Part shown: positions 1 to 64,000 of the stretch, in pieces
How positions within the stretch are numbered: position 1 is the first letter of the stretch
Layout of the letters: the number at the start of each line of letters is the position of its first letter
DNA from: Chamaelirium japonicum
Lineage: Eukaryota; Streptophyta; Magnoliopsida; Liliales; Melanthiaceae
DNA length: 64,000 nt
Assembly (NCBI GenBank): GCA_947650365.1
Contig: CANTAL010000202.1
Coordinates: 62,001 to 126,000, forward strand
Reading direction: 5' to 3'
Notes under the pieces: model-generated
What the model saw: the letters and a program-made list of their open reading frames with translations, nothing else
Database searches by the model: none
What the model was told of the DNA's origin: nothing
Program-made: the position numbers and the translations under genes

Positions 1-439
1 TTAGACAATGGGGATCACGTGACACTAGCCAAAAGGACAACCATGGTCCATCAAAGCCCTTAGTTGGCAGATTTGGACTGGGTCAAGGAAAGACCCGTGT
101 GAGCGGATGACACTGCACCACGCCCCCCTAGGGCGGATGTATCCGATTCTGAGGTATCACATACATGGTTAATTAATCCATAGATGTGTCTTCGTTATGA
201 GGGTAGTATTGGTATTTGGATATAATTAGCTTATTTTTAAAATCCATAAAATAAGTTTTTCTGCATTCTTTCATACAGCCATATACTTTTCCTATCCTCT
301 ATCCCATAAGAGAACTAGTTATTGGGTCCCTAACTACGTAGAGCTGAAGTGCTATCTTTAGCTTATGCTTAGGGTAGTAAACATACATTGATTTTTTATC
401 TCAATATCCCTATACCAGACCTAACGGGTCCAGATATCA

Positions 440-900
440 CTAGGGCACTAACTAGGGTATATGACGACTAGCGAGAATCTAAGGAGTTGTGCAAATGCTA
501 TGTTATAGCAGACTTGCGGACAACTCTTTAGAAGCAAGTCAGAGATATGCCGAGTCTTCTCAAATAAAGTTTTACTTGCATTAAATGTCTGGAAGGCGAA
601 GTCAGTAGACTTATCGCTTTTCCACCAAAATACATGTCGGTACCGAGATGTCTGATGTTATGCTTTTTTGGGAACACATACTTGAGTTCCAGATCGAACT
701 AGATTCCAAAGACATGGTGCCAGATGATGAAGTGGTGGAAGACGTCTATCTTGCATCCTTATCTAGAACCGTCGAAGACATTATTAGAGACTTTAGCTTT
801 AACAAGCTAGAGATGACAAACGTAGAACTTCTAAGAAGATTTCCAAGAGATAAAGGATGAGATCAAGATTAAAGGCAATGCCTTTAGTGCTTAACCTAGG
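440..900 (+). pseudogene. Ty1/copia gag remnant
   Basis: Broken frames around 480-560 resemble the copia gag stretch with a cysteine-tyrosine core followed by a Q..DMP motif. The open stretch 648-860 resembles the later gag region, including an F.FNK.EM..VELL motif (compare N.NK..L...EL in copia gags). Stops and at least one frameshift separate the pieces, so no protein is expected. The match is from family pattern memory. Confidence 0.55.
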
Positions 901-1510
901 TCTTCTTTAGAAGATCCTAAGGGGGTAACTTATCAGAGATCGAAAACTATTTTAGTACAGAAACTGGCGTGGACTCCTAACTTTGGTGATGCCAAGGATG
1001 AAAATATTTTCGCTATGGCGAGTAGAAGGGGCATTTAAAGATTGAGTATAGTCTCAGGGTGTTAGGGGCTAAGTCACTATTTAGTAGTAGTTCTTCTGCT
1101 TCTTGAAATGTAGACTTCATGTCTATAGAGATTCAAGGAAAGCAGAAGACTACTTTATGGTGAAGTGAATATAACATAGATATTGATGCCATAAGTCGCT
1201 GTGGAAGCTGTTAGATATGATTGTCTTAGTTTTTCCGAAACAAGGATTTTGGTTTTTAGAGATTAAGTTATATTTCCTTCTTGGTAAATAAAGTTTTTAG
1301 TTTTAGACAACACCATAGGTGTGTATCTTAAGTTAAATAAATAGATTCATTACTAGAGAAATAGATCAGAATAATCTATTTGTATTTAATCCTAATTTGA
1401 AAATAGATTTCATGACAGCTACAATGTCTAATTGAAATTCATCTAAATCCTTCAGAGAAGCTATCCTATTTGTGACCCCTCTGATTTAGATATTTTGCCT
1501 CAGATAAATT
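901..1510 (+). other. Unassigned copia internal sequence
   Basis: By position this should hold the zinc knuckle, protease and start of integrase. I see no readable motif. The stretch is AT-rich and full of stops. Confidence 0.35.
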
Positions 1511-2250
1511 CAGAGGTAACAGAAGGTCGAGTTTCTATTTACAGATTCATCGGAGATCCTTCTAACCTATAATTGTTATCTGAAAGGCAGAATAACTAAA
1601 AGGGCTACTAAGGTATTGGTATTAGTTAATTTTGACGTCTATGGTTCCAAGAACGTCCAAACGATAGAAGACTCTTTGATTTAATCGAAGGAATGAGTTC
1701 CTATCAGACGAGTTCCATAGGGTCCTGAGGGAGCATGGGATTGTCTCCTAGGTAAATGCTCCTAGGATAACACGTCAGAATGAAGTCTCCGAGAGAAGGA
1801 ATCAAACCCTATTTGACATTGTCCGTAGTATGATGAATATTACCAAGTGTACTACCCACCTTCTGGTGGGGTTGTACCTTAAAATAGTAGCTTATATCTG
1901 AAACTATCTCTCATCTAGATCAGTACCTCAGACCTATAGAGAGCTATGGTCTAAGCAAAAGCTGACACTATAGTGTATCAAGATATAGGGTTGTCATACA
2001 CTTATGCGAAAGGACAAGAGGGATGAGATGGAGATGAAGTTCCAAGTATACCTGTTTATAGGTTACCCTAGGGAGACATAGGTGGACTATTCTATAATCT
2101 TGAGGTCTGGAAGGTAATCGTTTCTACGGATACTATCTACCAAGAGCATGATTATATTATAGACCATAGGTTTATCAGTAAGGTAGTTATGGGTGAACTA
2201 TTGGGTACTGGTAGAGAGTGTGCATCCAAAAGCATAGTGGGAGTAGATGA
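1511..2250 (+). pseudogene. Ty1/copia integrase remnant
   Basis: Near 1580-1640 a broken frame resembles the GKMTK and DV.G part of copia integrase. At about 1697-1920 frames read E-F-H..LREHGIVS, then SERRN.TL.D.VRSMM, the typical copia integrase C-terminal core ending in the catalytic glutamate region. Around 2040-2170 a frame reads F-I-GYPRET followed by a Y..D-like stretch, matching the integrase-to-RT linker. In-frame stops interrupt each piece. Confidence 0.7.
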
Positions 2251-2559
2251 TACAAAAACTAGCATACCAGATACTATAGAAACGATTTACTTTTGTACTA
2301 TCACCACCTCGTCGTTGTGGGGCTATCAGAGCTCTTGAAAGATACTATGGAGAAAATTTGATAGTTAATTCAGAGTTTCAGGAGGATTATCCCTAGAGCT
2401 ACGAAGAAGTAGTAGGAGCTTCTGACAACTCTAACTGGCAAAAAACCATGGAGGCAAGCTTGCATTAATATCCCTTAGAACTGTCTCGACTCTTATTACA
2501 TTGTCACCCTTTTGGGGTGTAGAGGGTGTATAAGAAGAGGACCCAGTTAAGACTTAAGT

Positions 2560-2657
2560 AGCTATATTAGTTACCAAGAGAGAAAGGGATTGACTATGTC
2601 AAAACCTTTTCGTTGGTAGCTATGCCTAAGTCTATTTCGGATCCTCTTAATCCATCA
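2560..2657 (+). pseudogene. Ty1/copia RT, 5' piece
   Basis: One frame reads G-I-D-Y-V-K-T-F-S-L-V-A-M-P-K-S-I, the conserved start of copia reverse transcriptase (D-Y..TFSPVA...SI in intact relatives). The frame is cut at 2657 by insertion of Tat-1 and continues at 15319. Confidence 0.75.
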
Positions 2658-2662
2658 CAGCA

Positions 2663-3317
2663 TGTGGGTGCAAATTTTGGCAGAAGTTTACCAAACTACC
2701 GTGGGACCCACCGGCCCTGTCTGGTGGGCCCACGAGGACTACCGCGGGACCCACCGGCCCTGCCTGGTGGGCCCACGAGGACTACCACGGGACCCGCCGG
2801 CCTTGCCTGGTGGGACCACGAGCCTGCGGAATCCCCCAGAGGATGGTAGCAGGACCCGCCAGTTTTACCTGGAGGATCCCTAGATGCTGCAGCGGAAACC
2901 GCCATTTACCACCAGAAAATCCTATAAATAGCAGAGCCTTCGAATGTAAAAGGATCCAAAATTTCAAATTTCTATTCTGAGATCTGATTTTCAGAATCCA
3001 GAGCTCTGGAATCTTTCAGCTTTCCATCTTCCACCTCCTTGATCTTCTTCTCTCCTTAGAAGAGATCAGGGTGTTTACAGTGATACTCGGCCTGTCGAGA
3101 TCACTTCAATAAGTGTTAGTGAATTCGGGTTGCTCCCTATAGCACGGAGACGTAGGCTTCGGCTGAACTCCGAGATCACATCTCTCGTGTCAACTCTCTG
3201 ATTGCATTTTGTGAGCTCCAACTCCAATCGATAGATCGAGCATCGCTCTCTTCGACTTCAACTTCAATTGACTGGTGAGGCTAGGTCTTCGGGTCGGCAC
3301 GAAGATTTTCCCCCACA
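2663..3317 (+). repeat. Tat-1 5' LTR
   Basis: Begins TGTGGGTGCAAA and ends CCCCCACA; pairs with 14659-15313 at equal length without indels. The U3 part contains short GC-rich direct repeats built on GGGACCCACCGG. All three Tat elements here share the same 5' terminal 12 bases. Confidence 0.97.
2923..2930 (+). promoter_or_regulatory. LTR TATA box (TATAAATA)
   Basis: A canonical TATAAATA lies in the middle of the 5' LTR, where a retrotransposon U3 promoter is expected. The same motif is at the matching place in the 3' LTR and in both Tat-2 LTRs. Confidence 0.7.
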
Positions 3318-3320
3318 GTT

Positions 3321-3338
3321 TGGCGTCGTCTGTGGGAT
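3321..3338 (+). other. Primer binding site of Tat-1
   Basis: TGGCGTCGTCTGTGGGAT begins 3 nt after the LTR. It matches the PBS of Tat-2 (35110-35126) and Tat-3 (complement of 60233-60249) with one or two changes. The primer tRNA was not determined. Confidence 0.85.
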
Positions 3339-3481
3339 TCGAGCAAAAAGTCGAGCTCTCCACTACTACTAGATCAGTTGAATCTACAACCGATCTTCGA
3401 TAGCCAAACTTCCTTGCCTCTTCGGTTGATCAGACAACTGATCGGACATTGGCACTCTCGTTGCACCCTTCGCTCTCTGAA

Positions 3482-5290
3482 ATGGCGAAAACTAAGCATC
3501 AGGGTCAACCAGAAGGAAGTAACACTCAACAACAAGCTCATCCTGAGACTCGATCAATGAGTCAAAGGCTCAACTTCAGACAGCCCCTAGCTGTTCCTGA
3601 GATGGGGGTTCGTTCAGGGAGTGGGAGATCTGTCGATCGACCGATCGCTCACCCTGCACGATAGTCAATTGGGCAAACAGCCCCCGCTCCTGCTGAAGAT
3701 CCTCCATCGACCTATCAAATTTCGGCGGTCGATTTCCAACTCCTCCAATTGGCGAAGAAAAACGCCACCCTCACTGCTGAGAGGGATGCTCTTAAGAAAG
3801 CAGCTTCCGAGGCTGGGATCGCTCTACCTATCCCCTCTGCAAGTGAGAGGATCGATCTTCCTCGACATTCAATCCACTCCGAGCAACGAAGATCAATAGG
3901 CACTGCTGCCCTCGAAAGGATTCGACGCGACCCAACTCCTTCTGTTACCCCCTGGAAGCAAAGTGTTTGGGATCGCCTCGACGACGAGTCCTCCCAATCA
4001 TCCTCTGGCCGCAACTGCGACAAGAGGGCACCTTCGAAGCTCAACATACCAAGGAAGCACCAAATGAAAGGCGCTCCTTCAAAGAGTAGAGTCTCCCCTT
4101 CCATTCCACTTCAACGTGGACTTGGATCGGATCTTAGACACCGACTTCAACCAGCAAATATTTCAATGCCTGAGCAAGACCTTGCGATCTTACCTCTTGA
4201 CCCACCTCTAGGTCGAGGACATGGTCGCAGGGATGGGTATTCCTCCGCCGGACCTCTCCATCGAATCCTCTTCGAGTCAACATTTCCAAGGGGATGGAGA
4301 ACTCCCACTCTCCCCAAATTCAATTGCATCAGAGGAGATCCGACTCTCCATATCCTCGCATTCAAGCAAGCACTAACGCCGCACGAAGAAGAAAACAACG
4401 TGCTCTGCCGCACCTTCGCAGGAAGTCTCGATGAGCCGACACTCGATTGGTATCACAATCTCCGAGCTGGGTCCATCACCCAGTTCGGTGTTTTGGCTAA
4501 CTTATTTGTGCAGCATTATCAGCTCAATCTGAAGCCAGAGAAGAAGCTCGACTCTCTCTATCGGCTAAGGATGGGTGCCGATGAGACTCTCCGCAGCTTC
4601 ACGAGGAGATTTCGCAACGAGCATGCTACTCTCTCTGGAAGACATCTGGATGATGAAGCCATCATGTTGGCTTTCCAGAACGCCCTCCGCTTCGATCTAC
4701 ACATCTACAATGACTTCATTCGTAATCCCCCTCCCTCTCTGGGTGCAATGTTTGATCGAATCCAGAGAGAGATCGAGGTGGAAGACGATCAAGTCGCTCG
4801 AAAAGGGCAGGAGCCGAAAAGAAGGCCTACTGAGAGAGAAGCTCCAAAGTATGCTGCCAAAGCTCACAACGCTGAGGCAGCAGCCCCTCCAGCCAACAAG
4901 CGATCAAAGAATGATGGACGTCGATCTCCGACAAAGACCACTTTCACCGAGTGGAATTTACCTGTCGAACAGATCCTTGACCGCATTCAACACGAAGAAT
5001 TCCTTCGAAGGCCCAATCCACTTCAGCCGAATACAAAGTTCACGGCCGACAAAACTGTTTATTGCGACTTCCATCGAAGCCATGGCCATTCCACCGATCG
5101 GTGCTATAGGCTAAAGTTTCATCTCGAAGACTTGCTGAGAGAAGGCCATCTCCATGAATTCACAAGAGAAGGACAAGATCAACGTCGATCCTCTGCAAAA
5201 GGGAAAGAAGCTTGTTGGATTCATCAAATCTCTTCCAACCCATCACCTCTCACCGTGAATGCCAATATCTTTGGCATTCATGGATCATAA
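3482..5290 (+). pseudogene. gag: Tat-1 gag (two premature stops)
   Basis: Starts at ATG 3482 (M-A-K-T-K; Tat-2 gag starts M-A-K-T-P at 35236). The frame is open except TAG at 3662 and TAA at 5288, and continues in the same frame into protease. It encodes the nucleocapsid precursor: a charged N-terminal region, the retrotransposon gag core at about 4350-4800 (FAGSL..P.LDWYHNL, FTRRFRNEHA, FQNAL motifs) and a zinc-knuckle-like motif of spacing C-X2-H-X4-H-X4-C at about 5065-5106. Tat-2 has no stop at the place of 5288, so that stop looks like decay. Confidence 0.9.
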
Positions 5291-5947
5291 CACAATCAAT
5301 CAGTGACCGGGAAGGAAGTTGATCGGCAGATCCGGCGCATCTTCCATGTTCGATCTACTGCAAACAAAGAAGATACCTGGATCGAGAAGCCCATCGAAGG
5401 TCTTGCTTGGCCGACCATCGTCTTCAACGACACTGATCTTCAAGGAGTTCATACTCCCCATCGAGACCCCCTGGTCTTGAAACTCCTCATCGACGGAAGC
5501 ACCGTCAACCGGATCCTCATCGACACCGGGAGCTCCATCGACATTATGTTCTCAGACTGCTTCAAACGTCTGGGACATAAATATCAAAGCCTCGACGTCG
5601 TCCCGACTGTGATTACTGGCTTCAACGACGAACAAAGCATCACGGTGGGCGAATCGAGATTCACTCTAGACCTTAGCCGAGAAACTCGAGTCTCGGTGAT
5701 GTTTGCAATTGTTGAAGGAATGTCCAGCTACAACGCAATTCTCGGGCGACCATTCCTCCACCAGATCAATGCCATCTCCTCTTCTTATCACCAACTTCTC
5801 AAGTTTGCAACGGGAGAAGGCATCGTCTGCATTCGAGGCGATCAGCAAGCTGGGAGGTCTTGTGAGGCTGCTGCGGCTAAAACAGATCGGAAGATCAATA
5901 TTGCTCCTCCAAAGCGACCGCGAGACGAAGCTGGTCCTTCCAAATAG
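5291..5947 (+). CDS. Tat-1 aspartic protease region, ends at TAG
   Basis: This follows gag in the same frame and has no start codon of its own that needs to be used. The active-site motif L-I-D-T-G-S-S is at about 5515-5540, and the later I-L-G-R-P flap-region motif is at about 5740. The protease matures the gag-pol polyprotein. The frame ends in TAG 5945-5947 followed by CAATCA, and the same arrangement occurs in Tat-2 at 37681. The frame resumes directly with reverse transcriptase. Confidence 0.88.
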   Translation, partial: HNQSVTGKEVDRQIRRIFHVRSTANKEDTWIEKPIEGLAWPTIVFNDTDLQGVHTPHRDPLVLKLLIDGSTVNRILIDTGSSIDIMFSDCFKRLGHKYQSLDVVPTVITGFNDEQSITVGESRFTLDLSRETRVSVMFAIVEGMSSYNAILGRPFLHQINAISSSYHQLLKFATGEGIVCIRGDQQAGRSCEAAAAKTDRKINIAPPKRPRDEAGPSK

Positions 5948-8188
5948 CAATCAAAGGAGATTCCACTGATCGAGCCCCCACTAACCGAATGGGAAGCCTC
6001 ACCTTCAATTGAAGAAATCATCCCTATCAATATCGGCAGTGGAGATCTCCCTCAACAAACATTTATTGGTACCAGTCTTAGCGACGCAGAAGCGCAAGAC
6101 ATGGTATCCTTCCTCCAGTCCAATATCGACGTCTTCGCCTGGTGTTTCGAAGACATGCCTGGTATCAATCCAGATGACGCTTGTCACCGACTTGCTATCA
6201 AAGAAGAAGTGAAGCCTGTCAAGCAAAAGCCACGCACCATCCGACCAGAACTGCAAGTTGCTGTTCAAGAAGAAATCACCAAGCTACTCGAAGCAGGCTT
6301 CATCCGTGAAGTAGAGTATCCTACCTGGATCTCTAACATAGTTGCCGTTCCAAAGAAAAACGGGAAAGTCAGAGTCTGCATCGACTTTACCAATCTCAAT
6401 AAAGCTTGCCCCAAAGACCCATTCCCCATGCCAAGGATTGATAGACTCGTCGATGCCACTGTTGGCCACGAGCTATTGTCTTTCATGGATGGGTACTCTG
6501 GATACAATCAAATTCCACTTCATCCGGATGATCAAGAGAAGACATGTTTTGTGACTAGCCGGGGGCTCTACTGCTACAATGTAATGCCATTCGGTCTCAA
6601 AAATGCTGGATCCACCTATCAAAGATTAGTCACAAAGATGTTCGAAGATCAGATCGGTCGCAACGTCGAAGTCTATGTCGATGATCTCCTTACCAAGAGT
6701 TCCTCTCGAGGAAAACATCTATCCGATCTGGAGGAAACCTTTCAAGTCCTCCGAAAGTATCGCATGAAGCTCAATCCAGCCAAGTGCGCTTTCGGAGTTC
6801 AATCTGGCAAATTCCTAGGTCATCTTGTGACCAGGAGAGGTATTAAAGCCAATCCCGATCAAATCCGAGCTATCCTCGACATGCCACCGCCTACCAATCG
6901 GAAGGAAGTGCAACGCCTCACTGGAAGACTTGCTGCCCTCAATCGGTTCATCTCAAAGTCCTCAGACAAATGCAAGCCTCTTTTCGACAAGCTACGAAAG
7001 GCAGATACGTTGGGATGGAGTCCTGTTTGTGAAGAAGCTTTCCAAAGCATCAAGAAATATCTGGTGCAAGCTCCTATTCTGACTGCTCCACTTCCGAAAG
7101 AAGACTTGTGGCTCTATCTCGTCGTAACCGATCAAGCAATCAGTGCAGTCCTAGTCAGTAGAAGAGATGGCGTCGAACACCCAGTCTATTATATCAGCCA
7201 CACTCTTCTTCCGGCTGAAACTCGCTATTCAAAAACTAAGAAGGTCATTTTGGCTTTACTCACTGCATCACGTCGCCTTCAACCTTACTTCGTCTCCCAC
7301 CAGATCACTGTCATTTCAGAACACCCACTCAAGGATATCGTTGACAAAGCTGGGCGAGCTGGTCGAATGACTAAATGGGTGATCGAAATGAGTGCCTTGG
7401 GGATTCAGTTCGAATCTCGCACTTCCATCAAAGGTCAAGCTGTTGCTGATTTTCTAGCTGACTTTCCAGTTGAAGACCCCATCACTTGGGAAGAAGATGT
7501 CGACATGCGCTTGGAAGATGAGGATAATCCTCCAATCAATCATGCAACAAAAATTGGTCCATGTCTCGAAGATATTGCTGCAATTCCTCCATGGAAGCTT
7601 TATACTGATGGAGCTTCAAGTGCGATCGGTTCGGGAACTAGGATAGTCTTGGTATCCCCTGAACTCGATCATCTCCAGAAGGCCACTCTCCTCGGATTCA
7701 CTGCCACCAACAACGAAGCCGAATACGAAGCACTCATTTCTGGACTCGAAATGGCGAAATCCCTGGGGGTAGATCGAATCATTGTCTACAGCGACTCCCA
7801 GTTGATCATAAGGCAAATCAATGGAGAGTATACAGCTCGAGAAGAAAGAATGCAACTCTATTTGGCCTTAGTACGACGTCTTCAACAACGTTTTACTGAT
7901 GCCGAATTCATTCAAATCCCAAGAGTAGAGAACCGAGAAGCAGATGCCTTAGCCAATGCTGCCTCAGTTCTTGGAGACTCACTCGGAGGAAGGCAAATAC
8001 ATATCGATTATCAAGAAGTGCCCAAGACCATCCCCGATCAACGGATCTTTGCTACTACAAAGAGATCTGGGGGTGGAGATCAACTCACATTGAACCTCAC
8101 TACTACAAGTGAGCCTGAAGACTGGAGACGATCAATCTTTGATTTCTTCAAGCATGGCAAAATGCCGGAAGATCCAAATCAAGCCTGA
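5948..8188 (+). CDS. pol: Tat-1 reverse transcriptase, RNase H and archaeal-type RNase H
   Basis: In frame with protease. RT motifs: K-N-G-K-V-R-V-C-I-D-F at about 6358, F-M-D-G-Y-S-G-Y-N-Q-I at about 6482, and catalytic Y-V-D-D at 6673-6684. A Ty3-type RNase H domain spans about 7108-7400. A second, archaeal-like RNase H with T-D-G-A-S, N-N-E-A-E-Y-E-A-L, Y-S-D-S-Q-L and N-R-E-A-D-A-L motifs spans about 7591-7970. This dual arrangement defines Tat elements. All catalytic acidic residues I looked for are present. The ORF ends at TGA 8186-8188; Tat-2 reads through here with an arginine codon, so this stop is probably a C-to-T nonsense change. Confidence 0.95.
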   Translation, partial: QSKEIPLIEPPLTEWEASPSIEEIIPINIGSGDLPQQTFIGTSLSDAEAQDMVSFLQSNIDVFAWCFEDMPGINPDDACHRLAIKEEVKPVKQKPRTIRPELQVAVQEEITKLLEAGFIREVEYPTWISNIVAVPKKNGKVRVCIDFTNLNKACPKDPFPMPRIDRLVDATVGHELLSFMDGYSGYNQIPLHPDDQEKTCFVTSRGLYCYNVMPFGLKNAGSTYQRLVTKMFEDQIGRNVEVYVDDLLTKSSSRGKHLSDLEETFQVLRKYRMKLNPAKCAFGVQSGKFLGHLVTRRGIKANPDQIRAILDMPPPTNRKEVQRLTGRLAALNRFISKSSDKCKPLFDKLRKADTLGWSPVCEEAFQSIKKYLVQAPILTAPLPKEDLWLYLVVTDQAISAVLVSRRDGVEHPVYYISHTLLPAETRYSKTKKVILALLTASRRLQPYFVSHQITVISEHPLKDIVDKAGRAGRMTKWVIEMSALGIQFESRTSIKGQAVADFLADFPVEDPITWEEDVDMRLEDEDNPPINHATKIGPCLEDIAAIPPWKLYTDGASSAIGSGTRIVLVSPELDHLQKATLLGFTATNNEAEYEALISGLEMAKSLGVDRIIVYSDSQLIIRQINGEYTAREERMQLYLALVRRLQQRFTDAEFIQIPRVENREADALANAASVLGDSLGGRQIHIDYQEVPKTIPDQRIFATTKRSGGGDQLTLNLTTTSEPEDWRRSIFDFFKHGKMPEDPNQA

Positions 8189-9355
8189 AGACTTCAAAGG
8201 AAGCTCCCTTGCTACACTATTCAAGGAGAAGATCTATATTTCAAATCTCATAACGGGATATTGCTCAAGTGCCTTGGCCCAGAGCAAGCAAAGGCAATCC
8301 TGATTGATATCCACTCTGGGGCTTGTGGAAATCATTCGGGAGGAAGATCTCTTGAAGCCAAGACAAAACTACAAGGTTACTATTGGCCAACAATGGCAAG
8401 GGATGCTCAGCAAGTTGTTCAAAGATGCGAACCATGCCAACGACACGCTCGAGCTATCCATCTCCCTGCAGATGAGCTTCATCAGCTATCAAGTCCATGG
8501 CCTTTCCATCAATGGGGGTTGGACTTCTTGGGTCCTTTCCCACCAACTCCAAGCAAGAAGAAGTACCTACTACTGGCCACTGATTACTTCACCAAATGGG
8601 TTGAAGCTGTGCCTCTCTTCCGAGAGACCGACGACGAAGTGATCAAATTCATTCGGCACATCTTCTCAAGATTTGGTACACCTCGAGTTCTCATTGCTGA
8701 CAATGGAGCTCAATTTGACTCCGACAAGTTCCGAGAGTTCTGTCTGAACAACGGTATCAAGCTGTTCTATTCAACTCCAAGATATCCTCAATGCAATGGT
8801 CAAGCTGAAACCTCAAATAGAGCTATTCTTGGTATACTCAAGAAGAAACTCAACGACAAGAAAGGATTGTGGGAACAAGTCCTACCTGCAGTCCTTTGGG
8901 GGTATTGTACAACTCCGAGAAGATCAACAGGGTTCTCACCCTTTCGTCTAACATATGGATCGGAAGCAGTACTCCCCACAGAAAATATATCAAGTACTCT
9001 GAAGACCAGAGCAGTTGAAGAAGGAATCAACGAAGAGCTTCGGATCAATGATCTGGATTTCTCTGAAGAACTACGAGACCAAGCTTCCCTTCGTGTGGCA
9101 AAGTATCAGCAGAAGATCAAACGAGCCTATGATGAGAAAGTTTACAAGCGACGATTCCCAATCAGCAGTCTGGTCCTTAGAGCAGTCTTCTACAACACAA
9201 AGGAACATAGCAGTGGAAAACTAGCTCCCAACTGGGAAGGTCCCTACATTGTCGAATCGGTGGGAGGCAAAGGCTCTTATCGACTGATCTCGCCAGAAGG
9301 AGATAGACTACCACGAGCTTGGAATGCCATACACCTCAAGTTGTTCTATCCATGA
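8189..9355 (+). CDS. Tat-1 integrase
   Basis: Continues the pol frame after the TGA at 8186. Zinc-binding H-H-C-C region at about 8305-8450 (ending C-E-P-C-Q). Catalytic core: D in G-L-D-F-L-G-P-F-P (about 8520), D in A-D-N-G-A-Q-F (about 8697), E in G-Q-A-E-T-S-N-R (about 8800). A C-terminal G-P-Y-I-V module precedes the stop at 9353. It inserts the cDNA into chromosomes. There is no internal disruption, so only the upstream stops prevent expression as part of the polyprotein. Confidence 0.93.
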   Translation, partial: RLQRKLPCYTIQGEDLYFKSHNGILLKCLGPEQAKAILIDIHSGACGNHSGGRSLEAKTKLQGYYWPTMARDAQQVVQRCEPCQRHARAIHLPADELHQLSSPWPFHQWGLDFLGPFPPTPSKKKYLLLATDYFTKWVEAVPLFRETDDEVIKFIRHIFSRFGTPRVLIADNGAQFDSDKFREFCLNNGIKLFYSTPRYPQCNGQAETSNRAILGILKKKLNDKKGLWEQVLPAVLWGYCTTPRRSTGFSPFRLTYGSEAVLPTENISSTLKTRAVEEGINEELRINDLDFSEELRDQASLRVAKYQQKIKRAYDEKVYKRRFPISSLVLRAVFYNTKEHSSGKLAPNWEGPYIVESVGGKGSYRLISPEGDRLPRAWNAIHLKLFYP

Positions 9356-9882
9356 TGTAAATACCATGATGAATAAAGTTCTCTTTCAAATGTTCAAATA
9401 TGCAAGTGTTCAGCTTTTCAATTCAAGTTCTGAAGCAGTTTCAAATTATCCATATTCAAGTTACCAGGTCTTTTAACAAGTTTGGGAGTTAGAGTTGCGA
9501 CTCAACCCCTTACTAGCAAATGTTAAACTGGCCCTCAATTTCAATATTCAATTTCAATCAAATTCTATATCATCTAACAGGTTTGGGAGCTTGAGTTGCG
9601 ACTCAACCCCTCACATACGAGTGTTACGTGAATTCAAATTCAAATTTCAAATTACAACAAGTTTGGGTAATCGAGTTGCGACTCGACCCCTTACATTCAA
9701 AAGATTATATCTATCTAATACTATCCAGAACATGATATTCATAGGCATTCAACTCAAGAAACATCCAACTTTCAAACACCAGAAAGATATCTTCTATTAT
9801 CAAAATTTGCCGAGTACAATGTTGAGCTGCTACATATCAAAAGTTTACAAGTGTAAACAACAAAGAAAAAGGCAGAAATACA
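9356..9882 (+). repeat. Short repeats downstream of pol
   Basis: Three copies of a unit with core AGTTGCGACTC (or CGAGTTGCGACTCG) at about 9480-9515, 9582-9613 and 9660-9692, each starting with gtttggg and ending acccct, in AT-rich filler made of attcaa. No coding signal. Part of the Tat-1 region between integrase and the antisense gene. Confidence 0.7.
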
Positions 9883-10431
9883 TCAGGGCTTGGCTACGCT
9901 TGGAGCGCGTGACCTTTCTCCTTCAGACCCGCCACGAGCCTTGCTCGCAGCCGAAGCTTTAGAAGATCGGGTACTGCTGACATGTACCCTGAGTGCCTCT
10001 GCCGCTTTCTCGGCCGTTTCCCTGTAGCTCTTGCATTCAGACAGAGCATGCTCCAGTTCCTTCTTGGAGGTCTCTTCTCTGGTAGTGAAGGTAGCATGCT
10101 GAGTAGCAAGTTGTTCTTTCAACTCCTTGATCTCGGTTGCGCGACCACAGGACACGTTCTCAACCTTGATGAGCCGATTCTTCAAGGATTCAAGTTCGTG
10201 ACTCTGCGCCTCGCAACGGTTCTGCAACCCCTTGCTCTCCTGCTTCTCTTTGAGAAGATCCTCAATCTTGGCCTTGAGAGACTCTTTCTTTGAACGCAGT
10301 ACTTCCCTCAGCTGGTCTACTTCTTCACAAGCAGCCTTCAGTTCAGCTGTCAAACGGGATACTTCTGATGCAGCCTCCCGTTCTCCTGCCCTCCTGGAGA
10401 GAGTGCTTATGATTCTCAAAACTGCTGAGCT

Positions 10432-10501
10432 CTGCAGATGGACAGAGTTAGAATTATTCCGAAGATACAACTTGAATAGTGGATCAAGCCGATGCACATA
10501 C
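10432..10501 (-). other. Intron 2 of antisense gene
   Basis: Donor GTATGT from 10501, acceptor CTGCAG ending at 10432. It is 70 bp and phase 0, directly before the coiled-coil exon. Tat-2 has a phase 0 intron in the corresponding place (42734-42660). Confidence 0.75.
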
Positions 10502-10638
10502 CACTACATCTAGCCGATCGAAGGCTTCTTCAAAAGTAGCCTCCGGAAGATTGCAAAGCTTCCGGATCCCGCTAGTAGGGTGGTTGATATCAACATCACC
10601 CAAATTCTTTATCTTCACAGTCGAGCCAACAGGCGTAC

Positions 10639-10720
10639 CTGCGATCGACAAAAGAGTTCAAAGTGTTAGAATATTTTCAAGCTTCGAAGACAAGACAATC
10701 AAGGCAAGTTCTACAATTAC
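10639..10720 (-). other. Intron 1 of antisense gene
   Basis: Donor GT at 10720-10719 after CCTCAG, acceptor AG at 10640-10639 after GATCGC. It is 82 bp and phase 1. Joining the flanking exons keeps a single open frame. The splice signals are legible only on the minus strand, which supports antisense transcription. Confidence 0.7.
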
Positions 10721-12681
10721 CTGAGGCATCAACTTGAGGGGCCTTTCCCTTCCCATGGTCGGAGCTCTTACCCTTGGGGGTCGATTTCTCCTTGATGGGG
10801 GTTGGCTCTGGCAGGGGTTGAGGGGTAGCATCACCCACCCGACTTCCTCTCTCCAAGTGAACGGGAGAGGGAACATCTCGAGGAGGTGAGGCTCCCCTTT
10901 CATCTTCATGCCCGCTCGAATTATCGAGCCCTGCCACCATAGCAGCTACCTCCTCAGCCAGAGATCGTGAAGGGGGTGGGGGTTGTTCAACCTCCACACC
11001 CCCACTTGTAGTCGCCCCTTCCAGACGAGGAACCTCGGGAGGTATCTGATCGAGGGGTGTAGGGTTGCTTCCAACCCCACCACTCCCCGATATCTTGATC
11101 TTGAAGCGCAGTGGGTTCTTCTTCAGATCCCCAAAGTGATAAGCAGGAATCACTTTAGGGCCATCGCCCGTTGCATCCATAACCCCCTCCATCTTGCGAG
11201 CCTTAGCCTCGTCTATAAGGATCGGCTGGGAGTCCTCACCAGTACCACCAGTGGGGGTGGGAGGAATTTCTTCCTCGACACCCCCATGTCCTTTGCCTGC
11301 ATCTTCTTCGTCATCTTCATCATCCTCATCGTCTCCATTTTCTCCCCCGTCACTGCCAGTACTGTCGTCAGCGTTTTCATCACCATCATCATCGCCACCC
11401 TCGTCCTCTTCTTCTTCGCGTCCACCTTCCTCCTCTCTCTCTTTTTCTTCTTCTTCTTCTTCCCCCTTTTTCTCTTCTTCTTTTTTCTTCTCCTCCTCAA
11501 CACAGACTTTCCTCTTCTTCTTTGCTTGGCCTTGGCGAGGTGTCACCAATTTCTCCTCCGAGGGCAAGCTGCGCCTGGCTCCGTAAGCCTTCTTCTCAAA
11601 TCGAAGTTTTCTAACGATTTTGCCTGACTGAGGGTCCTCCTCATAATCCGAGTAGATGACCTCGTTATCTTCATAACGAAGCTTCGATCGGTGGAGGAGG
11701 TTGGCATTGCCATGTCGGACCGGGCAATTCGAAAATTGCTTCCATGATCGCGTCCCGCAGGTCAACTCCAGAAAGAGGTTGTTAAGGGCCCCTACTCGCT
11801 CTGAAGGCCACGAGAGAGCTCCTCCTGTGCTGTACATGTCCACCTCTTCATGCACCTTGTACCGAGGAACCTCAGGAACGGACATAGGGTCCCCAGGCAC
11901 CAGACACCGATAACGGCCAGTCCGTGTAGAGTTTGTCGGAGCTGATGGTGTCGATGATCGGACGCAGGGCAGAGACACCCGTCAGATTGTAGAATGGGCT
12001 GTCCTTCCTCCAGGCCCATCGGTAATGATAAAAGAAATATCCCAGCTCAATCCGGGCTTCTTCATCTTCATAGAGGCTGGAATAACATTCCCTGAGCTCC
12101 TTCTGGAAGTTTGACTCTACGCGGCAGAAGGCGTAGATAATCCTCCAGGCGTTACCCGAAACCTGCCCAGGGCAGAGACCGGAGGTGTTCAGCAACCTCG
12201 CGGCGAAAGGAGGCAATGGAAGGCGCAGTCCACAGTTGAGCTGGCCAATGGTGACGATGGTTCCCATTACTTACTCCTTGCTCGCGTACGAGACAAAGAT
12301 TGTCCGCCTATCGATACCGAAAGCTGATAGAACTCCCGGAAGCGCTGGGCGAGCCTTTCCTTCTGTGAAGCATGCCAGCAACTTCTGCAGCTTCTCCCTC
12401 TTCACGTCTGTAAGTTTACCGCCAATGTTATATCCAAACACCGGTTTCACTGACAGAGGTAGCTGCGGGCAAAGAATGAATCTCGCTTTGGGGATATGCT
12501 CCGGACGAGAGGGTGCAGAAGCGAACCCCACTCCTTGGTGCCTCTTGCCCAACTGACCAAATTCGATCAATTCAGCCTTGCCTTTGCCTCGACCCTTCGG
12601 AGCAGAAGAGACTTCGACAACTTCCTTGCCCTTCCTCTTGGAAGGAACTGCAACCTTCTTCGAACTACCAGAAGAAGCCAT

Positions 12682-13104
12682 TTTAATCGATCAAGAGGAA
12701 ACGAAGAAAGAGAGATTGGAAGCAAGAGTCTGGACTTCGAAATTTTTTTGGAAGCGTGAGGCGAAAATGACAGCGAGAAAAACTTTTATACCCAGGGTAA
12801 ACCGGCGCACAGATCGAAAAGACACATGTCTTCACCATATCAAATCGCGTGTTTTTGTAGGTACACGTGGCATCCATCCATAGCAAGCGCAAAACCAGGC
12901 GAACAGTCGCGACCAGACGAAACGTCAGACCACCGGTCCAAGCAAACAACCGGTCCGAGTGAACCGGACCGCCGGTTCAGCGAAACCATTCAAGACAGAC
13001 CAAAGATGCAAAAGCGGAAAAAACAAAACTCCATCGACGTCCAAAGCTTCGTCCAAAAATCACAAAGAAAGAACAAGCTGTACTACCTTCTCTGAAGGGC
13101 AGGT
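12682..13104 (+). other. Upstream region of the antisense gene
   Basis: No coding signal. It would contain the promoter and 5' UTR of the antisense gene. A possible TATA-like sequence on the minus strand lies near 12785-12790 (complement of tttata). Short repeats of accggtc/gaccggac occur at 12920-12985. Confidence 0.4.
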
Positions 13105-14545
13105 TCGAAACTTCAAATTGACCGGCTGATTTTAACCGATCGGTCAAACTTGACCGATCGGTCAAAATCAACCGATCGGTCGATTTTCTACTGGATCTGG
13201 CAAAAAACGAAGGTTTTTTGCCGATCACCCAAACCTTGACCAGCTGATTTTAACCGATCGGTCAAACTTGACCGATCTGTCAAAATCAACCGATCGGTCG
13301 ATTTTCTACTGGATCTGACAAAAAACTAAGGTTTTTTGCCGATCACCTAAACCTTGACCGGCTGATTTTAACCGATCGATCAAAATCAACCGATCGGTCG
13401 ATTTTCTACTGGATCTGGCAAAAAACGAAGGTTTTTTGCCGATCACCCAAACCTTGACCGACTGATTTTAACCGATCGGTCAAACTTGACCGATCGGTCA
13501 AAATCAACCAATCGGTCGATTTTCTACTGGATCTGGCAAAAAACGAAGGTTTTTTGCCGATCACCCAAACCTTGACCGGCTGATTTTAATCGATCGGTCA
13601 AACTTGACCAATCGGTCAAAATCAACCGATCGGTCGATTTTCTACTGGATCTGGCAAAAAACGAAGGTTTTTTGCCGATCACCCAAACCTTGACCGGCTG
13701 ATTTTAACCGATCGGTCAAAATCAACCGATCGGTCGATTTTCTACTGGATCTGGCAAAAAACTAAGATTTTTTGTCGATCACCCAAACTTTGACCGGTTG
13801 ATTTTAACCGATCGGTCAAACTTGATCGATCGGTCAAAATCAACCGATCGGTCGATTTTCTACTGGATCTAGCAAAAAACGGAGGTTTTTTGCCGATCAC
13901 CCAAACCTTGACCGGCTGATTTTAACCGATCGGTCAAACTTGACCGATCGGTCAAAATCAACCGATCGGTCGATTTTCTACTGGATCTGGCAAAAAACGA
14001 AGGTTTTTTGCCGATCACCCAAACCTTGACCTGCTGATTTTAACCGATCGGTCAAACTTGACCGATCGGTCAAAATCAATCGACCGGTCGATTTTCTACT
14101 GGATCTGGCAAAAAACGAAGGTTTTTGCCGATCACCCGAACCTTGACCGGCTGATTTTAACCGATCGGTCAAACTTGACCGATCGGTCAAAATCAACCGA
14201 TCGGTCTATTTTCTACTGGATCTGGCAAAAAACTAAGGTTTTTTGCCGATCACCCAAACCTTGACCGGCTGATTTTAACCGATCGGTCAAACTTGACCGA
14301 TCGGTCAAAATCAACCGATCGGTCGATTTTCTACTGGATCTGGCAAAAAACTAAGGTTTTTAGCCGATCACCCAAACCTTGACCGGCTGATTTTAACCGA
14401 TCGGTCAAAATTGACCGATCGGTCAAAATCAACCGATCGGTCAATTTTCTACTGGATCGGTCAAAAAACCATATTTTTTAACCGATCACCCAATCCTTGA
14501 CCGGTTGAATTTGACCGATCGGTCAAAATTGACCGATCAGTCTTT
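13105..14545 (+). repeat. 118 bp tandem array with GATCGGTC palindromes
   Basis: About 12 copies, marked by gattttctactgg at spacings of 116-120 bp, with two or three short copies of about 100 bp. Each unit carries up to three copies of the perfect palindrome ACCGATCGGT (often GACCGATCGGTC) plus an A-tract/T-tract pair around cgaagg. It lies between the antisense gene and the 3' LTR. This region in Tat elements is known to be hypervariable and to seed satellite DNA. Confidence 0.9.
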
Positions 14546-14644
14546 TTTATGCTAACATTCGACAAGCTTCTTCGTGCCTTTTGAGACAGGGGGTTGCTGT
14601 TTTTTGCACCAAATCCAAGCCAGCCAGAACGAACTCTAGCTAAC

Positions 14645-14658
14645 TTGGAGAGGGTAAC
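14645..14658 (+). other. Polypurine tract of Tat-1
   Basis: TTGGAGAGGGTAAC directly precedes the 3' LTR. Tat-2 (GGGAGGGGATAAC) and Tat-3 (AGGAGGGGGTAAC) have the same tract, all ending TAAC. Confidence 0.75.
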
Positions 14659-15313
14659 TGTGGGTGCAAATTTTGGCAGAAGTTTACCAAACTACCGTGG
14701 GACCCACCGGCCCTACCTGGTGGGCCCACGAGGACTACCGTGGGACCCACCGGCCCTGCCTGGTGGGCCCACGAGGACTACCACGGGACCCGCCGGCCCT
14801 GCCTGGTGGGACCACGAGCCTGCGGAATCCCCCAGAGGATGGTAGCGGGACCCGCCAGTTTTACCTGGAGGATCCCCAGATGCTGCAGCGGAAACCGCCA
14901 TTTACCACCAGAAAATCCTATAAATAGCAGAGCCTTCGAATGTAAAAGGATCCAAAATTTCTAATTTCTATTCTGGGATCTGATTTTCAGAATCCAGAGC
15001 TCTAGAATCTTTCAGCTTTCCATCTTCCACCTCCTTGATCTTCTTCTCTCCTCAGAAGAGATCAGGGTGTTTACAGTGATACTCGGCCTGTCGAGATCAC
15101 TTCGATAAGTGTTAGTGAATTCGGGTTGCTCCCTATAGCACGGAGACGTAGGCTTCGGCTGAACTCCGAGATCACATCTCTCGTGTCAACTCTCTGATTG
15201 CCTTTTGTGAGCTCCAACTCCAATCGATAGATCGAGCGTCGCTCTCTTCGACTTCAACTTCAATTGACTGGTGAGGCTAGGTCTTCGGGTCGGCACGAAG
15301 ATTTTCCCCCACA
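14659..15313 (+). repeat. Tat-1 3' LTR
   Basis: 655 bp, same ends as the 5' copy, collinear throughout. The changes I counted are nearly all transitions. Confidence 0.97.
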
Positions 15314-15318
15314 CAGCC

Positions 15319-16375
15319 CATTATAGTTGGAAGATTAGAATGATGGATGTCAAGACAGTTATTCCTTAACGGGAATTTGGAAAGGACATATGGATGATGC
15401 AGAGGTCAGGAAGATATGGAATGCAAGTTGCAAAAATCTATTTATGGACTGATAAAAGCATCCAAGTTGGAATATCAATTTTGATCAAAGGAATCCGCTC
15501 ACACGGATTTGATCAGAATGAGGATAAACCATGTAGGTACAAGAAAGGTGAAATAGCTACAAGGGTGTACTTGGTACTTTACGTTAATGATATTCTACTG
15601 ATTAAAAATGATTAAAGAATATTATTTACGATAAAGATTTGTAGTCATCACAATTTGATATGAAAGACCCTAGTGAGGCAAGTTATATTCTGGGAATCAA
15701 GGTAACTCAAGATGACTAGAGCAAGATTCTCTTAATGTCATAGGATGTACATGAAGATAAGATTCTAGCCAGATTCGATTTACGAGGCTAGATATCTATT
15801 GCTTAGTAGGAATGATGGGTCGGTTTCAGTCGAACCTGGGTCCAGGTCATTGGATCGATGTGAGGGGTATACTCAGAAGTCCTCATCAAGTGAGGATTGT
15901 GAGTTAGCTTGCACTTCACAAGTCCTGATATCGATTGGATGCACAGGGTCTGACTTTAGTGTCAGATGTGTGTTCAAGTGAATCGATTTTATGAATTATT
16001 TTTACCTTGGGATTAGAAGCGGTAGTTGGTAGAGTGTGAAGCAAGAGTGCATCACATACTCCACCACAGAGGTTGAGCACATTGTTGCGTGCGAGGTAGT
16101 CTAATAGGTGGTATGGATCAGGAAGTTTTTGGAGAACCAATGATGCGTACCAGAGGCTCAGTTATCTGTTGTAACAACAGAAAAGCGGTAAGCAAGGTCC
16201 AAAGAGCCAAGGCACTACCGTTAGGGGAAACCCATAAAGTACAAACTCCACTTGATCTGACAATTATAGCAGAAAATACAAGTAGCGGTACTGAGGTGGA
16301 ATCTACAGATAATGTTGCTAATTTCTTTAAGAAATTCCTGCAAAGGCTTTTGGGCAGGATGTAGAAGCTACGGAG
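15319..16375 (+). pseudogene. Ty1/copia RT and RNase H, right half
   Basis: Continues the copia pol cut at 2657. M-D-V-K-T at about 15340 is followed by a stop near 15367. The RT active site reads Y-V-N-D at about 15580 (D to N in the catalytic pair). S-Y-I-L-G-I-K-V is at about 15680. The RNase H end is recognisable as E-V-E-H-I-V-A-C-E then V-W-I-R-K-F-L-E-N at about 16065-16140. Frameshifts and several stops make it inactive. Confidence 0.85.
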
Positions 16376-16399
16376 CTCAACACCGTTTTTCCTCGTTAG

Positions 16400-16413
16400 A
16401 CCTAGTGGGAGAT
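16400..16413 (+). other. Polypurine tract of the copia element
   Basis: A TAGTGGGAGAT tract directly precedes the TGTTAGAA LTR start, typical of plant Ty1/copia elements. Confidence 0.7.
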
Positions 16414-18733
16414 TGTTAGAATTGGTGAGCTCTACAGCTCGTAAAAATCTATAGTTAAGCTACGTATGGTTGATAGCATAGAATTGCATCTTGGTACGTA
16501 CCATAGTACATGTTCTGATTACAGAATAGAGAGCCATGACTATATGGTAATCCACTTGAGTGGGAGACTCAATGGACTGGTCCCATGTAACCTAAATACG
16601 TTTGCAGCTCTGATTAGGGTTGGTTGCCCTATCGGGATAAGCTATTGAAATGACAGAACGTGGGTGTTTCCACCACGATCATTACCAGTCACAGTGTCTG
16701 TGGCCGAACGGAACGAACACAGTGCACAGATCGGTGAGTAGACACCGATGCACTAAGCCGTGATTATGCTTAGAGTAAAATGGTCCTAAACCCTGAGGAA
16801 CCTTGTCTGGTGGACTAACAAGTTGTGTGGTACTTTGGCGCACCAATGTGTGAGGATTCGGATACAGTGATCCAAAACCACAGTGTACTGGGTTACCCAG
16901 CTAGCGTTGCATCAGTGTGTCACTCCTGCAGGCCATCTACACCCCTAACGGGAGGTGCGTTCCTTAGTCTGACCTACGTTGTATTAAACCCTGACCAGGT
17001 GGTCATCAGTTGGACTGGAAACGGATCTGGTTACTCGGCAGAGTAATCAGAGGTACGACATACATGGTCAACCTAGAAGGAATCGAGTTATATAAGCACT
17101 CGATTCTGATGGTGTTCTCCACTGCTCGAGTTGCATCATGGCACCAGTGGAGGGACAACGGGTTTACCATACTAGGCGGAGAGCAGGGGTATGTGGAAGA
17201 ATATAGTAAGTCTAGGGGAATTAGAGTGTAGCCTGCATCGCACTCTGGGTGGCAACGTAGGTTAACTCGGACTTAGAGGATCGATGGTACACTTGGGTAG
17301 TGTGTCGATCGAGTCCAAGTTGGAAGCCATGAACCCTGGTCCCTGAAGGTTCCACCTTATCCACATTATGTATGGTCCTTATACCATCTCCTCGAAACAC
17401 AGGACGCAGTTGGAGGAAGCGAGAAGTCCAAACCTATGCTCTGTGAGTGCTTTGCACTAGTACACGGTAGATGCGTAACTACTTGTGTGCACTAAGGGGA
17501 AACCCTAGGTTAGTGCAGAGACGCATGTAGTGATCCCTTGCCATAAGTGAACTCCGCCACATGGGTGTGATGCACCGGGACATGTTGCGAGTTGACTAGT
17601 TGACTGTACTAGGGACACCCTATGGGAACCTCAGATAATAGTGAAATCACTAGTACACTTCACTTATGTGTGCCTTGCAAAATCTCGGATACGAGGAGTG
17701 ACCAACTAGTGACATAAGGGCATTTTGGTCAAACCATACGCTACTATGCACTAGGGAGGCCGGCCCTAAGTGTTGGGAGACTAGTCACAGTCAGCCCCCT
17801 TGTTTACAGAAGGTTGTTGCCTTCGATAAAGGGGCAGGTGATGAGGGACAGAAAATGGGCTGGTTTTGATCGTTTTCAAAACCTAGGAAGAAGATAGAGA
17901 TAAAGGAGAGATAAAGGGGGAGATTTTTATGGGTCAAACCCTATCCGTTAGGACCCCTATCCAATGGATAGGCCGGCCCTATATAATAGATATGGGGGAG
18001 AAGGGGGGCCGGCCATGATAAGCCTTAAGGGCCAGCCATGCCATGGGGAAACCCTAGCCGCCCCCTCTCCTCTCTTCTCTTCTTCTCTCTCGTCTCTCTC
18101 TCCCTCGTTTGCGCCATTAGATGGCGACTCGTCTTCCTCGAGTAGGGTTTTATAGAAGGAGAAGGCTTGTCAGATGGAGGTACTCAGAGATCCATCGATG
18201 AGGTGCCGTGCATCGTGCGAGATCAGGTGAACTAGAAGGCGTCTCCCACAAGCTTTTGCTGTCCAGATTTTGCACAGAAAATTAGCAATGTTTCTATGAT
18301 TGCGGGAGCTATAGAACTCCAAACTATGTGAAACTACTTGCAAACGTTGCGTCTCGAAGTTCTCTACCTGTAGTCCAAAATTCACCCCAATTGGAGTTTG
18401 GAGCAAAACGTTATGGCCGTTGCACGAAAGGTATGTCGAACAGATCCGAGCTCGTCTCCATCGACAAAGAAGAAACTGTTCGCGGTGAAAGAATCCGCAT
18501 GCAGGTATGATCTCTAACATGTAGATCTAATATAGACAGAACATGCTTGCATGCTAGATTGTTCTCTCGCGTTAGATCGACGTTAGGGGTTCGTGTAGTT
18601 GCCATGCTAGATTCATACACGCACGTGTAGATCGTTTCAATAAAAATTTTGATATGTAACGCACACCGCTCACGGTCTTCGAACCTATTCTTTGCTTCCG
18701 CTGTGGGCCTCTACCATGGAATTATTTCTAACA
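16414..18733 (+). repeat. Ty1/copia 3' LTR, 2320 bp
   Basis: Starts TGTTAGAATTGG after the polypurine tract and ends ATTTCTAACA, giving inverted ends TGTTAGAA/TTCTAACA. The sequence after 18733 is 5S spacer. The length fits the long LTRs of Angela/Tork-like copia elements. There is no coding content. Its partner LTR lies to the left of the window. Confidence 0.85.
17980..17988 (+). promoter_or_regulatory. TATA box in copia LTR
   Basis: TATATAATA about 745 bp before the LTR end, in a position suited to a U3 promoter; a pyrimidine-rich leader follows at 18058-18110. Confidence 0.55.
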
Positions 18734-18780
18734 CCAGTACCCACTGAAAAGTGGCAAAAAAAAAAAGATTTTTGTAAAAT

Positions 18781-18898
18781 AGGTGCAGCACGAGAATTTC
18801 TCAAGAGGTCACTGATCCTAGTACTAGTCTCGCCCAAGCACACTTAACTACAGAGTTCTGATGGGATCCGGTGCTTTAGTGTTGGTATGATCACACCC
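18781..18898 (-). rRNA. 5S rRNA, form A (divergent)
   Basis: First full-length copy after the copia element. About ten changes from the window consensus, including several in box C, so probably a pseudogene. Confidence 0.8.
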
Positions 18899-19139
18899 GT
18901 TATGCATTTATTACGAGTTACACTTATCCATCACTTCATGAGAGTGGAATCCGGTTTGACCACGTGTGGAATCTGGTTTGACTAGGTGTTTCGAGTCGTA
19001 CGACAGGCCAAAAAAAGTGTCTTAAGTGCTAGCGATAGAGCTCGATCGCGAACCCGTGGTGCTCGTCGTAATGATCGTTTAGGCAAGTGGGCCACGACCC
19101 ACCGAAAAGTGGCAAAAAAAAAAGATGGTTTTGTAAAAT

Positions 19140-19208
19140 GGGTGCAACACGAGGACTTCCCAGGAGGTCACCTGTCCTAGTATTACTCTCGCCCAAGGAC
19201 GCTAAACT
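19140..19208 (-). pseudogene. 5S form B (5' part replaced)
   Basis: Retains the 3' 69 nt of 5S. The first ~48 nt are replaced by unrelated sequence (complement of tgaattagatcg onward). The A box, intermediate element and box C region are still recognisable. Confidence 0.8.
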
Positions 19209-19492
19209 ACTGAATTAGATCGAGAAGGGAAACCCTCATAACAAATTTAGGGCGACGGTTTAAGACCGTGCTATAATTTGCGATAGAGTTTTTAATTTAA
19301 AAATATTTAGTTTCTATATAATAGGGAAGGGTTTTTGTGGGGGTACAAACAACGGTTGTGATCATCACGCTCTAACTCACTCTCAATCATCCGTTACCAA
19401 ATCCTGCCCGCTCCCGTAAGAGTTGCACCTCTCTTTCTGTTAATTAAATGGGCTGCGGGATTTGATGGGCAATCGAATGGCCTGACAGGAAG

Positions 19493-19595
19493 GTGGGGAA
19501 CGATCTGGTGGGGGCGATCAAATGGAAGGCCTGCGGGATTTGGGGGGCGATAGAAGAAAGAAGGGGAGAGGGGGATAACCCTAAATCCCATAACC

Positions 19596-19638
<43 letters not shown>

Positions 19639-20254
19639 ATCTCTATTGACCGAACCCCCCTCCCCCACTCTGAACTCCACTCGTGCAGTCCCAGGCCGCG
19701 TACAACCCTCCCACCCACGGATCAAGGGCAGGGAGTTCGGGGTCGACGACGTCGACTCAGCTCCGAGCGGCTTCGGCGTCGATGCTACCGGATCATGGCC
19801 GGTGAAGAAGGCGAGGCTGCTTCAGGAGGCCTCCTCCAGTTGTACTCACCGAACCCATACGGTATTCCCTACGATCGGCCAGGCGATACGCCCCAATTCC
19901 TCCCCCCTCTCTCTGCGAACCGCCTCCATCCAGATCTTCAGGCATGCCGATAGGATGCTCCGACCATTGAATCGCACTCCCCGCCCTCTGATCGACAGGC
20001 ACATCCAGTTTATGAATCGCACACTTCCCCGTTTGCCTCATGCCAGATCTTCACAGTCATGCATTTCGGTGGATGCTCAAGGGGATTTTGAACGGTTCGG
20101 TCAAGGATTGAGCAGAGGAGGGGATGAGGTTGCTAATCGGAGGGGAAGAATCTTGATGGCCTCACTGTTCATGATCCTCATCATCTATCACCAATCAAAG
20201 ACACACACACACACACTCTCTCTCTCTTGGAAGGTAAAGATATTCTCTTTCTAG
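19493..20254 (+). other. Unrecognised open frame in Helitron
   Basis: 253 codons open, but it runs through a (CT)n microsatellite and shows no domain I recognise. It may include a captured gene 5' region (pyrimidine leader, then serine/proline/arginine-rich coding-like sequence). I would not call it a gene. Confidence 0.2.
19597..19636 (+). repeat. (CT)n microsatellite
   Basis: Uninterrupted CT dinucleotide run. Similar runs are at about 20348-20393 and 23381-23417 within the same Helitron; the second sits in an imperfect ~145 bp duplication (catgatcctc at about 20168 and 20313). Confidence 0.9.
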
Positions 20255-20347
20255 AGGATCCCATCAAAGCCTCTAGCTCTAATGGTGGATTTCCAGACTT
20301 CGACCTATGGTCCATGATCCTCCTCTATTTATCACCGATCGAAGGTA

Positions 20348-20396
<49 letters not shown>

Positions 20397-20852
20397 CCCA
20401 TCAAAACCTCAGATTTCCAGACTTCTATATTTCTTCTCATTACCAAACATCCCCCACTAGGTTTTCTTCTTTGATTTGTGTAACATCCCAAAATAAATTA
20501 ATAATTTAAAAGTCATTATAAGAATTTTTGATAAAAATCAAAATAAAAATCAGACTGTGCCATTGCGTCCATCTCGTCGAAACGATCAAAAAACCTATAC
20601 AAACTTTTGTGTTTTGAACTCATTTAGAGCATTTAAAAAATTTAAAGAAAAAAAAAATTATATATATATATAGCCAATGGAAGGATTTGAACCAGGGACG
20701 TATTAGTAGAATTTTAAAATTTTCCCTCAAACCAGAAAACCAGTAAAGCTTTTCTATCTTAACACCAGGAAAATAATTGTTATAGTGAAGAGGGGAGACC
20801 AAAAGACATCTCAACCGTCGACCCTTGGGACTTTTGGTATTCTCGAAAGGCC

Positions 20853-20860
20853 TATATAAA
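20853..20860 (+). promoter_or_regulatory. TATA box of solo LTR
   Basis: TATATAAA followed after about 25 bp by a C/T-rich stretch suited to transcription start. Confidence 0.5.
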
Positions 20861-21504
20861 CACCCTCCCTTCAACAGAGTTCTTCACCCAAGCCCATCTC
20901 GATATCCGTGCCACCTCCGGCCACTACCTCCGCCACCGCCACCACCTCCGACCACTGGCCACCACCGCCGACTGCCACCATCTCCGGCCACCGCCGCCTC
21001 ACACCACCCCGGGTTGTCGGGTCGGGTATGGAATTTAAACCCATTTAATTCGGGTTTTAACCAGTTACAAAATGTTGGTGCAAAAAGGCTAGACTTTATT
21101 TTAGAACCCACAACCTTCTCAAAACCTAATCTAAAGCCCTTTAGGCTAACCAAGAGAGCCCTTTACACTTCATGTTCAAAAATAACCTATCATTAAATAT
21201 ATAGATTATCAAGGTAAACTGTATTGACCATATCTTACCCATACGGACTCTGAATTGAACCCCGTCAGTGGCCTTGGACTCGTAATAAAAAAATACACCT
21301 ACTGAGATCATAAAATACCAGAACCGACAATTAAAAAGTAAATATACCATTTTACCCTTAAGGTAAAATGGTCATAACCTTTTTATTTGAACTTGGAATT
21401 GAATTCCGTCTACAACCACATGATTGTGGTTATGATTCGGAACCATCGATATTATAAATCCCCTAAACCAGGTAGGCCACAAATATAATTTGTTTTAAAT
21501 TTCT

Positions 21505-21660
21505 GGGCCGAAGCCCAATAAAACCCTTAAGCTTTTGGGCCGAAGCCCATTAACCATTCAGCCTCTGGGGCTAAGCCCATTAACCCATTAAGCGTATGGG
21601 CCGAAGCCCCTCAACCTATTAAACACCGTGGGCCGAAGCCCAATAAAGCCCAATAACAAA
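21505..21660 (+). repeat. GGGCCGAAGCCC repeats in solo LTR
   Basis: Five copies of GGGCCGAAGCCC (one as ggggctaagccc) spaced roughly 30-35 bp, each a small GGGC/GCCC inverted repeat with filler such as ccattaa. Confidence 0.75.
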
Positions 21661-22164
21661 CTGTGATAAAACGACTCTGCCTTTGTTAATCTGCACAACT
21701 ATTGCTGAGAGCAACCTGACCTTTTTACTAAAGGCAGACCACCTATTTAAATTCCGACAATACCGGTTATTTTGGCCATACCGGGAGCAAACGAACTCTG
21801 AATTAAATTCCTTCTGCGGCCACAGTTTCAGAATGAAAAACTCTACAAAATAGGTATAAATTCAAAGTATTTTAGAAATGACCAAAATACCCCTATAAGA
21901 TAAAATATATTAAATAAATTAGTTTAAAAACCTAAGGAATCCATATTAGAATTTGATTCCATCTGATCCTTGGGAAATGGAATATAAAACTAACAAAAGA
22001 GAACACTATATTTCAGGTTGTGAGCTTACTAGGTCATCTACATCGGGTGAAGGATTCTACAATACTTCAGGTAGGGGACTAAACCTAGTTAATTCTTGAT
22101 AAGTGTTTGTCATTGAAATAATGGTAGTATGTTATGGATTTGTTAATTTTTAAGATGTGTTAAT

Positions 22165-22505
22165 CATCTCAATTGGGTGTGGGGCTGTCCCTGGCTTGCG
22201 GGCCTAAAAGATAAATCCTGGGTGTGGGGCTGTCCCTGGCTGCGGGCCAAAAAGATAATCTTGGGTGTGGGGCTGTCCCTGGCTGCGGGCCAAAAAGATA
22301 ATCTTGGGTGTGGGGCTAGCCCTGGCTGAGGCCAAAAAGTATCCTGGGTGTGAGTCTAACCCTGGCTGAGGCCAAAAAGTAACCTGGGTGTGGGGCTAGC
22401 CCTGGCAGAGGCCAAAAAGAAACCTAGGTGTGGGACTAGCCTTGTGTCCGACAAAAAGTGCCCGGGTATGATTGTGATTCCTACCCTGGTTTGAGCCTAA
22501 AAGAG
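22165..22505 (+). repeat. 40-43 bp tandem repeat in solo LTR
   Basis: Seven to eight copies of a unit starting tgggtgtggggct and ending ggccaaaaag. Copies diverge progressively toward the right end. Confidence 0.85.
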
Positions 22506-23377
22506 AATCGGGTGATCAATGACTTTTTAATTACTGTTCATAGTCATGTTCACTGTTATTTTAGTACATATATCTTACCTTGAATGAACTAGGTTTAATA
22601 GGTGAGTCAGTGGATTAGACTCACCCCCCTACAGGTGTTATGAACCCTACAGAGACTGATCCTATAGGACAAGAAGAAGAGGAAGCACGAATAGAGGACG
22701 AACCGGAGGGGATCGAAGATCCGCTCTACACTCTGTACTATGAGGATGTGGGATTTAAGTTTTAGCTTTTAAAGCTCAAGCAATGTATCAAACCTTTATA
22801 TTATGAATAAAAGAGGCTCAATTAATTTCCATATTTGATGGAATTTAATTTGTATCAAGTTTTACTTCTAACACCCCAGTGTTATATGGGTTGAATTAAT
22901 CCGTAAAATACCGGGGCGTTACAATTTGCTTTTAGATCAAAAGTGTTTTTCTAGGTTGAGTGTGGCGAGTCTGTTGGTATGGTCGGATCGCTGGGCTCCT
23001 CCGCTGGGTAGGGGGAGGATTATACTGTGTGGGGTTAGGTTTTACCCTTTGTATTTACCGACGAGATGTCTTACTTTCTTTAAGTTTTGTTTTGTTTCAG
23101 ATTGGAATTTTTTTTTCTGATTGAGAGCTTCGCCGAGTCAGATCTCTTTCACTCTCTCACAGATTTCTTTCTCTTAATAGTTTTTTCTTCAGGTATTTGT
23201 TGGAATGGATCAATTTGCATCTGGATCCTGATTAAATCAGAGCTGAAGAAAGGTGTCAGATCTCTCTCTGTCTCTCACTTTCTCTAATATTTTTTCTTTT
23301 GAATCAGATAAGAATTTTTTTGCAAAAATGATTCAGATCTGATTAAGCTCCTGACTGAGTGCTTCCCCAGGTCAGGT

Positions 23378-23421
<44 letters not shown>

Positions 23422-24122
23422 ATGGATCTGCATTTGTTTTGAATTTCGGCTATGATGGGCTTCTTAGATGAATCAATGGACATCTGTTGGTCCCACATTA
23501 CCTCCCTATTTCGCCGCACACATTAAGATGAATCAATGGGATAATTTGGCCGCGATCTTTGTTAATATTCTGCAATTTCCATGCTACAATGAAATCTTGA
23601 GTTCAACTTGGTGGGTTTTTTTTGTTGGAAGTACATCTTTAGGTTTCTGTTTACGTTGTCTAATTTTTTTTCTGTTTCATATATTTTTTTTTCTCAGGCC
23701 GTCCTCGACGCTGATCCTCTCGCCCAGTGTCGATGCCCCACACTATGTTTTTTTTAACCTGATAATGGTTGATCTAATATTGATTAAATGAAAATGTTAA
23801 GTTTATCTTGGTGATAATAATAAAAAAATTCTATTTTTTTTTCTTTTCAGACCTCCCTCCATGCCCGACCATTTGCTTGCCTTCAATGCTGCCAAGGTAC
23901 AGTATTTCGTTTGCACTGCAAACAGTCGATCCCGTAATGCAAGCATTAACAGAATCTAGCATTAGCACCTTGGTATGAAAGGAATCTCATTATACAATGT
24001 AATTGTTAGGGTAATTAATTTGTGATTTGCAATATTCTAGATGCAGTACTCATGTATTATTTGATAAATGTTTGCTTTCTTTAGTTAAAATCTGCAGACT
24101 TTGCTTCGACCATTTAACCCTT

Positions 24123-24217
24123 CTAGAAGTTTTGCAATTTGATGAAAATCGGTGAGGATGATCATCTTACCCTAGACAACACCCTCACCAAATTTCATCA
24201 AATTTCAAAACTCCTAG
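24123..24217 (+). repeat. Fold-back sequence in Helitron
   Basis: Arms 24123-24157 and 24183-24217 are near-perfect inverted repeats (ctagaagttttgca... against ...ttcaaaactcctag) with a loop of about 25 bp. May be a small MITE remnant or a structural element. Confidence 0.65.
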
Positions 24218-24549
24218 GGGGGGGTCAAAATACCCATAGCTCATTTTCTAAACCGGCAGCTCACAGCTAAACGTAACAGCCCTTTATAAATCCCCCCATG
24301 TTGTGTAAACTGCATCCAATTCATTCTAATGGAATGTTGACACCGCAGCTGATTTTTTATTGCCAAGTCTGAATTTATTGTGTTTTGTTACCAAAGGCGG
24401 AAGTTGTTATTCAGAATGTGTGTACTTCTTCCGAATGTGAGGGTCGTTGACGTATAATGTTGTTTTCGTCAAGTGTTGGCTCTCCAGTCGAATGTGGGTG
24501 CCCTAACCGATTGTGGGCGCTGTCGAACGAATTTTGTCTCCCCGTTCGA

Positions 24550-24750
24550 GTGTCAACAAACATGAGTACTATCATCGCTCACAAAATATTGTCACCGTCC
24601 TCAAAATATTATCGCTTATGAAATATTGTTATCACCCTCTAAATATTGTTATCTCTCTCAAAATATTATCACCGCTCTCAAAATATTTTATTGCCACCTT
24701 TGAAATATTGTCACTTCCTCAAAATATTGTTCCCGCCCTCGAAATTTTTT
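24550..24750 (+). repeat. Short repeats of CTCAAAATATTGTCACC near Helitron 3' end
   Basis: About nine irregular copies with core AAATATTGT, spaced 18-25 bp, directly before the proposed 3' terminus. Confidence 0.75.
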
Positions 24751-24929
24751 GCGTACCGACAGGAACGGGCATTACTAGTAATAAACGACGGTCGGTGGCC
24801 CAGAAAAAGGGTCATAAGTGCGAGCAATGGAGCTCAATCATGAACCCGTGGTGCTCGTCGAAACGATCGTTTAGGTAGGTGGGCCACGACCCACTGAAAA
24901 GTGGCAAAAAAAAGATGGTTTTGTAAAAT

Positions 24930-25047
24930 GGGTGCAACCCGAGAACTTCTCAGAAGGTCTCCCATCCTAGTACTACTCTCACCCAAGCACGCTTAACTGC
25001 AGAGTTCTGATGGGATCCGGTGCTTTAGTGCTGGTATGATCGCACCA
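24930..25047 (-). rRNA. 5S rRNA, form A
   Basis: 118 bp, full length. Box C has three or so changes (cttctcagaaggtct on the + strand); the gene begins with a changed base at 25047. Confidence 0.8.
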
Positions 25048-25287
25048 GTTATGCATTTGTCACAAATTACACTTATCCATCACTTTGTGAGAGTGGAATC
25101 AGGTTTGACCACGTGTGGAATAAGGTTTGACCAGGTGTTTCGGGACGTACGATGGGCCGGAAAAAGTGTCATAAGTGCAAGCGATGGAGCTTGATCACAA
25201 ACCCGTGGTGCTCGTCGAAACGATTGTTTAGGCAGGGGGGCCACGACTCGTCGAAAAGTGGCAAAAAAAAGATGGTTTTTATAAATT

Positions 25288-25356
25288 GGGTGCAACATGA
25301 GAACTTTCCAGGAGGTCACCCATCCTAGTACTACGCTTGCCCAAGGACTTTGAACT
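25288..25356 (-). pseudogene. 5S form B
   Basis: 69 nt of 5S 3' sequence, with extra changes in the A box (acttt for gcgct on the + strand). Confidence 0.75.
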
Positions 25357-25740
25357 ACTGAATTAGATCGGGAATGGAAACCCTCATAAAAAATTTAGGG
25401 CAAATTAAACGACGGTCTAAGACGACGCTATAATCTGCGATAGAGTTTTAATTTAAAAGCATTTAGTTAATAATAAACGGTGGTTGAGGACCATCATTTT
25501 ATTAAAAAATCATCGTTTAATAAAGGACTGTTTAAGACCGTAGTTTATCTATGTCCTATTTTCCTTGTTTTGGAGTAGTGTGACCAGGTGTTTCGAGACG
25601 TCGGATGGGCCTGAAAAAGGGTGGTAAGTGCTGGCAATGGAGCTCAATCGCGAACAAGTGGTCCTCGTCGAAACAATCGTTTAGGCACTTTGGCCACGAC
25701 CCACTGAAAAGTGGAAAAAAAAAAGATGGTTTCGTAAAAT

Positions 25741-25856
25741 GGGTGCAACACGAGGACTTCCCAGGAGGTCACCCATCTTAGTACTACTTTCGCCCAAGCA
25801 CACTTAACTAGAGTCCGAATGGGATCCGGTGATTTAGTGCTGGTATGATCGCACCA
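25741..25856 (-). rRNA. 5S rRNA, form A (2 bp short)
   Basis: 116 bp; a 2 bp deletion next to the A box (aactagagtc on the + strand) makes function unlikely. Confidence 0.75.
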
Positions 25857-26097
25857 ATTATAAATTTGTTACGAATTACACTTATCCATCACTGCGTGAG
25901 AGTGGAATCAGGTTTGACCACGGGTGGAATCTGGTTTGACTAGGCATTTCGTGACGTACGACGGGCCGAAAAAAGTGTCGTAAGTGCTAGCGATGGAGCT
26001 CAATCGCGAACATGTGGTGCTCGTTGTAAAGATCGTTTAGACAGGTGGGCCATGACCCACCGAAAAGTGGCAAAAAAAAAGATGGTTTTTGTAAAAT

Positions 26098-26166
26098 GGG
26101 TGCAACACATGGACTTCGTAGGAGGTCACCCATCCTAGTACTACTCTCGCCCAAGGACGCTTAACT
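26098..26166 (-). pseudogene. 5S form B
   Basis: The A box region follows the form B consensus closely; box C has two changes. Confidence 0.75.
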
Positions 26167-26434
26167 ACTGAATTCGATCGGGAAGGGAAACCCTCCTAAC
26201 AAATTTAGGGCAGATTAAACGACGGTCTAAGACCATCCTATAATCTGCAACAGAGTTTTTAATTTAAAAATATTTAGTTAATAATAAACGACGATCAGTG
26301 GGCCGGAAAAAGGGTCGTAAGTGCGGGCAGTGGAGCTCAATCGCGAACCCGTGGTGCTCATCGAAGCGATCATTTAGGCAAGTGGGCCATGACCCACTGA
26401 AAAGTGGCAAAAAAAAGGATGGTTTTTGTAAAAT

Positions 26435-26548
26435 GGGTGCAGAGGAATTCCCAAGGGGTCACCCATCCTAGTACTACTCTCGCCCAAGCATACTTAACTA
26501 CAGAGTTCTGATGGGATCTGGTGCTTTAGTGCTGGTATGATCGCACCC
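26435..26548 (-). rRNA. 5S rRNA, form A (4 bp short)
   Basis: 114 bp; 4 bp are lost near the 3' end of the gene. The motif cacccgttatg is duplicated just upstream. Confidence 0.75.
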
Positions 26549-26801
26549 GTTATGCACCCGTTATGCATTTATTACGAATTATACTTATCCTTCACTTCGT
26601 GAGAGTGGAATCCGGTTCGACCACGTGTGGAATCTGGTTTGACTAGGTGTTTCGAGACTTACGATGGGCCGAAAAATGCGTCTTAAGTGCTAGCTATGGA
26701 GCTCGATCCCGAACCCCTGGTGCTCGTTGTTAAGATTGTTTAGGCAGGTGGGCTATGACCCACCGAAAAGTGGCAAAAAAAAAAGATGGTTTTTGTAAAA
26801 T

Positions 26802-26870
26802 GGGTGCAACACGAGGACTTCCCAGGAGGTCATCTGTTCTAGTACTGCTCCCACCCAATGACGCTTAACT
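26802..26870 (-). pseudogene. 5S form B
   Basis: Diverged in the intermediate element (tactgctccc on the + strand). Confidence 0.75.
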
Positions 26871-27137
26871 ACTGAAATAGATCGGGAAGGGAAACCCTCA
26901 AAACAAATTTAGGGCGGATTAAACGACTGTTTAAGACCGTCCTATAATCTGCGACAGAGTTTTTAATTTAAAAACATTTAGTTAATAATAAACGACGGTG
27001 GGTGGGCTGGAAAAATGGTCTTAAGTGTGGGCAATGGAGCTCAATCGTGAACCCATGGTGCTCATCGAAACAATTGTTTAGGCAGATGGGCCACGACCCT
27101 CTGAAAAGCGGCAAAAAAAAAGATGGCTTGGTAAAAT

Positions 27138-27252
27138 GGGTGCAACCCGAGGACTTCCCAGGAGGTCTCCCATCCAAGTACTACTCTCGCCCAAGCACGT
27201 TTTACTGCAGAGTTCTTATGGGATCCGGTGCTTTAGTGCTATTATCGCACCC
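27138..27252 (-). rRNA. 5S rRNA, form A (3 bp short)
   Basis: 115 bp, with 3 bp lost near the 5' end of the gene. Followed upstream directly by the CACTA-derived spacer. Confidence 0.75.
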
Positions 27253-27636
27253 GTTAAGCATTTGTCACGAATTACACTTATCCATCACTTCGTGATGTAT
27301 AACAAATTTATGGCAGATAAAATGACGGTTTAAGACCGTTATATAATCTGTGACAAAGTTTTTAATTAAAAAACATTTAGTTAATAATAAACTACGATCA
27401 AGGACCATCGTTTAATAAATGACGGTCGAAGACCGTAGTTTATTTATGTTCTATTTTCTTTGTTTTGGTGTCGTGTGGCAAGGTGTTTCGAGACGTCCTA
27501 TGGGCCCGAAAAAGGGTCATAAGTGCGAGAGATGTAGCTCAATCGCGAACCCGTGGTGCTCGCCCAAACGATCGTTTAGGCAGGTGGGCCATGACCCACT
27601 GAAAAGTGGCAAAAAAAAAAGATGGTTTTGTAAAAC

Positions 27637-27754
27637 CGGTGCAACAGTAGGATTTCGCAGGAGGTCACCCATCCTGGTACTACTCTTGTCCAAGTACATT
27701 TAACTGCGGAGTTCTAATGGGATCCAATGCTTTAGTATTGGTTTGATCGCACCC
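27637..27754 (-). rRNA. 5S rRNA, form A (divergent)
   Basis: Full length, with about fifteen changes including box C. Confidence 0.75.
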
Positions 27755-27995
27755 ATTATGCATTTGTCATGAATTACACTTATACATCACTTCGTGAGAG
27801 TGGAATCACGTTTGACCATGTGTGGAATCTTGTTTGATCAGGTGTTTCGAGACGTACGATGGGCTGGAAAAGGATTTGTAAGTGTTAGCTATGAAGCTCG
27901 ATCGCGAACCAGTGGTGCTCGTCGAAACGATCGTTTAGGTAGGTGGGCCAAGACCACCGAAAAGTAGCAAAAATAAAAGATGGTTTTTGAAAAAT

Positions 27996-28064
27996 GGGTG
28001 CAACACGAGGACTTCCCAGGAGGTCACCTGTCCTAGTCCTACTCTCGCCCAATGACACTTAACT
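27996..28064 (-). pseudogene. 5S form B
   Basis: Box C intact; changes at the intermediate element and A box. Confidence 0.75.
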
Positions 28065-28093
28065 ATTGAACTAGATCGGGAAGGGAAACCCTC

Positions 28094-28289
28094 ATAACAA
28101 ATTTAGGGCGGATAAAACGACGGTCTAAGACCGTCCTATAATCTGCGACAGAGTTTTTAATTTAAAAACATTTAGTTAATAATACACGACGGTCGAGGAC
28201 CGTCGTTTACTTAAAAACCTGTCGTTTAATAATGGACGGTCTAAGACCGTAGTTTAATTATGTCCTATTTTTCTTGTTTTGGTGTAGTG
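28094..28289 (-). mobile_element. CACTA transposon terminus in 5S spacer (representative)
   Basis: Read on the minus strand it starts CACTACACCAAAAC, a CACTA-family terminal inverted repeat, followed by sub-terminal repeats of the type GACGGTCTAAGACCGTC. On the + strand it ends GGTGTAGTG followed by TGA. The spacer without it reads tttgaccagg, so TGA is the expected 3 bp target site. The other terminus is missing. About 25 spacer copies carry this fragment, with + strand right ends at for example 25580, 28789, 30129, 31857, 32380, 33627, 47513, 48007, 49321, 51153, 52471, 61473 and 62823. Confidence 0.75.
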
Positions 28290-28448
28290 TGACTAGGTGT
28301 TTCGAGACGTCCGATGGGCCGGAAAAGGGTCGTTAGTGCGGGCGATGAAGCTCAATTGCAAACCCGTGCTGCTCGTCGAAACGATCGTTTAGGCAGGTGG
28401 GCCACGACCCACTGAAAAGTGGCAAAAAAGAAGATGGTTTTGTAAAAT

Positions 28449-28566
28449 GGGTGCAACACGAGGACCTCCTTGGAGGTCACCCATCCTAGTACTACTCTCG
28501 CCGAACCACGCTTAATCGTGGAGTTCTGATGGGATCCGGTGCTTTAGTGCTGGTATGATCGCACCC
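28449..28566 (-). rRNA. 5S rRNA, form A
   Basis: 118 bp, with changes in box C and around the A box (cgcttaatcgtg on the + strand). Confidence 0.8.
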
Positions 28567-28948
28567 GTTATGCACTTGTCATGAATTACACTTATACATC
28601 ACTTTGTGATGTATAACAAATTTAGGGCAGATTAAATGACGGTCTAAAATCGTCCTATAATCTGCGACATAGTTTTTAATTTAAAAACATTTAGTTAATA
28701 ATAAACGACGGACGAGGATCGTCGTTTAATAAAGGACGGTCGAAGACTGTAGTTTATTTATGTCCTATTTTCTTTGTTTGGTGTAGTGTGACCCGGTGTT
28801 TCGAGACGTCCGATGGGCCGAAAAAAGGGTAGTAAGTGCGGGCAATGTAGCTCAATCGCAAACCCGTGGTGCTCGTCCAAACGATCGTTTAGGCAGGTGG
28901 GCCACGACCCTTTGAAAAGTGGAAAAAAAAAAGCTGGTTTCATAAAAC

Positions 28949-29066
28949 GGGTGCAACACAAGGACTTCCCAAGAGGTCACCCATCCTAGTACTAGGCTCG
29001 CCCAAGCATGCTTAACTGCGGAGTTCTGATTGGATCCGGTGCTTTAGTGCTGGTATGATCGCACCC
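28949..29066 (-). rRNA. 5S rRNA, form A
   Basis: 118 bp with few changes, mainly at the intermediate element (actaggctc on the + strand). The 5' end and A box are well kept. Confidence 0.85.
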
Positions 29067-29307
29067 GTTATGCAATTGCCATGAATTACACTTATACATC
29101 ACTTCCTGAGAGTAGAATCATATTTGACCACGTGTGGAATCTGGTTTGACCAGGTGTTTCGAGACATACGATGGGCCGGAAAAAGCGTCGTAAGTGCTAG
29201 CGATGGAGCTCGATCGTGAACCCGTGGTGCTCGTCAAAACGATCATTTCGGCAGGTAGGCCTTGACCCGCCGAAAAGTGGCAAAAAAAAAGATGGTTTTT
29301 GTTAAAT

Positions 29308-29376
29308 GGGTGCAACAAGATGACTTCCCAGGAGGTCACCCGTCCAAGTACTACTATTGCCCAAGGACACTTAACT
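29308..29376 (-). pseudogene. 5S form B
   Basis: Box C intact; several single changes. Confidence 0.75.
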
Positions 29377-29900
29377 ACTGAATTAGATCAGAAAGAGAAA
29401 CCCTCATAACAAATTTGGGGCAGATTAAACGGCGGTGTTAGATCGTCCTATAATCTGCGACAGAGTTTTTAATTTAAAAAGATGAAGTCAATAATAAATG
29501 ACGGTCAAGGACCGTTGTTTAATTAAAAACCCTTCGTTTATTAAAGGACGGTCTAAGACCGTTGTTTATTTATGTCCTATTTTCTTTGTTTTGGGGTAGT
29601 TAGACCAGGTGTTTCGGGACATCCAGTGGGCCGAAAAAAGGAAACCCTCGTAAAAAATTTAGGGCAAATTAAATGACGGTCTAAGTCCATCCTATAATCT
29701 GCGACAGAGTTTTTAGTTTAAAAAGATTTAGCCAATAATAAATGACGGTCGAGGTCCGTCGTTTAATTAAAAACCCTTCGTTTAATAAAGGACGGTCTAA
29801 AACCGTTGTTTATTTATGTCCTATTTACTTTGTTTTGGTATAGTTGGACCAGGTGTTTCGGGACGTCAGGTGGGCCAAAAAAAGGGTCGTAAGTGCGAGC

Positions 29901-29987
29901 ACCCATCCTAGTACTACTCTCGCCCAAGAACGCTAAACTACGGAGTTTTGATGGGATCGGTGCTTTAAAGCAGGTATGATCGCACCC
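29901..29987 (-). pseudogene. 5S form A, 3' truncated
   Basis: Lacks the 3' 30 nt including most of box C; fused directly to spacer at 29900. A unique truncation, distinct from form C. Confidence 0.8.
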
Positions 29988-30292
29988 AAAATGCATTTGT
30001 CACGAATTACACTTATCCATCACTTCGTGATGTATAACAAATTTAGGGCATATTAAATGATGGTCTAAGACCGTCCTATAATCTACGATAGAGTTTATTT
30101 ATATCCTATTTTCTTTGTTTGGTGTAGTGTGACTAGGTGTTTTTAGACGTCCGATGGGCCAGAAAAAGGGTCGTAAATGCGGGCGAGGTAGCTCAATCGC
30201 GAATCTGTGGTGCTCATCCAAACGATCGTTTAGGCAGGTGGGCCACGACCCACTGAAAAGTGGCAAAAAAAAAAAAGATGGTTTCGTAAAAC

Positions 30293-30410
30293 GTTTGCAG
30301 CACGAGGACTTCCCAAGAGGTCACCCATCCTAGTACTACTCTCGCCCAAACACGATTAACTGTGTAGTTTTGTTGGGATTCGGTGCTTTAGTGCTTGTAT
30401 GTTTGAACCC
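30293..30410 (-). rRNA. 5S rRNA, form A (divergent)
   Basis: 118 bp, with decayed ends (gtttgaaccc on the + strand at the 5' end of the gene). Likely a pseudogene. Confidence 0.75.
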
Positions 30411-30649
30411 ATTACACAATTGTCACGAATTACACTTGTACATCACTTCGTGAGAGTGGAATCATGTATCACCACGTGAGGAATCTGGTTTGACTAGGTG
30501 TTTCGAGACGTACGATGGGCCGGAAAAAGCATCGTAAGTGCTAGCGATGGAGCTTGATCGCGAACCCGTGGTGCTAGTTGAAATGATCGTACCTGACCAC
30601 GATCCGCCGAAAAGTGGCAAAAAAAAAACAAAGATGGTTTTTGTAAAAT

Positions 30650-30718
30650 GGGTGCAACACAATGACTTCCCAGAAGGTAACTCGTCCTAGTACTACTCTC
30701 GCCGAAGGACACTTAACT
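30650..30718 (-). pseudogene. 5S form B
   Basis: Box C changed at two places. The downstream spacer is shortened. Confidence 0.75.
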
Positions 30719-31195
30719 ACTAAATTAGATCGGGAAGGGAAACCCTCATATCAAATTTAAGGCAGATTAAATGACGATCTTAGACCATCCTATAATCTGC
30801 GACAGAGTTTTTAATTTAAAAAGATTTAGTCAATAATAAGTGACGGTCGAGAACCGTCGTTTAATTAAAAACCCTTCGTTTAATAAAGGACGGTCTAAGA
30901 CTGTTGTTTATTTATGTCCTATTTTCTTTGTTTTGGTGTAGTGGGACCAGGTGTTTTGGGATGTCCGGTGGGCCGAAAAAAGGGTCGTAAGTGCGGGCAA
31001 TGGAGCACAATTGTGAACCCGTGGTGCTCGTCGAAACGATCGTTTAGGCAGGTGGGCCACGACCCCCGGAAAAAGGGCCATAAGTGCGGGCGATGTAGCT
31101 CAATCACGAACCCGTGGTGCTCGTCCAAACGATCTTTTAGGCGGGTTGGCCATGACCCCTTGAAAAGTGGCAAAAAAAAGATGGTTACGTAAAAC

Positions 31196-31313
31196 GGGTG
31201 AAACACGAGGACTTCCTAGGAGGTCAGCCATCCTAGGACTACTCTCGCCCAAGCACACTTAACTGCAGAGTTCTGATGGGATCCGGTGCTTCAGTGTTGG
31301 TATGATCGCACTT
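31196..31313 (-). rRNA. 5S rRNA, form A
   Basis: 118 bp. Preceded on the + strand by two spacer units in tandem with no 5S gene between them (about 30940-31180), a local gene loss. Confidence 0.8.
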
Positions 31314-31563
31314 GTCATGTACTTGTCACCAATTACACTTATACATCACTTCGTGAGAGTGGAATCACGTTTGACCACGTGTGGAATCTGGTTTGACCAT
31401 GTGTTTTGAGACATACAATGGGCCGGAAAAAGCATCGTAAGTGCTAGCGATGGTGCTCGATCGCAAACCCGTGGTGTGCTAGTCGTAACGATCGTTTAGA
31501 TAGGTGGGCCACGACCAGTCAAAAAGTGGCAAAAAAATAAAAGAGGGATGGTTTTTGTAAAAT

Positions 31564-31632
31564 GGGTGCAACACATTGACTTCCCAGGAGGTCACCAATC
31601 CTAGTACTACTCTCGCCCAAGGGCACTTAACT
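31564..31632 (-). pseudogene. 5S form B
   Basis: Close to the form B consensus; box C intact. Confidence 0.78.
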
Positions 31633-32017
31633 ACTGAATTAAATCAGCAAGGGAAACCCTCATAAAAAATTTAGAGCAGATTAAATGACGGTCTAAGACC
31701 ATCTTATAATCTGCGACAGAATTTTTAATTTAAAAATATTTTGTCAATAATAAATGACGGTCGAGGACCGTCGTTTAATTAAAAACCCTTCGTTTAATAA
31801 ATGATGGTCTAAGACCGTTGTTTCTTTATGTCCTTTTTTCTTTGTTTTGGTGTAGTGGGACCAAGTGTTTCGGGACATCCGGAGGGCCGAAAAAAGGGTC
31901 TTAAGTGCAAGCAATAGAGCTCAATCGCGAACCTGTGGTGCTCGTCGAAACGATAGTTTAGGCAGGTGGGCCACGACCCCCTGAAAGTGGCAAAAACAAA
32001 AGATGGTTTCGTAAAAT

Positions 32018-32135
32018 GGGCGCAACACGATGACTTCTCAGGAGGTCACCTATCCTAGTACTACTCTTGCCCAAGCACGCTTGACTGCGGAGTTCTTATG
32101 GGATCCGGTGCTTTAGTGCTGGTATGATCGCACCC
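32018..32135 (-). rRNA. 5S rRNA, form A
   Basis: 118 bp with an intact first 25 nt; about seven changes elsewhere. Confidence 0.8.
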
Positions 32136-32539
32136 GTTATGCATTTGTCACGAATTACACTTATCCATCACTTTGTGATGTGTAACAAATTTAGGGCAGA
32201 TTAAATTGACGGTCTAAGGCCGTCCTATAATCTGCGACAGAGTTTTTGATTTAAAAACATTTATTTAATAATTTAAAAACATTTAGTTTATAATAAACGA
32301 TGGTTGGGGACCGTCGTTTAATAAATGACGGTCGATGATCGTAGTTTATTAATGTCCAATTTTCTTTGTTTGGTGTAGTGTGACCAGGTGTTTCGAGACG
32401 TCCGATGGGCTGGAAAAAGGGTTGTAAGTGTGGGCGATGTAGCTCAATCGCGAACCCATGGTGCACGTCCAAACGATTGTTTAGGCATGTGGGCCACGAC
32501 CCACTGAAAAGTGGCAAAAAAAAGATTGTTTTGTAAAAA

Positions 32540-32657
32540 GATTGCAACACGAGGACTTGCAAGGAAGTCACCCATTCTATTACTACTCTCACCCAAGCAC
32601 GCTTAACTGCGGAGTTCTAATGGGATCCGGTGCTTTAGTGCTAGTATAATCGCACCG
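32540..32657 (-). rRNA. 5S rRNA, form A (divergent)
   Basis: 118 bp, with box C changed (ttgcaaggaagtc on the + strand). The motif caccgtttatg is duplicated upstream. Confidence 0.78.
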
Positions 32658-32912
32658 TTTATGCACCGTTTATGCAATTGTCACGAATTACACTTGTACA
32701 TCACTACCTGAGAGTGGAATCACGTTTGACCATGTGTGGAATCGGGTTTGACTAGGTGTTTCGATACGTACGATATGCAGGAAAAAGCATCGTAAGTGCT
32801 AGCGATGGTGCTCGATCGGGAACGTGTGGTGCTAGTCAAAACGATCGTTTAGGTAGGTCGGCCACGACCCACCGAAAAGTGGCAAAAAAAAGAGAGATGG
32901 TTTTTATTAAAT

Positions 32913-32981
32913 GGGTGTAACACGATGACTTCCCAGGAGGTCACCCATCCTAGTACTACTCTCGCCTAAGGACACTTAACT
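32913..32981 (-). pseudogene. 5S form B
   Basis: Box C and the intermediate element intact; one change in the spacer-side A box. Confidence 0.78.
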
Positions 32982-33265
32982 ACTGAATTAGATTCGGAAG
33001 GGAAACCCTCGTAACAAATTTAGGGCAGATTAAATGACGGTCTAAGTCCATCCAATAATCTGTGACATAGTTTTTAATTTAAAAAGATTTAGCCAATAAT
33101 AAATGACGGTCGAGGACCGTCGTTTAATTAAAAACCTTTCGTTTAATAAAGGACGGTCTAAAACCGTTGTTTATTTATGTCCTATTTTCTATGTTCTGGT
33201 ATCGTTTAGGCAGGTGGGCCACGACCCACTGAAAAGTGGAAAAAAAAAAGATGGTTTAGTAAAAT

Positions 33266-33383
33266 GGGTGCAACACGAGGACTTCCCTGGAGGTCACCCA
33301 TCCTAATACAAATCTCACCGAAGCATACTTAACTACGGAGTTCTGATGGGATCCGATGTTTTAAAGCAGGTATGATCGCACCC
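33266..33383 (-). rRNA. 5S rRNA, form A (divergent)
   Basis: 118 bp, with changes concentrated in the intermediate element (taatacaaatct on the + strand). Confidence 0.78.
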
Positions 33384-33786
33384 AAAGTGCATTTGTCACG
33401 AATTACACTTATCCGTCACTTGGTGATGTATAACAAATTTAGGGCATATTAAATGATGGTCTAAGACCGTCCTATAATATGCGATGGAGTTTTAAATTTA
33501 AAAACGTTTTGTTAATAATTTAAAAAAAATTTGTTAATAATAAACGACGGTTGGGGACCGTCATTTAAAAAAGGACGGTCGAAGACCGTAGTTTATTTAT
33601 GTCCTATTTTCTTTGTTCGGTGTAGTGTGACCAGGTGTTTCGAGACGTCCGATGGGCCAGAAAAAGGGTTGTAAGTGCGGGCGATGTAGCTCAATCACGA
33701 ATCTGTGGTGCTCGTCCAAACGATCGTTTAGATAGATAGACCACGACCCACTGAAAAGTGGCAAAAAAAAAAATGGTTTCGTAAAT

Positions 33787-33904
33787 GGGTGCAACATGAG
33801 AACTTCCAAGGAGGTCACCCATCCTAGTACTACTCTAGCCCAAGCACGCTTAACTGCGGAGTTTTGATGGAATCTAGTACTTTAGTGCTGGTATGGTTGC
33901 ACCC
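33787..33904 (-). rRNA. 5S rRNA, form A (divergent)
   Basis: 118 bp, with changes at the start of the gene and in the 30-45 nt region. Confidence 0.78.
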
Positions 33905-34456
33905 GTTATACAATTGTCACGAATTACACTTGTACATCACTTCGTGAGAGTAGAATCACGTTTGACCACGTGTGGAATCTTGTTTGACCAGGTGTTTCGA
34001 GACGTACGATGGGCCGGAAAAAGTTTGGTAAGTGCTAGCGATGGAGCTCCATCGCGAACCCGTGGTGCTAGTCGAAACGATCGTTTAGGAAGGTGGGCCA
34101 CGACCCACTGAAAAGTGGCAAAAAAAAAACCAGAGATGACGGTCTATGTCCATCCTATAATCTGCGACAGAGTTTTAATTTAAAAAGATTTAGTTAATAA
34201 TAAATGACGGTCGAGAACCGTCGTTTCATTTAAAACCCTTTGTTTAATAAAGGACGGTCTAAGACCGTTGTTAATTTATGTCCTAATAATTTATGTCCTA
34301 TTTTCTTTGTTTCGGGATGTCCGGTGGTCCGGACAAAGGGTCTTAAGTGCGGGCAATGGAGCTCAATCGCGAACCTGTGGTGCTCGTCGAAACGATCGTT
34401 TAGGCAGGTGGGCCATGATCCATTGAAAAGTGAAAAAAAAGATGGTTTCGTAAAAT

Positions 34457-34462
34457 GGGTGC
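34457..34462 (-). pseudogene. 5S form A, 3' six bases, split by Tat-2
   Basis: gggtgc on the + strand is the 3' end of the gene whose remainder is 46857-46973. The last five bases are the target duplication. Confidence 0.85.
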
Positions 34463-35106
34463 TGTGGGTGCAAAATCTGGCTAACGCCCAACGATGGGAC
34501 CCACAGCCCCGCTTGAGGCCCATGAGTCCATCGGTGGGACCCGCAGCCCTGCCTGGGGCCCACGAGTCCAGCGGTGGGATCCGTAGCCCTGCCTGGGGCC
34601 CACTTGCACTATCTGGGGTCTGGTAAATCCCCACGGGTACTTACCGAACCCCGGATATTTCTGGGAATATTCTTGGAATATTCCTCAGATAAACTAAGCC
34701 CTTATAAATAGCAACCCTTGTAAATGATTTCGGATCCGAAATTCCAGACCAGAAACCCATTTTCTGTAATCCAGAGCTCTTCGAGTTTCCTGGTTTTTAG
34801 ACTCCTTTTCCACCCTCTAATTACTTGTAAGAAGCACTCCTCGGCCTGTCGAGAGTAGTTCTACTGTTTACTCAGAGATAGTGGATTCAAAGGTTGCGTC
34901 TTACCGCACGAAGACGTAAGCTTCGGCCGAACTTCGTCACCACATCCTGTGTCATCTCTTTCTCTACCTTTCTACTCTATAGTGCTTGTGTGACAGCCCA
35001 ACAAGTCACAACTTAGCGCTTCGAAGCACGCCGCATCCCGAAGGGTCAAACCTTCAATCGACTGTTGGAGGAGGGTCACGTACGACAACCGAAATCCTCC
35101 CCCACA
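34463..35106 (+). repeat. Tat-2 5' LTR
   Basis: 644 bp, begins TGTGGGTGCAAAATCTGG and ends CCCCCACA. TATAAATA at 34703-34710. Contains three GGTGGGACCCRCAGCC-like repeats near its start. Confidence 0.95.
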
Positions 35107-35109
35107 GTT

Positions 35110-35126
35110 TGGCACCGTCTGTGGGA
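35110..35126 (+). other. Primer binding site of Tat-2
   Basis: TGGCACCGTCTGTGGGA, 3 nt after the LTR, as in Tat-1. Confidence 0.85.
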
Positions 35127-35235
35127 TCACGATCCTATAAACTTACAACTTCTAAGCTTCCCAACTCCTTCGATAGCAGCTACTTGTTGCCTGAGTATTC
35201 CAACTCTCTCCATCTCTCTCCATCGCTACACCTAG

Positions 35236-37020
35236 ATGGCGAAAACACCAATGGACCAGCCAGAGGAGAGCGACATGCACCCAGACGCTCAGCATCCGAC
35301 GACTCGATCAATGAGTCGTCGGTTTGTAACAAGCCAACATCCGGAATAACAACTCACTGCCAATTCGAGGAGTCACCCGTCGGTTGATCGTGCAACCCAA
35401 GCTCAACTTCGACGGTTACCTCAACTCGCCGACCAAATTCCTCAGCGCTTGAGGAAAGCACATGTCTCTCTTGGTGCTGATGCCCAAGCGTCGTACCAGA
35501 TCACCGCAGAGGACTTCAAACTCCTCACTCTCATGAAGCAGAATGCGGCTCTCATGGTAGAGAGAGACTCCCTCTGACAAATCACTGTCGAAGGAAGAGC
35601 TGATCCCCCACGATCAGTCGCTGGTATCAACGACGGAGCAAACGACCATCGGCCACTCCACGGCTCCCCTGCTCCATCCAAACGATCCGTCGTCGATACC
35701 TCCAGACGATCCCTCAAGCTTCCCTCAAAGGGACCCTTGCCTCCTCCGTCTAAACAGAGCATTTGGGAATGTCTCGACGAGTCGACTCGTCACCCAAAGC
35801 CACTCAACTCGGTATCATCCTCTGACTCAAGCAGTCGCCAGGATGTTCGCAGCAGAAGACATCAATCCGAAGCTCGGTCCGACCTCAGCAACAACCGAGC
35901 CCAGGTGAAGCATCACCAAGAAGGAAGAACTTCCGAGCCCCATCTTCCTCCTCGACCTTTGGGATGCCTCCCCGACTTGCGAAACGATCAAAGGAACGAC
36001 CACGCCTCAGAAGGGCCGCTTCACTGGCAGATTCTCCGAGCCCAATTTCCTCGAGGATAGATGACCGTTGCCCTCCCCAAGTACAATTGTCTGACGGGTG
36101 ATCCGACGCTCCACGTCCTCACCTTCAAGCAAGCATTGACACCATATGACCACGACAACCAGGTTCTATGCCACACCTTTGCCGGCAGCCTGGATGACAT
36201 GTCGTTGGATTGGTATCACAATCTCCCCACAGGCTCTGTCAGCCTGTTCGGAGACCTAGCAAATCTCTTCGTCCAGCATTACCGGTTGAACCTCAAACCG
36301 GAGAAGAAGCTGGAGTCCCTCTACCGACTGCGATTGGGTTCGGATGAAACCCTTCAAGAATTCACACGGAGGTTCCGGAATGAGCATGCAGCGCTCTTCG
36401 GACGCCATCTCGACGATGATGTAATTATGTTGGCATTCCAAAATGCTCTGTGCTGTGACCTTCATATCTATAACGACCTCATCCGCAACCCTCCCAATTC
36501 CCTTGGAGCGCTCTTCGATCGGATCCAGGGGGAAATCGAAGTCGAGGATGATCAAGTCGCTCGCAAGTGGCGAGACTTCAGGAAGCGTCCTTCCGATAAG
36601 AAGCCGGCACGACCACCAGCCCGAGTGAACAATGCTCAGGCTAAAGAGAGGGAGTCCTCCAAGAAGCCGCGAAGGGCAGACGATAGACCCACCAAGCCTC
36701 GGAGAACAACCTTCACTAGCTGGAATTTGCCCATCGACATTATTCTTGAACAGATCCAGCACGAGAGTTATCTTAGAAGGCCGAACCCTCTTCAGCTTGG
36801 CACCAAGCAAACGTAAGACAAGTCAGTCTATTGCAACTTCCATCGGTGCCACGACCATTCTACCATTCGGTGCTTCAGCCTGAAGTACCACCTAGAAGAC
36901 CTTCAAGAGCAAGGCCACCTCTAGGATTTTAAGTCCGAGACAAGCAGGGCTGGCGGTTCACACCCTCCTCCTCCCCCTCCCCAAAGGGAGAAGGCGAATG
37001 TCTACGGCATCCATGGCAAC
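35236..37020 (+). pseudogene. gag: Tat-2 gag (multiple stops)
   Basis: Starts M-A-K-T-P at 35236 and stays in one frame to the pol region, with stops at about 35347, 35576, 36058, 36814 and 36922. The gag core (F-A-G-S-L-D-D-M-S-L-D-W-Y-H-N-L, F-T-R-R-F-R-N-E-H-A-A-L) is open from 36061 to 36816. The knuckle at about 36826-36870 keeps C-X2-H-X4-H-X4-C spacing. Confidence 0.88.
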
Positions 37021-37683
37021 CTACATCATCAAACTCCAACACGAAAAGAGATAGAGCGGCAAGTACGACGTGTCCATCACATTCGCACTCTCGCTCAAGT
37101 TGAAGACTCCTGGATAGAGAAGCTCCTCAAAGGTCTCCCATGGCCGGCAATCATCTTTACTGATCAGGATCTCAACGGAGTGTGCACCCCCCACTGAGAT
37201 CCCTTGGTCCTTTGGCTCATGGTCGACGGAAGCTTAGTAAACTGAATACTTATCGATACCGACAGCTCTATCGACATCATGTTTTCTGATTGCTTCAAAC
37301 GTCTCGGTCATAAATACGAGAGTCTTGATGTAATCCCCACCATCATTACCGGCTTCAACGGAGAGTAGAGCATGACGATGGGCGAAGCAAAATTTACACT
37401 CAATCTTAGTAGCGATATGTGAGTGTCCGTCCGTTTTGCTGTAGTCGAGGGAACGTCAAACTACAATGCGATTCTAGGCAGGCCGTTTCTTCATCAGATC
37501 AATGCCGCCTCCTCCTCTAATCACCAACTCCTCAAATTCCCAACTTAAGAGGGCATCAGATGTATCCGAGGGAGTCAACAAACAGGAAGATCATGCGAAG
37601 CGGCGGCCGCGCGAAATCAATCAACGCCCAAGGCTACGCCAGTAAAGCGTTCTGCTAGTGAAGCCGGTCCCTCGACCAGATAG
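37021..37683 (+). pseudogene. Tat-2 protease region, ends at conserved TAG
   Basis: Same frame as gag. The active site reads D-T-D where D-T-G is required (about 37255), and several stops occur (for example near 37195, 37240 and 37545). The terminal E-A-G-P-S-T-R is followed by TAG at 37681-37683 and then CAATCA, aligned with Tat-1 E-A-G-P-S-K, TAG, CAATCA. Confidence 0.85.
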
Positions 37684-38800
37684 CAATCAAGGGAGCCTCC
37701 AATGCCCTAGCCTGCACCTCTGGAATGGGAGGCTCCACCCTTTGACCTCGGCAACGGTAGTCCCCCTCGAGAGACTTTCATTGGCACTGGCCTTAACAGT
37801 GTAGAAGTACAAGACATGGTTTCATTCCTCAAATCCAATGCCGACGTTTTCGCTTGGAGCTTCGAAGACATGCCCGGGATCAATCCGGACGATGCATGTC
37901 ATCGGCTCACAATCAAAGAAGGAGCACACCCAATCAAACAGAAGCCTCGAACCATCAGACCAGAGCGACTAATTGTGGTTCAAGAAGAAATCGACATGTT
38001 ACTTGCTGCCGGCTTCATCCGCGAAGTTGAGTATCCAACTTGGATCTCAAACATAGTCGTTGTTCCAAAGAAGAATGGGAAGATCAGAGTTTGCATCGAC
38101 TTCACCAACGTCAACAAAGCATATCCCAAAGATCCGTTCCCCATGCCAAGGATAGATAGACTCATAGACGCCACCGCTGGGCACGAGCTACTATCCTTCA
38201 TGGATGGATACTCGGGCTACAATCAAATCCTCCAGTATCGGGATGATCAAGAGAAGACATGCTTCGTGACGGACAGGGGTCTCTATTGCTACAACGTTAT
38301 GCCCTTTGGCCTTAAAAATGCGGGATCAACCTACCAAAGGCTGGTCACAAAGATGTTCAAAGAACAGATCGGTCGCAACGTCGAAGTCTACATCGACGAC
38401 CTACTTACCAAGAGCTAGCCAAACCTGAGCGGAACACCTCTCTGACCTCGTCGAAACATTCCAAATCTTGAGGAGATACCGCATGAAGCTGAATCTAGCC
38501 AAATGCGCCTTTGGAGTGCAATCATGGAAGTTCCTGGGTCATCTAGTAACCAGAAGAGGCATCGAAGCAAATCCCGACCAAATCCGAGCAATACTCGACA
38601 TGCCATCACCCTCTAATTAGAAAGAAGTTCAGTGCCTCATGGGAAGGCTAGCAGCACTCAATCGATTCATATCCAAATCCTCCGACAAATGCAAGCCCTT
38701 CTTCAACAAACTCCACAAGGCTGACACATCACGATGGGACATGACTTGTGAACAAGCTTTCCAAAGCATCAAGTTATATCTCACCTAATCCCCTCACCTA
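37684..38800 (+). pseudogene. pol: Tat-2 reverse transcriptase
   Basis: Open from 37816 to 38418 with F-M-D-G-Y-S-G-Y-N-Q and the catalytic Y-I-D-D near 38390. There is a stop at about 37711, a stop at 38416, then a frameshift, another stop near 38617 (S-N-stop-K-E-V) and a 13 bp duplication (cacctaatcccct) near 38785 before the RNase H. Confidence 0.9.
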
Positions 38801-39800
38801 ATCCCCTATCTTGACAGCACCGTTGCTACCGGAACCCCTGTGGCTCTATCTCGCAGTCACCGGTCAAGCCATCAGTGCTGTCTTGGTCAGCAGAAGGGAT
38901 GCCATTGAACGTCCTGTCTACTATACCACCCACACCCTCCTACCGGCCGAAACTCGCTACTGGAAGATAGAAAAAATTATCTTGGCTCTACAGACGGCCT
39001 CCCGACGACTCCGCCCCTACTTCGTATCCCATCTGGTCATCGTCTCTTCTGAGCATCCTCTCAAAGACATACTCGACAAGACTGGTCGAGCCGGTCGGAT
39101 GACCAAATGGGTAATTGAAATGAGTTCGCTTGGTATCCAATTCGAGCCTCGCATTTCTATCAAAGGGCAAGCCATAGCCGACTTTCTAGCAGACATCCCT
39201 GTGGAAGATTCTATCGCCTTTGAAGATTATCCTGAGATGCACCTCAACGACAAGGCTGAGGAATGCCTCAGTCCAGGCCCTGAGGCCCCTTGTCTGAGCT
39301 CAGAGGCTCCATCAGCACCCGCATCACGGTGGAAGCTCTATACCGATGGAGCTTCAAGTGCTATCAGTTCGAGAATTGGGATAGTTCTGATATCCCCCGA
39401 ACTAGACCACCTAGAGAAAGCTATCCTTCTCGGGTTCAATGCCACCAACAATGAAGCCGAATACGAAGCTCACATCTCGGGATTGGAGACTGATCGAGCA
39501 CTAGGGGTAGATCGCCTCGACGTCTATAGTGACTCCCAGTTGGTCATCAGACATATCAATGGGGATTACATAGCACGAGGTGAAATGATGTTGTACTATC
39601 TCGACCTCGTACAACACCTCAAGAGGCAGTTCGCAGATATCAAGTTCATCCAAATACCAAGGGCAGATAATCGCGAAGCCGATGCCCTCATAAACGCTGC
39701 TTTAGTGTTAGGAGATCCAGTTAATCAACGTCAGATCAGCATCGAATACCAGGAGTTACCCAAGGCGAACCTTGAGCACACGGAGTTATTGCCTCGGTAA
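38801..39800 (+). pseudogene. Tat-2 RNase H and archaeal-type RNase H
   Basis: Ty3-type RNase H at about 38825-39170, then archaeal-like RNase H (T-D-G-A-S, N-N-E-A-E-Y-E-A, Y-S-D-S-Q-L, N-R-E-A-D-A-L) at about 39330-39710. Open without stops but out of frame with RT upstream and integrase downstream. Confidence 0.9.
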
Positions 39801-39879
39801 GCGGAAGAAGGGGTTGGAGGCAGCCGATCTTCACTTACTCCCTAAGCGAAGATCAGTCAGATTGGAGATGGCCAATCCT

Positions 39880-41099
39880 CAACTTCTTCAAGCACAACAA
39901 AATGCCAGAGGACCCGATTCAAGACAGACGATTTCAAAGGAAACTCCCTCTCTATCGCCTTGAAGGAGATGATCTCTACTTCCAGTCCCACAGTGGGATC
40001 CTTCTTAAATGCTTCAGCCTTGGACAAGTGGAAATGATATTAGCAGACATCCATGCCATAGCTTGCAGTAACCATTCTAGTGGTAGATCCCTCGAAGGGA
40101 AAGTCAAACTCCAAGGCTACTACTGGCCCACTATGGCCAAGGATGGACGACAGTTCGTCCAGAAGTGTGAACCCTGCCAAAGGCACGCTCGATCAATCCA
40201 TCTCCCTGCATCTAAGCTTCACCCTCTGACAAGTCCTTGGCCGTTCCACCAATGGGGGTTGGATTTCCTTGGCCCATTCCCACCTTCTCCCAGCAAGAAG
40301 AAGTACCTACTGTTGGCAACTGACTACTTCACCAAATGGGTCGAAGCTGTGCCTCTCTTCAGTGAAACAGACGATGAAGTCATCAAATTCATCAGGAAGA
40401 ACATCTTCTCAAGATTCGGCACACCCCAAGTGCTCATCGCTAACAATAGAGCACAATTCGACTCGGACAAATTCCGGGACTTTTGCCAAGAGTATGGGAT
40501 CAAACTCTTCTATTCAACCCCGAGATACCCTCAGTGCAATGGTCAAGCGGAAGCCTCCAACCGAACCATCCTCGGCATACTTAAGAAGAAGTTAGAAGAC
40601 AAGAAAGGGCTTTAGGAGAAAGTCCTTCCTGAGGTGCTGTGGGGGTATCGAATGATACCTCGACGATCGATCGGATTTTCACCCTTCCGTCTAACTTACG
40701 AGTCAGAAGCAGTTCTGTCAACCGAAGCCATATGCCCAACTATCAAGTCCCTCACAATCGAACGAGAGATCAACAAAGAACTTCGCATCGGTGACCTCGA
40801 ATGCGCAGACGAACTTCATGATCAAGCAGCCGCATGCATCGCCAACTATCAACAAAAGATCAAGTCAGTTTTCGACTGCAAAGGTTAGTAGAAGACAGTT
40901 CAGCATTGGAGAACTTGTTCTAAGAGCGGTCTTCCCAAACACAAAAGAGCATGGCAGCGACAAGTTCGCTCCGAACTGGGAAGGACCATACATTGTCGAG
41001 TCGGCCGGAGGAAAAGGTTCATACCAACTAGTGACGCCGGAAGGACAGCGACTACCCACAGCATGGAATGCATCACATCTCAAGAAATTTTATCAATGA
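39880..41099 (+). pseudogene. Tat-2 integrase
   Basis: Zinc-binding H-H-C-C region at about 40050-40190, then G-L-D-F-L-G-P-F-P. The second catalytic aspartate is lost: A-N-N-R where Tat-1 has A-D-N-G (about 40440). E in G-Q-A-E-A-S-N-R is kept. Stop at 40613, frameshift near 40888, C-terminal G-P-Y-I-V at about 40985. Confidence 0.88.
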
Positions 41100-41190
41100 A
41101 TGTAATCTCCATCAAGCTATCAAAGAAAAGGCTAACACTTTAGATTCAATGAGTTTATTAAATTCAACTTCAAATCCTGTTCAACCCTAT

Positions 41191-41940
41191 AGTTAGTTCG
41201 GTTCGCGTTGAGACATGGCTGACTAACCTGCAACAGTACAAAGCTACATGTCCCGATACGTAGGTTTGACTGAAACGGTGCTTCGCCTAAGTCCAACCGA
41301 TACAAGGGCACTACGCTGAGTACTCCGGATCATTAGCGTCGCATGTGCTCCCGTTGTCACGTAAGGATGCATGCACTAATGCCTCGCCACGGTTAGTTTG
41401 GTTCGCGTTGCGACACGGCCGACTAACCCGCAACAGTACAAAGCTACGTGTCCCGATACGTAGGTTCGACTGAAACGGCGCTTCGCCTAAGTCCAACCGA
41501 TACAAGGGCACTATGCTGAGTACTCTGAATCATTGGCGTCGCACGTGCTCACGTTGTCACGTAAGGACACATGCACTAATGCCTCGCCACAGTTAGTTCG
41601 GTTCGCATTGCGACATGGCCGACTAACCTGCAACAGTACAAAGCTACGTGTCCCGATACATAGGTTCGATTGAAACGGTGCTTCGCCTAAGTCCAACCGA
41701 TACAAGGGCACTAAGCTGAGTACTCTGAATCATTGGCATCGCACGTGCTCATATTGTCACGTAAGGACACATGCACTAATGCCTCGCCACAGTTAGTTCG
41801 GTTCGTGTTGCGACACGGTCGGCTAACCTACAACAGTACAAAGCTATGTTCCAAAGACAAAGGCCCAACTAAGAAGGTGATTCGCCTAAGTCCGACCAAT
41901 ACAAAAGTGTCATGTTGAGAACTCTGAACTCTCATCACCA
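41191..41940 (+). repeat. 200 bp tandem repeat, 3.7 copies
   Basis: Unit starts gttagttcggttcgcgttg at 41192, 41392, 41592 and 41792, exactly 200 bp apart. The first three copies are nearly identical; the fourth diverges. Confidence 0.92.
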
Positions 41941-42326
41941 TCAACTAGTAAGTCCAAGGCTAAACCTTGGCACTCAACAATAAAGTCCCGAGGCCACCAC
42001 CTTGAAATTCAAAGACATTCGGAAACTTCAAAGACAAATGTTTCAGACACGTGACATCCTACTGAAAGTCCTTTTTATTACCGAAGCAACAAAAATGAAG
42101 ATACATCAAGTGAACAAGCTACAGAAAGGAAGATACATCAAGTGAGCAAGCAACATATAAGAAGATATATCAAGTGAACAAGCAAAGAAGGAAATATAAC
42201 AACAAACTGCAACTCAACGAGACCCCCCCGGGCGGGGACTGCCGACAATGCTTGATGCTACCTCAGAGATTCAAGAAGTCGGAGACTTCGGACGGCCCAT
42301 GGCCACCGCTTCCACAAAGGCCTCGT
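41941..42326 (+). repeat. Short repeats and end of antisense gene region
   Basis: Three copies of gaagatacatcaagtgaac at about 42097-42190, followed by a C/G run near 42223. No coding signal. Confidence 0.6.
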
Positions 42327-44840
42327 TCAAACTCGTGATTTCCACCTTGAGCTCATCAATAAGTGCTGCCGGTCCTTGATAGGCCGCCGAAAATTGCCGG
42401 AACTAACATGCATCTCAGCCCAGGCAACTTCCAACTCTGAGCAACGGGCAGCAAGGGTCAGCAGAGCCTGGTCACGCTCCTCAGTCACCCTATTGCACAT
42501 ACCGGTCATCTCTAAAAGTTCATCCTGAGCGGCTCGTAGCGCCATCCTCGCCTCCTCCAGCTCAGTCCTGAGGGTAATAACTGCTCCCTCAGACCTCTCC
42601 AATGCATTATTTTCATGACAGCGATAAGTCCGAGCAACAAGTCGCACCATCGCATCCATCTGCAAGCAAACAAAACACTTCAGTTACTGTTATACTGAAA
42701 GAAGTCCGAACAAGGCAGGACCAAAACATCTCACCGTGCGTCGAGCATAATCAAGGGTAACATCGGGAGGAGCGTCGGATGAGCAAGTTGCACAACGAGC
42801 CATCTCGACAACTTCATCAGTATCCAAACCCTCGAACCTATCCTCTCCAGCAATGACGGCCTCGTATTCCTTCGATATCTTTCCCTTCCAGGACTTCTTC
42901 CCGCCTCTCCACCGAGAAGAGGACGATGTCTCCTCCAATCTAGTCGTCGTAACACCCACAGTAAATGGCATGTCACTCCAATCGGCATGCCCTGCAGCCG
43001 GCTAAGAAGGATTACATCCAGCCCACCCTGTGGCATCCTGAAGCGGATCCCAACCAGCCTCCTCCGTGGCAAACTCCACATTCGGCTCCGGCACGAAATT
43101 TGCCGCTGCAACAGCATTCAACTCTTTCCTCCTCCGTTGATCCGCTGCCTCACGAAGGAACTTCTTCGTGGCAGCCGCCATGCCTATGAAAGGATCAATA
43201 GGCTTATCAGTACCACCGACCGAAGCCCCGGGGCAGATACGGGTGCCCCAACTGGGCGCAGCATCCTGCTCTTGCCTTTGGTCCTCGGCATCAATGGGCC
43301 AAAGTCATAGGTCGGTTCAAAAGGCTCTCCCTGCCCCTCATCTTCTTCTTTCTCCTCCTCCTCTTCGAGATGATGGGCGAAGGCTGCCATATCAACTGAC
43401 ATCTTCCCCTTACCTCGAGATTGAGACACCAATCTCACCGGAGGCACCGATATTTCCTCTCGACCCTGCTCGCTCCCAAAAACAAGTTCCTCCTCCTCCT
43501 CATCCTCCTCTTCCCCGTCCCCACCGTCGCCGCAGCCCGAGACATCCTCCGCTGAAGGAGAGCACCTCGACGACGAACATGAGCCACTCGCTGCAAGAGC
43601 AGTCTTACCTCTGACTTTTGTCGTCTTCTTCTTGGTTCGACCTCGCTGCTTCGGATCGACTATTACCTTCCGGGGCTTCCTAACCATCCATATCATAGGG
43701 GCCTTGGCCAACTTCCGCTGCCAACTCTCATCCCCATAATCGGAATAGACGGTGTTGTTATGTTCATAGCGAGATGTGAGGTGATGCAACAAGTTCCTCG
43801 ACCCATAACTCACGGGACAATAACAAAATTGCCTCCATGACTTGCTACTGTAGGTATGCTCAAGAAAGATGTTGTCAATGCCCGCCGCTTCCTCCGCAGT
43901 TCAAGCAAACTTTCCGCCTACCTGGTAACACTCCACCTCCGTTGACGCTTCAACTCGTTGCGACTCCAGCACAGCAATGGGCGACCACGATCCCGAGATT
44001 GAGATTGGCCCTTTAGTATACGTCTTGTCGGAGTTAAGCATACTCTTAAGAGGCGCAGAGCCGACGTGCCTTGAAGATAGAAAAACCCCGAGTTTGAGCA
44101 TCGCAACCATCTGTAGTGAAAGAAGAAGTACCCAAGCTCGATTCTCGCATGATCCCCCTCCTCCAAGCCAGTGTAGCACTTTCGTAATAGATCTTGGCAG
44201 TCCGACTCCACACGGCAGAATGCGTATATGATGCGCCAAGCATTCCCTCCAACTTGCCCGGGGTAGATACCCGACGTATTCAGTAGCCGAGCGGCAAACG
44301 GCAGCAGTGGAAGCCTCATTCCGCAGTTCAGTTCGCCTACCGAGACAATCGTTCCCAAAGCCATCTCTTTGCTCACCTTGGTAAGTGAGACAACCTGAGA
44401 GTTGATACCAAACATTTTGTAGATCGCTGCAATGCTCGGCATGCGTGGGTGATTCTGGAAGAGGCTAGCCAACTCCATCCAAGCCTCGTGACACCCCTCC
44501 AACTCGTAATATCCTCTATCATAGTGATAAAGAGGCTCCTTCGTCATAGACATCGCTGGCCTCGGCACAGACTGCATTCGAGGAATCTGGGCCAGCTTGC
44601 ATGGAGCGAAAGACATCTTAGCAGTACGCCTCTTCATCTTGTACTCCATCACCTCGATTACCGGCTCCCGCTAAAGAGGCATATCATTCGGCACCTTCGA
44701 CTCAAGATGAGAGGACTTCCTCCCCTGAGTCTTCTCCTCCGGCTGAGAGTTTGAACCCCCAGCCTCCGACGAACCCTTGAAGAGGCCTTTCAAGCCCTTC
44801 TTCAGGTGAGGGATACACCCTTTTTTCCCATTGACGCAGC
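42327..44840 (-). pseudogene. Tat-2 antisense gene (broken)
   Basis: Homologue of the Tat-1 antisense gene. The main globular region is open from 44652 to about 43918 and matches Tat-1 in S-K-E..GTIV..G-E-L-N-C-G-M-R-L-P-L and N-A-W-R-I-I-Y-A-F-C-R-V-E-S. There is a frameshift near 44030, a stop near 43903 and one near 44670. An acidic Glu-rich tract is at about 43360-43510. The phase 0 GT-AG intron 42734-42660 precedes a coiled-coil exon (42659-42327). It lacks the in-frame stop Tat-1 has at 12271. Confidence 0.75.
42660..42734 (-). other. Intron of Tat-2 antisense gene
   Basis: Donor GTGAGA from 42734, pyrimidine-rich acceptor GCTTGCAG ending at 42660, phase 0. Position and phase match intron 2 of the Tat-1 antisense gene. 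Confidence 0.75.
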
Positions 44841-45687
44841 ACCCTCAGTAGGCATGCGGTGGCAAGAAAGCACTCCAGAAGCAAGGGGAGATATTAAGAA
44901 GAGAATTCCTCGACAAAGTCACTAAATGATGACCCTCGAGTCCTTTTTATAGACCCAAGGACTTATCTCAACTCGAACTTTGGACAAATCGGGGAAAAAC
45001 CCCAGCCGCCTCGCCCAATAGTTCCCCCAGCTTTCCAAATTGCAAATTTCCCATTGGAAAAATTACTTTTGACAAGCGCATCTGAGATGTTTGCTAAAAC
45101 CCCCCACCTATTGCTATAGCATCTGCATCACCAACGTCATTCCCACCTTCTCTCGGATTGAGCTGAGAGTTAGAGAGAGTAAGTGAGTTAGAGAGGAGGT
45201 GAGAGTTAGAGAGTAAGTTAGAGTAAGGGTGAGAGTTAGATAGAGTGAGTGAGTTAGAGAGGGGTGAGAGTTAGAGAGGGGGTGAGAGTTAGGGGGTGAG
45301 AGATAGAAAGGAGAGGTGAGAATTAACAAAAGAGAACACCCCCCTACATGCTGTACTACACTTATCTCTCCACCTTCAAACACTAAACCAAACACCCCCC
45401 CCCCCCCGCCCCCTCTTTTGTCCACTTGCACCAAAAACAACCCCCTACCTCTGATATTTTGCATAGAACCCCCCTGTCCCATGATTTTTTGCACGAACCA
45501 CGCCTGCTCCTAACTTTTTACACAAAACCCCCTGCCCCTGACTTTTTGCACAGAACCCCCTGCCCCTAATATTTTTTGACCAACGCCCCCAGGTTTTTTA
45601 CCCAGAACCAACTTGCGCGCAGCTATTTTTGTGACCCCAGTCAACCAGGTTACCACCTACCCAACTGGGAGGGGGTAACACACCAGT
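44841..45687 (+). other. Non-coding stretch of Tat-2 with purine-rich repeats
   Basis: Holds gagagttagag repeats at about 45160-45310, a poly-C run at about 45390-45415 and several copies of tttttgcacagaacccccc at about 45455-45600. A duplicate polypurine-like tract (GGGAGGGGGTAAC) is at 45668-45680. I see no gene. Confidence 0.6.
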
Positions 45688-46155
45688 AGTCGGGCCTACC
45701 CAACGGGTCGGCAGACGCACAACTGTCGATCCCGGACAGGGGATCGGCAAAAAGACAATAGTCGGCCCCGCACAACGGGTCGGCAGACACACAACAGTCG
45801 GCCCCGCGCAGGGGGTCGACAGGCAGACGACGGTCAGCCCCGCGCAACGGGTTGGCAGACAGACTATGGTCGGCCCTGGACAGGGGGTCAGTAGGTAGAC
45901 GACAGTCAGCTTCGGACAGGGGTCGGCAGACAGACAGCTGTCGATCCCGGACAGGGGATCGACAGGCAGATAATGGTCGGCCCCGCACAACGGGTCAACA
46001 GACAGACGATGGTCGGCCCTGCGCAATGGGTCGGCAAATGCACACTCGATCGACCCCTGGCAGGGAGTCGGCGGGCCCAACGGTTGGCCTCACGTAGCAG
46101 GTCAACAGACAGATGATGACCAACCCTGGACAGAAGATCGGCAGACGAGCGACCG
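45688..46155 (+). repeat. 36 bp minisatellite, about 13 copies
   Basis: Unit of the form gtcggccccgcacaacggg plus a cagacag-rich tail, 35-36 bp. Flanked on both sides by similar ~40 bp sequences, each ending in a polypurine tract (45644-45680 and 46170-46216). Confidence 0.9.
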
Positions 46156-46200
46156 ACTTTGCACCAGGAAATCCCAACCAGCTAGGTTAACACCTATCTA

Positions 46201-46216
46201 GCTGGGAGGGGATAAC
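46201..46216 (+). other. Polypurine tract of Tat-2
   Basis: GCTGGGAGGGGATAAC directly before the 3' LTR. Confidence 0.7.
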
Positions 46217-46856
46217 TATGGGTGCAAAATCTAGCTAATGCCCAACGGTGGGACCCACAGCCCCGCTTGGGGCCCATAAGTCCAACGGTGGGACCCGCAG
46301 CCTTGCTTGGGGCCCACGAGTCCAGCGGTGGGACCCACAGCCCTGCTTGGGGCCCATTTGCACTATCTGGGGTCTGTTAAATCCCCCCGGGTATTTACCA
46401 AATCCCAGATATTTCGGAGAATATTCCTAGAATATTCCTCAGATAAACTAAGCCCTTATAAATAGCAACCCCTGTAAATGATTCCGGATCCGAAATTCCA
46501 GACTAGAAACCCACTTTCTGTAATCCAGAGCTCTTCGAGTTTCCTGGTTTTCAGACTCCTTTTCCACCCTCTAATTACTTGTAAGAAACACTCCTCGGCC
46601 TGTCGAGAGTAGCTCTACAGTTTACTCAGAGATAGTGGATTCAAAGGTTGCGTCTTATCGCACAAAGACGTAGGCTTCGGCCGAACTTTGTCACCACATC
46701 CTGTGTCAACACTTTCTCTACCTTTCTACTCTATAGTGCTTGTGTGACAGCCCAACAAGTCACAACTTAGCGCTTCGAAGCGCACCGCAACCCGAAGGGT
46801 CAAACCTTCAATCGACTGTTGGAGGAGGGTCACGTAGGCCGAAATCCTCCCCCACA
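46217..46856 (+). repeat. Tat-2 3' LTR
   Basis: 640 bp; starts TATGGG where the 5' copy has TGTGGG, a mutated terminus. Ends CCCCCACA. TATAAATA at 46456-46463. Confidence 0.93.
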
Positions 46857-46973
46857 GGTGCAACACGAGGACTTCTCAGGAGGTCACCCATCCTAGTACT
46901 ACTCTCGCCCAAGCACCCTTAACTGCGGAGTTCTGATGGGATCCAGTGCTTTAGTGCTGGTATGATCGCACCC
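46857..46973 (-). pseudogene. 5S form A, split by Tat-2
   Basis: Main part of the gene interrupted at 34462. With only about three changes from the consensus it is one of the best-kept full-length copies, but it has lost its proper 3' end and terminator. Confidence 0.85.
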
Positions 46974-47220
46974 ATTACGCAATTGTCATGAATTATACTT
47001 GTACATTGTTTTGTGAGAGTGGAATCACGTTTGACCATGTGTGGAATCTGGTTTGACCAGGTGTTTCGAGACGTACGATGGGCCGGAAAAAGCATCGTAA
47101 GTGCTAGCGATGGAGCTCGATTGCGAACCCGTGGTGCTAGTCGAAACGATCGTTTAGGCAGGTGGGCCACGACCTGCCGAAAAGTGGCAAAAAAAAAGAG
47201 AGAGATGGTTTTTGTATAAT

Positions 47221-47289
47221 GGGTGCAACACGATGACTTCCCAGGAGGTCACCCGTCCTAGCACTACTCTCGCCCAAGGACACTTAACT
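47221..47289 (-). pseudogene. 5S form B
   Basis: First form B of the ordered array; box C intact. Confidence 0.8.
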
Positions 47290-47674
47290 ACTGAATTAAA
47301 TCAGGAAGGGAAACCCTCATAACAAATTTAGGGCAGATTAAATGTTGGTCTATGTCCATCCTATAATCTGCAACAGGGTTTTTAATTTAAAATGATTTAG
47401 TCAATAATAAATGAAGGTCGAGGACTGTCGTTTAATTAAAAACCCTTCATTTAATAAAGGATGGTCTAAGACCTTTGTTTATTTATGTCCTATTTTTTTT
47501 GTTTTGGTGTAGCGGGACAAGGTGTTTCAGGACGTTCGGTGGGCCGGAAAAAGGGTCTTAAGTGCGGGACTGGAGCTCAATCGTGAACCTGTGGTGCTCG
47601 TCGAAATGATCGTTTAGGCAGGTGGGCCATGACCCACTGAAAAAGTGGCAAAAAAAAAGATGGTTTCGTAAAAT

Positions 47675-47762
47675 GGGTGCAACACGAGGACTCTCGCCCA
47701 AGCACGCTTAACTGCGGAGTTCTGATGGGATCCGGTGCTTTCGTGCTGGTATGATAGCACCC
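47675..47762 (-). pseudogene. 5S form C (box C deleted)
   Basis: 88 bp. A 30 bp deletion between direct repeats (act) removes box C and most of the intermediate element. The 5' half and A box are intact. Confidence 0.85.
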
Positions 47763-48141
47763 GTTATGCATTTGTCACGAATTACACTTATCCATCACTT
47801 CGTGATTTGTAACAAATTTAGGGCAAATTAAATGACGGTCTAAGACCGTCCTATAATCTGCGACTAAGTTTTTGATTTAAAAACATTTAGTTAATAATTT
47901 AAAAACATTTATTTAATAATAAACGACGGTCAAGGACCGTCATTTATTAACGGACGGTCAAAGGCCGTAGTTTATTTATGTCCTATTTTCTTTGTTAGGT
48001 GTAGTGTGACCAGGTGTTTCGAGACGACCGTTGGGCCGGAAATAGGGTCGTAAGTGCGGGAGATGAAGCTCAATCGCGAACCCATGGTGCTTGTCCAAAC
48101 GATCATTTAGGCAGGTGGGCCACGACCCACTGAAAAGTGGC

Positions 48142-48150
48142 AAAAAAAAA
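48142..48150 (-). terminator. Pol III T-tract downstream of 5S (representative)
   Basis: A run of nine T on the minus strand, about 16 nt past the 3' end of the gene at 48167. A comparable T-tract of seven or more follows nearly every 5S copy of all three forms. Confidence 0.7.
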
Positions 48151-48166
48151 GATGGTTTTGTAAAAC

Positions 48167-48284
48167 GGGTGCAACACGAGGACTTCCCAGGAGGTCACCC
48201 ATCTTAGAACTACTATCGCCCAAGCACTCTTAACTGCGGAGTTCTGATGGGATCCGGTGCTTTAGTGCTGGTATGATCGCACCC
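48167..48284 (-). rRNA. 5S rRNA, form A
   Basis: 118 bp with about four changes. Box A lies at about 48221-48235 and box C at 48187-48205 (minus-strand nt 50-64 and 80-98). Box C is intact; the intermediate element has three changes. Confidence 0.85.
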
Positions 48285-48531
48285 GTTATGCAACTGTCAC
48301 GAATTACACTTGTACATCATTTAGTGAGAGTGGAATCACGTTTGACCATGTGTGGAATCTGGTTTGACCAGGTGTTTCGAGACGTACGATGGGTCGGAAA
48401 AAGCATCGTAAGTGCTAACGATGGAGCTCGATCGCGAACTCGTGGTGCTAGTCGAAACGATCGTTTAGGCAGGTGGGCCACGACCTAACTAAAAGTGGCA
48501 AAAAAAAAAAGAGAGATGGTTTTTGTAAAGT

Positions 48532-48600
48532 GGGTGCAACACGATGACTTCCCAGGAGCTCACCCGTCCTAGTACTACTCTCGTCCAAGGACACTTGACT
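48532..48600 (-). pseudogene. 5S form B
   Basis: gagctc replaces gaggtc in box C on the + strand, a change shared by later form B copies. Confidence 0.8.
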
Positions 48601-48988
48601 ACTGAATTAAATCAGGAAGGGAAACTCTCATAACAAATTTTGGGCAGATTAAATGACGGTCTATGACCATCCTATAATCTGCACCAAAGTTTTTAATTTA
48701 AAATTATTTATTCAAAAATAAATGACGGTCGAGGACCGCCTTTTAATTATAAACCCTTCTTTTAATAAAGGATGGTCTAAGACCTTTGTTTATTTATGTC
48801 CTAATTTTTTTGTTTTGGTGTAGCGGGACAAGGTGTTTCGGGACGTTCGATGGGCCGGGAAAAGGGTCTTATGTGCGAGCAATGGAGCTCAATCGCGAAC
48901 TTGTGGTGCTTGTCGAAACGATCGTTTAGGCTGGTGGGCCACGATCCACTGAAAAAGTGGCAAAAAAAAAAAGATGGTTTCGTAAAAT

Positions 48989-49076
48989 GGGTGCAACAAG
49001 AGGACTCTCGCCGAAGCACGCTTAACTGCGGAGTTCTGATGGGATCCGGTGCTTTTGTGCTGGTATGATAGCACCC
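48989..49076 (-). pseudogene. 5S form C
   Basis: Same 30 bp deletion as at 47675; two further changes. Confidence 0.85.
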
Positions 49077-49480
49077 GTTATGCATTTGTCACGTATTACA
49101 CTTATCCATCACTTCGTGATTTGTAACCAATTTAGGGCAAATTAAATGACGGTCTAAGACCGTCCTATAATCTGCGACTGAGTTTTTGATTTAAAAGCAT
49201 TTAATTAATTATTTAAAAACATTTATTTAATAATAAACGATGGTCGGGGACCGTCGTTTATTAACGGACGGTCGAAGGCCGTAGTTTATTTTTGTCCTAT
49301 TTTATTTGTTTGGTGTAGTGTGACCAGGTGTTTCGAGACGTCCGTTGGGCCGGAAAAAGGGTAGTAAGTGCGGGAGATGTAGCTCAATCGCGAACCCATG
49401 GTGCTCGTCCAAACGATCGTTTAGCCAGGTGGGCCACGATCCACTGAAAAGTGGCAAAAAAAAAGATGGTTTTGTAAAAC

Positions 49481-49598
49481 GGGTGCAACACGAAGACTTC
49501 CAAGGAGGTCACCCATCCTAGTACTACTCTCGTCCAAGCACGCTTAACTGTAGAGTTCTGATGGGATCCGGTGCTTTAGTGCTGGTATGATCACACCC
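49481..49598 (-). rRNA. 5S rRNA, form A
   Basis: 118 bp with about five changes, including one at the start of the gene and one in box C. Confidence 0.83.
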
Positions 49599-49844
49599 GT
49601 TATGCAATTGTCACGAATTATACTTGTACATCATTTCGTAAGAGTGGAATCACGTTTGACAATGTGTGGAATCTGGTTTGACCAGGTGTTTTGAGACGTA
49701 CGATGGGCCGGAACAAGCATCGTAAGTGCTAGCGATGGAGCTCGATCGCGAACCCGTGGTGCTAGTCGAAACGATCGTTTAGGCAGGTGGGCCACGACTT
49801 GCCGAAATGTGGCAAAGAAAAGAGAGCGATGGTTTTTGTAAAAT

Positions 49845-49913
49845 GGGTGCAACACGATGACTTCTCAGGAGGTCTCCCGTCCTAGCATTACTCTCGCCCA
49901 AGGACACTTAACT
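49845..49913 (-). pseudogene. 5S form B
   Basis: Box C has two changes; the downstream T-tract is interrupted by C. Confidence 0.8.
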
Positions 49914-50299
49914 ACTGAATTAAATCAGGAAGGGAAACCCTCATAACAAATTTAGGGCAGATTAAATGACGGTCTATGTCCATCCTATAATCTGCGACAG
50001 AGTTTTTAATTTAAAATGATTTAGTCAATAATAAATGAAGGTAGAGGACCGTCGTTTAATTAAAAACCCTTCGTTTAATAAAGGATGGTCTAAAACCTTT
50101 GTTTATTTATGTCCTATTTTTTTTGTTTTGGTGTAGTGGGACAAGGTGTTTCGGGACGTTCGGTGGGCCGGAAAAAGGGTCTTAAGTGGGGGCATTGGAG
50201 CTCAATTGCGAACCTGTGGTGCTCGTCGAAACGATCGTTTAGGCAGGTGGGCCACGACCCACTGAAAAAGTTGCGAAAAAAAAGAAGATTTCGTAAAAT

Positions 50300-50387
50300 G
50301 GGTGCAACACGAGGACTCTCGTCCAAGCACGCTTAACTGCGGAGTTCAGATGGGATCCAGTGCTTTCGTGCAGGTATGATAGCACCC
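50300..50387 (-). pseudogene. 5S form C
   Basis: Same deletion; about five extra changes. Confidence 0.85.
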
Positions 50388-50791
50388 ATTATGCATTTGT
50401 CACGAATTACACTTATCCATCACTTCGTGATTTGTAACAAATTTAGGGCAAATTAAATGACGGTTTAAGATCGTCCTATAATCTGCGAATAAGTTTTTGA
50501 TTTAAAAACATTTAGTTAATTATTTAAAAACATTTATTTAATAATAAACGACGGTCGGGGACCGTTGTTTATTAACGGACGGTCAAAGGCTGTAGTTTAT
50601 TTATGTCCTATTTTCTTTGTTAGGTGTAGTGTGACCAGGTGTTTCGAGACGTCCGTTGGGCCGGAAAAAGGGTCGTAAGTGCAGGAGATGAAGCTCAATC
50701 GCGAACCCATAATGCTCGTCGAAACGATCGTTTAGGCAGGTGGGCCACGACCCACTGAAAAGTGGCAAAAAAAAAGATGGTTTTGTAAAAC

Positions 50792-50909
50792 GGGTACAAC
50801 ATGAGGACTTCCCAGGAGGCCACCCATCTTAGAACTACTCTCGCCCAAGCACTCTAAATTGCAGAGTTCTGGTGGGATCCGGTGCTTTAGTGCTGGTATG
50901 ATCGCACCT
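50792..50909 (-). rRNA. 5S rRNA, form A (divergent)
   Basis: 118 bp; A box altered (cactctaaatt on the + strand). Its 5' flank joins directly to the CACTA-derived spacer. Closely similar to the copy at 62463. Confidence 0.82.
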
Positions 50910-51314
50910 GTTATGCATTTGTCACGAATTACTTTTATCCATCACTTCGTGATTTGTAACAAATTTAGGGCAAATTAAATGACGGTCTAAGACCGTCCTA
51001 TAATCTGCGACTGAGTTTTTGATTTAAAAACATTTAGTTAATAATTTAAAAACATTTATTTTATAATAAACGACGGTCGGGGACCGTCGATTATTAAAGG
51101 ACGGTCGAAGGCCGTAGTTTATTTATGTCCTATTTTCTTTGTTCGGTGTAGTGTGACCAGGTGTTTCGAGACGTTCGATGGGCCGGAAAAAGGGTCGTAA
51201 GTGCGGGAGATATAGCTCAATCGTGAACCCATGGTGATCGTCCAAACGATCGTTTAGGCAGGTGGGCCACGACACACTGAAAAGTGGCAAAAAAAAAAGA
51301 AGGTTTTGTAAAAC

Positions 51315-51432
51315 AAGTGCAACACGAGGACTTCCCAGGAGGTCACCCATCCTAGTACTACTCTCGCCCAAGCTCGCTTAACTGTGGAGTTCTGATGGGA
51401 TCCGGTGCTTTAGTGCTGGTATGATCACACCC
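51315..51432 (-). rRNA. 5S rRNA, form A
   Basis: 118 bp with about five changes; box C and the intermediate element intact. Confidence 0.84.
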
Positions 51433-51681
51433 GTTATGCAATCGTCACGAATTACACTTGTACATCACTTCGTGAGAGTGGAATCACGTTTGACCATGTG
51501 TGGAATCCGGTTTGACCAGGTGTTTCGAGACGTACGATGGGCCGGAAAAAGCATCGTAAGTGCCAGCGATGGAGCTCGATCGCGAACCCGTGGTGCTAGT
51601 CGAAACGATCGTTTAGGCAGGTGGGCCACGACCTGCCAAAAAGTGGCAAAAAAAAAGAGAGAGAGATGGTTTTTGTAAAAT

Positions 51682-51750
51682 GGGTGCAACACGATGACTT
51701 CCCAGAAGCTCACCTGTCCTGGTACTACTCTCGTCCAAGAGGACACTTGA
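51682..51750 (-). pseudogene. 5S form B
   Basis: Carries the gagctc box C change and an extra short insertion (gag) beside the A box. Confidence 0.8.
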
Positions 51751-52141
51751 CTACTGAATTAAATCAGGAAGGGAAAACCCTCATAACAAATTTAGGGCAG
51801 ATTAAATGACGGTCTATGACCATCCTATAATCTGCGACAGAGTTTTTAATTTAAAATGATTTAGTCAGTAATAAATGACGGTCGAGGACCGTCGTTTAAT
51901 TAAAAACCCTTCGTTTAATAAAGGATGTCTAAGACCTTTGTTTATTTATGTCCTATTTTTTTTTGTTTTGGTGTAGCGGGACAAGGTGTTTCGGGACGTT
52001 CGGTGGGCCGGAAAAAGGGCCTTAAGTGCGGGCAATGGAGCTCAATCGCGAACCTGTGGTGCTCGTCCAAACGATCGTTTAGGCAGGTGGGCCACGACCC
52101 ACTGAAAAAGTGGCAAAAAAAAGAAGATGGTTTCGTAAAAT

Positions 52142-52229
52142 GGGTGCAACACGAGGACTCACGCCCAAGCACGCTTAACTGCGGAGTTCGGATGGGATCC
52201 GGAGCTTTTGTGCTGGTATGATAGCACCC
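52142..52229 (-). pseudogene. 5S form C
   Basis: Same 30 bp deletion; the next full-length gene that should follow is missing. Confidence 0.85.
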
Positions 52230-52619
52230 GTTATGCATTTATCACGAATTACACTTATCCATCACTTCGTGATTTGTAACAAATTTAGGGCAAATTAAAT
52301 GACGGTCTAAGACCGTCCTATAATCTGCGACTGAGTTTTTGATTTAAAAACACTTGGTTAATAATTTAAAAACATTTATTTTATAATAAACGACGGTCGG
52401 GGACCGTCGTTTATTAAAGGACGGTCGAAGGCCGTAGTTTATTTATGTCCTATTTTCTTTGTTCGGTGTAGTGTGACCAGGTGTTTCGAGACGTCCGATG
52501 GGCCGGAAAAAGGGTCGTAAGTGCGGGAGATATAGCTCAATCGTGAACCCATGGTGATCGTCCAAACGATTGTTTAGGCAGGTGGGCCACGACCTGCCTA
52601 ACGATCGTTTTTGTAAAAT

Positions 52620-52688
52620 GGGTGCAACACGATGACTTCCCAGGAGCTCACCCGTCCTGGTACTACTCTCGTCCAAGAGGACACATGA
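52620..52688 (-). pseudogene. 5S form B next to a deleted form A
   Basis: The preceding spacer fuses an A-side spacer to a B-side spacer (about 52575-52612), so a full unit was lost. Tat-3 lies 120 bp further on. Confidence 0.8.
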
Positions 52689-52807
52689 CTACTGAATTAA
52701 ATCAGGAAGGGAAAACCCTCATAACAAATTTAGGGCAGATTAAATGACGGTCTATGACCATCCTATAATCTGCGACATAGTTTTTAATTTAAAATGATTT
52801 AGTCAGT

Positions 52808-53421
52808 TGTGGGGGGAATTTTCCGAGCCGCCTTGATCAAGAATCCCACCCCACAGCCTTGATTGAATTGGATTGTTTGTAGAGTTAGAGATTAGAAAGT
52901 TGAGAAGGAGAGAGATGACACATGGAGTTGTTGTCGAAGTTCGGTCTTACGACCTACGTCTCCGGACGAGAGGTGCCACTTGATCTTCACTATAATATGA
53001 ATATAAAGGGTTGAGCGTTCTCTCGACAGGCCGAGAGAAGCTTTTTACAGTTGGGGTTGCACGGAGCAACAAGAAAAGAAACTAGGAGGAGAGAAGTAAG
53101 CTCTTGCACTTGCTCTGGATCTGGAATCCCTCTTCCTCTGATCGAATGACCAACCCCCTTCCTGGATGCCTTGGGGGTCCTTTTATAGCGTAGGCACGTG
53201 CCCGATGTGGCAGCGATGACGTGGCGCTGATGACGTGGCACTGGTTCTGGGCCTCCTTGCTGGGCCCTTATTGGGCTGTTGTTCGGGCCCAATAAGGGGT
53301 AGGGCTTGATCTGCGAGCCTCGTAGAGTGGGCCCATGTGAGCCCAGGCGGGCTTACCCATTTGGGCCGTTGCGCGGGCCCATGCTGCTCTGATCTGGTCC
53401 GGTACAATTTTTGCACCCACA
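52808..53421 (-). repeat. Tat-3 3' LTR
   Basis: 614 bp; on the minus strand begins TGTGGGTGCAAAAATTG and ends CCCCCCACA. TATAAAAG (minus) at 53187-53180. Confidence 0.96.
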
Positions 53422-53436
53422 GTTACCCCCTCCTAG
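53422..53436 (-). other. Polypurine tract of Tat-3
   Basis: Minus strand reads TAGGAGGGGGTAAC before the 3' LTR, matching the other two elements. Confidence 0.75.
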
Positions 53437-53559
53437 TCGGGTCAGGACCCCCTGGGTCGGCTGGGATTCCGAGGTGCAAACGCCTTAGGATCCTGGCGTG
53501 GTTGGCAAGGGCTGTCGGTGCCGCAGTTCGCATTAGCAGAGTCTCCTTCTGCCGATGCC

Positions 53560-53850
53560 GAGACCCTTTTGGCGCGGGCCAAAAGTCTCGATTTTGCGAG
53601 GGGGCGTTTCCGAAAAAGCAGTGTGTTTTCCGACCGAGTGGATACTGAGAGGGTACCGAGAGCATACCGAGAGCATACCGAGAGGGTATCGAGACCCTTT
53701 TGGTGCAAGCCAAAAAGTCTCGGTTTTGCAAGGGTGTGTTTCCGACAAAGCAGTGTATTTTCCGACCGAGTGGATACCGAGAGGGTACCGAGAGCATACC
53801 GAGAGGGTACCGAGAGCATACCGAGAGCATACCGAGACCCTTTTGGTGAA
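53560..53850 (-). repeat. Duplicated ~130 bp block with GGTACCGAGAGCATACC subrepeats
   Basis: Two copies of a block running from cgagaccctttt to a run of 8-10 bp units (gagggtaccga/gagcatacc). Each block has an inverted motif ccgag...ctcgg. Followed at 53865-53990 by a T-rich and (CT)n tract. Confidence 0.8.
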
Positions 53851-54084
53851 AGAACAGCTTTTTTTTTTCTTTTTTCCTTTTCTTTGGTTCGCATGAGAGA
53901 GCAGCGTCCCTCTCTCTCTCTCTTTCCTTTCTCTCTCTCTCTTTTTCCTTCTCTGTTTGTTTGTTTTTTTTTGCTCGGGTCTCGTTCTCATGGTACAGCA
54001 GCAGCATGGAGGTCGGCAGCAACAGCAGCGATGACGCGGCGAGTCGGGGTCCGGTGTGCCAGTGGTGGCCGGCGCGCTTGATGT

Positions 54085-54761
54085 CCTTAATCTGGGGGTG
54101 CTTGGAGACGATGAGGTGGAGGGAGGCGCCGATCCCGCCGCCGACGTCGACGAGCACCCTGACGTCGTCGAAGCCCGCCGTACCGCTCCAGGATGTTCTT
54201 CATGATGATGGTGGAGTGGCCCCGCATGCCGTCGTTGAACACCTTGTTGAACCTCGGGTTGGTTCCGTGGTACTCGAACGCCGATATCCCGAACGCCTTG
54301 TTGAACGGGATCCCACCCTCCAGCACTGCGTCCTTCAGGTAGTACCAGCTCTCCATCTGGACCCGGTCCTGGATCACCAGCACCCCCGACGCCATCGACA
54401 CCCCGTCCTCGTTCCTCGTCAGGAACTTGGTCACCGGCGCCGCCCCATAGAGCCGAGTGACACGGCCGTCGTCTCCGGTGGAGAGGGAGCAGGTGAGGAT
54501 GGAGTAGATGGTGAGGAGGCGTAGGACCCGGTCCAGCATCACGGGGGCCTGCGGGTTCTCGGTTGGTAGCTGGGCAGCGATCTCGGAGGGGGAGAGGTAG
54601 GCGCCGGGGCCGGCCTTGGAGATGATCTCGAATAGGTCGAGCTTGACGGCGGCCTTGAGGGTCATGGGGAGGACGGAGAAGCTCACCACCTGCATCGCGT
54701 ACATGCACGCCATCTCGTCATCGGCAGCCGCCACCGGGGGCTGGTTCTCGACGGAGCCCAT
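54085..54761 (-). pseudogene. Captured caffeic acid O-methyltransferase fragment (N-terminal ~60%)
   Basis: From ATG 54761 it reads M-G-S-V-E-N-Q and the COMT dimerisation region: [39 protein letters not shown]. About 225 of the usual ~365 residues are present. A 1 bp insertion at about 54172 shifts the frame just before the SAM-binding motif L-V-D-V-G-G-G. Homology stops soon after it (about 54088), so the catalytic His/Glu region is absent. No intron is visible. COMTs methylate caffeate and 5-hydroxyconiferyl units for lignin. The fragment lies in the same orientation as gag. Confidence 0.92.
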
Positions 54762-55790
54762 TGTTGGTCCCGGTGCGGCGGAGAGCGGTGGTGGCGGTTG
54801 GGAGGAGAAGGCCTGGATCGGGATTGACGCGCGCGTGATGGGAGGGAGCTCGGTTCGTCTGACCCCCTCCGTGTTATCTCGGTCGGCTGCGAGGAGAGGC
54901 TCGCATGGAGGAGTAGGCATCACGCAGCGTGATGGAGTGCGGCTGCTCGCGTGTAGGAGTTGGCATCGCACTGCATGGAGAGAACCGTGGGCTAGCGTCT
55001 CACATGGATGAGTTGGTGTCGCCAAAGACGGCCGTCGCTGCTTGGAGGGCGTGCAGATGCGGGGGAAGGCTCTGCCCTGAGCGAGGAGCTTTGCGAGCCA
55101 AGTTGAGGGTATGAAAGAGTCCTTCATCGCTGTGGCGAGCGGGATTGCGAGGTAGCTAGTGACGAGTTGATCTCTGGTTGTCTGTCCGGCCATCCCAGGG
55201 GAAGGCTTCAAACTCTTTCGGCCACCATGTCCTTTTGTGCGAGTGTCAGATCGATGCACATAAGGTTCCATCATGCTGGCACCAAAAAAGCAGTCTGTGC
55301 GGTCGTGAGGTATCGGGCTCGTTGACGTGTTGCTTTTCCAATGTCTTCTTTGGAGAAAAAGGCCTCAAAACCTCTCGACAGCCATAACTTTTCATACGTG
55401 CGTCGGATCAACGTGTATAAGGTGCCGTTGTGTCGGTGCCGAAAAACCGATCAAAGTGGACGTGAAACATCATACACCTTGACGAGTAACTTTTCCGGTA
55501 ATCACCTTCATAAAGAGATGACTCTAAAGAACGCATTGGCCGAGTGTCCTACGCGCGTCTTGAAGAGGCATCGATACGCGGTAACTCATCCGTCTCTGTT
55601 CGACACCCAACTGCACCTAGTTACTGTATTCACTAGGGACTGCAATCAGGTCCTAGCGATGACGTGACGGTTACCACGAGTCCATCCCCAGATAAGAAGG
55701 AGGAATTTTGCTTGTGAAGTTTGTACAGCCAACTCAATAGGTTTGGTGGAGATGCTATTCAACCAACCCAATGGAAGATAACTCTTTGTC
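54762..55790 (-). other. Sequence upstream of captured COMT
   Basis: The first ~40 bp before the ATG (minus strand) are C-rich like a COMT 5' leader. An open frame continues upstream from the COMT ATG to 55274 without recognisable domains. Around 55195-55490 two diverged copies of a ~140 bp unit (ttttgtgcgagtgtcagatcgat / ttcatacgtgcgtcggatcaacg type) are seen. Origin unknown. Confidence 0.45.
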
Positions 55791-55814
55791 ATTGGCTAAT
55801 CATTGTGTGTGGAT

Positions 55815-56790
55815 GACACCAAGCACCCCCCCTCTCGGTTTTCTGACGAAACCAAGGGGTGGGATGATATTGATGTCGTACACCCCCCCTCTCGGTTTTA
55901 TGTCGAAACCGAGAGGTGGGCTGCTGATGGCGCGCCATCACCCCTTCCCTACTCGGTTTTTTGTGCAAAACCGAGAGGTGAGACGCTGGTGGTATGCCGT
56001 CGCCCCTTCCCCACTCGGTTTGTGCGAAACCAAGGGAGGGTCACTTGTTGATGCCGACACACACCCCCTCTCGGTTTTCTGGCGAAACCGAGCGGTGTGC
56101 TGATGGAGTGCCGTCACCCCCTCCCCACTCGGTTTTTATGTGAAACCAAGGGGGGGTTGCTTGTTGATGCCGACACACACGCCCTCTCGGTTTTCTGACG
56201 AAACCGAGGGGTGGTTGTAGCTGATGGTGTACCGTCACCCCCTCCCCACTCGGTTTTTTATGCGAAACCGAGGGGGGGGGGTTGCTTGTTGATACCTACA
56301 CATACCCCCTCTCGGTTTTCTGACGAACCGAGGGGTGTGCTGATGATGGTGTGCCGTCACCCCCTCCCCACTCGGTTTTTTGTGCGAAACCGAGGGGGGG
56401 TTGCTTGTTGATGCCGACACACACCCCCTCTAGGTTTTTTTTGTTGACGAAACCGAGGGGTGTGCTGCTGATGGTGTGCCGTCACCCCTTTCCCACTCGG
56501 TTTTTGTGCGAGACCGAGGGGGGGCTGCTTGTTGATGCCAACACACACGCCCTCTCGGTTTTCTGACGAAACCGAGGGGTGGTTGTAGCTGATGGTGTGC
56601 CGTCACCCCTTCCCCACTCGGTTTTTGTGCGAGACCGAGGGGGGGCTGCTTGTTGATGCCAACACACACGCCCTCTCGGTTTTCTGACAAAACCGAGGGG
56701 TGGTTGTAGCTGATGGTGTGCCGTCACCCCTTCCCCACTCGGTTTTTGTGCGAAACCGAGGGGGGGCTGCTTATTGATGCCGACACCCCA
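55815..56790 (-). repeat. ~118 bp tandem array of CTCGGTTT stem-loops
   Basis: About eight units, each with two inverted pairs CTCGGTTTTnnnnnnAAACCGAG separated by ctgatggtgtgccgtcaccc and ttgttgatgccgacacac-type linkers. That gives roughly 16 potential hairpins in less than 1 kb, several with paired changes. Confidence 0.9.
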
Positions 56791-57160
56791 TTATTGGGGC
56801 TGCTAGAAGAGGCCAAAAAGTGTCGGTATTGAAAACAGTGTATTTTTTGAATTTTAGCCCTATTTGAAATCGACACTTTTTTGGTAAAACGCTGGTGCGT
56901 GGGGATGTCGGCGAGGGACAATGCTATATTCGAGGGGGCTTCTTAGAGATAATCTAGGATGACGCCGCATGATGGCCAGCCAGTCTTCACCCAAAGTACT
57001 ACCGCACCTGGTTACTGTATTCGTCAGGTACTACGGTCACGTGAGGGTGTTGACTTAGCCAGGATCAAGGAAGCACCATTTTATCCCGTGTTACCCACTG
57101 TCGACTGCACCAGTGTGGATACACGCACTGACAGAGTTAGACCAACGACTGACAGAGTCA
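56791..57160 (-). other. Linker between repeat arrays in Tat-3
   Basis: Contains one short inverted pair around aaaaagtgtcggta...gacacttttttgg (56815-56885). No coding signal. Confidence 0.4.
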
Positions 57161-57600
57161 CCTCGGACTTTGTCTTTGAATGCCAAGGGCTGGGCCTTGG
57201 GCTTGTAGAGTGTCGAGTCGTTGGTTGCCTTGAACTTTGTCTTCAAGTGCCAAGGACTGGGCCTTGGGCTTGTAGAGTGCCGAGGCATTGGTCGCCTCGG
57301 ACTTTATCTTCTAGTGCCAAGGACTGGGCCTTGGGCTTTTAGAGTGCCGAGGCATTGGTCGCCTCGGACTTTATCTTCTAGTGCCAAGGGCTAGGCCTTG
57401 GGCTTGTAGAGTGCCGAGGCATTAGTCGCCTCGGACTTTGTCTTCGAATGCCAAGGGCTGAGCCTTGGGCTTGTAGAGTGCCGAGGCATTGGTCGCCTCG
57501 GACTTTGTCTTCGAATGCCAAGGGCTGGGCCTTGGGCTTGTAGAGTGCCAAGGCGTTGGTCGCCTCGGACTTTGTCTTTGGGTGCCAAGGACATCTCCTT
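57161..57600 (-). repeat. 67 bp tandem repeat, six to seven copies
   Basis: Unit contains cctcggacttt, tgccaaggrctgggcc and ttgggcttgtagagtg; gggcc recurs every 67 bp (57192, 57259, 57326, 57393). Confidence 0.9.
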
Positions 57601-57654
57601 AAACTTGGTGCATGTCAAAGCGGCGACGTTTGCCTTGGACTTATTCTCTTCGCC

Positions 57655-58320
57655 TCGGATAAGTATGGTTGATAGTTTAACTTATCCTGGATTGTCAGGA
57701 GCATTTTTATCTGACTTTCGCCTTGAAAGGGCGTAGCCGAATTGCCTTCGAGTTTCCGACTTGAATGGGCGGAATCGAAGGTTTCTGGTTGACCTGGGTT
57801 ACCAGGAGCTTTTTAACGGACTTTAGCCTCGAGAGGGCGTAGTCGAATTGCCTTCGAGCTTCCGACTTGAATGGGCGGAATCGAAGGTCTTTGGTTGACC
57901 TGGGTTGCCAGGAGCCTTTTATCGGACTTTAGCCTCGAAAGGGCGTGGCCGAATTGCCTTCGAGCTTCCGACTTGAATGGGCGGAATCGAAGGTCTTTGG
58001 TTGACCTGGGTTGCCAGGAGCATTTTTTATCGGACTTTCGCCTTGAAAGGGCGTAGCCGAATTGCCTTCGAGCTTCCAACTTGAATGGGCGGAATCGAAG
58101 GTCTTTGATTAACCTGGGTTGCCAGGAGCCTTTTTATTGGACTTTAGCCTCGAGAGGGCGTAGCCGAATTGCCTTCGAGCTTCCGACTTGAATGGGTGGA
58201 ATCGAAGGTCTTTGGTTGACCTGGGTTGCCAGGAGCCTTTTTATCGGACTTTAGCCTCGAGAGGGCGTAGCTGAATTGCCTTCGAGCTTCTGACTCGAAT
58301 GGGCGGAATCGAACTTCGAG
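57655..58320 (-). repeat. 106-108 bp tandem repeat, six copies
   Basis: attgccttcga recurs at 57741, 57847, 57953, 58061, 58168 and 58274. Units also carry tgggcggaatcgaagg and gacctgggttgccaggagc. Confidence 0.92.
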
Positions 58321-58459
58321 AGATTTGATTTTGAGAAAAAAAGACACTTTATTGATATAACAAAGTTGCAGTTACACTTTTCCAGAAGTTGCCCAGCGGA
58401 CGTTACGATTATGCATCCATGTATTACATTGACTTTTTTTTCCTCCACTGCTGCTGCCT

Positions 58460-60114
58460 TTACTTCTCTCGACCTGGTTCCTTGTTAGCGAGGTAGCCAT
58501 CGAGCCGCCCTTCTTGGATCAGGTCTTCGATGTGATGCTTTAGCTTCCGACATGTAGAGGTTGGGTGGCCATGGCTGCGATGAAACTCACAGTAGGCTGT
58601 CGTATCTCCCGCCTGGTCGGAATTTGGAGGGAGAGGTTGTGGCCACTTGCAAAAGGGCTCGTTCTGTAAGTAGGCGAAGATGTCTTCAATGGAGGTGTTC
58701 AGCTCAGTGAACACCCTTTGCTCCCTTGGAGTTCGCCTCTTTTCTGCTGGAGGGGCTTTCGGATCTTCATTGTACCTTTTGGCCTGGGCCTTTTGGTCGG
58801 ACACAGCATGGGCAGACTTCTTGTAGCGTGCTTCATTAGGAGCTTCATCATCTTTCTTATGACGGGAGTCACGAGACTCGCGGGGCTCGCGTAGTCTTCT
58901 GGCCTGTTGATTGTCTTCCACCTCTACCTCCCGCTGTACGCGCTTGAACATTACCTCTAAGGTACTGGGAGGGTACCGGATGAAGTCGGTGTAGACGTGG
59001 AGCTCTGGCCGGATAGCATTCTGGAATGCCAGCATGATGGCCTCCTCATTCTGGGACCGACCGGTGAGCTCAGAGTGCTCATTACGAAACCTCATCGTGA
59101 AGCTCCTTAGAGACTCATCGGAGCCCATCTTCAGCCGGTAGAGTGTATCCAGCCTCTCTTTTGGCTTTAAGTTTAGCCGATAATGGTCCATGAAAAGTTC
59201 AGCCAACTCTTTGAATGTGGCCACCGTACCGGTAGGCAGTGTGTAGTACCAATCGATGGCAGGTCCCTCGAGGCTTCCCGCAAACATACGGCAGAGAACA
59301 TGGTTCTTATACTCGTAGGGCGTTAGGGCTTGCCTGTGGCTAGGATATGGAGAGCAGGGTCTCCCTGGATGCAATTGAACTTTGGCAGGCTCGGTGTTCG
59401 CCAATCCATAGGAAATGGTATTGCAAGAACCTTGGGATGTAGTGGCCCCACCGAGGTGATTAGCTGCCTGCGGTCTTGATGGCAGCGTCCCACGTCGGCA
59501 GTATGCCTTAGTCGGTTGAGCAGCTCGCGGGCATCTGTTGCTTTCATGTGCGAAGGGATAGAACATCCAGTGGACCCTATTGACTGAGGCGATCCTTCTC
59601 GGCGATAGCTTGGTGCACCATCGATGTTGAGGCGATCCCACACCGTTTTCCTTGGTGCTTGTGTGGATACCTGACACCTCTCGATTTTCGGCACATGTGG
59701 TTCTTCAAGATGATGACTTACGGCCGGGCGAGTCCTTTGTTGGTCTTCATCAGTAGCTAGAGAGTTGTAGGCCACAACCCCCGCTATTTCCACCGCATTC
59801 TTTAGGGAATCCCTCTCTTGCTCGAGGGTTGTGTTCCTCTTGAGGAGGTTCAGCAGCTAGAAATCAGCAGCCGAAATTTGGTATGTAGCTGAACCGTTGT
59901 CTTCTTGGGTGGCGTGCTCTTTGCCAGATCGTTGCCTCGGGAATGGTGGGTCCTGCTGATTGCTGCGGCTTCTCGGATGACTTCCTTGTGACCCCAGTCG
60001 CTTATGAACATTTCTTCGGTTGGTTGCAACCGAGACTTCTTGTTCTTCTTCGATTAGCACGTCGATTGTCCGATCAGCACCCGCCTTTGGTGGGTTGGTG
60101 CTGGCCTTCACCAT
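58460..60114 (-). pseudogene. gag: Tat-3 gag (one stop, one frameshift)
   Basis: Starts at ATG 60114. The in-frame TAG at 59857-59859 replaces the Q of the Tat-1 S-A-V-D-F-Q region. A frameshift near 59340 joins the C-terminal part, open to 58460. The gag core reads F-A-G-S-L-E-G-P-A-I-D-W-Y-Y, F-T-M-R-F-R-N-E-H-S-E-L and F-Q-N-A-I. The knuckle Y-C-E-F-H-R-S-H-G-H-P-T-S-T-C keeps the C-X2-H-X4-H-X4-C spacing. It is clearly homologous to Tat-1 and Tat-2 gag but diverged, so it represents a third family. After the stop at 58460 no protease follows. Confidence 0.9.
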
Positions 60115-60232
60115 TGAGCGAGTTGATGTCGGCGTGATGAAGGCGTTGAGGTTGATTTGGAGGAGGACTTATGGCTCGTCACCACAAGCTGAATAGGAGT
60201 CGGTAGAGGTGTGGGTAAAACCTCTATCGATA

Positions 60233-60249
60233 TCCCACAGACGGCGCCA
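60233..60249 (-). other. Primer binding site of Tat-3
   Basis: Minus strand TGGCGCCGTCTGTGGGA, about 6 nt after the LTR end. It is the cleanest of the three PBS sequences. Confidence 0.88.
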
Positions 60250-60254
60250 AAGAT

Positions 60255-60868
60255 TGTGGGGGGAATTTTCCGAGCCGCCTTGATCGAGAATCCCACCCCA
60301 CAGCCTTGATTGAATTGGATTGTTTGTAGAGTTAGAGATTAGAAAGTTGAGAAGGAGAGAGATGACACATGGAGTTGTTGTCGAAGTTCGGTATTACGAC
60401 CTACATCTCCGGGCGAGAGGTGCCACCTGATCTTCACTATAATATGAATATAAAGGGTTGAGCGTTCTCTCGACAGGCCGAGAGAAGCTTTTTACAGTGG
60501 GGGTTGCACGGAGCAACAAGAAAAGAAACTAGGAGGAGAGAAGTAAGCTCTTGCACTTGCTCTGGATCTGGAATCCCTCTTCCTCTGATCGAATGACCAA
60601 CCCCCTTCCTGGATGCCTTGGGGGTCCTTTTATAGCGTAGGCACGTGCCCGATATGGCAGCGATGACGTGGCGCTGATGACGTGGCACTGGTTCTGGGCC
60701 TCCTTGCTGGGCCCTTATTGGGCCGTTGTTCGGACCCAATAAGGGGTAGGGCATGATCTGCGAGCCTCGTAGAGTGGGCCCATGTGAGCCCAGGCAGGCT
60801 TACCCATTTGGGCCGTTGCGCGGGCCCATGCTGCTTTGATCTGGTCCAGTACAATTTTTGCACCCACA
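60255..60868 (-). repeat. Tat-3 5' LTR
   Basis: 614 bp, collinear with 52808-53421. TATAAAAG (minus) at 60634-60627. Confidence 0.96.
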
Positions 60869-61145
60869 TCAGTAATAAATGACGGTCGAGGACCGTCGTT
60901 TAATTAAAAACCCTTCGTTTAATAAAGGATGGTCTAAGACCTTTGTTTATTTATGTCCTATTTTTTTTGTTTTGGTGTAGCGGGACAAGGTGTTTCGGGA
61001 CGTTCGGTGGGCCGGAAAAAGGGCCTTAAGTGCGGGCAATGGAGCTCAATCGCGAACCTGTGGTGCTCGTCGAAACGATCGTTTAGGCAGGTGGGCCACG
61101 ACCCACTGAAAAAGTGGCAAAAAAAAAAAGATGGTTTCGTAAAAT

Positions 61146-61233
61146 GGGTGCAACACAAGGACTCTCGCCCAAGCACGCTTAACTGCGGAGTTCGGATGGG
61201 ATCCGGTGCTTTTGTGCTGGTATGATAGCACCT
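61146..61233 (-). pseudogene. 5S form C
   Basis: Resumes the array after Tat-3; same 30 bp deletion. Confidence 0.85.
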
Positions 61234-61639
61234 GTTATGCATTTGTCACGAATTACACGTATCCATCACTTCGTGATTTGTAACAAATTTAGGGCAAATT
61301 AAATGACGGTCTAAGACCGTCCTATAATCTGCGACCGAGTTTTTGATTTAAAAACACTTAGTTAATAATTTAAAAATATTTATTTTATAATAAACGACGG
61401 TTGGGGACCGTCGTTTATTAAAGGACGGTCGAAGGCCGTAGTTTATTTATGTCCTATTTTCTTTGTTCGGTGTAGTGTGACCAGGTGTTTCGAGACGTCC
61501 GATGGGCCGGAAAAAGGGTCGTAAGTGCGGGAGATATAGCTCAATCGTGAACCCATGGTGATCGTCCAAACGATCGTTTAGGCAGGTGGGCCACGACCCA
61601 CTGAAAAGTGGCAAAAAAAAAAAGATGGTTTTGTAAAAC

Positions 61640-61757
61640 AGGTGCAACACGAGGACTTCCCAGGAGGTCACCCATCCTAGTACTACTCTCGCCCAAGCGC
61701 GCTTAACTGCGGGGTTCTGATGGGATCCGGTGCTTTAGTGCTGCTATGATCGCACAC
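61640..61757 (-). rRNA. 5S rRNA, form A
   Basis: 118 bp; box C and the intermediate element intact, about five changes elsewhere, two of them within the first 15 nt of the gene. Confidence 0.84.
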
Positions 61758-62004
61758 GTTATGCAATGGTCACGAATTACACTTGTACATCATTTCGTGA
61801 GAGTGGAATCATGTTTGACCATGTGTGGAATCCGGTTTGACCAGGTGTTTCGAGACGTACGATGGGCCGGAAAAAGCATCGTAAGTGCCAGCGATGGAGC
61901 TCGATCGCGAACCCGTGGTGCTAGTCGAAACGATCGTTTAGGCAGGTGGGCCACGACCTGCCGAAAAGTGGCAAAAAAAAAGAGAGAGATGGTTTTTGTA
62001 AAAT

Positions 62005-62073
62005 GGGTGCAACACGATGACTTCCCAGGAGCTCACCCGTCCTGGTACTACTCTCGTCCAAAAGGACACTTGA
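62005..62073 (-). pseudogene. 5S form B
   Basis: gagctc box C change and the short A box insertion, as at 51682. Confidence 0.8.
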
Positions 62074-62462
62074 CTACTGAATTAAATCAGGAAGGGAAAA
62101 CCCTCATAACAAATTTAGGGCAGATTAAATGACGGTCTATGACCATCCTATAATCTGCGACAGAGTTTTTAATTTAAAATGATTTAGTCAGTAATAAATG
62201 ACGGTCGAGGACCGTCGTTTAATTAAAAACCCTTCGTTTAATAAAGGATGGTCTAAGACCTTTGTTTATTTATGTCCTATTTTTTTTGTTTTGGTGTAGC
62301 GGGACAAGGTGTTTCGGGACGTTCGTTGGGCCGGAAAAAGGGCCTTAAGTGCGGGCAATGGAGCTCAATCGCGAACCTGTGGTGCTCGTCGAAACGATCG
62401 TTTAGGCAGGTGGGCCACGACCCACTGAAAAGTGGCAAAAGAAAAAGATGGTTTTGTAAAAC

Positions 62463-62580
62463 GGGTGCAACACGAGGACTTCCCAGGAGGTCACCCATCC
62501 TAGTACTACTCTCGCCCAAGCACTCTAAATTGCAGAGTTCTGGTGGGATCCGGTGCTTTAGTGCTGGTATGATCGCACCT
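62463..62580 (-). rRNA. 5S rRNA, form A
   Basis: 118 bp; box C intact, A box altered (cactctaaatt on the + strand). It occupies the place where a form C copy is expected, which suggests an unequal exchange. Confidence 0.83.
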
Positions 62581-62985
62581 GTTATGAATTTGTCACGAAT
62601 TACTTTTATCCATCACTTCGTGATTTGTAACAAATTTAGGGCAAATTAAATGACGGTCTAAGACCGTCCTATAATCTGCGACTGAGTTTTTGATTTAAAA
62701 ACATTTAGTTAATAATTTAAAAACATTTATTTTATAATAAACGACGGTCGGGGACCGTCGATTATTAAAGGACGGTCGAAGGCCGTAGTTTATTTATGTC
62801 CTATTTTCATTGTTCGGTGTAGTGTGACCAGGTGTTTCGAGACGTTCGATGGGCCGGAAAAAGGGTCGTAAGTGCGGGAGATATAGCTCAATCGTGAACC
62901 CATGGTGATCGTCCAAACGATCGTTTAGGCAGGTGGGCCATGACCCACTGAAAAGTGGCAAAAAACAAAGATGGTTTTGTAAAAC

Positions 62986-63103
62986 GGATGCAACACGAGG
63001 ACTTCCCAGGTTGTCACCCATCCTAGTACTACTCTCGCCCAAGCACGCTTAACTGCGGAGTTCAGACGGAATCCGGTGCTTTAGTGCTGGTATGATCGCA
63101 CCC
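62986..63103 (-). rRNA. 5S rRNA, form A
   Basis: 118 bp; two changes in box C (ggttgtc on the + strand), A box intact. Confidence 0.83.
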
Positions 63104-63348
63104 GTTAGGCAATCGTCACGAATTACACTTGTACATCATTTCGTGAGAGTGGAATCACGTTTGACCATGTGTGGAATCCGGTTTGACCAGGTGTTTCGAG
63201 ACGTACGATGGGCCGGAAAAAGCATCGTAAGTGCCAGCGATGGAGCTCGATCGCGAACCCGTGGTGTTAGTCGAAACGATCGTTTAGGCAGGTGGGCCAC
63301 GACCTGCCGAAAAGTGGCAAAAAAAAAGAGAGATGGTTTTTGTAAAAT

Positions 63349-63417
63349 GGGTGCAACACGATGACTTCCCAGGAGCTCACCCGTCCTGGTACTACTCTCG
63401 TCCAAGATGACACTTGA
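63349..63417 (-). pseudogene. 5S form B
   Basis: gagctc box C change; variant of the short A box insertion (gatgac). Confidence 0.8.
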
Positions 63418-63807
63418 CTACTGAATTAAATCAGGAAGGGAAAACCCTCATAACAAATTTAAGGCAGATTAAATGACGGTCTATGCCATCCTATAATCTG
63501 CGACAGAGTTTTTAATTTAAAATGATTTAGTCAGTAATAAATGACGGTCGAGGACCGTCGTTTAATTAAAAACCCTTCGTTTAATAAAGGATGGCCTAAG
63601 ACCTTTGTTTATTTATGTCCTATTTTTTTTGTTTTGGTGTAGCGGGACAAGGTGTTTCGGGACGTTCGGTGGGCCGGAAAAAGGGCCTTAAGTGCGGGCA
63701 ATGGAGCTCAATCGCGAACCTGTGGTGCTCGTCGAAACGATCGTTTAGGCAGGTGGGCCACGACCCACTGAAAAAGTGGCAAAAAAAAAAAGATGGTTTC
63801 GTAAAAT

Positions 63808-63895
63808 GGGTGCAACACGAGGACTCTCGCCCAAGCACGCTTAACTGCGGAGTTCGGATGGGATCTGGTGCTTTTGTGCTGGTATGATAGCACCC
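63808..63895 (-). pseudogene. 5S form C
   Basis: Last copy in the window; same 30 bp deletion. The array continues past 64000. Confidence 0.85.
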
Positions 63896-64000
63896 GTTAT
63901 GCATTTGTCACGAATTACACTTATCCATCACTTCGTGATTTGTAACAAATTTAGGGCAAATTAAATGACGGTCTAAGACCGTCCTATAATCTGTGACTGA

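Follow-up and report, generated by a model that had tools for sequence, protein, structure and literature searches.

Structure of the COMT-bearing element

The region analyzed, referred to as the window, is a 64,000-nucleotide stretch of Chamaelirium japonicum DNA (C214:62001-126000) whose minus strand carries a complete LTR element of 8.06 kb (52808-60868; Table 1). Its two LTRs, each of 614 bp, differ at 13/614 positions (97.9% identity), and the element has the TG...CA ends and the target-site duplication by which LTR retrotransposons are recognized, the duplication being a perfect 5-bp TCAGT on both sides. The gag frame matches PF03732 (E 1.6e-7), and two O-methyltransferase domains, PF08100 (E 5.4e-17) and PF00891 (E 5.6e-13), are found on the same strand as gag, in a COMT piece that lies in sense to gag and is flanked by three tandem arrays and the 3' LTR. 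The intact LTRs, the TCAGT duplication and the Pfam domains thus bear out a preliminary description of this locus, in which a host COMT fragment was reported in sense inside a gag-only LTR element.

Gag is the sole element protein recognized, as that description had it; this holds for seven of the eight window frames of at least 170 codons, which were scanned with Pfam and contain no match to a pol domain. Two plus-strand frames, antisense to the element, were compared with Pfam for the antisense TRP28 frame of Retand/Tat elements and have no match, although TRP28 may lack a Pfam model. PF03732 was also detected in three of ten frames scanned from other loci, one of the three belonging to an inverted neighbor, and relative to other copies the gag of the window element is partly out of frame.

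Both flanks of the element consist of a 5S rRNA gene array with an irregular spacing of roughly 360-520 bp. Matches to the 5S rRNA model of Rfam number 30 and lie exclusively on the minus strand, at 18780-33904, 46855-52229 and 61145-63895, and some of the gene copies around the element are apparently shortened.

Table 1. Features of the COMT-bearing LTR element (window coordinates)
Feature	Position	Strand	Basis
Target-site duplication TCAGT, left copy	52803-52807	.	Sequence
3' LTR	52808-53421	-	LTR comparison
Polypurine-tract-like purine-rich stretch before 3' LTR	53422-53435	-	Read from sequence; function inferred
Tandem unit of 132 bp, 2 copies	53558-53826	-	Repeat analysis
Captured COMT block: 58 bp leader + 683 nt exon 1	54078-54819	-	711/742 columns identical, C6a gene
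COMT coding piece, ATG at 54761, ~195 codons in frame, then frameshift	54079-54761	-	Frame comparison, Pfam
Tandem array, ~121-bp unit, 8 copies	55824-56786	-	Repeat analysis
Tandem array, 67-bp unit, 6.5 copies	57157-57590	-	Repeat analysis
Tandem array, 106-bp unit, 5.9 copies	57686-58313	-	Repeat analysis
gag open frame, 414 codons stop to stop	58463-59704	-	PF03732
Primer-site-like TGG-initial stretch after 5' LTR	60233-60249	-	Read from sequence; function putative
5' LTR	60255-60868	-	LTR comparison
Target-site duplication TCAGT, right copy	60869-60873	.	Sequence

The captured block and its donor gene

A search of the 1.52-Gb genome with positions 54085-54761 as the query returned at least 29 matches, all repeat counts being lower bounds, of which 22 are element-type and seven are not. 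The latter comprise two C6 genes (96% and 92%), one C1 gene (78%) and four C7 rows (67-73%). In the closest of them, C6a, 711/742 aligned columns are identical to the window block, from 58 bp before the ATG to coding nucleotide 683, a likeness far beyond chance. The query positions, which the preliminary description had given as the extent of the fragment, do contain COMT sequence, but the 58 bp before the ATG are donor sequence as well, and the true block is 54078-54819. Similarly, the fragment is present but not as a run of about 225 codons: about 195 codons are in frame, and the last ~30 lie in another frame after a one-base frameshift.

C6a (C6:38442992) is an intact gene of three exons with GT/AG borders that encodes 362 amino acids, and the block falls wholly within its leader and its 727-nt exon 1. 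Among solved structures it matches 6i70_A, a plant-type O-methyltransferase (E 1e-172), and 1kyw_A, a COMT (E 1.9e-171), and its product is a putative enzyme akin to COMT. The captured frame covers only positions 1-58 of the 210 in the PF00891 profile, and a complete methyltransferase domain is absent. The second gene, C6b (C6:38410051), has a frameshift in exon 1 and aligns to C6a across the block as one uninterrupted stretch; a break inside the captured region is seen only in the C7 genes. This break and the match of only 67-73% led to the rejection of the C7 genes as donors, and the C1 gene was rejected at 78%. The reverse relationship, with C6a as a copy derived from the element, was rejected on account of its two introns and complete frame.

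In a tree of the COMT pieces, for which bootstrap values had not settled, the 19 element copies form one clade (100/99) to which C6b is sister (94/92). There are 15 columns at which the long copies agree against C6a, and three of these are common to C6b, with C1 siding with C6a. On these comparisons, the tree and the columns shared with C6b, the donor is a gene of the two-gene COMT cluster of C6, perhaps of the C6b line; the higher raw identity of C6a reflects the greater divergence of C6b since then.

Copies of the element and single origin

The 22 element-type matches, which answer the question of further genomic copies with the same COMT piece, include seven of type A (window-like), 11 of type B (~645 bp) and four of type C, which contain only the first 362 nt of the COMT coding sequence. 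Nineteen were read (seven, ten and two, respectively); the remaining three are C1:106575437 and C11:18868011, each with element sequence beside it, and C3:86194141, assigned by its match alone. The copies represent at most 20 distinct sites, because two pairs look alike at their flanks: C173 shares the TCAGT of the window and resembles it in its 5S flank, and the 15 nt next to the LTR are identical in C140 and C4:68. The C173 element (L012) is near-identical to that of the window, with a COMT identity of 99.7% and a 5S flank 98% like window 49342-51372, and is probably the same insertion on another haplotype or in a duplicated array segment.

The 5' junction of the block is identical in all 19 copies read. 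The 3' junction is identical in the seven type A copies, and a small deletion extends across it in all ten type B copies. The one-base frameshift is present in all 17 long copies and absent at that place in C6a, C6b and C1, and a 22-bp deletion within COMT is common to all ten type B copies. Stops occur in two of the 17 long copies and in both short ones. Because the 5' junction and the frameshift are shared in this way, the capture happened once. The preliminary description had allowed for the COMT piece being a separate later insertion. With the same 5' junction in every copy read, on many contigs, the probability that the piece was added later to a single element and had no part in the spread is negligible.

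Several copies have rearranged surroundings. In two type C loci (L030, 1513-2129, and L031), the COMT sequence ends and is followed by sequence without a match to the window element, and type C represents a further rearrangement of the same cargo site. At L027 (5728-8137), a COMT-bearing copy directly adjoins LTR, leader and gag sequence of the family in inverted orientation; this inverted gag, a frame of 573 codons opposite to the COMT piece there, belongs to the neighbor. At L017 (1498-2643), a MULE transposase frame (PF10551, E 7.1e-7) adjoins a COMT-bearing copy.

Relatives without the COMT block

Six places that carry the element family without COMT were read, and in all six the homology with the element of the window breaks off at the 5' junction, past which they share a different sequence for ~145 bp. 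In two of the six it is regained no more than 2 bp from the 3' junction, with ~790 bp of native sequence between, and in the other four ~100-200 bp beyond that junction. Since the COMT-less relatives show their homology break at the junctions, the block replaced native element sequence.

One such relative, at C10:38.95 Mb, has gag, a GTACC duplication and LTRs with 10 mismatches in 624 columns, and the part of its 5' side that was analyzed contains no 200-codon frame outside the gag and leader region. The family was probably gag-only already without the capture, with ~2.6 kb of this relative unassigned. Among the loci read, no pol-bearing partner was found for the family. A candidate, a COMT-less member at L038, was rejected, as its pol-like frames are of Copia type (PF14223, PF07727); the Copia-type gag, integrase and reverse transcriptase frames within it (261-4277) are probably a nested insertion. 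Another COMT-less relative (L010, 5887-9404) lies ~1.8 kb from exons of a C7 COMT-like gene, a proximity that, given the copy number, is probably due to chance.

Route of capture

From the absence of an intron, the preliminary description had argued for capture through mRNA. That argument does not stand: the block corresponds to a single uninterrupted stretch of exon 1 in both C6 genes, and the comparison with the donor introns that the same description had proposed finds no intron in the region, the very outcome that it had named as removing the argument. Because the block lies entirely within exon 1, the missing intron is uninformative and does not tell RNA and DNA routes apart. Capture from RNA is nonetheless likely, on other and weaker grounds. 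At the 3' junction, donor and element have about 3 nt (CAA) in common. A TATATC motif conserved in both C6 genes precedes the 5' junction by 34 nt. The distance from TATA to the transcript start is usually ~32 nt, which places the 5' junction at about the expected start. The replacement between two points, the sense orientation, the ~3-nt overlap and the 5' end near the start all fit template switching during reverse transcription, which is preferred over DNA repair.

Alternatively, the block may have entered as DNA, if repair of a break in a genomic element used the C6 gene as a filler or conversion template and the product was then amplified. A two-point replacement with ~3 shared nucleotides would suit break repair equally, as would a few bases at the 5' junction that match neither parent, and a block within one exon could be genomic DNA. 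C6b, moreover, has another TATA-like motif 53 nt ahead of the junction, which would place the start further upstream; together with the unmatched bases and the intronless block, this leaves the DNA route some probability. Against it, the block begins near the likely transcript start with nothing upstream of it, and under repair its sense orientation would be a coin toss. Entry as DNA is on balance considered unlikely.

Under template switching, a gag-only, non-autonomous LTR family would have captured the start of a COMT gene once, from the C6 cluster (58 bp of leader and 683 nt of exon 1). During minus-strand synthesis, reverse transcriptase on element RNA would have switched inside exon 1 to a co-packaged COMT RNA, copied towards the 5' end of that RNA and, at or near this end, switched back to element RNA, such that the block took the place of the native stretch that separated the tandem arrays from the 3' LTR. 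The chimera would then have multiplied by normal retrotransposition, relying on enzymes provided in trans, and later recombination between elements would have placed the block on the type B backbone, followed by recent amplification. Taken as a whole, this sequence of a single capture by template switching, spread and later acquisition by a second backbone is the best explanation and is regarded as fairly probable. Abnormal template switching in plant LTR elements is described in a review (PMC13317346).

Separate histories of block and backbone

A comparison of types A and B (five of seven type A and eight of ten type B elements, 40 pairs) gives a median difference of 2.5% in COMT, as against 8.2% on the 3' side and 5.4% and 8.5% on the 5' side. 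Within type A (10 pairs), COMT differs by 2.8% and the adjoining sequence by 4.1%, 3.6% and 2.0%; within type B (28 pairs), the values are 0.7% and 1.1%, 0.9% and 1.0%. On these within-group values, COMT is not simply slow-evolving. Fixed differences between the types (six of seven type A and all ten type B elements) number 3/699 in COMT and 1/76 and 1/105 immediately adjacent, and rise to 10/279, 8/168 and 13/84 further out. At such fixed sites, which bear on the direction of any transfer, the COMT-less copies do not side with one type throughout: they agree with type B at 5/9 in 54820-55139, and with type A at 9/13 in 55319-55382 and at 6/10 in 53422-53700.

It is well supported that block and backbone have distinct histories. 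We read the pattern as an exchange of a segment of approximately 53990-54931, with ~100 bp of flank on each side of the block, between backbones, and the transfer could have occurred by template switching between element RNAs or by gene conversion between genomic copies. The captured piece would in that case be a cassette, captured once, then crossing between backbones by recombination, with one backbone spreading recently; the balance is tipped slightly in favor of this description.

The type B backbone amplified recently. LTR pairs of three type B copies have 1/390, 2/373 and 3/615 differences, two of these comparisons using only part of the second LTR, and at a substitution rate of 1.3e-8 per site and year these correspond to ~0.1-0.2 Myr. 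One type B copy is flanked by the target duplication CGCCC. At the same rate, the 13/614 differences of the window LTRs correspond to ~0.8 Myr; those of C173, the duplicate site of the window, differ at 7/405.

Selection and possible function

For gag, omega is 0.15-0.32 in nine of ten pairs; the closest pair, with 26 changes, has a value of 1.23. The window gag is compared over only the 286-293 codons in the same frame, and the neighbor's gag at L027 enters four of the ten pairs. Compared with C6a, the COMT pieces have an omega of 0.39-0.75 in the seven type A copies, 0.77-1.23 in the ten type B copies and 0.28 in the two type C copies. Three pairs of type A pieces have values of 0.27-0.31 on 6-10 synonymous changes, which is not clearly neutral; other pairs have 0.48 (A-B), 0.85 and 1.28 (a B pair), and the C6a-C6b gene pair has 0.52. 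Ten changes are confined to the element stem, and these are distributed 4/3/3 over the codon positions.

With a frameshift common to the long copies and its C-terminal half missing, COMT is taken to be a passenger sequence and is inferred to be passive cargo from which no enzyme would be made, with the possible qualification that the first 195 codons in type A may be under some constraint. The contrary reading is that the piece is functional and that the elements yield COMT-like protein fragments or small RNAs acting on the C6 COMT genes. The low omega of the three type A pairs could be taken in its favor, as could the fact that of the 663 21-mers in the C6a piece, 389 are found in one or more of the 19 element copies (287 in the window copy), which shows only that small-RNA action is possible. 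At the C1 gene and the C7 loci, no shared 21-mer occurs. This, the frameshift throughout the long copies, the 22-bp deletion throughout type B, the stops, the even distribution of the stem changes, and the omega near one of type B, in contrast to that of gag, all make a function highly improbable.

Relation to known elements

Gene capture by plant LTR elements has often been inferred from single chimeras. In the present case a single genome displays a donor-like gene, COMT-less relatives, both junctions, two copy groups and a change of backbone, so that the steps can be tested singly. Should element RNAs recombine so readily, host sequence, once captured, could travel through an element population apart from the element that captured it. 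The case is also a warning that the lack of an intron in a captured piece does not prove an RNA route unless the donor exons have been checked, and that such element copies may be miscounted as COMT genes.

Gene capture by LTR elements is known from Bs1, rice and sorghum, and gag-only elements are known as TR-GAGs. Host sequence inside LTR elements has been surveyed across genomes (PMC3726574), and 1343 cases in sorghum are given in a review (PMC13317346). Such surveys provide many cases, whereas here one event is followed through its donor, COMT-less relatives and copies. None of the papers listed on LTR capture, transduplication and recombination of transduced sequence appears, from its title and opening abstract text, to report this COMT capture.

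Tandem arrays and a long region ahead of the 3' LTR are also typical of the Retand/Tat elements, some of which are non-autonomous (PMC11963269). Their extra frames are described as mainly antisense and of unknown origin (PMC11963269), whereas the extra frame here is in sense and of host origin; the window element has the tandem-repeat region of this group and contains no pol by which its lineage could be placed. TR-GAGs also consist of two LTRs with gag as the only recognized element protein, and can transpose with help (PMC8704663). The active TR-GAG cited there is of Copia type; the element described here differs in that its gag matches PF03732, not a Copia model, and in carrying a host gene piece. 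In maize, the LTR element Bs1 likewise contains fragments captured from host genes, none of them a full frame (PMC13317346), and two features of Bs1-type capture, host sequence between LTRs and copies with the same junctions at several sites, are found here. Bs1 holds pieces of three genes, whereas the present family holds one, captured once, in many copies and with a change of backbone. The COMT-bearing family is therefore best regarded as a new and well-documented example of Bs1-like capture in a TR-GAG-like element.
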